Part shown: piece by piece, positions 1 to 64,000 of the stretch
How positions within the stretch are numbered: the first letter of the stretch is position 1
How the letters are laid out: every line of letters starts with the position of its first letter
DNA from: Rhodocollybia butyracea
Taxonomy: Eukaryota > Basidiomycota > Agaricomycetes > Agaricales > Omphalotaceae
Assembly (NCBI GenBank): GCA_015501585.1
Contig: JADNRY010000134.1
Span: forward strand, 104,394 to 168,393
DNA length: 64,000 nt
Reading direction: 5' to 3'
Position numbers and translations under genes: made by a program
Notes under the pieces: model-generated
Told to the model about the DNA's origin: nothing
The model's input: the letters and a program-made list of their open reading frames with translations, nothing else
The model's database searches: none

Positions 1-2
1 CT

Positions 3-832
3 TATCCTTTGACTGCTTCTCAACGTATGGCTTACGCTCATGCGTTGTTCTGCACTATCGGGTTCCTTGTCCTCCTTCCAGCCGGTGCCCTTGTCAGTAG
101 ATGGCTTCGAACCTTCGGTCCGGCTTGGTACACTGCTCATTGGGTTTTGCAATTCGCTGCTGGTGAGTATTACAGATGGATTTTACAGATTGTCTCACCC
201 TTTACACGTAGCCGGACCCGCCATCTTGGTTGGACTTGCGTTTGGAGCACTATCGATCGAGAACAGTCGGCATCCCAGTAACCACCTCAATGACAAACAT
301 AAGGTTGGTATTCCTCCTGGTGCTGTCTTTCTCCCCGTGCTTGAACTCTTCGAGTAGAAATGGGGTATCGCTCTATTGGCCTTGTACCTCTTCCAATGCA
401 TGCTTGGCGCGTTTATCCACTGGGTTAAGCCAAAAAATACTACTCGTCGACCGTTCCAAAACTATCTACACGCCACCTTCGGTCTGATTTTGATTGCTCT
501 TGGGTTCTATCAAGTCCGTACGGGATACAGGACGGAATGGTTTGCAGTCAGCAACGGAGAGATTTTCGACGGAGCTAATATCCTATGGTATACTTGGCTC
601 GTGGTAAGTATCATCTAAAAAGGACTTTTTAACGACTATTAACGTGTTCTGATAGCTTCTTCCTGTCTTTTACTTCGGTGGACTGGTGATGCTTCCCAAA
701 CAGTTGAGGCAAGAGATGGTTGCTCCGATATCGATGGAAAAGCCCGTGAGCGATGGCGAACAATCTTCACTGCTCGCAGAGTCGCAAGACGTGGAGGAAA
801 TCGGAATGATACCCCCAGGTTACAAAGATTGA
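3..832 (+). CDS. Cytochrome b561-type transmembrane protein, 3' part
   Basis: The 5' end lies outside the window. Exons are 3-162, 212-303, 358-603 and 656-832, joined in frame across three short GT-AG introns and ending at TGA 830-832. The product has several hydrophobic segments. Histidines fall at the spots expected for haem ligation in cytochrome b561 / DOMON-b561 proteins (AYAHALF, YTAHWVLQF, FIHW, YLHATFG), and a GPAWYTAHW stretch is typical of the fungal b561 module. Family knowledge: such proteins move electrons across a membrane, often for ferric reduction or linked to an N-terminal DOMON domain, which would be upstream here. The tail is short, polar and acidic. The family call is fairly secure; the electron partner is unknown. 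Confidence 0.75.
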
Positions 833-1477
833 TAGGCCCATGTCTCTTTATATCTACTCTATTCTAGCATTCAGCATGTGTGGGCATAAAATATCTTAAA
901 TTTATATGTGCATATCTTGGTCCTCTTCCCATTTCCCTCTTCAGGTAAAGTCTTCCACTCGCATTTTTAGATATCGGTCCAAAGAATACATGATCAAACT
1001 AACGATTGGAACAGAATAATAAGAACCACTACAAGTATGTATCACCTCGCGCAAGTAGGTCATGCTCTACTCACTTTCCCCAAAGCAACGAAATCGACGC
1101 AGTTCAAGTGAGACCACGATGAGCGTATTTTCGGCCATGTTCGTGGGTACTTACACGTATAAATCCAAATTTAGCTGGTTTTCATGATCAGTATCTCTCA
1201 CATCCAAATGGTATGCAAGTAAAGATTACGCGTCGAGCATTCCCAGAATCATTTCATCACTTTACGAGGCTGGAAATCAACACCAAGTTGTATCATGTAT
1301 GTAAGTACAACGTTCAAAGCAGCTATACCAGCCAAAATTCGAGTGCATCGATCATGTACCAGTGCTGACATGTAACGGTACTCGTTTACAGGGTAGTGCG
1401 AACTACGACGTTAAGGTAAATGTAAATTTCAGCTAGCGTATGCTCTAATATCAACTTGAAGGCCACACTGAGATTAT
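833..1477. other. Intergenic region, no gene seen
   Basis: This lies between the 3' ends of the b561 gene (+) and the F-box-like gene (-), which converge here. I see no extended open frame, RNA gene or clear repeat. Confidence 0.5.
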
Positions 1478-3070
1478 CTACCCAACGACGACATTTAGAC
1501 CATTATCACGCAACGCCTCAACTCTGCGAGTGGAGTCTCTAGTGAGGCAGCCGCCCAACTTCAACTTCACCTCAGTCAGCCGCGCCACTTCTCCAATCGC
1601 TGCTGCCTCCCATCGCGACTCAAGCATATCAGGTACACATCCGTCTTTTACTAGCCTCTCTGGGAAACGGCAATCGAGATAGAACACTGACAACTCAGGA
1701 AGCAGGTGCTCTGCATCGCCTGAATCCTTTTTGCCTTGTAGTGCCCTCATTATCGTGCCAGCTCTAATTTTCGTGCATTCCGAAATGTCGACGCTCTGTA
1801 AAGTAGGAGTAGAGGCGAAGATTTTAAGCAGATCGTCTTCGCAGAGGGACTCCGAGTAAGCTATCCTGAAAGTTTCGAGGCAGGGGAAGCGCCCGGAAAT
1901 AGAATGGAACCTCCTCAAAGTTCGTCCTAGAGGTTGAGGCCCTTTTTCGCGAGTAACGCCCCAATGGTACATCGAAATATTCAATTTCTTGAGACGCGGG
2001 GCTCTCACACCCTCAAGGACTTGATACCCTGTTCGACGAACACGGAGAGTCAAGGACTCCAAGCGCGAAGAAGGCAGACTCAAATTTTGTGGAATAGTAA
2101 AGGAATTAGGGCGGTGGAGGGCCGGGAGATCGATAAACAAATGAACCAGATTTGGAAACCTCCTGAGGACATCCCAAAGTTCTGCTGGGGTTTTTATCAT
2201 GAGCGGACCTATCTCGAGACACGTTAACTGGGTACAGGGCAGGCGAAGCTCGCCAAACCAGCCATTTTGTTTCGTGCCAGAAATCAAACCCTCACACCTG
2301 AGTGCCCTCAACTTTGGCGCATGCATAAACAGAGAAGTGGTTCGCAGATCTTTAAACAAGGCTCGATGACGTGCGAGGTTCGACGCGTAGGAAGTATCGC
2401 ATATGAGCTTTACCTCTTCGAGGTCTGGTAGGGAAGGAGGAGGAAGGCGAATGAGATGTGCAAGGAGGGAAGCGGGAATCTGGATATCAAGTGTGTGGAA
2501 TCGATGCAATCGAGGGATGATAATCGACCCAAGTTCGCTGGCAACTTCTTCAGAACTGACGGTAACCCATAGGCACACCGAAAGGTCGAGGCTGCATTCT
2601 AACCATTTGGTGAATACAGACGTGAACGTGAAGGGTCCATGGCGTTGAATATCTAAATTGATACAGGTCCACCGTCGAACAATACCTAGTGCAAGTCTTC
2701 CCCAGTCTGCGCATACCTGGTCGACAATCTCTTGGGAGGTGGGAACGACTTCTTTGCCGAGCCTGTAAGTGGCATGACGGGGCCTAGGCCTGTCGATGTC
2801 CTCAACAGCATTGTAAAGCACAAATATATCCGTCATGATCGAGTCTGGCAATGGATCATCAGGCGAAAGAAGCGCTAGTAGGAGAGTTTTGTTATGCTGT
2901 AACATGGCCACTTGAGTAGAATTTGATTCAGAGTGTCGTTCCTCTTTCTGAAGTGTAGCAAGTTGTGCCGACTCGGATAGAAAGAGTGTGTTCAGCTCAG
3001 CTCTACCCAACGATACAAGCTTCGAGTGATACGAGTCGGATGGAAGCAATGAAGACTGCGGTGCACTCAT
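1478..3070 (-). CDS. F-box-like protein with leucine-rich C-terminal region
   Basis: Single-exon gene of 530 aa starting at ATG 3068-3070. An N-terminal helical stretch (about 20-60) precedes an F-box-like segment (about 70-125: PLPDSIMTDIF, then VCADWGRLALG and a conserved W). The rest (about 130-520) is rich in regularly spaced leucines with patterns such as LRALRCEGL, LESLTLRV and LKKLNISMYHW, as in the degenerate LRR-like repeats of the large agaricomycete F-box families. Family knowledge: F-box proteins bind Skp1 and present substrates to SCF ubiquitin ligases; the substrate cannot be guessed. The absence of introns is common in this family. The F-box is weak, so a diverged Skp1 interaction or none is possible. 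Confidence 0.7.
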   Translation of the reverse strand: MSAPQSSLLPSDSYHSKLVSLGRAELNTLFLSESAQLATLQKEERHSESNSTQVAMLQHNKTLLLALLSPDDPLPDSIMTDIFVLYNAVEDIDRPRPRHATYRLGKEVVPTSQEIVDQVCADWGRLALGIVRRWTCINLDIQRHGPFTFTSVFTKWLECSLDLSVCLWVTVSSEEVASELGSIIIPRLHRFHTLDIQIPASLLAHLIRLPPPSLPDLEEVKLICDTSYASNLARHRALFKDLRTTSLFMHAPKLRALRCEGLISGTKQNGWFGELRLPCTQLTCLEIGPLMIKTPAELWDVLRRFPNLVHLFIDLPALHRPNSFTIPQNLSLPSSRLESLTLRVRRTGYQVLEGVRAPRLKKLNISMYHWGVTREKGPQPLGRTLRRFHSISGRFPCLETFRIAYSESLCEDDLLKIFASTPTLQSVDISECTKIRAGTIMRALQGKKDSGDAEHLLPELSVFYLDCRFPERLVKDGCVPDMLESRWEAAAIGEVARLTEVKLKLGGCLTRDSTRRVEALRDNGLNVVVG

Positions 3071-3570
3071 TTCGATCTAATTTTCACCATATCAGCAAAA
3101 ACACAGTTGTGATTTGTTAGCAAGACTTGCAAAATAATGAGTATTTCTCTTATGCCTTCAAGGATACGGATAGAAATCAACCTGAAACTCTGATGAGCAC
3201 CTTGTCTAATTCGAACAGCGAACGAAAATCGTACTAGTGTGGCAAACGCCTGTGCCAAACGAGCAGATAATGGTGACAAAGGATCCGGGGCTGAATATTA
3301 ATACGCACAGCGCACTAGGAAATATGTTGACATCGAGTACCTTCAGGAATCCAAGCTATATAAGGATCGGTTAACAAAGGCCAGTCGAAAAACGTGGCAA
3401 CAATTATTGATTGTGGACAATGGACTGAATAAGATCTTTGCACCATAAAGAATGAAAGTCATCGAGATTGTATGAAGAAGTAGATAGACAAAGAAGAAAG
3501 CGACTCTTGAACGTCACAAAGATTCTAAAGAACGAAAGGTTGAACAATGATTGAAAAAGGTTAAGAACGC

Positions 3571-3777
<207 letters not shown>

Positions 3778-4765
3778 TTGAAGGACAAGAAGAAAGCAGT
3801 TCCAATTGGACTTTTACATGTGGAATTGTGCCAGGCGATGCCTTTTCTGCATTGTCTTGTTTGCAAAGAAGTGCTGAACTTCACTGGCAGTACTAGGCAG
3901 CGTTGGGCGAGCGCACGAGTGGGAATTTTAAGGAAGCCCAAAGAGACGGGTTCAGTTAACGGTCAGGCCATCTGCATCAATGCATCATGCATCAGGCCTC
4001 AGGATGGAATGCCACTGGATATACTGATCTAGTAAAACACGAATTTCGGAAGCGCGCGATGACGTCATTGCAGGAGCAGAAGAAGATAGCGTTCCCACGT
4101 TCTCGGCCGGCGTTGTTTCGTTTTATGACCACACACATACTGCGAAGCCCTAGTACGAGGTCTGCGACTCTGAGCTCGTCTGATATCCTTTTTCCCTGGT
4201 CAAAAAGTCGACTACCGAGGCATACGGGGCCTCATCGACATCAAGGCTTCATCATGTCATAATAGACTATCCAAAATCGGCGTATCCAAATTTGCTTGAT
4301 CTTCAACTTTCCGCTTCTGAAATACGCTATTACAGGCTATTACCATCGTGCACTTGCTGCATAGAATTCAATGAGCGTTTAAACGGCGGTTCTATGTAGA
4401 AATATGGGCTAGGAACGGGCCACGGACAAGCCTGCAGCCTCAACAAGCTTGGAATGCCAGACAACCTTTGAAGAATTTACTATGGCAAGGACTATATATA
4501 TGGTAAAGGCTAGAACCTTGTACTGTTTTTCGGCTCAACCTTACTGGCATGGGATGCATTATGCCTACTACTTATGGGATGACTCCCATCGTCAAGCTCT
4601 AGAAAGCTAACATCCATCATATCATCCATGCGAACACTGGTTTCCTGGGTCAAGAATGACGTTGGTCAATCCCAGACGATTGATCAATCTTCGTGGAAGT
4701 TAAAGGCTCCCGCGCTCAGTCTCTCCCTCCTTCATTCATCTTCTGTTCGTTTCTCACTTCTCGCT
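3778..4765. other. Upstream region of the first membrane-protein copy
   Basis: No convincing gene. From about 4265 the sequence resembles the region upstream of copy 2 (about 6950-7400). Both contain GCGTATCCAAAT, then GGAATGCCAGACAACCTTTG, then GGCTAGAACTTTGTACTG-like stretches, so promoter-proximal DNA was duplicated together with the gene. Only the overlapping stretches are similar; intervening sequence has diverged. Confidence 0.55.
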
Positions 4766-6331
4766 ATGTCCACTGACAACTTGAAATCAACTAGTTCCGA
4801 AATTGAGGCAGCCTCAGACTGGGATATCATTGTCGCTGCCATTTTTGCTACAACTCAACCTGCCTTTATCATGTTAGTTGTAAGTGGATAGATACTTGGA
4901 TTCGAGAGCTAGTAGTACACAAAGTGACATTTAAATTATTTCAGTTCGATATCTTGTTTTACGGTCAGTCCAAGCATTGCAGGTTACATTGACTGTGACC
5001 ATTATTAAATACCATCTATTCTATCTATAGGCGGATACACAATACTTTTCTTTCTGTATGTATACCTCCAGGTTCAGCAACGCGGACGAAACCGCTGCTA
5101 TCAAATCGCGGTCCTACTTCTATACATGTTGGCCACAGCAACCCTAGTCCTCGCCATTTTGGGTTATAATCAGGAAAATCTGTACATTTTCTCCGCGGTA
5201 TTCAACAATTTGAATACTACTGGTAATGACATCTTCATCGATCCGGCGTCGGGGGGTTATGCTCTTGTATATGACCGCACAATGTAAGTGCTGCTATGTG
5301 TAGTAGTTCATTCCGTGCAAGTCCTTATCCCGGATCGTCATCTCAGCACTGCCGAAGGTGTTATTTATGTGGCAGCAACGTGAGCACTGGTGCCCGTTAG
5401 CTAATTCTTTATCCTTTCTACCATGCCAACTTGAAGCTTGTCTCAGTATCATAGCAGATGCGCTACTTGTGAGTGTAGTTTTTCAGTATCATCACACTAG
5501 TGCCGTTGACTGAATGGATCAGTTATATCGCTGTTACATTGTTTGGGGTGGAAGAAAGTATATCATTGTTGGTCCTCTCTTGATTTCCCTTGCCAATACG
5601 GGTATGCGGGATTGCTCTTAGCTTACTTGCGTGTATTCTTACCATGACACTACTCTCATCCAAGCGCTGGGACTTACTACTGCAGTGCTGAACCAGAACA
5701 ACTCAGCCAGACTACTCGATGATGTTACAGAAAACCTCAGAAAAGATTCTTCCGAGGTCCATGTAGTAGCAGCCATTGAAACTTCATCATTCATGGCAAC
5801 AAATCTCTTTACAAACATCATGTTAACAGGACTAATAGGTTTGTTCGCGGTTTTTGCTGCAATTAGGAGCGACTTTGCTTATGATCAAGCTCTAGCTGGA
5901 AGAATCTGGTGGATATCTAAGGAAACCCGACGGTCCCTGGGAGTAGACGGTAAGGGCCTCAACAATATTGTGGCTATAATGTTCGTTCCGTTTGTAGTGA
6001 TATCTGGCAATTAATGGTAACTAATTTTGTTAATCAGTCTTGAATCAGGCTCGCTATATCCCGTCGCATTAATTATTGGTTTTGGGTTGACTGTAGCAGA
6101 GATGGCGCTGACGCAGCCAGAGCCTATCTTGACGGCTGTCGTGGTGTGTATCCTCATTCTAGTATTAATGAACGAGGGCCCAATATCTAATAGGGTATGG
6201 CTCCAACGCTCATCATGATCAGAACCGACTTGGGCATAAGCATCCGGATCAGCTCAGATGAGAAGGCTTCGAACCTTCCCGAGTCTCAGATTCCATTGAC
6301 TCGCTTCATCGATGACTCTACTCATTTCTAG
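4766..6331 (+). CDS. Multi-pass membrane protein, tandem copy 1
   Basis: Ten exons: 4766-4879, 4945-4963, 5031-5283, 5347-5379, 5447-5468, 5523-5601, 5665-5838, 5896-5980, 6039-less-one (6038)-6143 and 6194-6331. All junctions are GT-AG and in phase, giving 340 aa. I chose ATG 4766 (MSTDN) over an in-frame ATG at 4628 because it aligns with the starts of copies 2 and 3. The product has about seven hydrophobic segments and the blocks LYRCYIVWGGRKY, AGRIWWIS.E.RR and LESGSLYPVA, a pattern seen in large agaricomycete families of serpentine proteins of unknown function. The C-terminal tail is polar. A receptor or transporter role is possible but not shown. Confidence 0.85.
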
Positions 6332-7538
6332 CTCTGTTTACCTTTCAAACAATGTGAGCACGAACAGTTTTAAAGTTAATCTGCTGAGCCCACCCTTACT
6401 TATTGCAGGCAAAGCTTGAAGTAAGCGCGCAGTATGTACATTTTTCCTTGTCGTGTATACGTGTATTTTGCTCAATTTTTGACGACTTGGTAGAAACTTG
6501 AATCCTGAATGTCCGGTTCGGCTTCATGTACGTGTAGTTAGTGCAAGCTACGACCCAAGTCGTAGGCTCGAAATTCAAGCTTTTGTTCAATATTCCAAAA
6601 CGCCAAGCATGAACCTTGAGTCTCCTCAAAATTGTTCGAGGAGAAGGTACCTGTTCCATCAAGCTCCCATGTTCTCGGCTGGCTTATATCAAGTCGTCGA
6701 ACCGTCAAACATCTCCATACTGTATCATAATAAGCCCTACTTACTAGTAGGTCTGCGACCGAGTCAATCTCCAAACTCATCTAGTGTTATCTCTTTTACC
6801 TTGATGAGGTCAATAAAGCAGACCGTCAGGTTTCTGAGGCAGTGTCTTGTGAGCGTCTTGGGCAGTGTGAAGGCAGTGATTGAGCCCAAATCGAGTCTTC
6901 GAGCAGTAGGCTTGTGATGGAGGTTGCTAAAATACACTAAGTATCTGATATCAGCGTATCCAAATCTGCCCCGATCTTTAGCTTTCAATGCTAGCGATTC
7001 CGAAATACATAGTGGACATTCGGCATGGGATTACATACAACAATAAAAATAGTGAGCGCCTAAATGACAGTTTTGGAAATATGGCTCAGCACTAGGCCTC
7101 GTGACAAGTCTTCTGTTATTTCAGACAAGTCGGAATGCCAGACAACCTTTGAAGACCTTCCACCGTTAATGGATTGTATGGTGAACCTGGATATACTTGG
7201 TGAAGGCTAGAACTTTGTACTGTCTTTCAGATCAATCAATAGTAAGTAATCATGCATCATGTCTATGAGATGAATTATACATCATACCTACTACTATAGG
7301 ATCTCTCCTGATCTCTCCCACTGTCAGGAAGATAGAGCCACCAGAGAGCTACCATCCATCAAATCATCCACACGAACACTGGTTGCCTAGTCGATAATGG
7401 TCAATCCCAGACGACTTGTGGATGCTAGTAAAGCTTAAAGGCTCATGCGCTGATGTTCGAAGTAGCTCCAGGTCCCTCCCCGGACCCCTCGTTCATTCAG
7501 CTCATTTCTCTCGGCCCGCTTTCCGCTACAATTTCACT

Positions 7539-9051
7539 ATGTCCACCGACGATTCAACTAGTTCCGAAGTCGAGGCAGCCTTAGTAGATAGCATCGTTGC
7601 TACTGCTTTTGCTACAACTCAATCTTCCTTCATCATGGCAGTTGTGAGTGACGATTTAAAAACATAGTACGCATTAACATGGAAATTATTTCAGTTCGTT
7701 ATCATGTTTTACGGTCGGTCCAAACATTGAAGATTACATGGGCTGTAACGCATCATTTATTCTGTCTACTAGGCGGATACACAGTGCTTTTCTCTCTGTA
7801 TGTATACCTCCAGGTTCAGCAACGCGGACGAAACCACTACTATCAAATCGCGGTCCTGCTTCTATACATGTTGGCCACAGCAGCCCTAGTCCTTGCTATC
7901 TTGGCTTATAACCAGGAAAATCTGTTATTTTTTACTGTGGTATTCAACAATTTGAATGCTGCCAGTGATGGCGATATCTTCTTCGATTCGGCGTCGGAGG
8001 GTTATTTCACCGTATATGAAAGTCTTGGGTAAGCGCTGCTATCGTTCATTTTACGCAAGTTCCTATCATACCGGATCGTCTTCTCAGCAATGCTGAAGCA
8101 TTTATTTATGTGGCGGCAAAGTGAGTACTGGTGTCCGCGAATTAATTCTTTATCTTCTCTACCATACCAACTTGATGCTTGTCTCAGTATCATAGCAGAT
8201 ACGCTACTTGTGAGTGTGGTATCATTACATTGATATCATCGACTGAATGGGACAGTTATATCGCTGTTACCTTGTCTGGGGGGGGAGGAAGTATATCGTT
8301 GTTGGTCCTTTTCTGGTTTCCTTTGTCAATACGGGTATGCACTATGATCTCAGCCGCTCTTAGCTTACTCGCACGTATTCTTATCATGACACCATTCTCA
8401 TCAAGCCCTGGGGCTTACTGCTGCAGCGCTGGGCCAGATAAACATAGCCAGAATACATGATGAAATCACAGAAAACCTTGGACAGAACGCTTCGATCAAG
8501 GCAGTATCAGCTATTACAACATCGTTCATGGCAACAAATCTTTTTACAAACATTATGTTAACAGGACTAATAGGTTCGCTCACTGCTGTTTGATGAAAGT
8601 CACTTATGATCAAGCTCTAGCTGGAAGAATCTGGTGGCTATCTAGGGAAACTCGCCGGTCATTGGGAGAAGATGGTAAAAGCCTCAACAGTATCGTGGCT
8701 ATAATGTTCGTTCCATTTGTTCCTTGATTATATCTAGTTAACTTTAAGTTGTTTCATTAGACTTGAATCGGGCTCGCTATATCCTGTCGCGTTAGCGATT
8801 GGTTTGGGGTTGACAGTAGCAAATACAGGAGCTGCGCCAGAGCCTATCTTGACGGCTGTTGTGGTGTGTATCCTCATTCTAGTTTTATCTGACGATGGCC
8901 CAATATCTAATAGGGTATGGCTCCAACGCTCATCATGGTTAGAACCGACTTGGGTATAAGCATCCGGATCAGCTCAGATGAGAAAGCCTCGAATCCTCCC
9001 GAGTCTCAGATCCCGTTGACTCGCTTCATCAATGACTCTACTCATTTCTAG
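7539..9051 (+). CDS. Multi-pass membrane protein, tandem copy 2
   Basis: Ten exons: 7539-7643, 7695-7713, 7773-8028, 8088-8120, 8188-8209, 8256-8334, 8406-8573, 8621-8705, 8761-8863 and 8914-9051, joined in frame to 335 aa. The start ATG 7539 (MSTDD) matches copy 1; an in-frame upstream ATG-like codon at 7416 is ignored. Compared with copy 1, the C-terminal tail is nearly identical and the loop between exons 3 and 4 differs. The eighth intron begins GTTCGT, a weak donor kept in all three copies. Gene order and strand match the other copies; each has its own upstream region, so no shared transcript is implied. Confidence 0.85.
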
Positions 9052-9680
9052 CTCTGGTTATTATCTGGTTACCCCTTGAAGTACAGTGGGCTTCGAACGA
9101 AATGCAGTGAGCGTAAGCAGTTTTAATACGTTCAACATGCTTGCTTGTCGTGTATTTGTTTGTTTTCAATTAGTTAAGTTCAGCTTCATGTACGCATAAA
9201 TAGTGCAAACTACTATGATCCAAGTTGTAAACTGAAACTCATTGGCTCAAGATTCCATTGAGCGAGTAACTCGGTGAGAAACCTTTTGAAGCGCTCGAGA
9301 TACACTGGCACGTAGCAGGGGTTTATAGTAACAGGCTTGACTCTGTGAGAACTACATACGACAACCTGAATATGGATGTCAATATACTGTCTCTCATACT
9401 AAGTATCAGTGATCATGCATCAGATCATGTCTCTTGCAAGCGAACTACAGTACATATCACCGGTCATATCAGTCGCGCCGAGGATTTGACTCTGTCACCT
9501 GTTTGTCTAGTTAAAGCTCTCAAGAGAGCTAGAGGTACCAACCGATATGTGAAAAGTTACATCAATCGTTGTGTCATTGACTACTTACACCGCATCAAGC
9601 GGTACCATCGACGTTAACGTTAATAAAGGCTCACGTTCGAAGTGTAATTATTGATTCCCCTTTCATTCCATTTCTTTAAG

Positions 9681-11168
9681 ATGTACACCAGCGATTCAAC
9701 CATTTCTGAAGTTGAGGCCACATCGGATATTGTTGTGGCAGCCGCTTTTGCTGCTACCCGACCTGGATTTATCATGATGACTGTGAGTGGACATATGCTT
9801 GAATTTGGAAAGGTTACGCATGTCTTTTTGAAATTATTCCAGTTTGTTATCTTGTTTTACGGTTGGCGAGATTACTTTGATGTTATCTTGCCAATAATAT
9901 AGATTCTCTAGGCGCATACACGATCATTTTTTCTCTTTATGGATACCTCCAGGCTCAGCAACACGGACGGAACCGCTACTATCAAATTACAGTCATGTTT
10001 CTATACATGCTGGCCACAACAGCTCTAGTCCTTGCCATCTTGGAATATAATCAGGAAAATCTACTCTTGTTTTCAGTAGTATTCAATAATGCTATTGGTG
10101 GTGCCTTCTTCGATCCGGTGGTGCAGGCTCATTTCTCTGCGTTTGAGAGTATAGAGTGCGTTTTATTATCGTTCTTTGCATAGAAGTACTTACTTATTCT
10201 GGGTTGTTGTCTCAGCATTGCTGAAGCAGCTGTTTACGTGACGGCAAAGTGAGTACCAACACTTGACATAATCATCTATCATACCAACTTGACGCTCGCG
10301 TTAGTATCATAGCAGATGCTCTACTTGTTAGTGTTGCCCTAGTATATCCTATTTGAACCACTGCGCTGACGGGATCATGTCTCCCAAGTTATATCGCTGT
10401 TACGTCGTTTGGGGGGCAAGAAAGTATATCATCCTTGGTCCTTTCCTGATTTCCCTTACCAATACGGGTATGTTAAGATTTTTTTAATTTATCGCGTACA
10501 TTCTTACACCACGTCCCTCCAAGCTCTGGGCCTCGCTGCTGCAGTACTGGAGCAGAAAAGCTCAGACCGTATACTTATTGCAGTTGCAGCAAACCTTGGA
10601 GAAAACGCATCGCTCAAGGCTGTATCGGCCATCTCAACATCGTTCTTGGCAGTAAATCTTGTTACAAACATCGTGCTGACAGGTCTCATAGGTTTGCTTA
10701 TTTTGTACTGTGAGTTAGTGGACTCTACTTATGGCCAAGCTCTAGCTGGAAGAATCTGGTGGATATCTCAGGAAACCCGACGATCACTACCAGGAGTAGG
10801 TGGTAAGAACCTCAACAGTATCGTGGCCATGATGTTCGTTGTTCGTCTTGATATCTTCACGATTGATAACTAACTCAGAAATGATTTATTTCCTCAGTCT
10901 TGAATCGGGCTCGCTATATCCGGTCGCGTTAGCTATTTGTTTAGGACTGAATAAAGCAAATACCGAAGCTTCGATAGAGCCTGTCCTGACGGTCATTGTG
11001 GTGAGTAGGCTATTTTGTATTGACAGGAGCTCAAAAATCGAACAGGGTATGGCTCCGACGCTCATCATGGTTAGAGCCGACTTGGGCATAAGTGTTCAAA
11101 TCAACTCAGACGAGAAAGATTTGGAACTTCACGAGTCTCGGATTCTATCACCTTACCCTCGTTTTTAG
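9681..11168 (+). CDS. Multi-pass membrane protein, tandem copy 3
   Basis: Ten exons: 9681-9782, 9843-9861, 9912-10155, 10216-10248, 10305-10326, 10389-10467, 10524-10691, 10746-10833, 10898-11000 and 11046-11168, joined in frame to 326 aa. This is the most diverged of the three: it starts MYTSD, has GAYTIIFSLYGYLQAQQ in the second hydrophobic block, VWGARKY instead of VWGGRKY, and a shorter tail. The AGRIWWIS and LESGSLYP blocks are kept. No frameshift or stop is seen, so it is probably functional. Confidence 0.82.
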
Positions 11169-11668
11169 CCTGATTAGAGCGCTGCGAACATGATTGATTT
11201 CGAGATTCTATCTATAATCCAAGTTTGTGCTTGTCCGTTGTTATTCCATTTCGAGCTCCCGCTTGATGCCAGATTAAGTATTAAGGTGAATGACCATGTT
11301 CAACGCAATAAGATGATGTCTCAATCAATTGACCAAGCTTCTCTTGGGATACACAGGCTAGCACAGGCTGCGCTAAGTATGGAAGTCTAGATCGCCGAAA
11401 GACAAAGTAGAAATGCCAAAGCGTTGCATATGAAACACCTCGTTGAACTTCATTTGGCACGGACATTAGAACATGCATTAAAAACGACTGGTACAAGTAA
11501 CAATATGCGTAGATACAGCCAAACAAAAAGTTAGAGACTGCTACACAAATTAACGAATGATAAATACAAAAGTCCTCGTTACGAATCTAGAGAATACTCT
11601 ACGATGCTGTGGTGCACCTCCTTGCTTTCCCTAGACTCTTAGCTTAGGCTCAAATTCTAGCCCCAACT

Positions 11669-13865
11669 CTAACTGATATCAGGGAACAAAGCCTCAACAG
11701 CAGGATCCGTCGCATTAAACGGGAACATCAATGGTGTCGGGCCTGCCACCGTCGTCGCATCCGTCACTGCCGCACTAGTGCTATTCACGATAAGCACAAA
11801 CACCGTTCCAAGTAGCTGTTCTGTCGTCGGGAATGTCACCGTGTATGATGAACCGGAGAATTCCTCAAAGAGTGTTCCGTTCGAAGTAAGGAATGCTACA
11901 GCTAAGTCCGAAGGGGAGTAAGATGACTCTGTGGCGAATGACAGCTGGACTTGCTGGCCGGGTGCTGCAGTTGCCGGGATAGTGAGAGGTGGGAACGCTT
12001 TAGTAGCGATGATGGGTGGGTTAGAGGACGGGCACGAGACGATAAAAGTTGAGGCGATCGTGAATATCTGGTTCGGGGAGAGAGGGACTTCAAATGCGCC
12101 GCTCCATGGATTGAGTTTTTGCACAGTGTTTTGGATCCAGGTCGATTGGCGGGCTTCGGTGGAGAGGATAGAGGCAGCGGCTGGGATGAGATTCTGTGGA
12201 AGGAAAAGATGGATAAGTAAATAGGGTGAGACAATGGTAGAGAAAATGGACCAACGTTGTTTGTAAAGAGGCCAGAAGCACCAGAATACGCCGAAGCACC
12301 GACCGTCTCGAAAGCCGCGCTCATGGCAATGAACGAGTTGACATCAACGGAACCACTGCTGTAAGCAATAACCAAGTCTCAGTACCATACTAAAAGACAA
12401 AAACGCCGAAAGTTGCAGAAACTCACAAATCATACACACAAGATTCCACAGTCTGGGCTCCTGCCGACGTCAAGACACCATCTAATGTCTCAACATGCGT
12501 TGTCTCGTGTCCTAAAATCTCTTCATAGTTTGCCCTCACAGCAGCAGCGAATCCGGCCTTGGTAAACGCATCCGCAGAGAAATTCGCCAAACCTTGAGAG
12601 TAGAACGCGACTTCGAGGTGTTCGAGGGTAAGTGCGTAGTTGAGAATTTCAGCGTCGTTGGTGGATAATGATGACGATGAGCCTGATGAAATACCCGAAG
12701 AGGAGGCGGAAGAGTTGCCAGAAATGTCAGGAAACAAAGCTTCAACAGCGGGATCCGTGGCATTGAAAGGGAACATCAACGGGGTCGGACCAGCCACAGT
12801 CGTAGCGTCCGTCACCGATTCACTGGTACTATTAACAATTAACACGAATACTGTTCCAAGTAACTGTTCTGTCGTCGGGAACGTCATTGTATAAGATGAA
12901 CCAGAAAATTCTGCGAAAACAGTGCCATTTGACGTAAGGAAAGCGACAGCCAGATCCGACGGAGAGTAAGATGACTGTGTACTGAATGAAAGCTGAACTT
13001 GTTGTCCAGGTGCCGCAGTCGCGGGGATCGTAAGCTGCGGGAAGGGTGCCGTAGCGATGATGGGTGGGTTCGAGGATGGGCACGAGACGATGAAGTTCGA
13101 GGCGATAGTGAAGACCTGGTTCGGGGACAGGGGAACCTCAAATGCACCGCTCCATGGATTTAGTTTCTGCACGGTGTTTTGTATCCAAGTAGACTGACGA
13201 GCTTCGGTGGAGAGAATGGAAGCTGCGGAGGGAACGAGATCCTGTAAGAGCTGGATGAGTAAACGTGATTGAAATTGACAATCGAAAAAACGAACACTAT
13301 CTGAAAATAGACCCGAGGCACCCGAGTAAGCCGAAGCACCCACTGTTTCGAGAGCCGCACTCATAGCAATGAACGATTCAACATCAACGGAGCCGCTACT
13401 ACAATCAAGTTTCATTAACATTGCAAAAGACAGGAACCTGCAAAATCCGAGTACTCACAAATCATACACACAAGCTTCCACAGTTTGTGCTCCTGCCGAC
13501 GTCAACACAGCATCCAAGAACTCGATATGCGTCTCCTCATGCTCCAATATCTCTTCATAGTTCGCCCTGACAGCAGCAGCGAATCCTGCTTGTGCAAACG
13601 CGTCCTCGGAGAAATTCGTCAAACCCTGGGAGTAGAACGCGACTTCCAGGTGCTCCAGGGTGAGCGCGTAGTTGAGGATTTCGGCGTCCGTGGTCGATAA
13701 AGATGACGAGGTGGGTGAGGAAGAAGCTGACGGAGAAGAGGACGACATGGCACTAGATGACTGCTTTGACTTTCCAACGATACTGATTACCCGCTTCGAA
13801 TTGGGAGCAGCATATGCCTCGGCAGAAAAAAGTGCCAAGGCAGATAATAACAACGCAGACTTCAT
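11669..13865 (-). CDS. Secreted ferritin-like (Rds1-type) protein with two tandem modules
   Basis: Five exons on the minus strand: 13865-13459, 13398-13296, 13241-12427, 12358-12256 and 12193-11669, giving 650 aa. A signal peptide (about 1-19) ends ALFSAEAYA. Each module has a ferritin-like helical half (DAEILNYALTLEHLEVAFY ... ANYEEIL.HE..H), the turn CVYDFSGSVDV.SFIAMSA..E.VGASAY, and a beta-rich C-terminal half ending NATDPAVEALFPDIS. Module 1 runs into module 2 through a Ser-rich linker inside the 815-nt third exon, so the two modules form one protein, not two genes. Introns sit at equivalent places in both modules. Fungal homologues are stress- or sexual-development-linked secreted proteins of unclear chemistry; metal binding by the Glu/His residues is inference. 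Confidence 0.85.
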
Positions 13866-15001
13866 CGTCGTTGGAGAAAATCGAAGGTAAAAAGAGAAAA
13901 GGAAAAGAGAAAGACAAAAAGGGATGAGTTAAACAACAAGCGAAATGGATGGCTGGTCTTATACAAAAGCCTTTCCTTCACCTTGCCGCCTCCAAGTCCA
14001 TCCAGCCATGTTTTTTGTATGTAAGATCGGAGATCGCCAGAATGAAAGAAAGCTGTGTTCTTCATCGCCCGACTTGAACGACGCGCCCCCAGTCAGACAA
14101 AGATTCAATCAAAGTTTGCACAGGAAAGGAAACACCGGTCGATTGTTACATAAGCAAATAGGATCGCCTGGAGCCTGAGCCTTTCCCGATGTTAATACAA
14201 GGGCAAAACAAGAAAATAAGAGAAAAGACACCGGAACTGGAGCGCTGAAGGTCGGTGAGGCTATGAAGGGCTATAACCGTGTTTTAAAATAGCCTCAATT
14301 ATGTTTTCGTTTCTCCAGTTCGAGACTGAAAGCAGTCAACCCTCTGGCGCGCACTACCTCGCAAACGGTAGCTTTTAGTTTCAGTGATTCTGAGACGTGC
14401 GCGCGTTTCGTCTTAATCGATAATTATGAGCGCGATGGAGGAGAAGAACGTTGGAAAGAAAGTGAAGCTTCGGCCAGAGCGGGTGTCCCAAATTCAAATA
14501 TTCTGAATAGTTTTGCTTCGGGTTTGCTTTGACGTTTGACGTGGATATCTGCAACATAGACCGGCGCTCTTGGGCGTAGATATTTGTGTGCACGACTAAC
14601 GAGAGTGCTTTCCTGGTTGGGGATACCCTTCATTCGATAATTCGTATATATCTATAAACTTAGTAAGAGTAGGAAACTACGAAGAGAAACTCACTTTACA
14701 TAGACCAACATCAGATTAAAAGTCTCAGTAAGCGAGCTTTGAGTTGACTGTTCTCGCATGAAACAGAACAGTAAGCACTAGGAATCCATTCGTAAAAATC
14801 GGTATATTCTTTCCAAGGTGGTAGAAGAGGATCAAGTTTCGGGTTCGGACCCGGAACCCGATCAGCGATAGAGACCTAATTTTATTGTACATAAATTGTT
14901 TCATAGTTTCTCATTACTTACAGATAATATGCGTACATGTATAAGTGAAAAGAGACGGAAACGGCAAATGATAAAGAACGATAAGTGCACAGACTTGAAT
15001 G
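13866..15001. other. Intergenic region, no gene seen
   Basis: Upstream of the ferritin-like gene and downstream of gene A1. At 14797-14870 a stretch with GGTAGAAG and GGGTTCGGACCCGG resembles the DNA just upstream of gene A1 (16560-16620) and of the A2 remnant (22890-22940). This suggests a leftover promoter copy from the segmental duplication. Confidence 0.4.
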
Positions 15002-16417
15002 CTATAATTTTGCGAGATTGTCATTTGTCCGGACTGAAGGAACAAGCCTCTTGCGTGGAATCGCGCTCGAAAGATCCTTGTCACTGGCAATCCTAGACGT
15101 ATAGGTCTGTGGATTAGAAGCTGGGGCCACTGGTGTGAGCCTGATAGGTGAACCTAACCCAGCAAGAGGCATCGAGCGATACTGGTGTGACGGCGGCGTA
15201 TCGGACATCGCCCGGGGCTCTAGATGAGGTGAGGAGCGGGGAGAGTCTTGCGAAGAAGGAAGTGGTGAATGAGGAAAAAGGGAAACAGGGGCAGGAAGTT
15301 TTGTCAGGTCTCCATAGACTTCTTTGTAGACCTGGGTATGAAGCGGTATAGCATACACGTCAAGATTATCCTCGGAGTTGATGACTAGTGGGACTGGGTA
15401 CGGGAGACGTCGATGATGATCCCCACCATGTAAGAAGAAAAATGCCAGAAACTCGTCGATCCTGTCGTCTCTGACAACAACCTGGGTATGCTGTTGGTAT
15501 ACTCCATTTGGTCGACTTTCAAGCAGGTCGATATCCCCCATGATCCGGTAACCGTGAGACTCTGGACAGTCTGAGTCTGCCGATTCAAGAGCTGTAATAC
15601 AACGGAATGAGGTAGAAATTGATAGAACAGACGATAGAACCTACACATATTATTCGCAATTTTGAAATTGTACCCCCCTGTCACTCGTTGCTCAGCTCTT
15701 TCTCCTTCACCCTTTCCTGCATCATCACTGACTCGTGATCCACGAGAAAACTTTATGCTCTCTGGTGTGTCTTTGGATTCTGTGCCATGGATCTGGAAAG
15801 TTGTGGTCAGTTGTCACGACTCCAACGTGAAAAATCCGAATGCGTACTGAACGACAGAGCAAATGCCCGAGTTCGTGGAAGATAACGATTAGGGTGAATG
15901 CAAGTACATGTGAACGTTCTTCGGAACTCTTGCAGCTTCTGAATAGACGATCAAGAGTTGGGGTGAAGAGGATCGTTGGGTCCTCTTGATGATTCCATCG
16001 TTCCCCCTGGTCATGGACTTGAGGTACGAATGCCCAGAAATCTTTTTCTCCACGTTCCATTGTCATTTGGACTCGTAACACCTTCTGTAGTCTTTGTACC
16101 TCCAAATGTAGAGTTTCCAGATACTCTGACCGCTCGTTGACGTTGAGTTTACTTGAAGTTTTCTGATAATTGGACACCGCTGGGACGTATATTGACTGCA
16201 GATTCAACAGGCGAGAGTTTTCTGGAGTAGCTGAGAGTATGTCTAGGACGCATCGTACTGCACAGGGAATGATTGAGTGGACGACTCCTAGTTTTTGTCC
16301 ATCCGTGTTGTGGAGCGCCATTTTTGACATTTGAACGATTTCGGTAAGTGATGAATCCGAAAGTTGTATTTCGAACTCTTGCGATAGAGCATTGAGAGTG
16401 GGCGAACTTGAAGACAT
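15002..16417 (-). CDS. HELGH-motif protein, putative zincin-like (gene A1)
   Basis: Three exons on the minus strand: 16417-15848, 15792-15645 and 15591-15002, joined in frame to 435 aa. I chose ATG 16415-16417 (MSSSS). The key feature is HELGHLL at residues 181-187, the HExxH zinc-peptidase motif, in a hydrophobic helix context. The next exon carries GEGERAEQRVTGGYNF (about 218-233), whose glutamates could give a third metal ligand; that is inference. The C-terminal 200 residues include a VVRDDRIDEFLAFFF block and a Ser/Pro-rich tail. No signal peptide is visible. I do not recognise a named family. Decayed or interrupted relatives lie at 20385, 22530, 27030 and 28738. It lies upstream of gene B in a duplicated unit. 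Confidence 0.7.
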
Positions 16418-16746
16418 GATGGAAGTTATGAGCGAGTACTGAAACTCACAAACGCCTGAATGACAAAGACCTGATCGATCACTGTTCATGAACTGAAGAA
16501 ATTATCGATATCTAAACATGAATAAGAGTAGGCATCCAATGGAGCGTAAAATCAGTATCATAGTATCTTTTGGAGGTAGAAGTCCAAGATTCGGATCCGG
16601 CACGAAATCCCGATCAGCAGATTTATGTACTTGGACTACTACAAATCTCGCTATTCTTTATACTTTCGTGCGCCTCTTTGCCTATTATTTTCAGGCGAAT
16701 CAGAAGTTGTTTGCTCCAACGTCGATCTGTTACTTCAAGCTTCAAA

Positions 16747-17471
16747 ATGTCGAGCTCGAATCGCAAAGTCGCTGAGGACGCCGTGAATTCAAACAAAGAA
16801 CGTCTCTGCCACGCCAGCCAGCTTAGCCGCCTAACGCTCCCTCAGTCTGGATCCCGCTCGATGAACATGCAGTCTGCAACAAGATTTGCAAATCGCACCA
16901 GTACAATTAATTCTGATTCATAAACTTATGCTCTTTTGGCACCCTAGGCATATACCAACATTCCCGCCCTTACACGGTCGGTAAACTCTAGACTGGCGCC
17001 TAGCGTCTTGGGAAATAAAGAGACAATATTGACTCACTATCGTACAGATAGCAACGCTCTTCGCCTTGAGCACATATTTGTTTGTTTCTAATCAAGTCAT
17101 TGCCCCGACAAGAGAACACATCTCCAAGTTGATGGTTATTTAATGGTCATTGCCACGACAACTTTCGCCATCCGTAATCCCATTACTGGAACAGCTCAGT
17201 AACATATTTATGCCCCAGGGATCGACGTCCGACCTCAGCTGCGGGAGAAGAACCGATGTCTCCATCCTCAGAACCTCGGAGGAACGACAGAAGAGAAACG
17301 ACCATCGGACAGCACAGAGCGCCATTTCATGAACTACAGCTCATGTTCAAGGTTCTGGCCCTAGGTTTGCACAATTATCAACCGAGTTACACTCTTGGTA
17401 TGTACAACTGGACAATGCATCCTCGCGGCTCCGTTTTCATACCGCTGCTCATGTTGGCCTGCACAGTTTGA
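16747..17471 (+). pseudogene. Degenerate open region of unknown gene, unit 1
   Basis: On the plus strand, divergent from gene A1, an ATG at 16747 opens a 58-codon Ser/Asn-rich frame (MSSSNRKV). Further on, frames reading PSVIPLLEQ and ILRTSEERQKRN match the counterpart in unit 2 (23128-24164). Frames shift between the copies, so this is either a decayed gene with introns or duplicated noncoding DNA. No family recognised. Confidence 0.3.
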
Positions 17472-17709
17472 CATTCAATAAACCTTCCTAGAGAAACTTA
17501 CCGGGTCTTACAGAAAGGACGCCAGTATACTTCCCCGAGTCTTGAAACATTCCAATGGGACGTAAGGAACGTCAATTTCAGGTGTACAAAAGTGGTAATG
17601 TTTATTCGTAACAGTATATGATCTCGGTCTGGGCTGGTAATAGTACAAAGAAAGAACATGAACATGAACATAGATTCGCCTCGGACTACTTGGGAGTCAA
17701 CTTCAGATC

Positions 17710-19353
17710 TTAACAAGCAATCCAAGACACCCCAGCAGAATACATCTCTGTGTCTCCCCAAGCATCGATATGCCATTCCATACCCGTTTTCGTGACATTG
17801 CTGGAACTCAGATGGATACGAGCATTTGTGCGGTATCCGATGTCCAAATCATTCACCGCCATGAAGATACGAGGTGCTTTGTCAAAGGTCTGATTCGGGA
17901 ATGTGACTGGTTTGGAGTTTGCCAACTGGGTCGCTTGTTCCCAGCTTCTGACATCGCTCGTGTTGCACGTCCCGCTGGTGATCCCTTTCTTGTTCGTCGG
18001 ATATGCGAACCAAGCGGCACCCGCATTCCAGAGCAGAGTGTCCGACCGAGAATCAACATGTATGTTGAAACTATCTGTCTGCACATCGGTCGCGTACACC
18101 TTTGCACGGAGGTTTCTGCCTTTTTCGGTATCCACAGAAGTCAGGAAGACGACGACGGTGGGAGGAGAGGCATAGGCGTGCGCGAAAGTTTATCTTATGA
18201 GTGACCTGGACCCAGCGCTGTCGTGCGGCTGGGGTCAGTAGTATCAAAAGTGCCGCCCTGGAAGTCTTGGTTATTGGCGGGGATCTGGAGCCAAGAGACA
18301 CCAGTCGAGTAGTTCACCGTGTCCGCCCACGACTGCAGATTGATCGTGCAGCTCGACGTGGTCACTTGCTCAACAAGCGACCTGATGCGGAAATTGGTTC
18401 TGTAGCCGATATCAAACCAGTTCAGACCAAGCAAAATCTGAGGAACGGCTGGAAGGGGAGCCCCAGAGAAGTTGATCGTGCCACGGTTGTCTAAGGTTGG
18501 AGTGTCCCATGGGCGAACGCTCATGCTATTAAACACTCCAGTATTCAATGGCGAAACATTCACCCCAGGATACATCCCCGTGATGAATGTAATATCGGTC
18601 TGGGACAAATGGGTGTTAATGGGAGCTGACCATCCGTTGAGTGTGAATTGTGCTGGAATGGCATACTCCATTATCGAAAGGTTATCAAATACTGATGAAG
18701 TAACCTCTGCGGCGGTGTAATGAGCAAAGACCTGGGCGTCAACATCAGCTCTGGTCCAGCGCTGGCTTCTCCAATAAGCGTCGTAGACCACTGGTCTGTT
18801 CCATTGGATATTAGCATTAGGCTGCTGATGCTCGTGGACGCAACCAAGCGCATGTCCGAACTCGTGAACGACAGTGCGAGAGAACTCATCGTCGGGGGTA
18901 TTGTCATTAAACCATCCATAGTTCATGGTGGCTAGACCAGCCGGCCTGAGCAGCGCGTCAGTGCCGAGATATGACCACGATCCAACGTTTTGATCAAAGT
19001 TAATGCGAATTTCAGCAGTGTTATCATCTACAAAGTCGAAATGGATGTTTGCGTATTGCTCCCACACGGCCGCATACTGGCGAATTTTGGATTGAACGAA
19101 AGGGCTGCCACCCATGAAGTAACAACGAAGAGTACGACCGGGAACCCACATCTTTCGGACGTAAAGACCGATGGCCAGAGGGGCATCGGGTGCCGGAGTA
19201 GCTAGAGCAGCAGCAGGAGTGATACCACCAGCTGGTGACAAGGGCTGCCGAACGAGTTCCCAGCATTGTTAGGATTCTCTTTCAGAGCCCTTCAACCGCA
19301 TCCCAAGCTTTCTCGACGGGGAGAAATGCTTGTGCACAGAAATGAATAGACAT
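17710..19353 (-). pseudogene. Metzincin / H-type lectin gene B1, frameshifted
   Basis: Closely similar along its length to the intact gene B2 (24414-26057), but with at least four single-base indels. Two lie near the N-terminus (in the GACAAGGG run near 19240 and in GAGCCCTTC near 19285). Two lie near 18210 (extra A in CTGGACCC) and 18187 (extra A in CGAAAG). The central frame 18195-19241 still encodes the protease (HEFGHALGCVHEH and SIMEY) and the first lectin domain. The frame 17710-18135 encodes the rest of lectin domains 2 and 3. The start equivalent is ATG 19351-19353. The frameshifts separate protease and distal lectins, so the full product is lost unless these are assembly errors in an otherwise conserved sequence. 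Confidence 0.75.
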
Positions 19354-19505
19354 TGTTTCGCGAAAATGCCTTGATATCGAGTGATGAGATTATAATATAA
19401 TAGCAAGAAGGAGAATATAACACGTACTTGTTTGCGAATACAAGGAGTCAATTGATGGAATCCACTTGAACAAGAGGATGAAGGGATAAGAGCTTCACCA
19501 TGGGT

Positions 19506-19513
19506 CTTTTATA
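19506..19513 (-). promoter_or_regulatory. TATA box of gene B1
   Basis: TATAAAAG on the minus strand, about 150 bp upstream of the B1 start. The same box and flanks are kept at gene B2. Confidence 0.5.
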
Positions 19514-20384
19514 GTGGGCCATGAGCATTAACGTACACACTGCATATGCAGCCCATGTATGTGCATGGGTCTTCCATATGTACAGGACAGTTCTATGAGA
19601 CCTTTCTCGCCACTTTCGCACCGCAAACTATGCTCCGCCTGTCGCTAAACTTGAGAACTTATGTTAATCCCGCCGTCCCCGGAAAGGGAAGCAGACGCGT
19701 CCCAATTAGGAACAGGGTTCGTGGTTTGTCATGATCAATTAGGCGAGATAGTCGATGTCAGACTTGGGAGGGAGGGTCTATTAAACAAGCCAGGACTTGA
19801 ACGTTGAACATGAACGCAGGATCCTTTCAGCCGAGCTTCTGATCTGCTGGCGGCGCTAAGTTTTTTCTTCTGTTCGCCTCAAGCTTTGCAGATATCCGTC
19901 ACGTCCAAGTATTTGGCGTCCTCCGTCCAGTCTTTGGTTGATTATTGACAAGACCTTGTACCTGGGTAGGGGTCATAAGATCCACCGTTCATGTCATAAG
20001 TTTTCCTACGTAGTCGAACTGTCTCGTAAATGGGTAAGTTTAACATCCTCCATATATCTTGGATGATACTGTCATCCGAGTACAGCCTGAGGATACGCAT
20101 CACATCGAATAGATTCTTCTCTTCCGATTAGAAACTAGAGAACTGGGGACTATCATATTAACCACTCTGCAAGCTGGGCGATGCTGTTAACGTACCTCGA
20201 ATGATTTGTGGCAGTCGATCGGACGTATTCTATATTTTGACCTGCTATTAGCACATACAACATGTGCACAACAGGAAGGAGGAAATAAGGAACAGAAGAA
20301 TTAGGGGTTGGGGAATCTGAGTAAGCAGAAAACATGTAGTACGCATGGCCGCTTTCGATTGAGCTTAGTAGAAAATCTGAACAC

Positions 20385-20905
20385 TTACTGAACGAGAAAG
20401 AAGATTAAAGGGGATGGTCGATTCTTCTTGATGATTCCAGTACTACAGCGGCGAAGTATGTCTATGCAGTTGCAGTACAAATGACCCAAGCTTTTGGTCT
20501 GACCCTGCAATCTTTCAACTTCGTTATGAAGTATTTTGGGCCGCCGTTTCGGTATTGGTGGTTGCAGTTTCTTGGTACTAGCTGGAGACTTCGGGGAGTA
20601 GATTGAGCGTAATTCTAACAAGTTATTATTTATCAAGATCTGATCTTGAGTGCATTTTACAGCACAAGGAATAGTCGATGGGATTGTCTCGGCCCCGCTA
20701 AGTTCTAACGTCGCGAATTCGGAGAATGACCCTCAAAGCTGCTGTGCTTCAATGCAGCGAAAGTCATTCCTACATGCCGACACTGAGGAAAGTAGGATGA
20801 AAGAAATTTGGAGTCGGGGACTAGGGTTTTCTCCATCCGTTTCGTGAAAAGATATTCTCGACATCATCTGAACTTTATTGATAGAGTGAAAACAGATCGA
20901 GGGAT
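20385..20905 (-). pseudogene. Decayed gene A copy (A1')
   Basis: Broken frames match exon 1 of gene A1. KVQMMSRISFHETDGE aligns with IVQMSKMALHNTDGQ, TIPCAVKCTQDQIL with IIPCAVRCVLDIL, LLELRSIYSP with LLNLQSIYVP, and LHNEVERLQ with LHLEVQRLQ. The copy lacks the HELGH exon end and has frame breaks, so it is a relic. It lies downstream of the gene B promoter, antisense to nothing else. Confidence 0.65.
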
Positions 20906-20956
20906 AGAGAGTAAATGATACAACGTACAACGAATATTACATAGATTCAAGGTAAG

Positions 20957-21240
20957 CTAGGGGGTTTTCAACAGCTCGGTCAGATGGTCCTTGACCACCT
21001 CCCCCAAGCCCCGCACACTGTCCTCAAATAGATCCTTCTCGTTGTTCTTGGCGAGTTGATATGGTGCACGTATTCCAGCATCATGCGGCACCTCACCTTC
21101 TTCATCGATCTATGTACGCTTGATCAGACGGCCTACGTCTTTTTCTCAATCTCGGCATAGTAAATCTATAAAGAATGTGAGATATAGCTTGAGGGAACCT
21201 CGGCTTCGATTTTGAGCATCCCAGTCATTGTTGCCGCCCC
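20957..21240 (-). pseudogene. Unidentified gene fragment
   Basis: On the minus strand about 50 codons from roughly 21113 to the TAG at 20957-20959 read like real coding sequence (DEEGEVPHDAGIRAPYQLAK, then FEDSVRGLGEVVKDHLTELL). Further upstream MTGMLKIEAE and IYYAEIEKKT can be read, separated by gaps of about 30 nt that are too short for normal introns here. It is probably the eroded 3' end of a gene; no family is recognised. Confidence 0.3.
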
Positions 21241-22529
21241 TCTGGTCGTAGCTATTACGAGTTACAAGAGACTGTGCTGTTTCGTGTTCGCTCTAAGGGC
21301 CTAGAATAACAAAAGCGTTGATAACTTTAAGCAGACAGACCATGCAGACCTAACAAACTCGGACTTGCATTTCTTGCAGGTTATATGACTAAAACATGGG
21401 AAGACGTATGAAGACAGCAGAAAAGGAACACTTGCACTCGCCATTCTTCTCGCCGGTTCTTTGGCATTACCCTTGAGTCAGTCCCAGTAGGAACTGCGTC
21501 TGACAGTAGATTAGGGACAAAGTTATCTGGAGCGACAAGGGCGCAACCTTCTGTGCAGCGAATACAGTGTTCTGCTTCATCGATCAACGATCTTGCTTGG
21601 AGATGCTCCAGCACCGCGAGCAGGCAACTCCGCAATTGACGGTGAGTTGCTTGAGGTCAGGTGAATCGTCAGAGCCAGACAGGGAAAACGAAGGATTCTG
21701 GGTCTTCTGAGTTGGTGTTCTTGCGGGATTTGGATAGTGAAGTAAGGAAGCAGTGACGGCTAAAGCAAGACGTCTGGAAGATAGTCTAGTGGGCAAAGTT
21801 AAAGACGATAACCGTTTGAACGTGAGATCTGGTAGTGGGCCGTGATGATGGTGGGACCATACTGATCGTGACATCTGGTACAGTAGCATCATATTCGGCC
21901 CATCTTTGTCCAGAGATAACGATGTGAGCATGATGTATATTGATAAATTTGAGTGGGCAAACCCAGCAAATCTCGTACTTGCCCTTGGTCATATGGCTGA
22001 AACAAAGTTCGTAAGACAGTATGACCCGGAAGAGAGGAAAAAGAGCGTACTTTCATCCGCCATTCTTCTCAATCGTGCTCTGGCACTGTCTGCACTCTTA
22101 CTCTTGATGCAGTTGGCCTAACCCAGTTATCCTTTTACATAACGTGAATATCAGTACTAGTGAGCAATATGCCTTCCTGGATATCAATAGTAATAGCCTT
22201 TGTAAATTGAGAGCAACGAGGAAAACGTCGAAGACCAAATTGTTGAACATCGGATGGTAGAGAAGAAGGAGCGGCACTTTCAGCGCTAATCTTCCACCTT
22301 TCGAATATGGCAGACAAATGTCAGAGCTTGAAAAGCCTCGAGCTCTTCAGCGAACTGAATCGAGAGCAGATGATGGCAAGGAGCGGTGATTATGATCAAT
22401 AATGATACAAATACTATGCATAGTATGTAGATGTAAACAACTGAAAAGAGACATAAAATAAAGATTGACAAACTTATGCGAGATGAGAACGAAAGAAAAG
22501 AAAAATGGCATGAAGTCAACAGAAGGATA
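21241..22529. other. Duplicated spacer, no intact gene
   Basis: Parts match 27590-28260 in unit 2. A short minus-strand reading with closely spaced cysteines (pattern C..C..T.EKN) recurs near 21430, 22070 and 28190 with stops nearby. It may be a relic of a small zinc-binding exon. No intact gene seen. Confidence 0.3.
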
Positions 22530-22850
22530 TAATCGGCAAGACCTACCTTGTGTCTGAGATAAGGAAGTCGTTTGGTGGGTAGGATTCTAGAGGCGATATC
22601 TTTGTCACTTCCAGTGCCAAACATTGTATTCCAGTTCTTGGGCATAGGTCGGGCGAGAGGCGATTGGGGAGACATTGAAGTGTAGAACATCTCCCCAGCC
22701 TCCGGAGGAGAGCAGCGGGACTGGGTACACTGGATAACGGTCACCACGGAAGAAGAAAAATTTCAGAAAATCATCGATTCTTTCATCTCTGACAACCTGG
22801 ATATGCTGTTGGTACATTCCATTTGGTCGAGTTTCGAGCAGGTCGAATTC
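22530..22850 (-). pseudogene. Truncated gene A copy (A2)
   Basis: Matches only exon 3 of gene A1 (MYQQHIQVVRDERIDDFLKFFF against VYQQHTQVVVRDDRIDEFLAFFF), with a frame break before the terminal SDKDIASRI block. Upstream, exon 3 sequence CAGGTCGA runs at 22839-22846 directly into promoter-region sequence GATATCTAAACATGAA. The equivalent of about 15535-16505, which holds exons 1 and 2 and the HELGH motif, is deleted. Confidence 0.7.
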
Positions 22851-23127
22851 TGATATCTAAACATGAATGAGAGTAGGCATCCAATAGAGCATATCTTTTG
22901 ACCATGGTGGGAGAAGTCCAAGAATCGGATCCAGGCCCGGATATCAGCGTCTAAATTTTCGAACTTGGACTTGTACCAGCTCTTCACTTTTCTTTATACT
23001 TTCGTGCACCTCTCTGCCTATTTTTAGAGGAATCAGAAGTTGTTTGTTCCGACGTCGATTTGTTACTCCAAGCCTCAACAGAAGTTGTTTGTTCCGACGT
23101 CGATTTGTTACTCCAAGCCTCAAAAAA

Positions 23128-24164
23128 TGTCAAGCTCGAACTCGAACGCAAAGTCTGTGAATTCAAACAAGAACGTGTCTCTGCTAAGCCAGCTCAGCAT
23201 AACGTTCCCTCGTGTCGTCTGCATTCCGCTCAATGAATGCAGTATGCAACAACATTTGCACATCACGCCAGTACAATAATCCTGATTCAACTCCTACCAC
23301 ACCCAGTAACAACCGACAGACACAAACTCCTGCTCTTTCACCCCAGACATTTCAACATTCCCACCCTTACATGGTCGGCAAACTCTAGACTGGTACCTAG
23401 CGTCTTGGGAAATAAAGAGTCAGCAGTTACTCGCTATCGTACACATAGCAACACTCTTTATCTTGAGCACATGTTTATTTCTAATCAAACGGCTGTCGCT
23501 TCGAGAGCTGACCGCCGATAGCAGACACCTTAGCGAGGATTTTGGTACGCTCCATATGGGGTTGCAGCAAATTGGAAACTCTCAATCTTCCATGGAGCTT
23601 ACGTTCCATCCCGTAGCCTCAATTTCAGATTTTTTGCAGTAATTTCTTCTTCCGCAAGGTCCACAGATACTTCAAAACAACAGTCACCGACGGTATCAAC
23701 AGAAGAACGACATGCTTGATGACATCTATGCGACTCGTTCACCTGCCACGGACAACCCATCTCCAGAACTGGCTCGGTCTCCATCGCGCTCTTCTCCATG
23801 TAGTGCATCCCCGACTACACCTGATGGTCAATGGCCGTTTCCACGACAACGTTTACCATCCGTAATCCCATTACTGGAACGGCCCAATAACGTCCCAGGG
23901 GTCTACCTCAGCTACAGCAGCAGAACCAATGGTTCCATCTTCAGAACCTCCGAGGACAGAAGAGAAACAACCAGCGAAACGCACAGAGTGCTATTTCAGG
24001 AACTTCAGTTTATATTCAAAGCTCCGACCTTAGGTTTGCAAACGATATCAATCGTCCCGATTTTTTTACTCTTCGCATATGCAACTGGAAAAAACATCCT
24101 CGCAGTTCGGTTTCGCTCATGTTGGCCCTGCACAGCATCAGATACGTTTGACATATTCAATTAA
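23128..24164 (+). pseudogene. Degenerate open region of unknown gene, unit 2
   Basis: Counterpart of 16747-17471. It opens with ATG 23128 (MSSSNSNAKS). A longer frame at 23712-24164 reads RLPSVIPLLERPNN, IFRTSEDRRETTSE and HRVLFQELQFIFKAP. Similarity to unit 1 is clear at the DNA level but frames differ, so coding status is doubtful. Confidence 0.3.
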
Positions 24165-24413
24165 CCTTCCCATGCAGCTAGAAGAACTGACCGGGTCTCA
24201 CAAAGAAAACAAGACGCTAGTACACTTTCCTGAGTCTTGAAACATCACAATGGGACGTAGAGGAACGCCAGTTTCAGGTATACAAGGGTGGTATGTTTAT
24301 TGGCAACAGTATATGATCTCGGTCCCGACTGGTAATAGTACAAAGAAAAAACTAGAACATGAACACGAACATGGGCTCGACTACTTGGGATAGAATAAGA
24401 TCACCTTTGGATC

Positions 24414-26057
24414 TTAACAAGCAATCCAAGACACCCCAGCAAGATACATCTTCGTGTCTCCCCAAGCATCGATATGCCATTCCATACCCGTTTTCGTGAC
24501 GTTGCTGGAACTCAGATGGATACGAGCATTTGTCTGGTATCCGATGTCCAACTGATTCACCGCCATGAAGACACGAGGTGCTTTGTCAAAGGTCTGATCC
24601 GGGAATGTGACTGGTTTGGAGTTTACCAACTGGGTCGCTTGTTCCCAACTTCTGACATCGCTCGTGCTGCACGTCCCGCTGGTGATCCCCTTCTTGTTCG
24701 TCGGATACGCAAACCAGGCAATACCCGCATTCCAGAGCAAAGTGTCCGACGTAGAATCAACATGTACATTGAAACCATCTGTCTGCACATCGGTCGCGTA
24801 CACCTTTGCACGAGTGTTTCTGCCTCTTTCGGTATCCACAGAAGTCAGGAAGACGACAACGGTGGGAGGGGAGGCATAGGCGTGCGCGAAGTTTATCTTA
24901 TGAGTGACCTGGCCCAGGGCTGTCGTGCGGCTGGGGTCGGTAGTATCGAAAGTGCCGCCCTGGAAGTCTTGGTTATTGGCGGGGAGTTTCAGCCAAGAGA
25001 CACCACTCGAGTAGTTTACCGTGTCCGCCCACGACTGCAGATTGATCGTGCAGCTCGCCGTGGTCACTTGCTCGACAAGCGACCTGATGCGGAAATTGAG
25101 TCCGTGGCCCATATCAAACCAGTTCAGACCAAGCAATATCTGAGGAACAGCTGGAAGGGGAGCCCCAGTGAATTTTATCGTGCCACGGTTGTCTGAGGTT
25201 GGAGTGTTCCATGGGCGAACACTCATGCTATTAAACACTCCAGTATCCAATGGTGAAACATTTACCCCAGGGTACATCGTCGCAATGAAGGTAACGTCAG
25301 TCTGTGATAGATGGGTGTTAGTGGGAGCTGACCATCCGTTGAGCGTGAATTCTGCAGGAATAGCATACTCCATTATCGAAAGGTTATCGAGTGCTGATGC
25401 AGTGACATCTGCGGCAGTGTACTGATTAAAAACCTGGGCGTCAACCTGGGCTCTGGTCCAGCCCTGGCTTATCCTATAAGCGTCGTAGACCACCGGTCTA
25501 TTCCATTGGATGTTAGCGTTAGGCTGCTGATGTTCGTGGATACACCCAAGGGCATGCCCAAACTCGTGAACTACAGTGCGAGAGAACTCGTCGTCGTCGG
25601 TATTGTCATTAAACCATCCAAAGTTCATGGTGGCTTGACCGGCCGGCCTGAGGAGCGCGTCAGTACCGAGATATGACCACGATCCAACGTTTTGATCAAA
25701 GTTAATGCGAATTTCAGCAGTGTTATCATCTACAAAGCTGAAATGGATGTTTGCGTATTGCTCCCACACGACAGCATACTGGCGAATCTTGGATTGAACG
25801 AAAGGGCTGCCGCCCATGAAGTAACAACGAAGAGTACGACCAGGCAGCCACATCTTTCGGACGTAAAGACCGATAGCCAGAGGCGCATCGGGTGTCGGAG
25901 TAGCTAGAGCAGCAGCGGGAGTGATACCACCAGCCGGTGACAAAGGGTTGCTGAACGAGTTCCCAGCATTGTTAGGATTCTCTTTGAGAGCTGCTTCAAC
26001 TGCCTCCCATGCTTTCTCGACGGGGAGAAATGCTTGTGCGCAGAAATGGATCGACAT
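24414..26057 (-). CDS. Metzincin metalloprotease with three H-type lectin domains (gene B2)
   Basis: Intact single coding exon of 547 aa. I use ATG 26055-26057 (MSIHF); the frame extends to 26105 only through a TTG. Catalytic core: HEFGHALGCIHEH at 164-176 gives the HExxHxxGxxH zinc site (H164, E165, H168, H174), with the Met-turn SIMEY at 227-231, so it is a metzincin. Three repeats follow (about 290-355, 385-455, 480-547) with the H-type lectin pattern: hydrophobic-P.(I/V).(L/V)...., D.(G) ..., N/R-rich strand, W.DT..Y..GVSW. No signal peptide is visible. Family knowledge: H-type lectin domains bind GalNAc-type sugars. I infer glycan-targeted proteolysis. It is the working copy beside the frameshifted B1. 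Confidence 0.85.
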   Translation of the reverse strand: MSIHFCAQAFLPVEKAWEAVEAALKENPNNAGNSFSNPLSPAGGITPAAALATPTPDAPLAIGLYVRKMWLPGRTLRCYFMGGSPFVQSKIRQYAVVWEQYANIHFSFVDDNTAEIRINFDQNVGSWSYLGTDALLRPAGQATMNFGWFNDNTDDDEFSRTVVHEFGHALGCIHEHQQPNANIQWNRPVVYDAYRISQGWTRAQVDAQVFNQYTAADVTASALDNLSIMEYAIPAEFTLNGWSAPTNTHLSQTDVTFIATMYPGVNVSPLDTGVFNSMSVRPWNTPTSDNRGTIKFTGAPLPAVPQILLGLNWFDMGHGLNFRIRSLVEQVTTASCTINLQSWADTVNYSSGVSWLKLPANNQDFQGGTFDTTDPSRTTALGQVTHKINFAHAYASPPTVVVFLTSVDTERGRNTRAKVYATDVQTDGFNVHVDSTSDTLLWNAGIAWFAYPTNKKGITSGTCSTSDVRSWEQATQLVNSKPVTFPDQTFDKAPRVFMAVNQLDIGYQTNARIHLSSSNVTKTGMEWHIDAWGDTKMYLAGVSWIAC

Positions 26058-26073
26058 TGTTTCGTGAAAGTGC

Positions 26074-26211
26074 CTAGATATTGAGTATTGAGATTCTAGT
26101 AGCAAGGAGTCGGATATAGCACATACTTGTTTGTAATTGCAAGGTATTAATCAAAGAAATCCACTTGAACAGAGGATGAAGGAAGAAAAGCTTCACCATG
26201 CGTCTTTTATA
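26074..26211 (-). promoter_or_regulatory. TATA box and 5'-UTR intron of gene B2
   Basis: TATAAAAG lies at 26204-26211 (minus strand). Between it and the ATG, a 53-nt intron fits 26126 (GTATGT) to 26074 (CTAG), ending 16 nt before the start codon. Equivalent donor GTACGT and acceptor sequences are present upstream of B1. Confidence 0.5.
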
Positions 26212-27029
26212 GCGAGCCAGGAGCATTAACGTACATCCTGCGTATGCAGCCCATGCATGTGCATGGGTATTCAGACAGTTCTACGAAACCCTTCTCGTCA
26301 CTTTCGCACCACAACCTATTCTTCGCTTGACGCTAAACCTTAGTCCATAGGCGAGGTACTTGATCTCAGACTTGGAAGGATGTAAAGGAGTCAATTACTC
26401 GGCACGGTTGGAAGGAAAGATCTATTGGGTCAAGAGCTGACGGTGAACGCCAGATGCGTACAGCAGAACTTGGCAGCGCTAAGTTTTTTCTTCTATTCGT
26501 CTTTGTCTCCTCTAGGTAATACTCGACTCCGGCTTACACCTTCGTTAGACTCAGCCTTTGCAGATACGCTACTGTGCACAAGTCTTTGGCGTCCTTCCCC
26601 GTATCGATTATCGACAAAACCTTGTACCTCGAGGCCATAGGATACGATTCATCGTTCATGAAAGTTTATCTACGCAATTGTCATGTAAATAATTAGGTTC
26701 AACGTCCTCCATATATATTGGATTATACTGTCAAATGAGAGCGGGATATGTAGTCGAATAGATTCTTTTCTCCCTATTAGAAACTGGAGCAAGGGACTAT
26801 CAACTCTGCAAGCTGAACGGTGCTGTTAACGTACCTCGAATAGTTTGTGCCAGTCGATTCGGACGTATTCTATACATCTTGAGCTATGAACCTCCTGCTA
26901 TTAGCACGTACAAGCGACCACATGCGCACGACAGGAAGGAGGAAATAGGGAATAGCAGGATTAGGGGTTGGAGATAGTAAGTAGAAACAGGCTGTATCAT
27001 GTATTTAGAAACTTACTGGACGAGAACGA

Positions 27030-27350
27030 AGATTAAGCGGATGGTCGATTCTTCTTGATCATTCCAGCACTACAGCGGCGAGGTATGTTTGTACAAATGA
27101 CCCACACTTTTGGTCCAACCTTGCAATCTTTCAACTACATTTATGAAGTATTCTGGGCCGCCGTTTCAGCATTGGTTCTTGGTAGCTGGAGACGCGGGGA
27201 GTAGATCGAGCGTAACTCTAAAAAGTCATTATCAAGATCTGATCTTGAGTGCATTTTACAGCACAGAAAATAATCGATGGGATTCTCTCGGCCCCACTAA
27301 CGTCGCGAAGTCGGAGAATGACCCTTAAAACTGCTATACTTCAAAATGAT
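27030..27350 (-). pseudogene. Decayed gene A copy (A2')
   Basis: Counterpart of A1' in unit 2. On the minus strand, codons for CAVKCTQDQIL and LELRSIYSPR can be read (near 27190-27270) with deletions and frame breaks relative to gene A1. Confidence 0.55.
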
Positions 27351-28737
27351 CACTCTCAGCGGTACAACCAACGCCAAAGACATGGTTCCTGGCCTGAAGA
27401 ACTTATCCGAAGAGGACCATGGAATAATATCACGGTCCACTGAGACGCAGTTGGAACTGATTTTCCCCCCACCAAAGGGATATGAGAGTCGAAACCCCAG
27501 TGGATGGGGGGAGAGAATTTAAATTTCGGGTTAACTGCAAAATTTTTGCTTGAGCAATTTCTGGAAACGGCGTTGACGTTCTCATGAGTGTCAGTCCCAC
27601 ACGTAGAGACCGCGAATGCACTGTTCTGCTTCATCGATCGACGATCTTGGGCGCGATAGGACAAACGAAGGTTAGGTTCAGCGATAAACTTTTAATTAAG
27701 TTTATCGCTGGCTTGGGATCAAGTGCCGATAGGAAGGAAGGAAGTTTATTATTCTGAGTCTTCTGATTTGCTGTCTTTGCAGGACTTGGATAGAAGCAAT
27801 GAGGCAGTGACGACTAAAGCGACTTCTGATGGGCGAAGTTTAAGACGGCAACCGTTTGAAGGGGAGTTCTGGTAGTGCGCCGTGATGATGATGGGACCAT
27901 ACTACCATACTGATCTTGAAGCAGTGACATCTGGTACAGTAGCACCAGATTCGGCAAAAAGTTCAATGGTCCAAGAAGTAACGATGTGAGCATAATGTAT
28001 TACAGTCAGATGCATACTATTGATAAATTTGAGAACACATACCTATGCAAACTCAGCAAAAAAACTCATACTTGCATTTTGTCAGATGGCCTAAACTAAC
28101 TTCATGAGACAATGTATGGACGCAGACATAGAGATGAAAGAAGGAAGTAAGTCTATTACACGGAAAAAGAACGTACTTGCACACGCTATTCTTCTCAATC
28201 GTGCTCCGGCACCGGCTGCACTCTTACTCTTGATCCAGTTCGCCCAAAGTTAGCCATTTCACTCTTGTCATTTTCAGAACATGAAACCAACCTCGCTATC
28301 CTTGACATGATTTACTCTCGTTTTCGTTGAGATCTTACTCCTTTTTTCCTACCGTCCAATGTTTAACAATTTGGTCTTCGACATTCCCTTCTCAGTGCTC
28401 TCAATTTAGGAAAGCTATTCTTACCAGGAGGGTACAGGAGGATTAGTACCATCGTTAACCATGCATGCAATATTGGTGCCTATAGACTCAGCAAGAGAGC
28501 CAGAAATCAGAAAGCGAAGCGTTTCACATCATGAAGGAAGACAAGTAACAGGCATCCTATTTGAAGCATAAAAAAGTTAACAGTGTTTGTAATATAATTC
28601 AAGATAGTAAAGTACGGTACAGATACTATACATACTGTAAAGAGACAGAAAATAAAGGATTGTAAAGAGAATGATAAGTGCAGAAAAGTACACAAGGTGA
28701 GAATACATATGTCCAGTAGAAGAAGAAGAAATATACT
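27351..28737. other. Spacer of unit 2, no intact gene
   Basis: A 58-codon plus-strand frame starts at ATG 27346 (MITLSGTTNAKDMV), but nothing supports it being a gene. From about 27600 the DNA matches the unit 1 spacer. A palindrome-like stretch GATAAACTTTTAATTAAGTTTATC lies near 27683. Confidence 0.35.
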
Positions 28738-30340
28738 CTATATGGGCAGATTGACTTTTGTCTGTACTAATGGAAGGCGTTCAGTGGGTTGGATTGCAGA
28801 GGCGATATCTTTGTTGCCAAACATTGCCCAAACCTCATGAAGGACATGTGAAGTTTGAAGATAAGCTGGTGACAGAGCAGCGCGGGAAACTGGACCTGGG
28901 GATATCAGAGCAACGCTGTACATGATCTTGTATTGTTTTGAGTGAACTTGTACAGCGTGAAATGGGTGAAGCGGAGTGGAAAGTAATGGAATCGGGAAAA
29001 CCAGATGATTACCCGCAGCAAAGAAGAGCTGTAAGAAACTAGTGATCCGTTCATCGGTAACAACGACCAGCAGGAAATCGCCGTTCTCTTCAATTTCTCC
29101 GGTAACTCGCCATCCATGGAATTCTGGAGCTGCTGAATCTAATGTGTCCAGTGCTGTAAACAACAGCATGAGGTAGGAATGGATGTCACAGATGAGTTAA
29201 CACTCACATAAGTCATTCGCTATGCTGAAATTGTAGCCACCGGTGAGATATCGTTCAACCACTTCTCTACCTTTACCCATGCCCACCGCGCCCTGGGGAA
29301 ACTTGGCAGCCTCCTGGGTGTCTTTCGAAGCTTTTCCATAGAACTGAAAAGTTGTTGCAGTCAGTTGTGACAACTCCACAAAGGAGAAAACCAAAACACT
29401 GACCGATCGCAAAAGGAGGTGTTCAATTTTGCACATAATGATGATCATTGCAAAAGCCAGTACATGTGCACATTCTTCAGAAGATTTGCACTTCCTAAAA
29501 AGCAAGTCAAGAAATGGAGTAAAACAGATGGTTGGCCACTCGACATGGTTCCACTCTTGTGTTGGTGAAGTATTTTTCTGCACCTGTGGAACAAATGCCC
29601 AGAACTTTTGATCTACCCCGTCCAGCATGAGGTTGACACATAATTTCCTCTTCAGCCTTTCAATTTCATTGTGAAATCTTGGGAACCACTGCTTCAGGTC
29701 AACAGGAGCTGCGTCGGTTAAATTGTGTTGGTAATTTGAGATCGTGGGGACATAGAGGGAGTGTAACATCAGGAAAAGTGTTTTTTTCCTAGGGAACCAA
29801 GGGTGGCCTAAGGACAGCTAGGTGACCTGTGAATCCTATGTCATCCTAGGATTTGGCACTTGTCTTAAGGGACTCACAGCTTCCCAGGATATCCCAGGAT
29901 ATCCCAGGATTTCCTAGGATTTCCTAGGATACCCCAGGACAATTCCAGGACAACTTGGGGAAAACCAGGGAAAACTAAGGAAAACACAGTTTTGCCCTGG
30001 TCTTCATAGGACTTCCTAGGGAATCCTGGGAAACTGTGAGTTCCTTAAGACAAGTACCAAATCCTAGGATGCAATGGGGTTCATAGGTCACCTAGTTTTC
30101 CTTAGGCCACCCTTGGTCCCCTAGGAAAAAAACACTTTTCCTGATGAAGTAGCTGATATTGGCATTATAGACCGGACTGGATAACATTTCTAGAATGCAA
30201 TGTACAGCGCTGGGTAAAATCAACTGGACGATTGCTATTTCTTTGCCATCCGTATTGTTGAACCTTATTGTTGACATCTCCACTTTGTTAGTAGGCAATG
30301 GGCTAGGAAGGCATACTTTGATAGGCTGGGATAGAATATC
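28738..30340 (-). pseudogene. Gene A copy A3, interrupted by a MITE and truncated
   Basis: Exon 1 parts lie at about 30340-30147 and 29766-29404, exon 2 at 29343-29208 and exon 3 at 29153-28738, with the same intron positions and phases as A1. Exon 1 is split by a 380-bp MITE (29767-30146). Its start is lost at about 30340, where unrelated DNA begins after an ILSQPIKV reading that matches ALSQEFEI in A1. The zinc motif is changed: HELGH in A1 corresponds to CKIEH here, so two key residues are gone even without the MITE. The rest (TGGYNFSIAND, VVTDERITSFLQLFF, GNKDIASAI) is well kept, suggesting a recent loss or a non-enzymatic paralog. Confidence 0.7.
29767..30146. mobile_element. Foldback MITE, copy 1
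   Basis: 380-bp element with long terminal inverted repeats beginning CATCAGGAAAAGTGTTTTT and ending with the complement. The arms extend inward through GGTGACCT.TGAATCCTATG to a centre rich in CCCAGGATAT/CCTAGG repeats, so nearly the whole element folds on itself. It is flanked by AA on both sides (29765-29766, 30147-30148). It encodes nothing and needs a transposase in trans. A second copy lies at 34306-34667. Confidence 0.85.
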
Positions 30341-30359
30341 AACAATCAGGAAACAATCC

Positions 30360-30880
30360 CACTTGATTTAAATATTGAACATTTTTAACCTATGTACTAT
30401 TTAAATTACTTTAAATGTACCTAAATGGATACACTAGGAAACTAAGTTATAAACCCTGCAAACATCTCACTGACTACTCCATCGGCACCACCGATGAAGG
30501 TAGAGATGAGATTTAAATGGTTTTAAATTGATTTAAATGACAATCACCAGTGAGAAGTCCAAGGGCTCAGTCACTGTGTCTACAAATGAGATTTGAATGG
30601 ATTGAATGGATTTAAATAATGCTCACTCGAGAGAAGCCTAAGGGTAATGATACGGTTAAAGATTGTGATTTAAATGGATTTAAATAGATTTAAGTAACAC
30701 CTTAGAGTCCTGCTGTAGAAGATATGAATGAGACTCAAACAGATTTAAATGGCACTCACAGGTGTAAAGACCTCGTCGCACTGTTGATGACAGATTGAGC
30801 ACAAATCCAATATATTTAAATCACACTAACACTCACCAGCTAGAGAAAATATGAGTGAGATTCAAATCAATTTAAATAAC
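30360..30880. repeat. Cluster of ATTTAAAT palindromes
   Basis: Many copies of the 8-bp palindrome ATTTAAAT, often as GATTTAAATGG, spaced irregularly and mixed with CACTCACCAG-like stretches. The cluster lies just outside the C-terminal end of the KDZ transposase frame, so it may be a subterminal repeat region of that transposon. Confidence 0.6.
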
Positions 30881-32115
30881 ACTCACTCTGAACCTCATTC
30901 GTCATCCTCCTCCTCCTCCTCCTCATCATCACTACCATCCTCAACATCAGACAATTGAACTACCTTATCTGCTCTGCCTGTCTTGATGAAGTTATTCACA
31001 ATCTTTAACACAGCGGCCTCCTCAGTTCTTTGATTCACTGCCTCAGTCCAATCAACCTGCAGCGATGGTCTTCTTTCTTGCACATACAAGATAAGCAACT
31101 TGCCTTCCTTTGGCCAACTCCCACCCAGACGTTCAAATTTGGCACAAGCCTGTTTCTCCATTTCGTGATACCTGTATGCACATTGCAAAGTGTACGCGTG
31201 TGAGCCCGCATTGATGGATTATCTGTGGTAGAGGTACTGTCGGGGGAGAGAGACGACACAGAGCCAAATTCTCTCCAGATACTATTCATGACCTCACAAG
31301 ACTGAATGAACCACCGGAATTTGGCTTCCAGAAGTTCTACCTCCTTGATATATTGTAAAGTATCCACTCTGTTTTGATGCCATAGAATGCGTTTCCCTGT
31401 AACACTTGGTATAAGCATTGAAGCCAAAAGCGAATGTAACAGGAAGACATACCTTCCAGCACACTTTTCAGATCTTTTCCTCCGTTTTCCTGAAACCATT
31501 GCATGCCCCAAATCCACCCTGCCAATTGTGAAGCTTGGCCAAGTGATGCATCCTCTTGAATGTTTTTCAAGTACATGTCCTCATCTGCCAACCATGGAAA
31601 CCGTTCTGACTCAGCATCAATGTGTCCAAGGTCTACTAGACACTGATGGGCATGATGGTACTTTTCTGCCCAGCCATCCTTGCGATTTCTGATTGCCCTG
31701 ATGTACTTGGTTGAATGAATGTTCCGTTCCTGGCTGCTGCTATTTTTGTATTTGACACCAATGCAGCTTTTTATGTGTAAGATTGCATCTTGCAGGTCCC
31801 AAATTGCATCATGCGCCTGGCCCTTTCTGAGAGCTACCTTGACCTTGGCAAATTCATTGAGGCCATATCAAGCGCAAGTTTCTGCATTCTTGAAGTGTGA
31901 TGGGAGGAGTAGTTGGCATTCAGGGTTGTTGTAGTCAGAGTGTTTGAGGTTTGAAGGGGTATCCTTGGGATTAGTGTACAAGATGATATCCTGGAGCTTG
32001 GGACAGATAACAACATACGTCTTGCAAAGGTCGTTTAATGATTTCCACAGACGTAAGCATTTGCTGGTGAGTTCCTTGACTGTGAGTTCCAATTTAGCTA
32101 CTTTGAGACAGTGAT

Positions 32116-33910
32116 AGGGCTAAGTGGGCAGAAGGTAAAACAACACCAACACAAACACACAATCAGACTTTTGAGTTCTGGGGTAATTCAAGATTGATCA
32201 ATGGACTCTATTGCACAAAATGCTCTATAGTCTCTGGGGTTCTCTTTGTACTTTAACTATTCCTTTCAAAACAAGACTCTGGACTTCAAAAACTTTCAAA
32301 CAAGACAAGACTGGGACTTTAACTTTCAATCAATCAACAACAACAACAACAAGTGCAAGGTCTCTTTCTTTGTCTGTTCAAATGCAATCCAAGTTCATTC
32401 AAGTTCTGTCAGAAGCAAAAGCACTCTGAATAATTCTGTTCTTTCTTCTGCCAGAAGCACCCTATTACTACAAGCTTGGCAGCAAGCCAGTTAACCTGGG
32501 GGGGGGGGGGGGGGGGAGGGATGCCTGCTCTTTCTGGAGGTCTCCCCTTGATTATATACCCAAGGAAGCCAAGAGTATTGGTAAGGGGAGCATGTGCTCT
32601 GCATACAAGGCTGTATGGCATCATATGGTCAATTCTATTGTGAAATTTTACATCAGACCCAGAAACGGTGAACAGAGACCGCCCCATGAGGTCGTTTTAC
32701 TCTATTCAGTTCCATTTCGGATCATAGATGTTCAATCTCGAGTCCTTGGTATGTTCTTTTTCATTCATTCTTGATTGTCAGTACTTACAGTGACTTATGA
32801 CTGTAAGTGTGAACCAGTAGCCCACAGGTTCTATAAGTGAGGGAGGACCTGAAGAAGGATGTATCTCAGCTATTCTCGCTTCGATAATCATCATCTAAGC
32901 CCTGCAACATCAAGTTTCATTCTAATCTTTGAAATACTGCTCCAAGGGGACAGATCTCAGTTCTATGCTGGAGCATCGGAAAACCACCCGGTATCGGGAT
33001 GTCTTACCGTATTTCCAACTCGTATAAACTCGTTTCAGGGGTTCATAAAATTTCTAAGGTCTCTGACTGATGGGTATTGAAGTATGAACATATCTATAGA
33101 AATATAGGTATATCTCCTCCTAGTACCTACTCAAATCTCGTCTCTATGGTCGGGGGACACATGGAGTATAAGGCGGGAGGGCAGGGGACGTCGACGGGAC
33201 CTGTTTGGACTCGGTTTGACCCCCACTCCTGTCCTGTATCATTGTGCTATGCACTTATTTGAAAATGAGGCATTTATCCCAACAACTGATGTAACCATGT
33301 CCTGGGACCAGAGAAGTACCCTGGATACCGGTATTTTGATGCCGTCGGATGCCTATGCACTGCTTTCGTTTGTTCTAGTGCTTCAGGGTCTCTGGTACAT
33401 TTTATTTCTTGCCCCAGATTGCCCTTTTGCATGTTCTAAGTTTTATACCCTTAGTAAGGTATTATCATTATGAGTAAGCATTTCCTATGGAAGGGAAAGC
33501 TTGTAATCAAGTGCTAACTAGTAGAACAATGTAAGAATCGTCCAAACGGTCCGCAACATCGAAGGTTTCATAGAAAACGGCCTCCTGGTGAGGTAGTTTC
33601 AAGTAAATCAATTATATCAAATTCAGAGTATGGGCCAAAATGGCCGATGGTTTGAGATCAATGTTAGGCCGTCATGCGCATGAAGCGGTGGCAATACAGG
33701 CATTGTACGAGCATGTCCAATTTGGGTTTCAGTGAACACAGCACTGGGAGAAAGTCTCCAAGTGATATGAACACTACGTATCATGCAAGGACTATCCAGT
33801 AGTGGGCTTTAAGTCTAGTTTTAGACTCAAAAAGTCTCGGGGCGTATCAACAGAGAACTCGTCTGATAACATCAGGTTAGCTCGAGAAGAACTACAGGAA
33901 TTGCTACGTA
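32116..33910. other. Unidentified insertion within the KDZ gene
   Basis: KDZ-like coding stops near 33910 (...LKDEQQQ) and resumes near 32115 (CLKVAKLELTVKELT). The 1.8 kb between shows no recognised coding. It contains CAACAACAACAAC near 32337, a run of 19 G at 32498-32516 and a region with repeated CAAGAC. It could be a degraded LTR or another element; I could not find clear ends or a target duplication. Confidence 0.4.
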
Positions 33911-34305
33911 CTGCTGTTGCTCATCTTTAAGAGCTTTGTTCATGAAAATAGGCAATACCCCGTTAAGGCTATCATCTCTCCTAGTTGAACACTCCTCTGA
34001 TAACTCAATGAGTTTATTGAGTACCGTTTCTTGTGTTTCCACTGAATATACATTAGTCAATGATATCAACATTAAGCCAAAAACGTTCACTCACATTTGC
34101 CACTTTTGTTCACATTTGCCACTTTTGTGTCTATAAACGCTAGTCCATTCACCTTTGGCATTTAGGCTTGGTTTAGTTGACTGTTTCTCCCAGACCTCAA
34201 CATTCTCGTGTCCACAATTCATGCTGTGTTGGAGAAACTCCGCTAGTTTCTTATCCTGACCGGTCCTGTTTTTTGCCAATTGGGTTGATAGATAGGCCGC
34301 TGTAA

Positions 34306-34667
34306 CATCAGGAAAAGCCGTTTTTGCCTAGGTGACCCTAGAGTGGCCTAAAGCAAACTAGGTGACCTATGAATCCTATGGCATCCTAGAAATTTGGGCT
34401 TGTCCCTTGCCAGTCAAGGCTCTTGAGGATTCCCTAGGGTATCCTAGGCAAACCCAGGGCAAGCCTAGGTTTGCCCAGGTTTGCCCAGGTGTTCCCCAGG
34501 AGCACCTGGGCAAACCTGGGCACACCTAGGCTTGCCTAAGGAATCCTCAAGAGCCTTGACTGGCAAGGGACGAGCCCAAATTCCTAGGACGCCATAGGAT
34601 TCATAGGTCACCTAGTTTGCTTTAGGCCACTCTAGGGTCACCTAGGCAAAAACGGCTTTTCCTGATG
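34306..34667. mobile_element. Foldback MITE, copy 2
   Basis: 362-bp element of the same family as 29767-30146. The ends are CATCAGGAAAAGCCGTTTTTG and its complement, with long arms containing GGTGACCTATGAATCCTATGG and a centre of CCTAGG/CCCAGG-rich sequence. It is flanked by AA on both sides (34304-34305, 34668-34669). It sits in what appears to be an intron of the KDZ transposase, between the DWNW block and the next coding stretch. Confidence 0.85.
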
Positions 34668-35956
34668 AACCAAGGGAATAAGGACAATTATATGAAAACC
34701 TAGATAGCACAACGTACATGTATTCAACATTTTCAACCAATTCCAATCATTGAACTGGGCTGTCAGAACTTTGTGTCAATGGCTGTGGTTCATCTCTTTT
34801 GAACTGCTGCCAATTGGCTTATTCTCTGCCCATGCACACTTGATTGCTTCACCATTGGTTTGGCAGCAGCAGTCAGTGTAGTTAAGAGAGTAGCAATACT
34901 TGCAATCACTCTTGTGGCCTTTGAGGTGTAATTTGGGAATCAATGGAACAAGCATGTCCAACATCTCACTGATATTAGGAGTGTTGATAAATGGCTCTTG
35001 GGCAAAGTGTGCTTTGAGGTTCTTGGAGAATTGGCAAGAAATATCATATGTGAATACTATGCGCTTGATGGCCTTTGCACCCTGTAGAGAGTGTTGCAAC
35101 TGCTGCAACATCATCCACAGAGTGTAGTCAGCATTAATGTACCTAAAGCGGTTTGTAAGGCCAGGGAATTGGGATGCAAAAAGGCACATATCTCTCTCCC
35201 TTGTCCAAGTCTACCATTGACAGAAAAACACTATGTTGAGCACACATGCCACCAACAACTCCAGTGATTACCAACCCCTTGAACTTTAACTTGCTTTGCA
35301 TTGCGATCACGTTGAATTTTGAACATGTTGATTTCTAGCAAATAAGTAAGTGAAAAAGTGTTTCAAGGTAATTTGGCGGGATATACCTCTGGAGAGGAAG
35401 CCTCATAGTCTTTGAGCACTCTGCAGTATTCCAATTCTACAGGGAACAGCCAAAAGCCCAACATCATCTGGGTTGTCAATCTTCTTCTTTCGTTGAAGTC
35501 CAAAGTGGCCATCTTCTGAGATGAAGATTGTTGCCAGATGGCTAAAAGAAGTGAGATGAGCAACAGAAAAACAATGATAGTTGAACAAATGTACTTGAAT
35601 TGATTGTTCCAATCCTTGCCATTGGGGTCCCACTCCCCCGTGGGAATGTTGAAGCCAGGTGTCGGACATACGAGACAAGGCTGTATGACGCTCCTTGGTG
35701 GTCAGAAAGTGAAAAGTTTGTTGATTCCATGATGCTGGCTGCTGAAGAGCTTAATCCTATGGATTCTCCAAACTTGACTGTGCGAATAAAAGGTTGCATT
35801 GGGTTCTGAAAACACATAAGATTGTGAAAAAGAACAGTAACGAGCTCTTACTTTGACAGTGTGTGGAGCGAGGGGGTTTGCTTGGCATTGCTTAGCCCAC
35901 ATGTAATCTTGCACGGACTTCTTGGAAGTTAACAAATGCTGTATGAAGTCTTCTAG

Positions 35957-36935
35957 TGTTATGACTCAATCAATAGTCTCATCCAAAGCTTCACGGTACG
36001 TAACTTGGCAGTAAAAATGATAAGAGAAATTAATGAGATTATAGAGCAAGCCTTTCCGTTTGTTGAAACCGCTAGGCAAAAAAATATATACTCAAACAAC
36101 TAGGCTCAAGTAAAGTTAGTAACTAGTTTGTAATACAAAACTCACAGAAGTTATTATTTGGAGATAGCTTGACAAATAATAATATGATTACCCTTGGAGA
36201 TAGCTCAACAAGCAGTAATATGAATCAGAACTATTACTCGGAGATGGCTCAACAAGTAGTAGTGAGTGTGGTGTCTAGTACTTGGAGATAGCTCAACAAG
36301 TAATAGTGAGTGTGGTGTCTAGTACTCGGAGATAGCTCAACAAGTGGCAATTAAAGAAGTATTCACTAGGAGATAGCTCAACAGGTGAATGTTAGTTGAT
36401 ACAACTTGGAGTTAGCTCAACAAGATGTATAAATGTGTATTGTAGCTTGGAGATAGCTCAACAAGATACAATGAGTTGGTCTGGTGATTCACACAAGTGA
36501 TAACAGCAAACAAGTGGGGGTTTGGATTTAAGAAAAATAATACGTCTACCGTACACTGGTAAATCTAGCCTTCTTATATACTGTTTAATATGTACTAGTT
36601 AGGAAATGCTGCGGAATGACTAGATTTGAGTCATAACTGCGGAAATGCTGCGGATTGATCAACCTGACTGCGGATGCTGTGCAATGACTGATGGTGAATC
36701 ATTTAAGCGGAACCATGATTGACTGATGTTAAGTCATTCAGTGGAACCGGAATTGAGTAATAATGAGTCAATACTGTGTATAAGGGTCTGTGCGGCATTA
36801 CCTCAAGCGGTGTGAAGAGAAAATAAGTAATGAATGTGTGTAATAAGTGTGAAGTAGGGATGTTAATGATAGTGGCCATAGTTGGTTAATAGAAGAAAAA
36901 GGTGGGTGCATAGGATGTGGATGTGGGTCATAACA
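35957..36935. mobile_element. Solo LTR inserted in the KDZ gene
   Basis: 979-bp insertion with perfect 9-bp inverted ends TGTTATGAC...GTCATAACA, flanked by TCTAG (35952-35956) and TCCAG (36936-36940), a 5-bp target duplication with one mismatch. The KDZ reading frame resumes directly across it (FECL then EDF). It has no coding sequence. TG...CA ends and a 5-bp duplication fit an LTR retrotransposon reduced to one LTR. Confidence 0.75.
36160..36478. repeat. Eight copies of a 17-bp hairpin-forming motif
   Basis: GGAGATAGCTCAACAAG or close variants start at 36160, 36196, 36240, 36284, 36328, 36369, 36408 and 36449 (spacing 36-44 bp). With the preceding CTT each can form an imperfect hairpin (CTTGGAG / CTC..CAAG). 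The repeats lie inside the solo LTR. Confidence 0.8.
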
Positions 36936-37761
36936 TCCAGACACTCAAAAGTAAACACTGTTTCAGGTTTTGTAGTGGTGCCAGCGAGCATTTGTGCCTC
37001 CAGCAGCTGGTTGAAGCGACTCTTATGAACAGCTCCGCAGTTGCAGAATGCAACTCTGGTTGAGTATATTCCATTTACATGCATGATTGTCATCAAAGTA
37101 CTGCTTGATTTGTTGTCGTACAAGGCTGAAGGACATCAGTCACCATTATGCCCGAGCGTGAGGACATAGCCAAGCTCACTGATATCTGGGCGTATGAAGA
37201 AGCCAATATCAGGCTTGAAAAGCTCCACCCAGTGTAGGGGACAGCAAAGATGATTATCAAGGAAGCAATTCAAACATGTAGGGAGGGAATGGAGGCAGTC
37301 CGTGCATCAGACAGTGCGCACACTGTCGGGATTGCCACACAAACATGGCTCGTTAACATGACAGCTGTGTGCTGTCGCCACCACTGCCCCGGTGATTTTG
37401 CTGTCAAGAGTTGCAAAGTTTTGCATATACACAGATGCAGCCTGCAATGCAAAGGTAAATTTGAGGCCTGTCAACAGTGAGATTTACAACACACCTTGGA
37501 TTCATAAGTTTGTTTTGGACACCTAGACTTCCTGGAAGGCTCTGGAGTGGGAGAACAATTTTGTTTGGATAACACTGACCCGCTGGGGATAATGATGCAC
37601 TGGAGAGGCTGGCCATTGAACCCTCCATAAGTTATTGAAGATTGACTGGTTGTCTGAGCTGGAAATTGAAGATTTGCGAGCTGTATTTCCCTTTGGGAGA
37701 GGTGCTTCTGCCTGGGAGCCTTCTTTCCAGCCAAGGCATACAAGCCCAGCTTTTGCGCCAC

Positions 37762-39330
37762 TACAATCCAAAAAATGTTAATACAAGAAGGAAGTTGTTA
37801 CAGTGCAGCCGCTTACTCTTCTAGTGAATGAGGCAGGTGGTGGTTTGAGAATAACGAGGTGGTGGTTTGAGAATGACAAGTACAAGGGCCAGTGAAAGTG
37901 ACAAGGTCATGCAACCTAGGCCGGAATGGAAGCGGAGCCGATGTAGGGCCGAAAGGCAAGATCAGGATCGTGGGAATGATATCCGGAACAGACTACAAGG
38001 CCAAAGAAACAGTGGGACTTTGGTGAAGCTATTAGCAACACCCCCAAAACACCACCAAGGTTGTCCCAGAAGGAAAGGAAGTAAAGTGCAAGAAATCACC
38101 AAGGTCAGACCAAGGTATGAGTGTGAGAATGGTCCGAGATATGTCCGAGGTAAGGACCTCGCCGAGTTGGCCGGTATCAGACAGAACAGCAAGAATAAGG
38201 AACAAAGAAAGACTTAAGGAAAAGCTTGGAAAAGTATGGTAACTTGAATAACTCATGTAACTTGTGATTTTTGGCTGAGGAACAATAGTACAAAGTACCT
38301 AGCTTATATAAAAGTGACTTAATTGTTAAATGAAGACAATAAAGTTGGACCGAGGTAATGCCAAGGCCGGAACAAGGTGGAATCAATACAAATGATAAAA
38401 CAATAAGCAATAGAGTAGAAAAGACAAAAGAGATAAACATCGGCGCACTGCGGACCGCTGTGGGAAAGTAATGAGTACCGAAAGAGTCCGCCAATATATT
38501 GGGCCGAAGGTATGGCCAATAAAGGCGTTGGAAATGTGAGTGCCGAAGTAGGAATGAATTTGTGAAGTCCAAAGGTATATTGGAAGGAATAAAATAGAGA
38601 ATGGAGTTTCAGAGCCGCCAGAGGTCATGGAAACTATCGGAGCCGTGAGAGACCGTGAGAGAAGGTCAGGAAATCTCGGAGAGCCTCGGAATGAGCCGGA
38701 ACATCTCGGAATAATGATGGAAAGGCATGAATGTAACAGAAAGTAGAATCGTGATATTTTGTGGCACTGAACAATTAAGTCCTCAATCAATACAATTGAA
38801 TAGTACAATAAGTTGGCCAAGATAATTATGTGTTGCAAAGAGTGGGGTTAGCGAGCTTGGGCCATCTGATCAATGTGCTGGTCCAAAAACCTATCACTTG
38901 AGGTATATCTAGTACAGATTCCAGATAACTGCATAAACCATCCCCTCTACAAAGATACAATGGCACAACAATGAACAGCCATAGAAACTTGGGCAAAACC
39001 CTTGCCAGAATTCTGTTGCTCCAATCCATCTTATTTTGGTAGAATGTTTCTCGGGATTTGGTGCACCCGAGACAAGGAGCTGGGCACCAATACAATGAAG
39101 AACTTTGCAAAATGCCAAGATCCACAGAGACCCAACTTGCATCATGATCTGACCATCATTCCGGGATTTCAAAAACAAACAGCATCAAAGGTTGGGCTAA
39201 TGAAGAGACTTGTAAGTTTTACTGCTACTTTGAATAGCGACTTTGTGTTTACTGACGTGGACATCTTGTAGAACAGGTGTTGTCATTCACTGTGTAAACC
39301 AGCAGGTGCGGTAGAGGCAATGGAGTTAGA
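37762..39330. other. Repetitive-looking DNA without a clear gene
   Basis: Several frames are open but none resembles a protein I know. From 37840 a 20-bp unit (GAGGTGGTGGTTTGAGAAT) is repeated twice. From 38100 to 38720 many GCCGA/CCGAGG/CTCGGA words recur, suggesting the remains of an LTR. Confidence 0.35.
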
Positions 39331-39770
39331 AGATCAGCTCCAATTAGCCAACGACATCATCCATTTTCTGGATGCGGTCGGACATTCAAGCAGAGTAAAG
39401 CAGCTGAAATGTGATTTCATGACACCCATGTGAAAGAAGATCATCATTGACAAGCAAAGGGAAGAAAGGGAACAGGCTGAGAAGGATGTGGGTGCAAAGA
39501 TTGCAGCTGCTGTTGCTTCCTTTGTTGCTCCAAGGGTACTTCCGCTAGACACTCTGACCCACATAAACAGCATTCTAGATATATGCCGGCTCTCTCCTAT
39601 CTCTACTCCGGCAGCCGATTGAGTAACCCGCAAGGTCTTTGTTGGCGTGATTCTTCAGCTCACAGTGAATGGAAAGCCTGTAGGTGGGAAGCATCGTTAA
39701 GCCAAAAGTAGCCAAGATGTCAATGAGCCGGGAGGTAAGAGAGTGAAGCATGAGCTTGAATAGTTTCAGC
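39331..39770 (+). pseudogene. Broken coiled-coil open frame, unknown
   Basis: The plus strand reads ELEDQLQLANDIIHFLDAVG, then a stop (TGA at 39432-39434 in CATGTGAAAG), then a charged coiled-coil-like stretch (DKQREEREQAEKDVGAKIAA) and LTHINSILDICRLSP, followed by another stop. It looks like a small protein gene inactivated by two or more stops. Its codon texture resembles the two intact genes just downstream, so it may belong to the same unit. Confidence 0.35.
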
Positions 39771-40499
39771 TTGCATGATGGACAATCTATACATTGTAAA
39801 TTTTCGATGTATTTCTTTGGCTTTGGTAGAAGACTACTTACCTGATCTAATCGTAATCAACTTGAAGTCGAGAGTTTGTTGAACAGCCTGTGTGCACTCG
39901 GAGTCAAATTTCAATGGCTTTCCTTGTTCTGTACACTCACCTTGTTGCAAGTCAACATTGTGTTGGGGGACAAGAGCAAAATCAGAATAAGTCCAACTCC
40001 TAAGAGAAATTTGGGATAAGCCCAAATTTCTAGCAGTTGGGAGAAGCCTGTACTGCATTAAAAAGAGAGATTAAAAAGAGAGATCTTGAAGGAAGACAAA
40101 TGAGAAGACGACGTCGAAGGTGGTGGCGGTTAAAAAATGAATTAGCGTGATCTGAGTCACACATGACCTGTTGTGATAGTCACAAGACAGATCAATTGGC
40201 GTCAATCCTGAGCGCTTCAAATGAATCATTTGGCCCATATGGTCCAGGCTCTTCAACACCAACAATGATGGGTTATGGTCTCACTCAAGACAGTCTTACA
40301 CCACTTGATTTCACAGTTTGTTGTTGCACAACTGCAGCTAAGGGCACAGTCGATGATTGTATTCCTGTGGTGCATATGCACTTGTGGTCCATGTTATGGT
40401 CTTTTGTCCATGAAACTTCTCAAATAGGAAACCAGACTTTGACCGAATGGCTATTTAACACAGGTACATTCTCCCTCCCCTCCCTCCCCAATAATTGCC

Positions 40500-41265
40500 A
40501 TGCCTCACACAAGCCAAGAAGTAGAAATTGCCTATACACTTCTCTCACTTTGCTCACCATCTCAACCAAATCCTCGACAATCTCTTAAGCGTCTGGAGCA
40601 ATCTATCACACCTCCCACTGTCCCAAAGAGATATAGAGCCATTTTGAAACACCATCCTTCAGAGATTGATTTGCCAGACTTTGAGGAACTTGGACATTCC
40701 CCCATAAAACCTGGTAAGTGCTTTAAGCTTGATTGAATTATTCACCATTAATAATTCGCATTAGAATGGCCTTCTTCTCCTGAAAGTAATTCCTTAGCCA
40801 TCAAGGAGCTTGTTTGTTCCCCCCCAAACAAGACCTTTGGTAAGTTTTATAGATTTCCATTGTGCCTTTCTCCCATGGACTGTTCCTCTTTTTTTCAGAG
40901 ATTCCTTATGTTGACAATGATAAAGAAAATATCCCGCATAGTCAGTACATGTTCTCCAAGCGCCCAGACCAAGACTCAGAGTTGCAAGCTTCTATGTGCA
41001 AAGTATTTGGTGAGTGGAAGTCATCCTCTGCACGCAGACGCTGCTTACATCGATCACTTTAGGTCTCTTGTACAATAAGAAAGGCAAAGAGAACGTTCCG
41101 CCTGTCCAACACCCCTATTTTGTACCCCCCATTGAGGAGGGTGTTGAAGACTGTTCCGACAATGACTACAACTCCTTCTCCTCATCCGAGTATCATTCCG
41201 GTGCTTCAGGTTCAAGTGATTCAGTGTTGGAGTTTGACACAGAAGACAGCCTTTCTGACTTTTAG
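40500..41265 (+). CDS. Unknown 200-aa protein with two KEN motifs
   Basis: Four exons: 40500-40713, 40765-40839, 40899-41009 and 41063-41265. All have GT-AG introns in phase 1, giving 200 aa. The N-terminal half is polar and Pro-rich (LKRLEQSITPPTVPKRYRA). The middle has DNDKENIPH and the third part GKENVPPV, two KEN-box-like motifs each followed by proline. The C-terminus is acidic and Ser-rich (about 150-200). No membrane segment or signal peptide. I do not recognise the family. It sits inside transposon-rich DNA but has clean introns and no stops, so it is probably expressed or recently acquired. A nuclear, cell-cycle-degraded protein is one guess. Confidence 0.6.
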
Positions 41266-41687
41266 TAGCTTTTAGTGTACGCAATCTTAAACTCTTAAAC
41301 CTTATTGGATTTGTACTCGCCATCTCCATTGTAAAAATTTGATTGCTCTTCATCCCAAAGTATGTGAAAACCATGAAAAAAACCTGAGAACAGTCAAAAG
41401 GAACTATTGCTATGCAGACTCCACAACAATAAGCATCAGAATGCGACATATGGCCACAGGCCAAAGTAAAGTAGGACCTGCAGTCCAACGAGTATATTAC
41501 CAAAAGTGAAGAAACACAATTGTATCTCCTGATAGCCGACAGCACACCAAGTCCTTGAATACACTTTGACCATTGCAGACAATAAACTTGACATTTTTGC
41601 CAATTCAGAGCTTCTATTGTCTTTGAGGATGGCCACTGGAAAGACTACAAAATAAATCACAAACCAAACTTTCTAGCCAAAACTACT

Positions 41688-42441
41688 ATGTCCTACAAAC
41701 AACACCCCACCTACAGCGATACTCTCCCTGCTAACTTCTTGCAATCATCCAATTGTGCCAAAGCCATCTTTGGTCTCATCCTCCAATGGCAAGAAGAAAT
41801 CAGTAGCACAATGGTGCAAGAGTTGATGAGCTGCGCCAACTCAACACTCAAACATCACACAACCATGAACATGGGCATTGAGACTGCTTGCTTCTTTGGT
41901 GCTATCACAGTTCAGGTAAGCAGCTTTCTCTCTATTATTTTAAGGCTAGACAATTTACCAAATAACTCTGTAGCGTTGCCGTAAATGTATTGACAAGCAG
42001 CTCATCCATTCCTGGACCTCCACCAAGAGATTTGAGCTTCTTCATCATTATTCCGACTGGCTCATCAAGGTCAAAGATAGAGACACATTGAAGGAAATCA
42101 TCCTGCAAATCTTTGCAATCACAGAGTTTGGTAGAGCCACGCAAGAAAACCACCAGTTCAAGCAGAAACTATCAGATATTGTTGTCTTGCTGGACAAGGA
42201 CCACTGCAAGCCCTCTTTTCCAACATCCAGTAAACGCAAATGTGATGATGCCAATGAGGGCAAAGAAGGTGCTATGAAGATCTCCAGGCGCGCCACTGTT
42301 TGTTACACCAAGAGGGAAGTGGAGGCATTGATTGTGAGTTGCAAGAAGATCAAAGAGGCATCAATGGATCCATTGATGCTTAACAAGGAGCTTGCACAGG
42401 CCATGTCTGAGTTGAAGGACACTCTGAATACCTTTGCATAG
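41688..42441 (+). CDS. Unknown 231-aa protein with C-terminal coiled coil
   Basis: Two exons, 41688-41915 and 41974-42441, joined in phase 0 to 231 aa. The first exon encodes a helical, Cys-containing region (SNCAKAIFGLILQWQEEI, MSCANSTLKHH). The second has a basic RCRKCIDKQ stretch, a helical middle, a possible nuclear signal near SSKRKCDD (about 158-166) and a C-terminal Leu/Lys/Glu helix likely to form a coiled coil (about 190-229). No family recognised. It lies 422 bp downstream of the KEN-motif gene on the same strand, so the two may be one functional pair. Confidence 0.55.
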
Positions 42442-43130
42442 CGTAGAGTATATAGTCAAGCATACCTTGTAGTGCTACAACAATTCATGCTTTATCAGAT
42501 GTGAACTAATCTAAAAGTGTCAGTCAATGAATGAAAACTATTTTGTGCATGAACCGTAGTGTTAGCCCAAATGTGATAGAATCACACAGACCCTGAAACT
42601 ATAGCTGGTTCCAGTGTTTTCTTCCCATTGAGAATGGGACGTCCCGCAAGGTGTTAATTGGCCAGATTAATCAGAATAAGTCCAATTACCTCTGCATTCA
42701 GGAGAAGCCCAAGACTGAAGTGGTCAGGATAAGCCTGAACCACAAAAAGATTAACAAAAGGCATGTTGAACATTGAATGTTGAACTTGAAGTTGCAGTGA
42801 TTTTGTCATGTGATGCTATAATCTTGGGATTTCCGAGTTGGTCCGAGTATATGACTCTGAGATTCTGTACTTCCCTAATTTGGGTGCACTCGCATCAAAC
42901 TTCAAAGTCCCTAACAATTTGAGCAAAACTTATAACATTGAGTGCATGAATAAACATGAGCTACATATATACATAATGGTGGAACTATCAGAGGTTTATA
43001 TCCTGTGCCCATGCCCTCTCAATTGCTTCACCATCAGAGACACAACAGGTATACTTGTACCTGTACTGACAATTACCGGAGTGGGAGCAGTTCAGTCACC
43101 CAACTTATCAGGCTTATTAGTCTACACTTT
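42442..43130. other. Spacer, no gene seen
   Basis: A 102-codon frame at 42838-43146 has no recognisable features. Near 42672-42735 the words AGAATAAGTCC, GAGAAGCCC and GGATAAGCCT occur in close order, similar to a cluster at 39990-40050. Confidence 0.35.
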
Positions 43131-43813
43131 TGTTACATTGACCTGACTAAAAAGACTCAAAGTCCCTGGCAAATCTAAGGTGCCTTGGTCATGTCCAGGA
43201 TGGCTTGGTCATGTCCAGGATGGCTTGGTCATGTCCAGGGAAGTGGGTCATGTCCAAGCAAGTAGGCCATGACCTGGTCACCTGGGTCAAGTTGGTCATG
43301 ACCAGGGGTAGGATAGGGTATGCCCTGGCAGGGATAGGGTACCTTGTGGGAGAGGAGGGAGACCTCTTAGGAGGGGTGTGGAACTTCCAGGGTAGGAGTA
43401 GGGGGTGCAGTGGGGGTGACAGAGGGGGAGTAGAGGGTGCTGAGGGAGGAGTAGGGGATGCTTGGAAAGCAGTATAAAATGCTTTGGGAGAGATGTCAGC
43501 CTCCAGAGTGGAATAAGATGGTGCAGGAGAGATGTCAGTTTACATGTGAAGTGTGTGCAACCTTGGGGAGTGTTTTGGTGGGCTAATTGCAGGTACATGG
43601 GGCAGTGGGAAGAGAAGGGAAGCTGCTGGCTCATGCTGAGTTGGATCTGTTGGTTAATGAAGACTCCTAGACTCTTAGATGGCTCTGAGATGGCTCTGAG
43701 ATGGTGGTTCAAGACTACTATTAGATCATTATCAAGGGTTGTAGTTACACATCATTTGTATATATGTGTTTGTCTACAGCCTTGATTGAGCAGCCCAGGA
43801 TAAATATCCAACA
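43131..43813 (-). mobile_element. Ty1/copia-like LTR (3' LTR of a gag-only element)
   Basis: 683-bp LTR, minus orientation, with ends TGTTGGATA (complement of 43805-43813) and AATGTAACA. A purine tract (complement of 43814-43826, GCAGAGGGGGAG) lies directly upstream, as expected of a polypurine tract, next to the gag stop. Three 20-bp tandem units of TGGCTTGGTCATGTCCAGGA lie at about 43181-43240. Confidence 0.7.
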
Positions 43814-43861
43814 CTCCCCCTCTGCAAAACAAAGAGAGCTCCCCCTAAGCTATAAATATAA

Positions 43862-44255
43862 TCAAGCATGAAAATCAATATACTCCTCCTCTTCAAAGGG
43901 TGGACAAGTAGGATGAGCAGAAAAACCATAAGTATCAATAGGAGCAATGAAATGTGAAGAGATGTTATTGGGAGGATTGTGAGTGATGTGTGCAGTGTCA
44001 TATGTGCAGTTAAGACACCAGTGCTTGACTTCCTCTGGCATGTCCTTGACACAGTTAGAAGCCTTGTGTGACATACCTCCACAACGGTGACAGCCATCCA
44101 TAGACATATTGCACCAGCGATTTCCGCGACTGTCTATAAATCCTTGTCCATCTTCATGACTGCTTCCATTGGAAGCTCCCCCTCTTCCTCCCCCTCTACC
44201 ACTAAAACTTTCCCTAGTACCAGATCCATTCTGACTTCCTCCTTTACTTCCCTTT
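43862..44255 (-). pseudogene. Ty1/copia-like Gag C-terminal part, zinc knuckle
   Basis: The minus-strand frame reads a Gly/Arg/Ser-rich region (RESFSGRGG) followed by a CCHC knuckle CHRCGGMSHKASNC (C-x2-C-x4-H-x4-C) and an acidic tail to the stop at 43862. There is no protease, integrase or RT between gag and the LTR, so the element was gag-only or had lost pol. The N-terminal part is cut off at 44255 by another LTR element. Confidence 0.7.
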
Positions 44256-44518
44256 TATAACGCGCCCTATGGGCAAAGTCCTTAGGAACACCGGTGAACA
44301 CAACAAATAGGATACTATTGTGTGTACGACGGTGTAAAAGACTAACTCGACTCTTAAGTAATCATACGATACTTATAGTAACGGATTTATTATATAATTA
44401 AGAATAAATAGAATGATAAGATAGACCGTTTGGTCTATCGGCGGCGTCTAGGATGACCGTATCGCCGGATACGGTCAGTGGTGATTATGGAGAGGCGGAG
44501 GCGTTACACCCTCCCCCA
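44256..44518 (-). mobile_element. LTR of a gag-only Ty3-like element
   Basis: 263-bp LTR (minus orientation) with near-perfect inverted ends TATAACGC (44256-44263) and GCGTTACA (44511-44518). A purine tract GGTGGGGGAGGG (complement of 44519-44530) abuts it. It interrupts the copia-like gag. Confidence 0.65.
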
Positions 44519-44848
44519 CCAGATTAACATCAGGGATGTGAATTGAAAATGGTAATGACATCATCACCATCCAAACCATTTTTAATTTGGTTTAACATAG
44601 AATGATCCCGTATCAAGTACGGGATTAATTGATGCGGCGCATCAGATTTTCGGACTTGTCCGAATCAAACGATAGTGGGGCGTACCACTAGAGCATGATT
44701 TGATTCGGAAATGTCCGAATGTTCAACGCGCAGACTCGGAAGTTTCTGAGTATTGCTTAATGAGGATTCTCAGTGAGAATCCGGGCTGAGGATAAGTAGT
44801 GATGCCCAGGTAAGGCATATTACCTGGGCGTCGGAATAAACCAATAAA

Positions 44849-45590
44849 TCATTCGGAAGGTTTATCCTTTCCGATATTTAAGGAGGTGTCCTCCTCGATT
44901 GGCTCAAGAACATTTTTAATGTTCTCGGTGTCCGACTCATTGGGGTGTTCTGATGATTCAAGTTCATTGTCTCTATTCCTAGAAGAGACATAATATTTAG
45001 TGAGGGCCGTGTGGTCCTCAATGCGTGTGACGGCTCTGACCATCACTTCTAATCTGGCATACTCCAGAACGATCCCCTCGTTCGTGAGTTGCCTGATAAT
45101 ATTGAAGGGTAATCCCTCAATGAACCGTTTCCGCATTGTTGCATCATCCGGTGTTTGGAGCATCCGTGATGCCCATCATGTAAGTGAGGAATAATAATCC
45201 CTCACACCCATATCGGGTGAATACTCAATAAGGTCAAACTGCCGTGCAGCTTGATGAATGATCGTTGCTTGGATGCAACGATCAAAGACACCAATGATGG
45301 CACCTTCAAATGTCCACTTAAGGACAGTGCGGTGTATACCAGCAACTTCGTCGTTATACCAGTCAAGGGCTTTGCCCTTTAGAAACATGCCAAGCACGGC
45401 AGTCCGTGTAGCATCGTAATCGTCACCGCACATGCGGTTGACTACCATCCATTGGAGAAGTGACATTAGCCACCGCTCGAAGACATCGACATCCGGAGAT
45501 CCATCATAGACCTCCGGAGATGGAACTTTAAGAGCTTTACGGCTCTCAATGGGAGGGATAGGATTCCCTACCTTATCTCAAATTTGTTTA
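44849..45590 (-). pseudogene. Ty3-like Gag fragment with an in-frame stop
   Basis: The minus-strand frame from about 45590 encodes a retroviral-type Gag core (FERWLMSLLQWM, GKALDWYNDEVAG, QFDLIEYSPDMGVRDYY). It continues after one in-frame TGA (45176-45178) to FIEGLPFNIIRQL and an acidic tail ending at 44849. There is no pol before the LTR, so it is a non-autonomous or deleted element. Its 5' part is cut near 45590-45637 by the large LTR element. Confidence 0.7.
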
Positions 45591-45637
45591 CGGTACACTT
45601 TGTGTACCTTGTGTTTCCATCGGGAACGATGTTCCGT

Positions 45638-47910
45638 TATTTGGGTATTTACGTGTAGGTGTGTGAAAGGTGCTATAAAACAACCTAACAAAAACACTAC
45701 CACACCTAACCAGACTATCGATATGTAAGGGAGCGAGGGCGGGTTGTCAGAGATTCCCCGAGGGAAAGTCTTGTAATATCGGATGTACGCGCGCGACTGC
45801 TCCAGGTTCAAGACTGTAGCGCTAACGTGGGTAACTAAGCTTGGACAACTCTTAGAACTGAGTCGAGGGAAGCCCAGCTGGGTGTACATATGTACGAGGG
45901 AACGTTGGGATGTCCGAATCAATATAACCAAACCAAAACCAATAATGCGTATGTGTCCAAAACCAAATAATCAAAACCAAAACCAATACAACGAAACTAA
46001 GATTCTCCTAGGCAAACTCTGGCTCTAGCTAGAATAGTAATCTCGAGGTTTGTCAACAACCCTAGGCAAACTCTGGCACTAGCTGCTGTGACGCCGTAAA
46101 GTCCTCGACCGAACTCTGGGCCAAGCTACGATATTGTGAGTGAACTTAATCACTAGGAACTCGTACCACAATCTTAGTGGCTCGCCTAACTTCACAGGGA
46201 AGTTGACTAAGGAACCCTCACTCTGGAGCCGAATAATTCCTTACTAGAAACCGTCCCCTCTAAGGAAGCAACTAGATTTAAGGTTGATCTGGAGTTCGAG
46301 GGAACTCACACGCTCAAGACTCGATCAGATTCTCAAGTGGGCCAAAGGAAGTTTGTGAAATTCTATTACAGGCCAAATTCCGCCGAGCAAGTAATATGAC
46401 AGTAAATCAAACTCCTTGAAGAAACTATCAGTCACTCCGCGGTAAAGCATCAAGACTGGCTAACAACTTCGTGAAGCAACTAACACTTCTCCGCGGGAAC
46501 ACGTAGGAGGTGACCAGCTACTTACTAGGTGAAGAAACTAACAACCAACTCGTAGTTAAGTAGAGAAGCGTCACGCTACTAGTCCCGAGGACGTTCTACG
46601 GAGCTCACTTCCTAACATACAAATCGAGGGAAAGATCCTCTGAGGTGAAGGAACACAACCAATCTCGTACAGGGAGGTGGCAAGTAACTTCGTGAAGTTT
46701 ATTACTTTCTAAAGATAACCAAGTCAGGAGGCGTCACGCTACTAGTCCCGAGGGGACGTTCTACGGAGCACTGGTCTTAGCAGTCAAGTCGAGGGCAAGA
46801 AACTTTGAGGTGAAGGAACACAACCAATCTCGTACAGGGGAGGTGGCAAGTAACTTGTCTTATTGAATAAATATATCTGGCTTATATACTGAGTAGAGAG
46901 AGTTTAATACGAAAAATAGATGAAACAGATACGGAGAGAGACGGAAAGAAAGTGGAACAGAGGAATCTGGCTCGGAAAGGAAACTCCAGCCTATATATGG
47001 TACACACGATAAAGAAATAGTCCATTCTTGGGTATATATCAGAGGTAAAATATGATTTCGTGAGGATTAACATAGTTTTAGAGTGTTTTGATCCGAGCGA
47101 GGTTTCTCCGATTACTCCACAATTCTCCGGGGTCAGGAGTACCTTTACGCTTCATGATCACTCGCCGCCCGGTTTCCCTTGGGTGAGTTTCATTCTATTC
47201 CTCGGATAGTTCTGTCCATCCTGAGTGTGATTAACATTCTCTCGAGAAGACCTGTTATCTAGCTTTCCAACGACACCACTTATGATAGTCTCGAGCAACT
47301 GCGCTGAGTATGTACAAGTGATTCCCGATAGTTGGCTTTAACGGATAAGACCTTCCGTGTATGATTTCTAAGATCAAATGTTTCGATTTGCCAAGGCTAT
47401 CCCGGCGCGTAGCTTTCCGTAGGTCCGCTAAGCATGTTTCTACCGTCCTCACGGTCGCGACCGGTGCCGCGAATAGACCTCTACGGTTTCCTCGGGATTG
47501 TTCTGGTCCATTGTTACGGACTGTAAAGTCCACATCTTAACATAGCTCGTTGGGGGTCTTAGTGCGAGGGATGCCTTCCCTCATAATTCCTTCCCTCGAG
47601 TAACGCGTTGGCTTAGTACTTATCCCGCTTCGAGATGTCCTGTAGTTTAGAGAGTCTACACTCTTTGGGTATAACTAGATTGACGATCTAGCGTTACATC
47701 TCCGGGCAGCCCAGGTATCCTCGCTAGCTTGGCTCTAGGCTACGCTTGTGGGCGTACCTTCACGGCTCGCTGAGTATTATTGTTAAGTTCTTTGCCTCGG
47801 CAACAGCTATCACGCTTCGGGCTCCGTATAACTCTCTTATTGCATTGTATAACACGTACAAAGTGTCAAAATGTACGGTTACACGCCTTAGGCCGATTTT
47901 AGGCCTAATA
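45638..47910 (-). repeat. 3' LTR of the giant element
   Basis: 2,273 bp, in direct orientation with 62214-64000. Its ends are TATT...AATA instead of TG...CA. It contains an internal duplication: CGTCACGCTACTAGTCCCGAG (first 20 nt near 46567 and 46730) and the nearby GGAACACAACCAATCTCG each occur twice, but only once or not at all in the other LTR. Near the outer end an open frame with a hydrophobic segment (complement of 45931-45640) matches the other LTR. Confidence 0.75.
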
Positions 47911-47947
47911 TCTCCCCCAAACTAATGATCTGACCGTCCCCGGTCAG
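47911..47947. promoter_or_regulatory. Polypurine tract / 18-bp box plus hairpin, copy 1
   Basis: CTCCCCCAAACTAATGAT at 47912-47929 is followed directly by a perfect 7-bp stem CTGACCG / CGGTCAG with loop TCCC (47930-47947). The complement (GTTTGGGGGAGA) abuts the 3' LTR and fits the polypurine tract. The same box and a covarying hairpin recur at 52164. It also lies upstream of the antisense gene at 48378. Confidence 0.65.
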
Positions 47948-48377
47948 CCCACCAAGCCTAGGATCGACTCTGCTAGCAATCCCTTTTATGTTCTCGGCAT
48001 TTAGCATTCTAATTCCTTTCCCGCGGGCTAGTCTGGACGTACTACCCTTAAGTTTAACTGGGATCATTCTCGACGTCGGGCGCTTATGTGAATCAGGTGT
48101 CAACAATTGAATTGATCTACAAGACAGCATATGCCGCGGGCGCCTAGACTCCTGATTGGGGATTCCAATCATTTCCTCGATAACATTTTCTTTAAGTTTA
48201 GCGTGTTAAGTCTTCGAGAACTCTGAAAACGCCTCTATCACATTCGTATTTTGTGATATGTTGTTTTACGTCTTAAGACAGATGCCGGTCACTTCGGCTA
48301 CGGCTTCGGGCAACGATCTATTAATAAGGCCATGTTGAAAATTTTCAACAAGTCCCATCATCGTCTCTCCCACCACC

Positions 48378-51299
48378 ATGTCCACCGAACAAGGCCTTCC
48401 CGACTGGTGGCCTACGCTGCCTTCCGACGTAATTGAGGCTTATCTTGCTCTCTCATCCTCTTCTGACTCCGACAATCTCCTCGACGACTTCAAAAGCGAG
48501 AAACCTTCCTTTTTCGCACTAGCTGAGCCACTGGTGCAGAAATTCGAGATTCCTAACTTGACGCAACAAGAGTCGTATTTTATTGGTCAAGATATCGGTC
48601 GACTCCCGATCCTAGGAGACATTCCACGCGAGTATTCTGCTAGAATGATATGGGCCGCAGCTGTCGCTATTCAGCGCAAACTATCGCCACATCTCTTGGC
48701 CGTGGCCAATGACAAGTCTTACCAGCCAGGCAAAGAAACGAGGGCGGTTCGCCTTGCGTTTTCTATCCTGACTCCTCGACTCGTAAGTGGTTTCTATCTC
48801 CTTCTACTCTCAAGAGATCGTCGTTAACTTAATGGTTTATTCTTTGTAGATCTTCCTCCGTACTCACGTCTTGGGACGGCGATCCTGCCCTCTCATTATC
48901 GAGAGCATTGTGGCGTCTTGCCAGAGGCTATCCCGAATCGTTCGTCGAACAGAGACTTCTCCGAGTGCGGAACCAGCATGGTACCTGGCCGACCATATGG
49001 TCCAAGAAATCCTGGTACATTTCTATTTATCATTTTGTTTATGTTTTAACTTATTCGTTGTCGCCTTATAGGAGTACGCGAACCTTCACTTCCACCTACC
49101 CGACCGTCCCATCTCGATTCCACTCGACAAAGACTGTCGAGAAACGGACTGGCTTGGGGACCAAGAACCCATTGACACTGGTGTTCTTGATGCTCCTAAG
49201 TCTATTTCTGAGGAAGGGGAGGAAGAGGTAGAAGAGGCCAGCGACGTTCCTTCTGACAGTGAACGGTCGGCTTATGAGGAGCCTCCGTCCCACTCGAGGG
49301 TAGGTTTTTCTTCCTTATAAATTTCTTTTAAACATTTATTTCTCTTTTAGGCGTCTCCGGCTGGAGAGAAACTTTCTCGTTACCCAACCCGGAAATCGAG
49401 AGGGCGCAGGAAGAGCAAGGTTCCTCCCGCTCCGCCGCCTGTAGTGGTTTCGGACAAGAAGACAAAGAAGGCCCCGGCCCCGGCGATCGTTCCCAAGGCC
49501 TCGAAAGAGGTGAAGACTCCATCTGTTCCCAAAGCTTCGAAAGCTCCGAAGGTTTCTACGGACATCAAGGTGACGAGATCTTTAAAATCCCAAGGCACTC
49601 CTCTTTTAGAAGCCCCGGCCGCGGGTTCTTCCAAGAGTAAGAACAAGGTCAAAGATGTAAAAGGAAAAGGGAAGGAGGTGATATCCGATCCGGTCATGGT
49701 AAGTTCTTTCATCTCTCTTCCTAGGGTTCTATTGAGTTTCCTGCTAGCCCCCGAGCCTTAAACGTAAACGTCATAATGACCTGGGGGATGAGGCAGAGGC
49801 AGAGACCATGTCCATTCCTCGTCCGCCTACTATCTCAAAACCCGTAAGAAACTCGTCCCTGTGGTCGAGATTCCGGTTCCTACCACTTCTGGCTCAAAAC
49901 TCAAGAACACCATCCTTCCGGAGTTATCCCGTGACCCCTCTCCTGTTCCTCCGGAAAACCTTGTATTCCTTGTCCCGGATGCAGACGTGAATTCCTTCGA
50001 ACTCGACAGTCTTTTTCAGGACCTAGCTTCCCGTTCTGGCAAGGAATTCACTTCTTCTGGGTCTAAGGAATACCGTACAGTCATTGTACGTTTCGAACGA
50101 GACGCCCTGGATTTGCCCTCGTTCGAGGAAATCCTCCCACGCGGCAACCAGGTTCGTCTGTCCCCTTTCTCGTAACTTGTTTGTAGACTAACGCCTGCCC
50201 CTTTTTAGAAGCCAAAGGAACTTTTCAAGACTAGCATGACTTGGGGTGTTACACCCGAGTTAGACGCTTTCCTGGACCTCCCGGCCGTTAGTACCGGGAC
50301 GCACCAGATGTCTTGGCGAGTCTTCCTTCGCGCCAACCGTGCCTTCTGTAACGTATGTAAACTTTTCCGACGGTTATGACTTTATTAATATTTTCCGTTT
50401 TTAGACGGATGTTGTCGCTCGCGAGATACCTTGCCTCCAATGTGCTGCGCGCCGACCGACAGATTCCAAGGGAGAGGACCGCCTGCCGTGTACCTATCGT
50501 CTAGATGACGACGGAAACCGGAGGTTCGGTGCTTCTTGCGATAATTGTGCACTCTCCCATCAGACTTGCTCGGACACGCTCCACGTACCAGAAGTAGTTG
50601 AGGTACTCGATGAGACCTACGAAGCGTCGAAGGGTTCGCGAGTTAGTGAGTAGTTTTCTTTTGTTCTTTTTAACTTCTTTTTATTAACGTTCATGTTTAG
50701 ATATCGCCAAGCAGGTCAACACGATTGCTCGCATCCGTACTTCTTACGATGCAGCAATTAAGGCCAGGGAACAGCTCAACGTGTCCATCTCGAGCACTTT
50801 TGACGCTTTGCAGCATGAAGTACAAGAGCTCCGCAGCATGGCTCCCGACCCTCAGGTTTTCCTCGAGTCTTTCGTGCCGATCCTTCCCGAGAAGGAGTTG
50901 TCTCTCACGGATTGGAGTTTCTTATGCTCCTTTATGAAGTGGAGATCGGACTACTCCTTCCCGACCAACCAGGCTTATCAAGACTTCCTGAAGAGCATCG
51001 TGCACGCCGCCGTGGTTCCGGCTTCTGTGGAGAGCGCCCTCGAGAACGATTCCGGGGTGCCCGCTGGTACTTCGTCTCCCCGAGGATCTCCTTCTCGTTC
51101 GGCAACTGGTCTTTTCGATGAAGAATCAGTCGTGCCACCTACTGGGAGTCCTCGAGATGAAGAAGCGTCGATGGCTGGTACTCCCCGTGAGAACCCGGGT
51201 TCACCTGTGTCTGGGTCTGTTATCGACCAGGACGAGCCAGTGGACCAGCTAATGGAGGGAGTTGAGACATTATCAGATGTCAAAACCACTTCCCCTTAG
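48378..51299 (+). CDS. Retroelement antisense gene X, Zn2Cys6-like protein
   Basis: Nine exons: 48378-48782, 48850-49014, 49072-49299, 49351-49698, 49748-49843, 49906-50151, 50209-50352, 50405-50645 and 50701-51299. All join in frame to 823 aa. The fifth intron (acceptor AAG at 49905) is the least certain. The N-terminal 190 residues are helical, followed by an acidic/basic Lys-Pro-rich linker (about 267-400, with TRKSRGRRKSK and KRKRH as nuclear-signal-like runs). Residues 554-599 carry six cysteines as C-x2-C-x15-C-x15-C-x2-C-x6-C, close to the fungal Zn2Cys6 cluster but with a longer first loop. A helical segment (about 625-680) follows, then a Ser/Pro-rich tail. It is antisense to gag-pol. 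A DNA-binding regulator is inference. Confidence 0.7.
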
Positions 51300-52160
51300 C
51301 TTTCCTTGATCTTCTCGGAGTCTGGGCCGCCGTTGGCATTGCTGTTCGTCCTCGGACGTTAAATAAATTTTCTTTATATCATATTTCGTCGCTCGCCCCT
51401 CGCATGGGGATTTCGCTTTTGTCTCCCCTTTCTGGGGCAGTATCGTGGTATTCTTAGGTATATAGGCACCTTTAGAATACCGTAAATAAAGCCTATCAAT
51501 ATCAAGACCTTCGGGTCACTGTGTACATATCATACTCGAGTGACTTCCTAAGTCTTAAGTTTACTCTCGGAAAGGCTTACAGCACGCTAGCCTATTCTCG
51601 AGAGTTTTGTTATAATAACATAAGTTTTCCTTGAGTACCGTACCAGCTCTTTGTAGCATGTGGGAGTATACTCGCGGAAAGCTTTTTTATGACTCGAATT
51701 CCCGCCCTTGGGAACCTATACGGTTCGTTAAAGGTGTAATCAAGTCTTCGAGGGAAAGCCTAGAGAAGACTCATCATCCTAAGTAAGCTGGGTGCGATGC
51801 AATCTTTCCCTAGATATTGACATTCTTTCAATACAACATCCAATCTTGGATCAGGTCCTGTTTAGGGCATAGTGATGACCGTCAAACTGAAATCCATTGA
51901 TGCTCGATATTATGGGTGTAAGGTTTTTCCTAGCGTTTTCGTCTTCCGGAGAATTATCGCGGTGAGGTACCTGCGTTAGGTTTCCCCGTGCCGCTTCTAA
52001 TACTCTTTAAGCGTTCGCTTTATGTTTTGCCTAGTGTTCTCCCTTTTGTTGAGCAATGTTATGGTTCCTATTTTTTGGTCATAGATGTCGTTGAATAAAT
52101 TCAAAATTCTCCTCGTGATGGTGGACTGCCTGGAGCTATGGTGTCTTGGCACCATGCGCT
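51300..52160. other. Noncoding spacer between the two antisense genes
   Basis: No open gene. It holds the 3' flank of gene X (AATAAA-like AAATAAATTT at 51360) and sequence rich in TCGAG/CTCGA words, as elsewhere in the element. It could be a former LTR edge, because a polypurine-like box begins at 52164, but it does not match the 2.27-kb LTRs. Confidence 0.45.
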
Positions 52161-52163
52161 TCC

Positions 52164-52200
52164 CTCCCCCAAACTAATGATATCAACTGTCCTCAGTTGA
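52164..52200. promoter_or_regulatory. 18-bp box plus hairpin, copy 2
   Basis: The same 18 bp CTCCCCCAAACTAATGAT (52164-52181), one spacer base, then a 7-bp stem TCAACTG / CAGTTGA with loop TCCT (52183-52199 plus A 52200). Four of seven stem pairs differ from copy 1, each changed on both sides so that pairing is kept. Confidence 0.65.
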
Positions 52201-52262
52201 GCACTCGGGTTTTCCGAACGCGCCGGGGACCCGTAGGACTCCGTCGCTCTAAGACATTAACC

Positions 52263-52270
52263 TATAAAAG
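52263..52270 (+). promoter_or_regulatory. TATA box of antisense gene Y
   Basis: TATAAAAG lies 69 bp upstream of the gene Y start codon and about 60 bp downstream of the box-hairpin element. Position and sequence fit a fungal TATA box. Confidence 0.5.
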
Positions 52271-52338
52271 CGTCCGCGCAAAACATTTCAAGACCCAGTT
52301 CTCAGAAAGCTTTTCCTCGAACTACAAGTCTCTCTACA

Positions 52339-53972
52339 ATGTCTTCCAAGAACACCCAAAATACCGATGACAAACCGCAGTTCATGAAGAATACTATGGA
52401 AGCCATCGTCGCCTCCACCAGAACACTCAAAGAGGCTACCAGTCGGCTCCGTGATGCAATCGAGTACGTCGAGGATCAGACTCTCCTTCAGGCAGAGGTT
52501 CTTAGTACTGTACAAAAGCACGTCGATCTTCTTGTGAGCCTCTTTTCGCCTTTTTCACGGAAGCCTGACCTTGATATCCTGCCTCCATAGACCACGTCTT
52601 TTCATAAGGAGAAAGTACTCAAATTCCCCGCGAACGTTGGTGTCCTTGAACAAGGACATGATCTCCTTCTCCGCGCGATGAAGATCTGTCCCAGCGCTAA
52701 GACTGCTCATTCTGCGACTGCTGTGCGCCTCGGCAATTTCATCAACGAGCTCAACCTTGCGCTGGTAAGCCCGGTTTAGCATATCCGAGAACAAACACTT
52801 ATAGATACCGACCCAGGCGGCGTCGAAGAAGGTTTCCTCGGGGGTCACTGGTACTACAGGGCCGGGCCCTTTCACCACTACCCGCGGTAAGCCCCCTCGC
52901 TATGCTACCATCCTGGACTACTGTCTTCCGTCTAAACACGATGTAGTAGGGGCTTCCAGTGCTGCCAACGATGACAAGCCCACCGATTATGCGGCAAAAT
53001 CCGCCGCTCTTTCTACCATCTCGTTCTCCAAGGAGTCCAAAGAACCCTCGAAGTCGACTAAAAGCTCTAGTAGCTCCAAAGGTACCATTCTCATCGACGA
53101 CGAGGACGAACCCATGGAGGAAGATCATCCCGCTACGCAGATCGCATTTGTAAGTTCTCTTTTCTTAACATATATTATAAAATCCATGAAGCGTGCGCCT
53201 GTACGGATCCCACGATAACTGTGCTGAAGGAACCGTAGGGTTACCATTCACGCTCGGGCTTGCCTCTCCCAAAAGGACCATTTGGCTCTCGGGCTTGGAA
53301 TCAACGAGCGGTCGTACTGACTAAAGAGTTCCAGGATCCCCCGGAAATTACTGACGCGCTGGCTCGCGCTCAGGCTTCGAGGAAGAAGACCCGAGAGTCT
53401 AGGAAGTCCTCGAAGGCCAAGGTACTTAGATCCTTTCCTCGGGCCCTGTAAACACTTTGGCTGACGTCTCCACATAGGCTTCCGGTGAAGTGAGTACTTC
53501 ATCACTTAAGAGGAAAGTCGAGGAAACGCCTGTTGCCAATGAAGCGGCCAGTCTTGTCAATGAGTACGGAAAGCGCATGCGTTTCGACGCTGAGCTCATT
53601 GATAGCTCTCCCGAGGATGCTGGTGAGTATTTATAACGTGTTTTAACAAATCCGTCTTACATCTGTTGCGCAGTTACTCGTGCGCGACGCGAATGCGTTG
53701 TGGCCAAGCAATTCCTTGCTTCTTTGACCGGCCAATTTGGCGAACTCGACTTTGCCTCGATGACCGATACCAATCTCAATGTTCTCTTGAATATTCATAG
53801 GAACGAGTATCTCGGGAACCTGAGCAAGACCCAGGTCTTTTACGCTCGTGCTCTCCAAGCTCAGAAAGTCACAGACAGCTTGGTCCACCTTTTGAAGTTC
53901 AGAGAGGACTCAGAAATGGTAGAAGGTGTACGTCAACTTTCCCTTGAACATCGTCAGACAAGCGGGCGTTAA
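52339..53972 (+). CDS. Retroelement antisense gene Y, basic 446-aa protein
   Basis: Six exons: 52339-52533, 52591-52764, 52805-53149, 53239-53421, 53478-53622 and 53674-53972, joined in frame to 446 aa. The N-terminus is helical and likely coiled coil (MEAIVASTRTLKEATSRLRD). The middle is Ser/Lys-rich and then acidic (ILIDDEDEPMEEDHP). A basic run (SRKKTRESRKSSKAK) is followed by a helical C-terminal domain (about 350-446, QFLASLTGQFGELDFASM). No known family. All introns are 40-90 nt and no stop interrupts the coding exons, whereas pol of the same element is broken. It converges with pol, whose stop lies 446 bp away. Confidence 0.65.
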
Positions 53973-54417
53973 TCCACTATGCCTTCAGTGAGCATTGGTT
54001 GTTGTGAATGTACAGGGATGGAGTGTGCGATGTGTCAATCCTCCCTGTTAGCATCGTTGGAGTGGTAAATAACTTGTAAGTTTTTCTCTCTGGACACTAT
54101 ATCGTTGTCTGAACCGAGCTTCTAGTCGAATTCTTTAAATAAACTTTCTCTCGAGAAACCACAGTCTTTACAGTCTCTTTATCTTCTTCGCCTGGTAGCC
54201 TGTGAGCTCCGGCAATTCGATTCCAGTACTAGTTAAGCCTATAGTCACTCGTTTATATCTTTAACATAGGCCTCTGACTATTACAGTCTTAAAAGCCCAA
54301 TAAATCCACGTGTATTGATGATAACACGGAGTTCTCGAGATTAACATAACTTCGACACAAAGGTAAGTTTCTTTCCACGGCAAGGAAATGCATAGTGTTA
54401 TAAATCCCTCGAACACG
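53973..54417. other. Spacer between gene Y and pol
   Basis: 3' ends of gene Y (+) and pol (-) converge here. Poly(A)-signal-like AATAAA words occur on the plus strand near 54138 and 54299. No gene seen. Confidence 0.5.
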
Positions 54418-56070
54418 TTAGCGTTCATTATTAGGTATCACTTTTCGCATCGCGCGTGTTCTGACACGAGGAGCTTCGTCTGTCTCCGGTATAATCTCTT
54501 CCTCGCTTGAATCTTCGTCAGAGTCCGGGTCTTCAGGGTTATAAACCACTTCATCACCGTCTACTGGTTTTCTCAAGGTAGGGATTTGATCAAACAAGGG
54601 GTCCCCCCCTTTACGGATAAATTCCACATCCTCATCGTCATCACCATCGTTTACCATGGTGTCTAACTGATCCTTGGTCAAGTCGATGAGATCATGTATA
54701 TCCTCAGGTAAGTCCATAGGTTCGTATCGGGAACGGTGGGGTAAGACCCTAAATGCACCAACTTTGCTTTTCAACACGGTACCATCCATTTCCGCGATAA
54801 TGTAAGAACCTCCCCTAGTTCTACGGATAACGACCATCGGTCCCATATATCTAGGGAACATCTTCCTGTCAAGATTCTTTTCGATTGCTGTATTTCTAAC
54901 CTGAACAAGCGTCCCGGGTTTGAAATCGTAGTCGAAGATGACATGGCGATACTTCTTCTCGAACTCCCTTAGGTCTCTTCTCTTATTTTCAGTGACACGC
55001 TCTCGCATGTCCTCGACAAAGGTTCTATGTTTTGACAAGGCCTGTGCACGATAACCCAATAATTCCTCGGTCGTCAAGATACGATCTGGTGGGTTTACCA
55101 ACCATGTAGACTCAACGATATCAAAAGGTAATAATGGTTCCGCGCCGGTTACCAAGAAGAATGGTGAACAACCAAAACCTCTCCTCGCCGTTATTCTATC
55201 AGCCCATAATACATGTTTAAGGAAGTAGAACCACTTCTTGATATCGCCGCCCGTCGCTTTTACCAGAGCCTGTCGAATATCAAAGTGCGCTCTTTCGATT
55301 TTGCCATTCCCTTGGGAATTATATGGCGAGACCCGGATCCCTCGAATTCCATATTTATTCTCGAGCCAGTTAACCATGGCTAACATCACCGGGGCGTTAT
55401 CCGTGACAACTTCCTCGGGACATCCCCAACGACAGATTATGTCGTCAAAGAACCACTCGGCCAGGGACTTCGCGTTTTCTTGCGGTAAGGCCCGGGCTTC
55501 TGACCAACTTGACAGAGAATCCCTAGCGTGAACAATATACTTACACCTATTGCTCGCGGGTGTGATATTGATAGTATCAACATGCACTTTCTGGAACAAT
55601 GAGGGAGTATGTGTTACGACCGGGGGAATCTTCAGAAGGCGTAATTGACGGTTCTGACAAGGAATGCAAGAGCCAACATACCAATGTACGTCGCTTTCCA
55701 TATCAGGCCACCAAAAACGTCGATCCAGGAACTCGCGGGTAGCAAACGTTCCTTTATGTGCTAAGCTATCATGTGCGCAATGTAGCATATACATTCGACG
55801 GTCAGGACTAACCACTAATTGATGCTGAGCACCTTCCTCAGTAGCTTTCTTATAAAGCCGACCTTTCTTATCCACGAAGAATTTCTTTGCTTGACGCAAA
55901 AAGCTCCGGGCTTCCGGTGCGCTCATGTTTTCTGTGATATCCTTCTCATCACCTGTATGCCACTTGGCAATAGTAGGTAACATATCATCTAGTTTATTTC
56001 CCCATTCCGACCGACGTTCCCGAGGGTAAGGGTTATCAGCCCTCCATTCCGCGGAGTCTTGTGGAATATG
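54418..56070 (-). pseudogene. Ty3-type integrase part of pol
   Basis: Open frame 55983-54418, with the same reading traceable up to about 56070 (QDSAEWRADNPYPRERR) through a one-base frameshift relative to the RT frame. An HHCC zinc domain (HCAHDSLAHKG ... CIPCQNRQ) precedes the catalytic triad D (HVDTIN), D (VVTDNAPVM), E (GNGKIERAHF). The C-terminal part has the SH3-like GPMVVIRRTRGGSYIIAEMDG region typical of Ty3 integrases, then an acidic tail. The core looks intact; only its connection to the RT frame is broken. Confidence 0.8.
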
Positions 56071-58169
56071 AAGTGTTTGACTGAACGAGAGTAGATTTCA
56101 CCGTGACTTTTGATCAGCGATTTTCGGTGACGTTCGGATGCTTTCTCGTCATCGAGGGCTTCCTGGAGTTCTTCCTGGATGTCCTCAGGATGACAAGCTA
56201 GCTCACCGAGGTAACCACTGCGTGGGTCAATGTCGTCCTTGAAGGACTCAAAATCTAAAGGTTCTTTGGCCCCTTCACCCATGATAAGTTCAACGGGAGC
56301 TCCATCATCGTAATCTTCATAGTCATCTGGGTCGATTGGTGGTCGAGGGGACTGATATCCGCCTGGAGGTCTCCGTGACAAACCATCTGGTCCGTGCAAA
56401 ATACCCTTCACATGTAAAATCTTGAAGTGGAACTTACGGATCTCCTCAATCCATCTATTGATTGTAGCGTTCGGACCACAGCTGGGATGATCTAACATAC
56501 CCTTGATGTAGCTTGCATCAGTCTCCACGGTCATTCGTCGAGAGCCATAGACTAAGTAATAGCTTGATTGTAATGATAGTTTGAGACCATAGAGTTCTCT
56601 CTTAGACTGAGAGAACCGGGCTTCCCGCTCGTTTAACGTAGTTGATCCAAAGTAATTAAAATACTTCTTTTTAGGATCGTCAGGATCTATTTGATAAATA
56701 AACCATCCCACTGCTTTGTAAGAAGTGTCAACTGCGAGACAAACGTCCCACTCATAGTTAATGTTTCGGAGTGCCGGGGCATTCCTTACACCATCCTTGA
56801 GAGCGTCCATTGCTTTCCGTTGTTCATCTCCCCATTCCCAATCCATGTCACTAGTTAACTTGGTCAAGGGCATTGCCTTCTTTGCGTAGTTCTCGATAAA
56901 CATTCGCAACTGTCCAGCAGTCCCAAGAAAAGCTCGTACGTCGTGCTTATTCTTGCATTCGGGCCAAGTCAAGATTGATTCAGCAATCCCAGCCTCAGGC
57001 ATCCTGCCTTCGTAAGTACAACGGTGTCCTAGGACGATAATTTCAGGATTACAAATGAAAGACTTTTTCCCCGAGAAAGTACCCCCGGCATATTTCATCC
57101 GTTGACACACCCGGTTAACATTCTGCATGTGTTCCCAAACAAATCGTCGTATCCCGGCGTTCTCTGATATGGTCTCGTAACCTCCGTCTGGAAGTTCGTA
57201 CCTAGTATTCGGACCTTTTACGGGAACATCGTCGATATAGGGGACTGTAACATGTGGAATTTCGTCTTGTAGGATATAGGTTACATCGTCGTGGAAGATT
57301 GGTACGGAATTTGTCCATCCCATTGGTAATTTCACGAGCCTATGTGGTCCAAAAGGTGTTTGAAAGGTCGTTAGATCCCTCGAGGAAACTGCTAATGGCC
57401 TCTCATCGTATCCGACATAGAGATCGAAAGTAGCTCCACAAGCTCGACTACAGAAGTCCCTAGAGACTTCAGCCGGGGCCGGCGGTACACCAGAATGTTG
57501 TATAGTAACTTCATTCAACGGTTCCAGACTATGGACCAAACGTAAACTTTTTCCATCCTTTTTAACTACGCAAAACCACTTTGAGCGATAGGAGGCACTA
57601 CTAGGTTCGTAAACTCCTGCATCAATCTTTTGTTTTATTATCTTACACACGTCCTCGAAGATCCCGGGTGGTATTGGAATGTTACGAATGACCCACGGAA
57701 CATGCGGGAGTACTGGAATTTTAACCGCGGGGAAGAATTCTTCCTTGAAGGTACCAGCTTCCTCTGCATTCCAGGCAAACGCTTGTTCCTGAAGCATCAT
57801 GAAGTGATGAATCAACTTCCTTTCTTCCGGCCATAGGAAATCCTCTGAGTGATTTTCATCGATAATCTCTTTTCTTTCCTGTGTGTAGCGTCCGGTTGGA
57901 GTGAACTCAGGCGGATTGGGTGATAATTCAGGCATTCCCTCGAGAGGATTGCCGGTGATACACCGTCGAACTCTGTATTCCTCGGGTAGATCCGCTTTCA
58001 CAGGATGTACTTTGACACCAACTGGTTTGTATTTCTTTGCGCCAAAAGCATCGACCAAATCATAAACCTTCCCATTCTTGGGATCTTTAATCGCAGTTCT
58101 TTTCCGAGGAATTGAATTCTTGCGCGGTTCATAACTCTCGGGCTTTGTATACGCGTATAGTATAATCTT
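56071..58169 (-). pseudogene. Ty3-type reverse transcriptase and RNase H part of pol
   Basis: One long open frame. RT motifs: RLVHSLEPLNEVT, FDLYVGYDERPL, TPFGPHRLVKLPMGWTN and the catalytic YIDDVPVKG (near 57228-57242). The RT connection reads HRCTYEGRMPEAGIAESILTWP and the RNase H region includes AVDTSYKAVGW and VETDASYIKGMLDHP, followed by LHVKGILHGPDGLSRRPP. In the family, YxDD residues bind catalytic metal; both aspartates are present. The frame is separated from the upstream pol part by an in-frame TAA at 58170-58172 and from integrase by a frameshift near 56070. Confidence 0.85.
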
Positions 58170-60125
58170 TTACTCGTGGAAGGTCAGACAGAGCCTAGGA
58201 GGCAATTTGGGTATGCTGCGACGAGGTTTTCCACCTTTTACAAATTTCGGGGAACCAGGAAACTTAGGAGTCTCCCTTTTTGTACTTTTAGCATCACCCT
58301 TCCTGAAGACAGCATGCCGCTCATTAGTTCCCGGTTTCGTAGTGAATCCGGCGAAGGCTTTCGCGTGGTCATCAAAGTCGGGCAATTCCTCTCTATTTAC
58401 TAGTACAGGACCTTCCTCGGGTTCTTCGTAGTCCAAGCCTTCTTTGTGAGCGTTGAATACTCGTCTATTTCCATCCACTAGTTGTTTATTTACGTAGGCT
58501 TCAATAAGCTCATCGTCCTCGGGAGCTTTCTGCGCAATGAAATTTCTCGAAGCCATGACATAGGCCTCGCTTAACTCCTGCTCGGAAAACTGACCCGTTT
58601 CTGCGAACTTATATCCATCACATACAATATCACTATTATCGTCAAAATGGAAACTCATAGCAAATTCTACCTCTCCTTGATCGCTACTCAGATCCTCGAG
58701 GTTTAAAAATTTCCCTGTTCCTCTTGACGGGATTGTTACTACTTCCTGCATGCTCCGGAACTAGTTTGGGTTTGAACTCGGGATTGTCAGTCCTAAGTCT
58801 TCGTCTCGTAGAGCGAATATGTGTACCCATAGTACATTTATTCCCGGTGTTGGGGTCCGTAATCGTCACCTCTTGGCTACCATCCGCATGATTCTTTATC
58901 ACGGATTCCGTGAGAACGTCAAATGGCCTACCAATCAGCACTTCGAATGGTGCCCGCTGTTGCACATGCAGTTGCAGATAGATTGTAATTTCACCAATCT
59001 GGAAAGGAACATTTCTCGCAAGACCTGCGGTTTCCTCGAGACCTCCGTGTACATCCTGCAGACGAATCGTTACAGTAGGGTCCCAGACCAAATTCAACTC
59101 TACAGCAGTCTGACGATCTATTGCTACGATCTGACAGCCACTGTCGAGGATTGCCTCGGTTGTTCCATCCTGATGATTGATCTTTGTGTTAATACACCGG
59201 AGACTACTAGATCTTCCCGCGACAATTACCAAATTACGGCGCTCGTCACCCTCGGGTAAGTCTGCTTTAAAGGCTTCGACAGGGTCCGTTGTACAATAGA
59301 ACCGGCCTTCAAACCATTATGGTTATGCTCGAGGACTTCGAAGATTTCTTCACTATCAAGCTTAATGCTATCCATGGAGATATAACTATCGAATTCGTTC
59401 CCGCGAGGAAGTTCCAGCTCCTCAGGTACTTCAGTGCCATCTTCGAGGAGAGTACTAACATAAGCATTCTTCCTCTTAGTAGGAGTTACCCTGACGTTCC
59501 TAGCTTTCCTTAACATAATTTTCTGGAGAGGACGACTCAGCGCTAATAGCTCCTCTGATGTCAGCGTTACTTCTGCATCGAACAACTTTCGAGCGACTTC
59601 TTCCTCGACTCCAGGTAAGTGAAATCCACTTCTAATATTAAATTTGGGTCCATTATCCTCGACAGACTTCTCCTTGACAGGATTGTCTTTATCTTGGGTT
59701 TCTAGACGTGGTTGATTGCGTGGAATGGGATGAACCGCATGTGGTTTCACCGCGTCGAATGGTCTATGAGTAACCTTAGTTATCTCGGGAATAGGAGCTT
59801 CTTCCCTTAATTCAGCCAGACTCCGAGCGAACTCTTCGTCAGCTTCCTTATCAAGGATAATTCCAGTTCCATCTCGAGAGAACTCGTCATCGTCGCCGAC
59901 AACAGCTTTCTCAACAAACTTCTTTTTCACGGGAATCACGACTTCCACTTGTTTATGTTTCTCTTTAATAGCAGGGCTTTTAGGTGGTGGCTTTTCAATT
60001 AGGGGTTCCCTAAGGGTACCTTTCGTTGGCGGGCCTACCTTCTTAACCAATTCCTTCGTAGATGTGGGCTTTTTCGAGTCTGCCTGCTTGCCTAGAGTAT
60101 TTCCTCTAGTGACTCTACCCTGCAT
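58170..60125 (-). pseudogene. Pol N-terminal part with aspartic protease
   Basis: Begins at ATG 60125, 12 nt after the gag stop, and reads a charged region to about 59310. A one-base frameshift in AATGGTTTGAAGG near 59312 leads into FYCTTDPVEAFKADLPEG and the retropepsin (AILDSGCQIVAIDRQTA, with the DSG active site; then PFEVLIGRPFDVL). A second frameshift near 58700-58750 leads into an acidic linker that ends at the TAA 58170-58172. Protease residues look intact. The close gag-stop/pol-start spacing suggests reinitiation or a shift for pol expression; this is inference. Confidence 0.75.
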
Positions 60126-60136
60126 CGCCGAAGCAA

Positions 60137-61639
60137 TTAGTTTCCCGACTCCTTGGATTCCCCGGAGCCGGCGATATAACGACCGTTCGTCTCATGTTCC
60201 TCCATTAGCTTTTTCATGGAAGCCAAAAACGAAGTGAGGTGAGGCTCTTGCTCCTCGGTATCCAAGTAGTCTTCTTCCTCGACAAAGAATGCATTGGTTC
60301 CACCCTTATCCCAGCCTTTAGATTTTGCAATCCTTGCAATCTTTTCTGGGCGAGATTCACTAGGGTCGTTCCTCGGCAACGGCGTACCATCGCGCAAAGT
60401 ATACTTCTTCGACCCGGGAGTAGTGTCAGGAACTAACCATCCTTTATCCTTGTAGGAATTAAAGAATTGGCACTCCGACATGCGATGTTCTAGTGACCCG
60501 CACATAAAACAACCCTGCCCCCAATCCGGAATGGTCTTCGAGGTATTCTGCGGCGCAGTAACTTGCGTTGACGTGTATCCTGAGCGTTTGGATTCTATAT
60601 TATCCTTCATTAAGCTCATCATCGAGGAGATAGCCTTTTGGTGACCATCCAAGACTAAATTAGTCTCTTTCCTGTTCAGAGCGATAGTATCTTTAATCGA
60701 GGCGATTCCCGCGAGAACTTCCGACACTTCTTCCTGCTTAGGTTCCACTTTCACGGGATCCGCGGGAGTGGTCTCTGGAAGATGAGGAGAGAATCTGAAC
60801 GATAATGCACCTCGACTATAAGTTTCGGCAGAGTCAGGAACACCTTGAGATCCAGTTGGACGAGCTCCGTTACCATAATAGGTATCGAGGGTTCTGAAAT
60901 CGGGACTCTCGGCTGCTTCCATGACTTCTGAAAGTAGATAAGGATCTTCACGGCGACGAGACAACAACTGAACATGCGTAACATTCTGTGACAAACGCGC
61001 GGAAATCGCTAAATACAACCTTTCGCTCATGGGCACAAGATATGCCTTGACAGCTTCAGCGTTGGAAAGGATTGCCGGCGGTTTCATCAGCTTATCCACG
61101 AGATTCTTAAACTCTCGGTTATACATCATGATCTTTTGATGTTTACCAATGTCCAGAGGTGTGAACTTCCCGGTTAAGATCTCGAGCTCTTGGCGTGAAC
61201 CAAGCTCACTATCTACCGATTCAGAGAAGATTGCTCGTAAATCTCTGAAGAACTGTTGCAAATTAGGAGTTTCGACGGAGGGTAGATACTTGTATGCTTC
61301 CCGAGTGGAATAAGTCATCCAGTCCAACGCCAACGCCACTTTCGCTGCTTCCTTGGTAATGTTTGCCGCGGCAATGAATCGAGTAGTATCCTCAATCCAA
61401 CCATTCAACATAGACGGATCATCTTTATTAAATAGTGTCGCCGTTTTACTACGCTTAGGAAGGTACTTCGAGTTATATTCATCGAGCTCATCTTGTGTTA
61501 ACTTAATTTTGTCTCCAAACAATTGCGCAACCGTAGCATTCGTTCCCGTGGGAGCTGCACCACCAGATCCGCCAGAACCACTCGAACCTCCAGCGTTCCC
61601 GCTCGAACCCGGGTTGTTATTGCTTGTAGTAGTACTCAT
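60137..61639 (-). CDS. Ty3-type Gag
   Basis: 500 aa from ATG 61637-61639 (MSTTTSNN) to the stop at 60137. A Gly/Ser-rich N-terminus is followed by the capsid-like region (about 55-300: FNKDDPSMLNGWIED, ALDWMTYSTREAYKYLP, NREFKNLVDKLMKPP). A CCHC knuckle CFMCGSLEHRMSEC (C-x2-C-x4-H-x4-C) and an acidic C-terminus follow. The same frame is open far upstream to about 62500, so a longer product through non-AUG initiation or splicing is possible. No stop interrupts this frame, in contrast to pol. Confidence 0.8.
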   Translation of the reverse strand: MSTTTSNNNPGSSGNAGGSSGSGGSGGAAPTGTNATVAQLFGDKIKLTQDELDEYNSKYLPKRSKTATLFNKDDPSMLNGWIEDTTRFIAAANITKEAAKVALALDWMTYSTREAYKYLPSVETPNLQQFFRDLRAIFSESVDSELGSRQELEILTGKFTPLDIGKHQKIMMYNREFKNLVDKLMKPPAILSNAEAVKAYLVPMSERLYLAISARLSQNVTHVQLLSRRREDPYLLSEVMEAAESPDFRTLDTYYGNGARPTGSQGVPDSAETYSRGALSFRFSPHLPETTPADPVKVEPKQEEVSEVLAGIASIKDTIALNRKETNLVLDGHQKAISSMMSLMKDNIESKRSGYTSTQVTAPQNTSKTIPDWGQGCFMCGSLEHRMSECQFFNSYKDKGWLVPDTTPGSKKYTLRDGTPLPRNDPSESRPEKIARIAKSKGWDKGGTNAFFVEEEDYLDTEEQEPHLTSFLASMKKLMEEHETNGRYIAGSGESKESGN

Positions 61640-62500
61640 TGTAAGATTGTTTAAAATAGAAGACGAGAGTTGGTTAACTGCTGTAGCTAACTGAGAGATT
61701 TCCTCGGGAATACGAGGAAGAGATGAAGATGAAGATGAAGGTTGACTAGTCAAGTTGTCTTGCACACGGGCTGGAGCACCCCTTGTACGTGAACTGGCTT
61801 GAGTAGTATCAGTGGGATCTGCTTTCGCTTTCCCTTTTAAAGACTTCTTGGCAACGTGAGTTGTTTCAGAAGTCGCACGGACTATGCTTGGTTTAGATCC
61901 GCGTGAAGACGGAGTGCTAGATCCTGCTCGAGTGACAGAAAAAGGAGGTCGACGTTCGGGTTCGACGCTACTATTATATCGTTCTCGAGGTTTAGGTACT
62001 CTTTTACTGCGTCTTAATTCAGATGTTCCCGGATCAGGAAGTTCGCCTACTCCGGAAAGAGTTGACTCTGAATCAGGTGTATTATCCGAGGGATCACTAA
62101 TCTTGTGGACTAGCGAACGAAGGACAAAGAAGATGAACTCTACTAACCCAAGGACTAGGTTTGTAGTAAAATCCGATAAAATTAGATTCCACCCCTCGCG
62201 GTGGGCTCCAGATATTTGGGTATTTACGTGTAGGTATGCGAAAGGTGCTATAAAACAACCTAACAAAAACACTACCGCACCTAACCAGACTATCGATATG
62301 TAAGGGAGCGAGGGCGGGTTGTCAGAGATTCCCCGAGGGAAAGCTTTGTAATATCGGATGTACGCGCGCGACTGCTCCAGGTTCAAGACTGTAGCGCTAA
62401 CGTGGGTAACTAAGCTTAGACAACTCTTAGAACTAAGTCGAGAGAAGCCTAGTTGGGTGTACGAGTGTACGAGGGAACCAGGTGTGTATGTCCAAATCAA
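61640..62500 (-). other. Open leader upstream of gag, no ATG
   Basis: The gag frame stays open for about 287 codons upstream, through the primer binding site and into the 5' LTR, without any ATG. It would encode two hydrophobic segments (SIVWLGAVVFLLGCFIAPF and TNLVLGLVEFIFFVLRSLV), then a basic Ser/Pro-rich stretch (RRSKRVPKPRERY). The LTR part is also open in the other LTR, with about seven amino-acid changes. Confidence 0.5.
62193..62211 (-). promoter_or_regulatory. Primer binding site
   Basis: On the minus strand, two bases after the LTR end, TGGAGCCCACCGCGAGGGG. Its complement ends in CCA and has the form of a tRNA 3' end with U before CCA, which would suit a tRNA-Cys-like primer; the tRNA itself is not in the window. 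Confidence 0.55.
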
Positions 62501-64000
62501 TTAACCAAAACCAAAACCAATACAACGAAACTAAGATTCTCCTAGGCAAACTCTGGCTCTAGCTAGAATAGTAATCTCGAGGTTTGTCAACAACCCTAGG
62601 CAAACTCTGGCACTAGCTGCTGTGACGCCGTAAAGTCCTCGACCAAACTCTGGGCCAAGCTACGATATTGTGAGTGAACTTAATCACTAAGAACTCGTAC
62701 CACAATCTTAGTGGCTCGTCTAACTTTGTGAAGAAGTCAACTAAGGAACCCTCACTCTGGAGCCGAATAATCCCTTACTAGAAACCGTCCCCTCTAAGGA
62801 AGCAACTAGATTTGAGTTGATCTGGAGTTCGAGAGAACTCTACACACTTAAATTTGATCAAGATATAAATGGGCTTTGCGAAGCGCGTGAAGTTTATTAC
62901 TTTCTTAAGATAACCAAGTCAGGAGGCGTCACGCTACTGATCCCGTGGGACGTTCTACGGAGCACTGGTCTTAGCAGTCAAGTCGAGGGCAAGAAACTTG
63001 TCTTATTGAATAAATATATCTGGCTTATATACTGAGTAGAGAGAGTTTAATACGAAAAATAGATGAAACAGATACGGAGGAGTGGAACAGAGGAATCTGG
63101 CTCGGAAAGGAAACTCCAGCCTATATATGGTACACACGATAAAGAAATAGTCCATTCTTGGGTATATATCAGAGGTAAAATATGATTTCGTGAGGATTAA
63201 CATAGTTTTAGAGTGTTTTGATCCGAGCGAGGTTTCTCCAATTACTCCACAATTCTCCGGGGTCAGGAGTACCTTTGCGCTTCATGATCACTCGCCGCCC
63301 GGTTTCCCTTGGTGAGTTTCATTCTATTCCTCGGATAGTTCTGTCCATCCTGAGTGTGATTAACATTCGCTCGAGAAGGCCTGTTATCTAGCTTTCCAAC
63401 GACACCACTTATGATAATCTCGAGCAACTGCGCTGAGTATGTACAAGTGATTCCCGATAGTCGGCTTTAACGGAAAGACCTCCGTGTATGATTTCTAAAA
63501 TCAAATGTTTTGATTTGCCAAGGCTAGCCCGGCACGTAGCTTTCCGTAGGACCGCTAAGCTGTTTTCTACCGTCCTCACGGTTCGACCGGTGCCGCGAAT
63601 AGACCTCTACGGTTTCCCGGGATTGTTCTGGTCCATTGTTACGGACTGTAAAGTCCACATCTTAACATAGCTCGTTGGGGGTCTTAGTGCGAGGGATGCC
63701 TTCCCTCGAGTAACGCGTTGGCTTAGTACTTATCCCGCTTCGAGATGTCCTGTAGTTTAGAGAGTCTACACTCTTTGGGTATAACTAGATTGACGATCTA
63801 GCGTTACATCTCCGGGCAGCCCAGGTATCCTCGCTAGCTTGGCTCTAGGCTACGCTTGTGGGCGTACCTTCACGGCTCGCTGAGTATTATTGTTAAGTTC
63901 TTTGCCTCGGCAACAGCTATCACGCTCGGGCTCCGTAATAATCTCTTATTGCATTGTATAACACGTACAAAGTGTCAAAATGTACGGTTACACGCCTTAG
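62214..64000 (-). repeat. 5' LTR of the giant element, outer end cut by the window
   Basis: Direct repeat of 45638-47891. The first ~600 bp and the last ~1,000 bp align almost base for base; relative to the 3' LTR it lacks about 0.46 kb in all, mainly the equivalents of about 46350-46690 and 46814-46852. The last bases CACGCCTTAG match 47882-47891, so only about 20 bp of LTR should be missing beyond the window. Confidence 0.75.

Follow-up and report, generated by a model that had tools for sequence, protein, structure and literature searches.

Antisense genes have been described in LTR retrotransposons of both fungi and plants. In Botrytis, one such gene, brtn, is carried by the element Boty/BcGypsy1 (Zhao et al. 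2011, cited via PMC7264820 and PMC8365987), and antisense open reading frames are reported for the plant elements Retand, Grande, RIRE2 and PvRetro13 (PMC11963269, PMC7264820); some of the plant products are located in the nucleus or are predicted DNA binders (PMC7264820, PMC11963269). According to the plant review (PMC7264820), it is not known what such accessory genes do. Here we describe one copy of a Ty3/gypsy-type family of Rhodocollybia butyracea that has two accessory genes with spliceosomal introns, oriented antisense to gag-pol. A sequence-only reading of the locus had known of no such gene pair in fungi, a statement to be qualified by brtn, which in the cited accounts (PMC7264820, PMC8365987) is a fungal precedent with one gene.

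Anatomy of the element and of its antisense genes

The window, i.e., the whole stretch of 64,000 nucleotides analysed, contains on its minus strand a Ty3/gypsy-type LTR retrotransposon bounded by two long direct terminal repeats. In this respect the sequence-only reading was borne out: two LTR copies and a minus-strand protease, reverse transcriptase (RT)/RNase H and integrase (INT) were found, and the interval from INT to the 3' LTR holds two spliced genes on the plus strand, gene A and gene B. The features are as follows:

45638..47910, minus strand: 3' LTR (2273 bp; ends TATT...AATA; contains a local tandem duplication)
47911..47947, minus strand: 3' polypurine tract GGGGGAG with hairpin CTGACCG-GGGA-CGGTCAG next to it (read on the plus strand, these bases open the gene A leader)
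47911..48377, plus strand: gene A leader
48378..51299, plus strand: gene A, 8 exons
52160..52200, minus strand: second, internal hairpin TCAACTG-AGGA-CAGTTGA and polypurine tract, in the interval from gene A to gene B
52339..53972, plus strand: gene B, 6 exons
54418..55983, minus strand: integrase portion of pol (with an H2C2 zinc-binding domain; the rve core scores under its cut-off)
55989..58058, minus strand: reverse transcriptase/RNase H portion of pol (here an open frame of its own, apart from the integrase portion)
58684..59232, minus strand: aspartic protease
60137..62212, minus strand: gag region (CCHC zinc knuckle CFMCGSLEHRMSEC by eye; Ty3_capsid below cut-off only)
62194..62210, minus strand: primer-binding-site-like sequence TGGAGCCCACCGCGAGG, adjoining the 5' LTR
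62213..64000, minus strand: 5' LTR, incomplete, as the contig ends at 64000

With protease first, followed by RT, RNase H and integrase, the domains are ordered as in Ty3/gypsy LTR retrotransposons, and a candidate primer binding site and a candidate polypurine tract are located at the expected places. Asp_protease_2, RT_RNaseH_2, RT_RNaseH and Integrase_H2C2 exceed their curated Pfam cut-offs in the window copy, with RVT_1 (19.6 vs. 29.6 bits) and rve (22.4 vs. 32.6 bits) below theirs. The pol of this copy is broken, the open frame at the integrase being 559 aa long vs. 1440 in C91, C919, C537, C818 and C487. Moreover, its LTR pair is only 95.3% identical (1788 aligned bases), so the window element is not a pristine recent insertion.

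Gene B is as previously modelled, its six exons (52339-52533, 52591-52764, 52805-53149, 53239-53421, 53478-53622 and 53674-53972) encoding a product of 446 aa in a frame that is open in the window. For gene A, the earlier model of nine exons and 823 aa has to be rejected, since splice sites kept in most copies give eight exons (48378-48782, 48850-49014, 49072-49299, 49351-49698, 49748-50151, 50209-50352, 50405-50645 and 50701-51299). The window copy has a single-base frame break in exon 5, absent from L012, L014, L015 and L016 (the only rows used for this comparison), and it is probably this break that led to the ninth exon and the 823-aa model; the two genes had been described as intact, which is the case for gene B only. 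Gene A is open in four of the 22 aligned copies, i.e., L013 (839 aa), L028 and L030 (827 aa) and L012 (at least 844 codons, the last ones shifted), and broken in many, some breaks resembling homopolymer indels, which the assembly may have introduced. Its intron positions are conserved in most copies despite a DNA identity of about 60%: 135 of the 154 junctions in the aligned copies are GT..AG, the misses being found in L015, L016, L022, L024, L025, L037 and L034, as well as in L027, L028 and L030, where inspection revealed a shift of alignment columns.

No homologue of known function was found for either gene in family, structure or protein searches. Pfam returned no family for gene A at E up to 0.1 (up to 5 for P0001 and P0002) and none for gene B at E up to 5, and TRP28 (PF04195), the mark of the Retand lineage, was absent from both antisense products in the Pfam search. 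The gene A profile had no match among solved structures at E up to 1. Protein searches, which depend on shared exact words (about 8000 candidates sharing most words scored), yielded three matches for the gene A profile, all in R. butyracea, and none for gene B; residues 480-760 of gene A gave two, again in R. butyracea only. Compared with stretches from two other families, the best match of the two genes was 34% over 53 aa (E 0.04), which is not significant. By eye, the gene A product features an NLS-like KRKR and a cysteine-rich stretch that perhaps binds zinc, while its predicted structure (P0001 with P0002) had a mean pLDDT of 34, too low to be of use.

Copies in the genome, selection and exchange of gene A

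The region is common to at least 31 places in the R. butyracea genome. Of the 31 loci, the window's own counted, 29 contain sequence of gene B (L037 has 206 bases only) and 25 have the integrase adjoining, the six without it being either cut by contig ends (L033, L038, L040) or broken there (L021, L037, L039). Other copies carry the genes beside pol, in support of the sequence-only reading; in the loci covered, neither a lack of both genes nor a location mainly outside LTR elements was found. Four gene B matches (C587, C1038, C1133 and C713) have no integrase among the matches listed, and the first three of them show the element leader and gene A upstream. In gene B, 129 of 130 junctions retain their splice dinucleotides (26 of the 31 loci), as it should be when retrotransposition does not use the antisense transcript as template, which agrees with the earlier argument that an antisense arrangement spares introns; gene B is intact in 13 of the 26 copies. 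Its pN/pS is 0.26 (simple count with the window copy as reference, multi-change codons being divided 70/30 by rule of thumb), and the dN/dS of gene A between types is mostly 0.1-0.25. Judged by these ratios, both genes are under purifying selection. Because of the shared places, the kept junctions of gene B and this selection, both genes belong to the element, and splice sites and frames conserved in many copies with dN/dS well below 1 imply that the arrangement is not due to chance. More diverged integrase relatives are also present in the genome, among the matches listed.

Gene A differs between copies to an extent seen nowhere else in this comparison. Three copies have an identical integrase (1382 bases) and gene B sequences more than 99% identical, while the stretch from exon 1 through exon 4 of gene A (these percentages take in introns 1-3) is only 48-69% identical. 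For instance, the window and L020 differ at 0/1382 bases of INT, 8/1634 of gene B and 395/1282 of gene A exons 1-4, and the window and L027 at 0/1382, 10/1634 and 609/1243, respectively. Among 91 pairs, drawn from 14 of the 22 aligned copies (omitting L015, L016, L021, L025, L034, L037, L038 and L040, the majority of which are truncated or disrupted), 55 combine a gene B at least 98.5% identical with a gene A exon 1-4 stretch below 75%. Likewise, gag-pol is 98-99% identical in six contigs with a diverged gene A (among the matches listed), and the backbones around diverged genes are mostly 93-100% identical. Both flanks remain similar when the gene between them differs: at a 90% threshold, leader, 3' flank, gene B and INT form one group each after exclusion of truncated or disrupted copies, such copies accounting for the odd groups of gene B (L021, L037) and INT (L018, L025). 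In this grouping, L034, whose upstream half is unrelated sequence, and L015/L016, in which gene A is disrupted in exon 1, are not alleles. Finally, switch points within gene A are sharp (e.g., L038 vs. L023 and L038 vs. L018), and several gene A types persist, recombined in differing combinations. Such switches on a nearly identical backbone demonstrate that gene A has been exchanged between element copies by recombination.

The leader preceding gene A is 94-100% identical in its best 40 matches, of which 24 precede allele IV, eight precede alleles I-III and six a type II/III-like gene A. Leaders of allele IV differ by about 3% and those of type II by about 10% (ca. 85-97% identity per 100-base bin, about 90% overall). 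For allele IV itself, a 2848-base query gave at least 10 full-length matches at about 100% identity, its own locus included; in L027, the sole allele IV copy checked, the LTR also differs (95% over 1621 bases, 88% over 693). The divergence of gene A is old and constrained. No positive selection on its residues was seen, dN/dS being below 1 in nearly every comparison; the only two values above 1 are L028 vs. L017 (1.01 for exons 1-3, from a 55-codon piece next to frame damage) and L038 vs. L040 (1.27 overall, from five changes).

Gene A is flanked on both sides by hairpin/polypurine-tract signals. Across four hairpin sequences chosen by eye, four of seven pairs change on both sides, the number of further pair types being unremarkable (126/500 shuffles), and shuffled sequences fold just as well as the internal hairpin (z -0.41).

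Possible reasons for the diversity of gene A

The explanation that we favour, tentatively and at somewhat less than an even chance, is that the antisense genes are real and that gene A is a polymorphic module swapped by recombination, its diversity being kept, most simply, by allele-specific action. Transcripts of both genes would be antisense to the genomic RNA, so that their introns would survive packaging and reverse transcription. Gene B would be a uniform helper, while alleles of gene A, and pieces of them, would move between elements via homologous recombination, most simply if reverse transcription switches templates between RNAs packaged together, recent amplification keeping the dominant backbone nearly identical. 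The internal hairpin and polypurine tract may initiate a second plus strand, helping the exchange of the gene A segment. The gene A product, with its predicted nuclear signal and cysteine-rich stretch, probably serves as a variable nuclear factor, either regulatory or determining specificity; its alleles might either repress or exclude elements with the same allele, as in phage immunity or retroviral subgroup interference, or evade a host factor that recognises the product. Where alleles that are old and constrained are reshuffled while the backbone is otherwise nearly uniform, the genes concerned in other systems determine specificity, immunity regions and receptor-binding proteins being examples; here, the pattern suggests an element that keeps a variable "identity" gene. 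By analogy, a more specific version, which we regard as rather improbable, would make gene A an exchangeable immunity or identity locus, where elements sharing an allele repress or exclude each other, negative frequency dependence preserves ancient alleles and the bracketing hairpin/polypurine signals aid reshuffling.

The same genes and exchange could also go with a diversity that is neutral or transitional, old subfamilies having recombined with a recently swept backbone without selection for variety. This reading deserves serious consideration, even if we would rather bet against it: low dN/dS with high or saturated dS suits old, constrained gene A lineages, the differences in the LTR of L027 and in the leaders of allele IV and type II resemble remnants of subfamilies, and the diverged integrase relatives noted above do exist. 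However, strong divergence is limited to one gene amid these similar backbones, the single groups of leader, 3' flank, gene B and INT fit it poorly, and so does the persistence of several types in differing combinations. An arms race, in which the gene A protein is bound by a host factor or itself acts against a host silencing factor, rare alleles escaping, overlaps with our favoured explanation and draws on the same diversity data; a nuclear, cysteine-rich protein (motifs by eye) would suit a role at the DNA or chromatin level, and some plant antisense proteins are likewise nuclear or predicted DNA binders (PMC7264820, PMC11963269). It is nevertheless unlikely, as higher dN/dS would be expected at contact sites and the only two values above 1 come from poor data.

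The remaining alternatives question the genes or the assembly. Chimeric joining of repeat copies might be suspected in a genome of 1381 contigs where several element copies stop at contig ends, some frames are broken by homopolymer indels and the window LTRs differ by 4.7% although its INT equals that of other copies; but it is very unlikely, given that allele IV is found at full length in many contigs, that the junction from leader to allele IV recurs in 24 places (best 40 leader matches) and that similar flanks enclose differing genes. It is no more credible that the antisense transcripts act as regulatory RNA rather than protein, a type of regulation discussed for LTR elements in the review cited above (PMC7264820), since splice sites and low dN/dS indicate protein-level selection in both genes. 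As for the chance nesting of a host gene pair inside one element copy, the lack of homologues elsewhere is its only argument, and the recurrence of the pair in at least 31 places, with INT adjoining in 25 of 31 loci, leads us to reject it as practically negligible.

Relation to described systems

Like Boty, the R. butyracea element is a fungal Ty3/gypsy retrotransposon in which the interval from pol to the 3' LTR offers extra coding capacity on the strand opposite to gag-pol; Boty differs, by its published descriptions as cited, in having one antisense gene, and neither a pair of genes with several introns nor an internal polypurine tract nor an exchange of alleles is mentioned in these descriptions. 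With the plant elements, as far as the cited accounts go, it shares a long region between pol and the 3' LTR and antisense coding kept in most copies, whereas its two genes lack TRP28 or any other Pfam domain, have seven and five introns, and include one, gene A, that is replaced between copies. Our literature search, within the texts it covered, found no exchanged, multi-intron antisense accessory gene of an LTR element. What is of interest here is that intron-bearing genes are maintained and recombined within a retroelement, and that a hairpin plus polypurine tract is duplicated around the exchanged gene. The function of an antisense accessory gene thereby becomes testable, by asking whether gene A alleles interfere and what they recognise.

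Retroviral envelope subgroups and the immunity regions of lambdoid phages combine a near-constant backbone with exchangeable, deeply diverged specificity genes. Gene A resembles them in pattern only, and not in any demonstrated receptor, repressor or envelope features. Plant LTR elements, for their part, reportedly have a hypervariable 3' UTR, as Macas is said to have described in 2009; there too, the variable part is the region between pol and the 3' LTR, but in R. butyracea it is a constrained protein-coding gene.

The element and its two antisense genes

The Ty3/gypsy-type element and its two antisense genes are almost certainly real, and the copy in the window, from a genome assembly of 95.6 Mb in 1381 contigs, has the following parts:

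45638-47910, minus strand: 3' LTR (repeat comparison)
from 62213, cut by the contig end, minus strand: 5' LTR (repeat comparison)
between the LTRs, minus strand: gag, protease, RT/RNase H and integrase (frames and domain search)
48378-51299, plus strand: gene A, eight exons
52339-53972, plus strand: gene B, six exons

The sequence-only reading had proposed two intact multi-exon genes, of nine exons (823 aa) and six exons (446 aa). This holds for gene B, which is open over 446 aa, while gene A has eight exons, not nine, and its reading frame breaks at a single base in exon 5, a fault absent from four other copies (L012, L014, L015 and L016). The pol of the window copy is broken as well, the open frame at the integrase reaching 559 aa vs. 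1440 in contigs C91, C919, C537, C818 and C487, and its two LTRs share 95.3% identity across an alignment of 1788 bases. Within the 3' LTR, a tandem duplication of about 165 bp (46528-46840) has a unit that is single-copy in the 5' LTR. Beside the insertion, short minus-strand frames (44849-45466), judged by eye, look gag-like and of another retroelement, hence the element may have landed inside an older insertion.

Elsewhere in the window, duplicated minus-strand genes (18195-19241 and 24414-26105; repeat stretches 86–94% identical, mostly spaced by about 6.7 kb) show by eye a metalloprotease-like HExxHxxGxxH motif. Direct repeats at 5028-11148 and 11676-13752, spaced by about 2.1–2.7 kb and about 1.03 kb, are apparently local gene duplications, and long inverted repeats lie at 29767-30146 (143-nt arms, 87% complementary) and 34306-34667 (153-nt arms, 93%).

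Distribution and conservation of the genes across copies

Apart from one 70-base piece, the gene region has matches at no fewer than 31 places, one of them in the window itself. Of these 31 loci, 29 contain gene B (L037 just 206 bases of it) and 25 have adjoining integrase; the two genes thus belong to the element, as first read from the window. The 3' LTR is seen in 16 of the 31 loci, most of the others starting at, or within, one of the two genes owing to locus cutting or contig ends; the stretch upstream of one locus, L027, does contain the LTR (L042: 95% identity over 1621 bases, 88% over 693).

In 26 of the loci, over 1600 bp of gene B is present; 13 of these copies are intact, GT..AG is kept at 129 of 130 splice junctions, and comparison with the window copy gives a pN/pS of 0.26 (pS 0.033; intron divergence 0.026). 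Gene A reads open in four of 22 aligned copies: L013 (839 aa), L028 and L030 (827 aa), and L012, where at least 844 codons are open and the last ones are shifted. Its intron positions are conserved in most copies despite sequence divergence to about 60% identity, with 135 of 154 junctions scoring GT..AG. No intronless copy was seen among the 26 aligned for gene B or the 22 for gene A.

Exchange and age of gene A alleles

Identity to the window across the aligned copies is mostly 93–100% in the LTR, 3' flank, gene B and integrase, while in many of them it drops to 50–75% over 48300-51300 (gene A). Counting introns, the exon 1–4 stretch of gene A differs between the window and L020 (a type II copy) at 395/1282 positions, with 8/1634 differences in gene B and 0/1382 in integrase; the corresponding counts are 609/1243, 10/1634 and 0 between the window and L027 (allele IV), and 636/1231, 7/1634 and 0 between L020 and L027. 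Fourteen of the 22 aligned copies give 91 pairs, 55 of which are at least 98.5% identical in gene B yet below 75% in this part of gene A. Gag-pol (56000-62200) is 94–100% identical among the 35 matches listed, reaching 98–99% in C920, C919, C712, C818, C537 and C487, all with diverged gene A. Grouping at 90% identity yields one real group each for the 3' flank, gene B and integrase; each of exons 1–5 of gene A splits into several groups, combined differently. Moreover, the identity switch points within gene A are sharp: L038 is 97–100% identical to L023 up to about 49400, 61–90% with a short high patch to about 51100, then 94–100%, and 56–91% identical to L018 up to about 49450, then 94–100%. 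We consider it very probable that gene A has been exchanged by recombination.

The leader (47911-48377, plus strand), between the 3' LTR and gene A, is 94–100% identical over 477 bp in the 40 matches listed, followed by allele IV in 24 and alleles I–III in 8; six of the other eight adjoin type II/III-like gene A (C158, C401, C809, C1154, C1371, C570), and in two (C388 and C472:38477) the gene A match does not begin until some 1.3 and 5.9 kb later, leader and gene having probably been split by an insertion. The type II leader (e.g., L020) is less similar (85–95% per 100-base bin). Further gene A types, 71–74% identical to type III among the matches listed, occur in C672 and C911. In the same genome (G000), C1140:20070-20505 and C1094:178652-179087 match part of allele IV gene A at 76% and are absent from other gene A lists; these two matches may come from another allele or from a copy that does not belong to the element family.

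Between types, dS in gene A exons 1–3 is about 0.9–2.8 or saturated, and gene A dN/dS is mostly 0.1–0.25, rising to 0.34 against allele IV, 0.40 for exon 4 in one pair, 0.4–1.0 in pairs with L017 (of which just a short piece, adjacent to frame damage, is usable) and 1.27 in pairs with very few changes. High or saturated dS with low dN/dS shows the alleles to be old and constrained, not newly diversified by amino-acid selection. That this diversity is maintained through allele-specific function is conceivable, though we lean slightly against it; the main rival explanation is that it is a neutral remnant of older subfamilies.

Hairpins, related families and known systems

The 18-mer CTCCCCCAAACTAATGAT occurs twice, before the 3' LTR and between gene A and gene B; in gag-pol sense, each site has a hairpin followed by a polypurine tract, and the two stems differ. 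A similar layout is found in L043 and L044, from families with 47% and 65% identical integrase, respectively. Hairpins with an (A/G)GGA loop directly before the polypurine tract are:

window 52160-52200 (internal)
window 47911-47947 (3')
L043 2117-2160
L044 2117-2165

In these four hairpins, picked by eye, 96.4% of cells pair (slid controls: at most 43.8%) and four of seven stem pairs are changed on both sides; for the number of further pair types, however, 126 of 500 shuffles score as high. When each is folded by itself, the 3' hairpin (z −3.4) and that of L043 (z −2.8) outperform their shuffles, unlike the internal hairpin (z −0.4). The combination of hairpin and polypurine tract may act as a signal for plus-strand priming or for packaging.

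In L043 (C680; 262-1863, minus strand), from another Ty3-type family of the genome, antisense coding-like frames also lie between integrase and the hairpin/polypurine tract, and neither gene A nor gene B matches them significantly. In L044, antisense frames precede the hairpin, with a best match to gene B of 34% over 53 aa (E 0.04); after the hairpin, another antisense frame seems by eye to end. Tentatively, accessory antisense genes may thus predate the family of the window element.

No Pfam or NCBIfam family was found for either product, and a profile search of solved structures gave no match for gene A. Word-based protein searches with both genes returned nothing outside R. butyracea, where P0001, P0002 and P0003 match part of the gene A query at 57–94% identity. 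Read by eye, an NLS-like KRKR is conserved in the aligned gene A alleles, as is a spaced cysteine stretch where covered (P0002 ends upstream of it). The open-licence literature searched described neither R. butyracea elements nor an antisense gene with exchanged alleles; antisense accessory genes as such are known from plant LTR elements (PMC7264820), and one, brtn, is described for Boty of Botrytis (PMC7264820 and PMC8365987).
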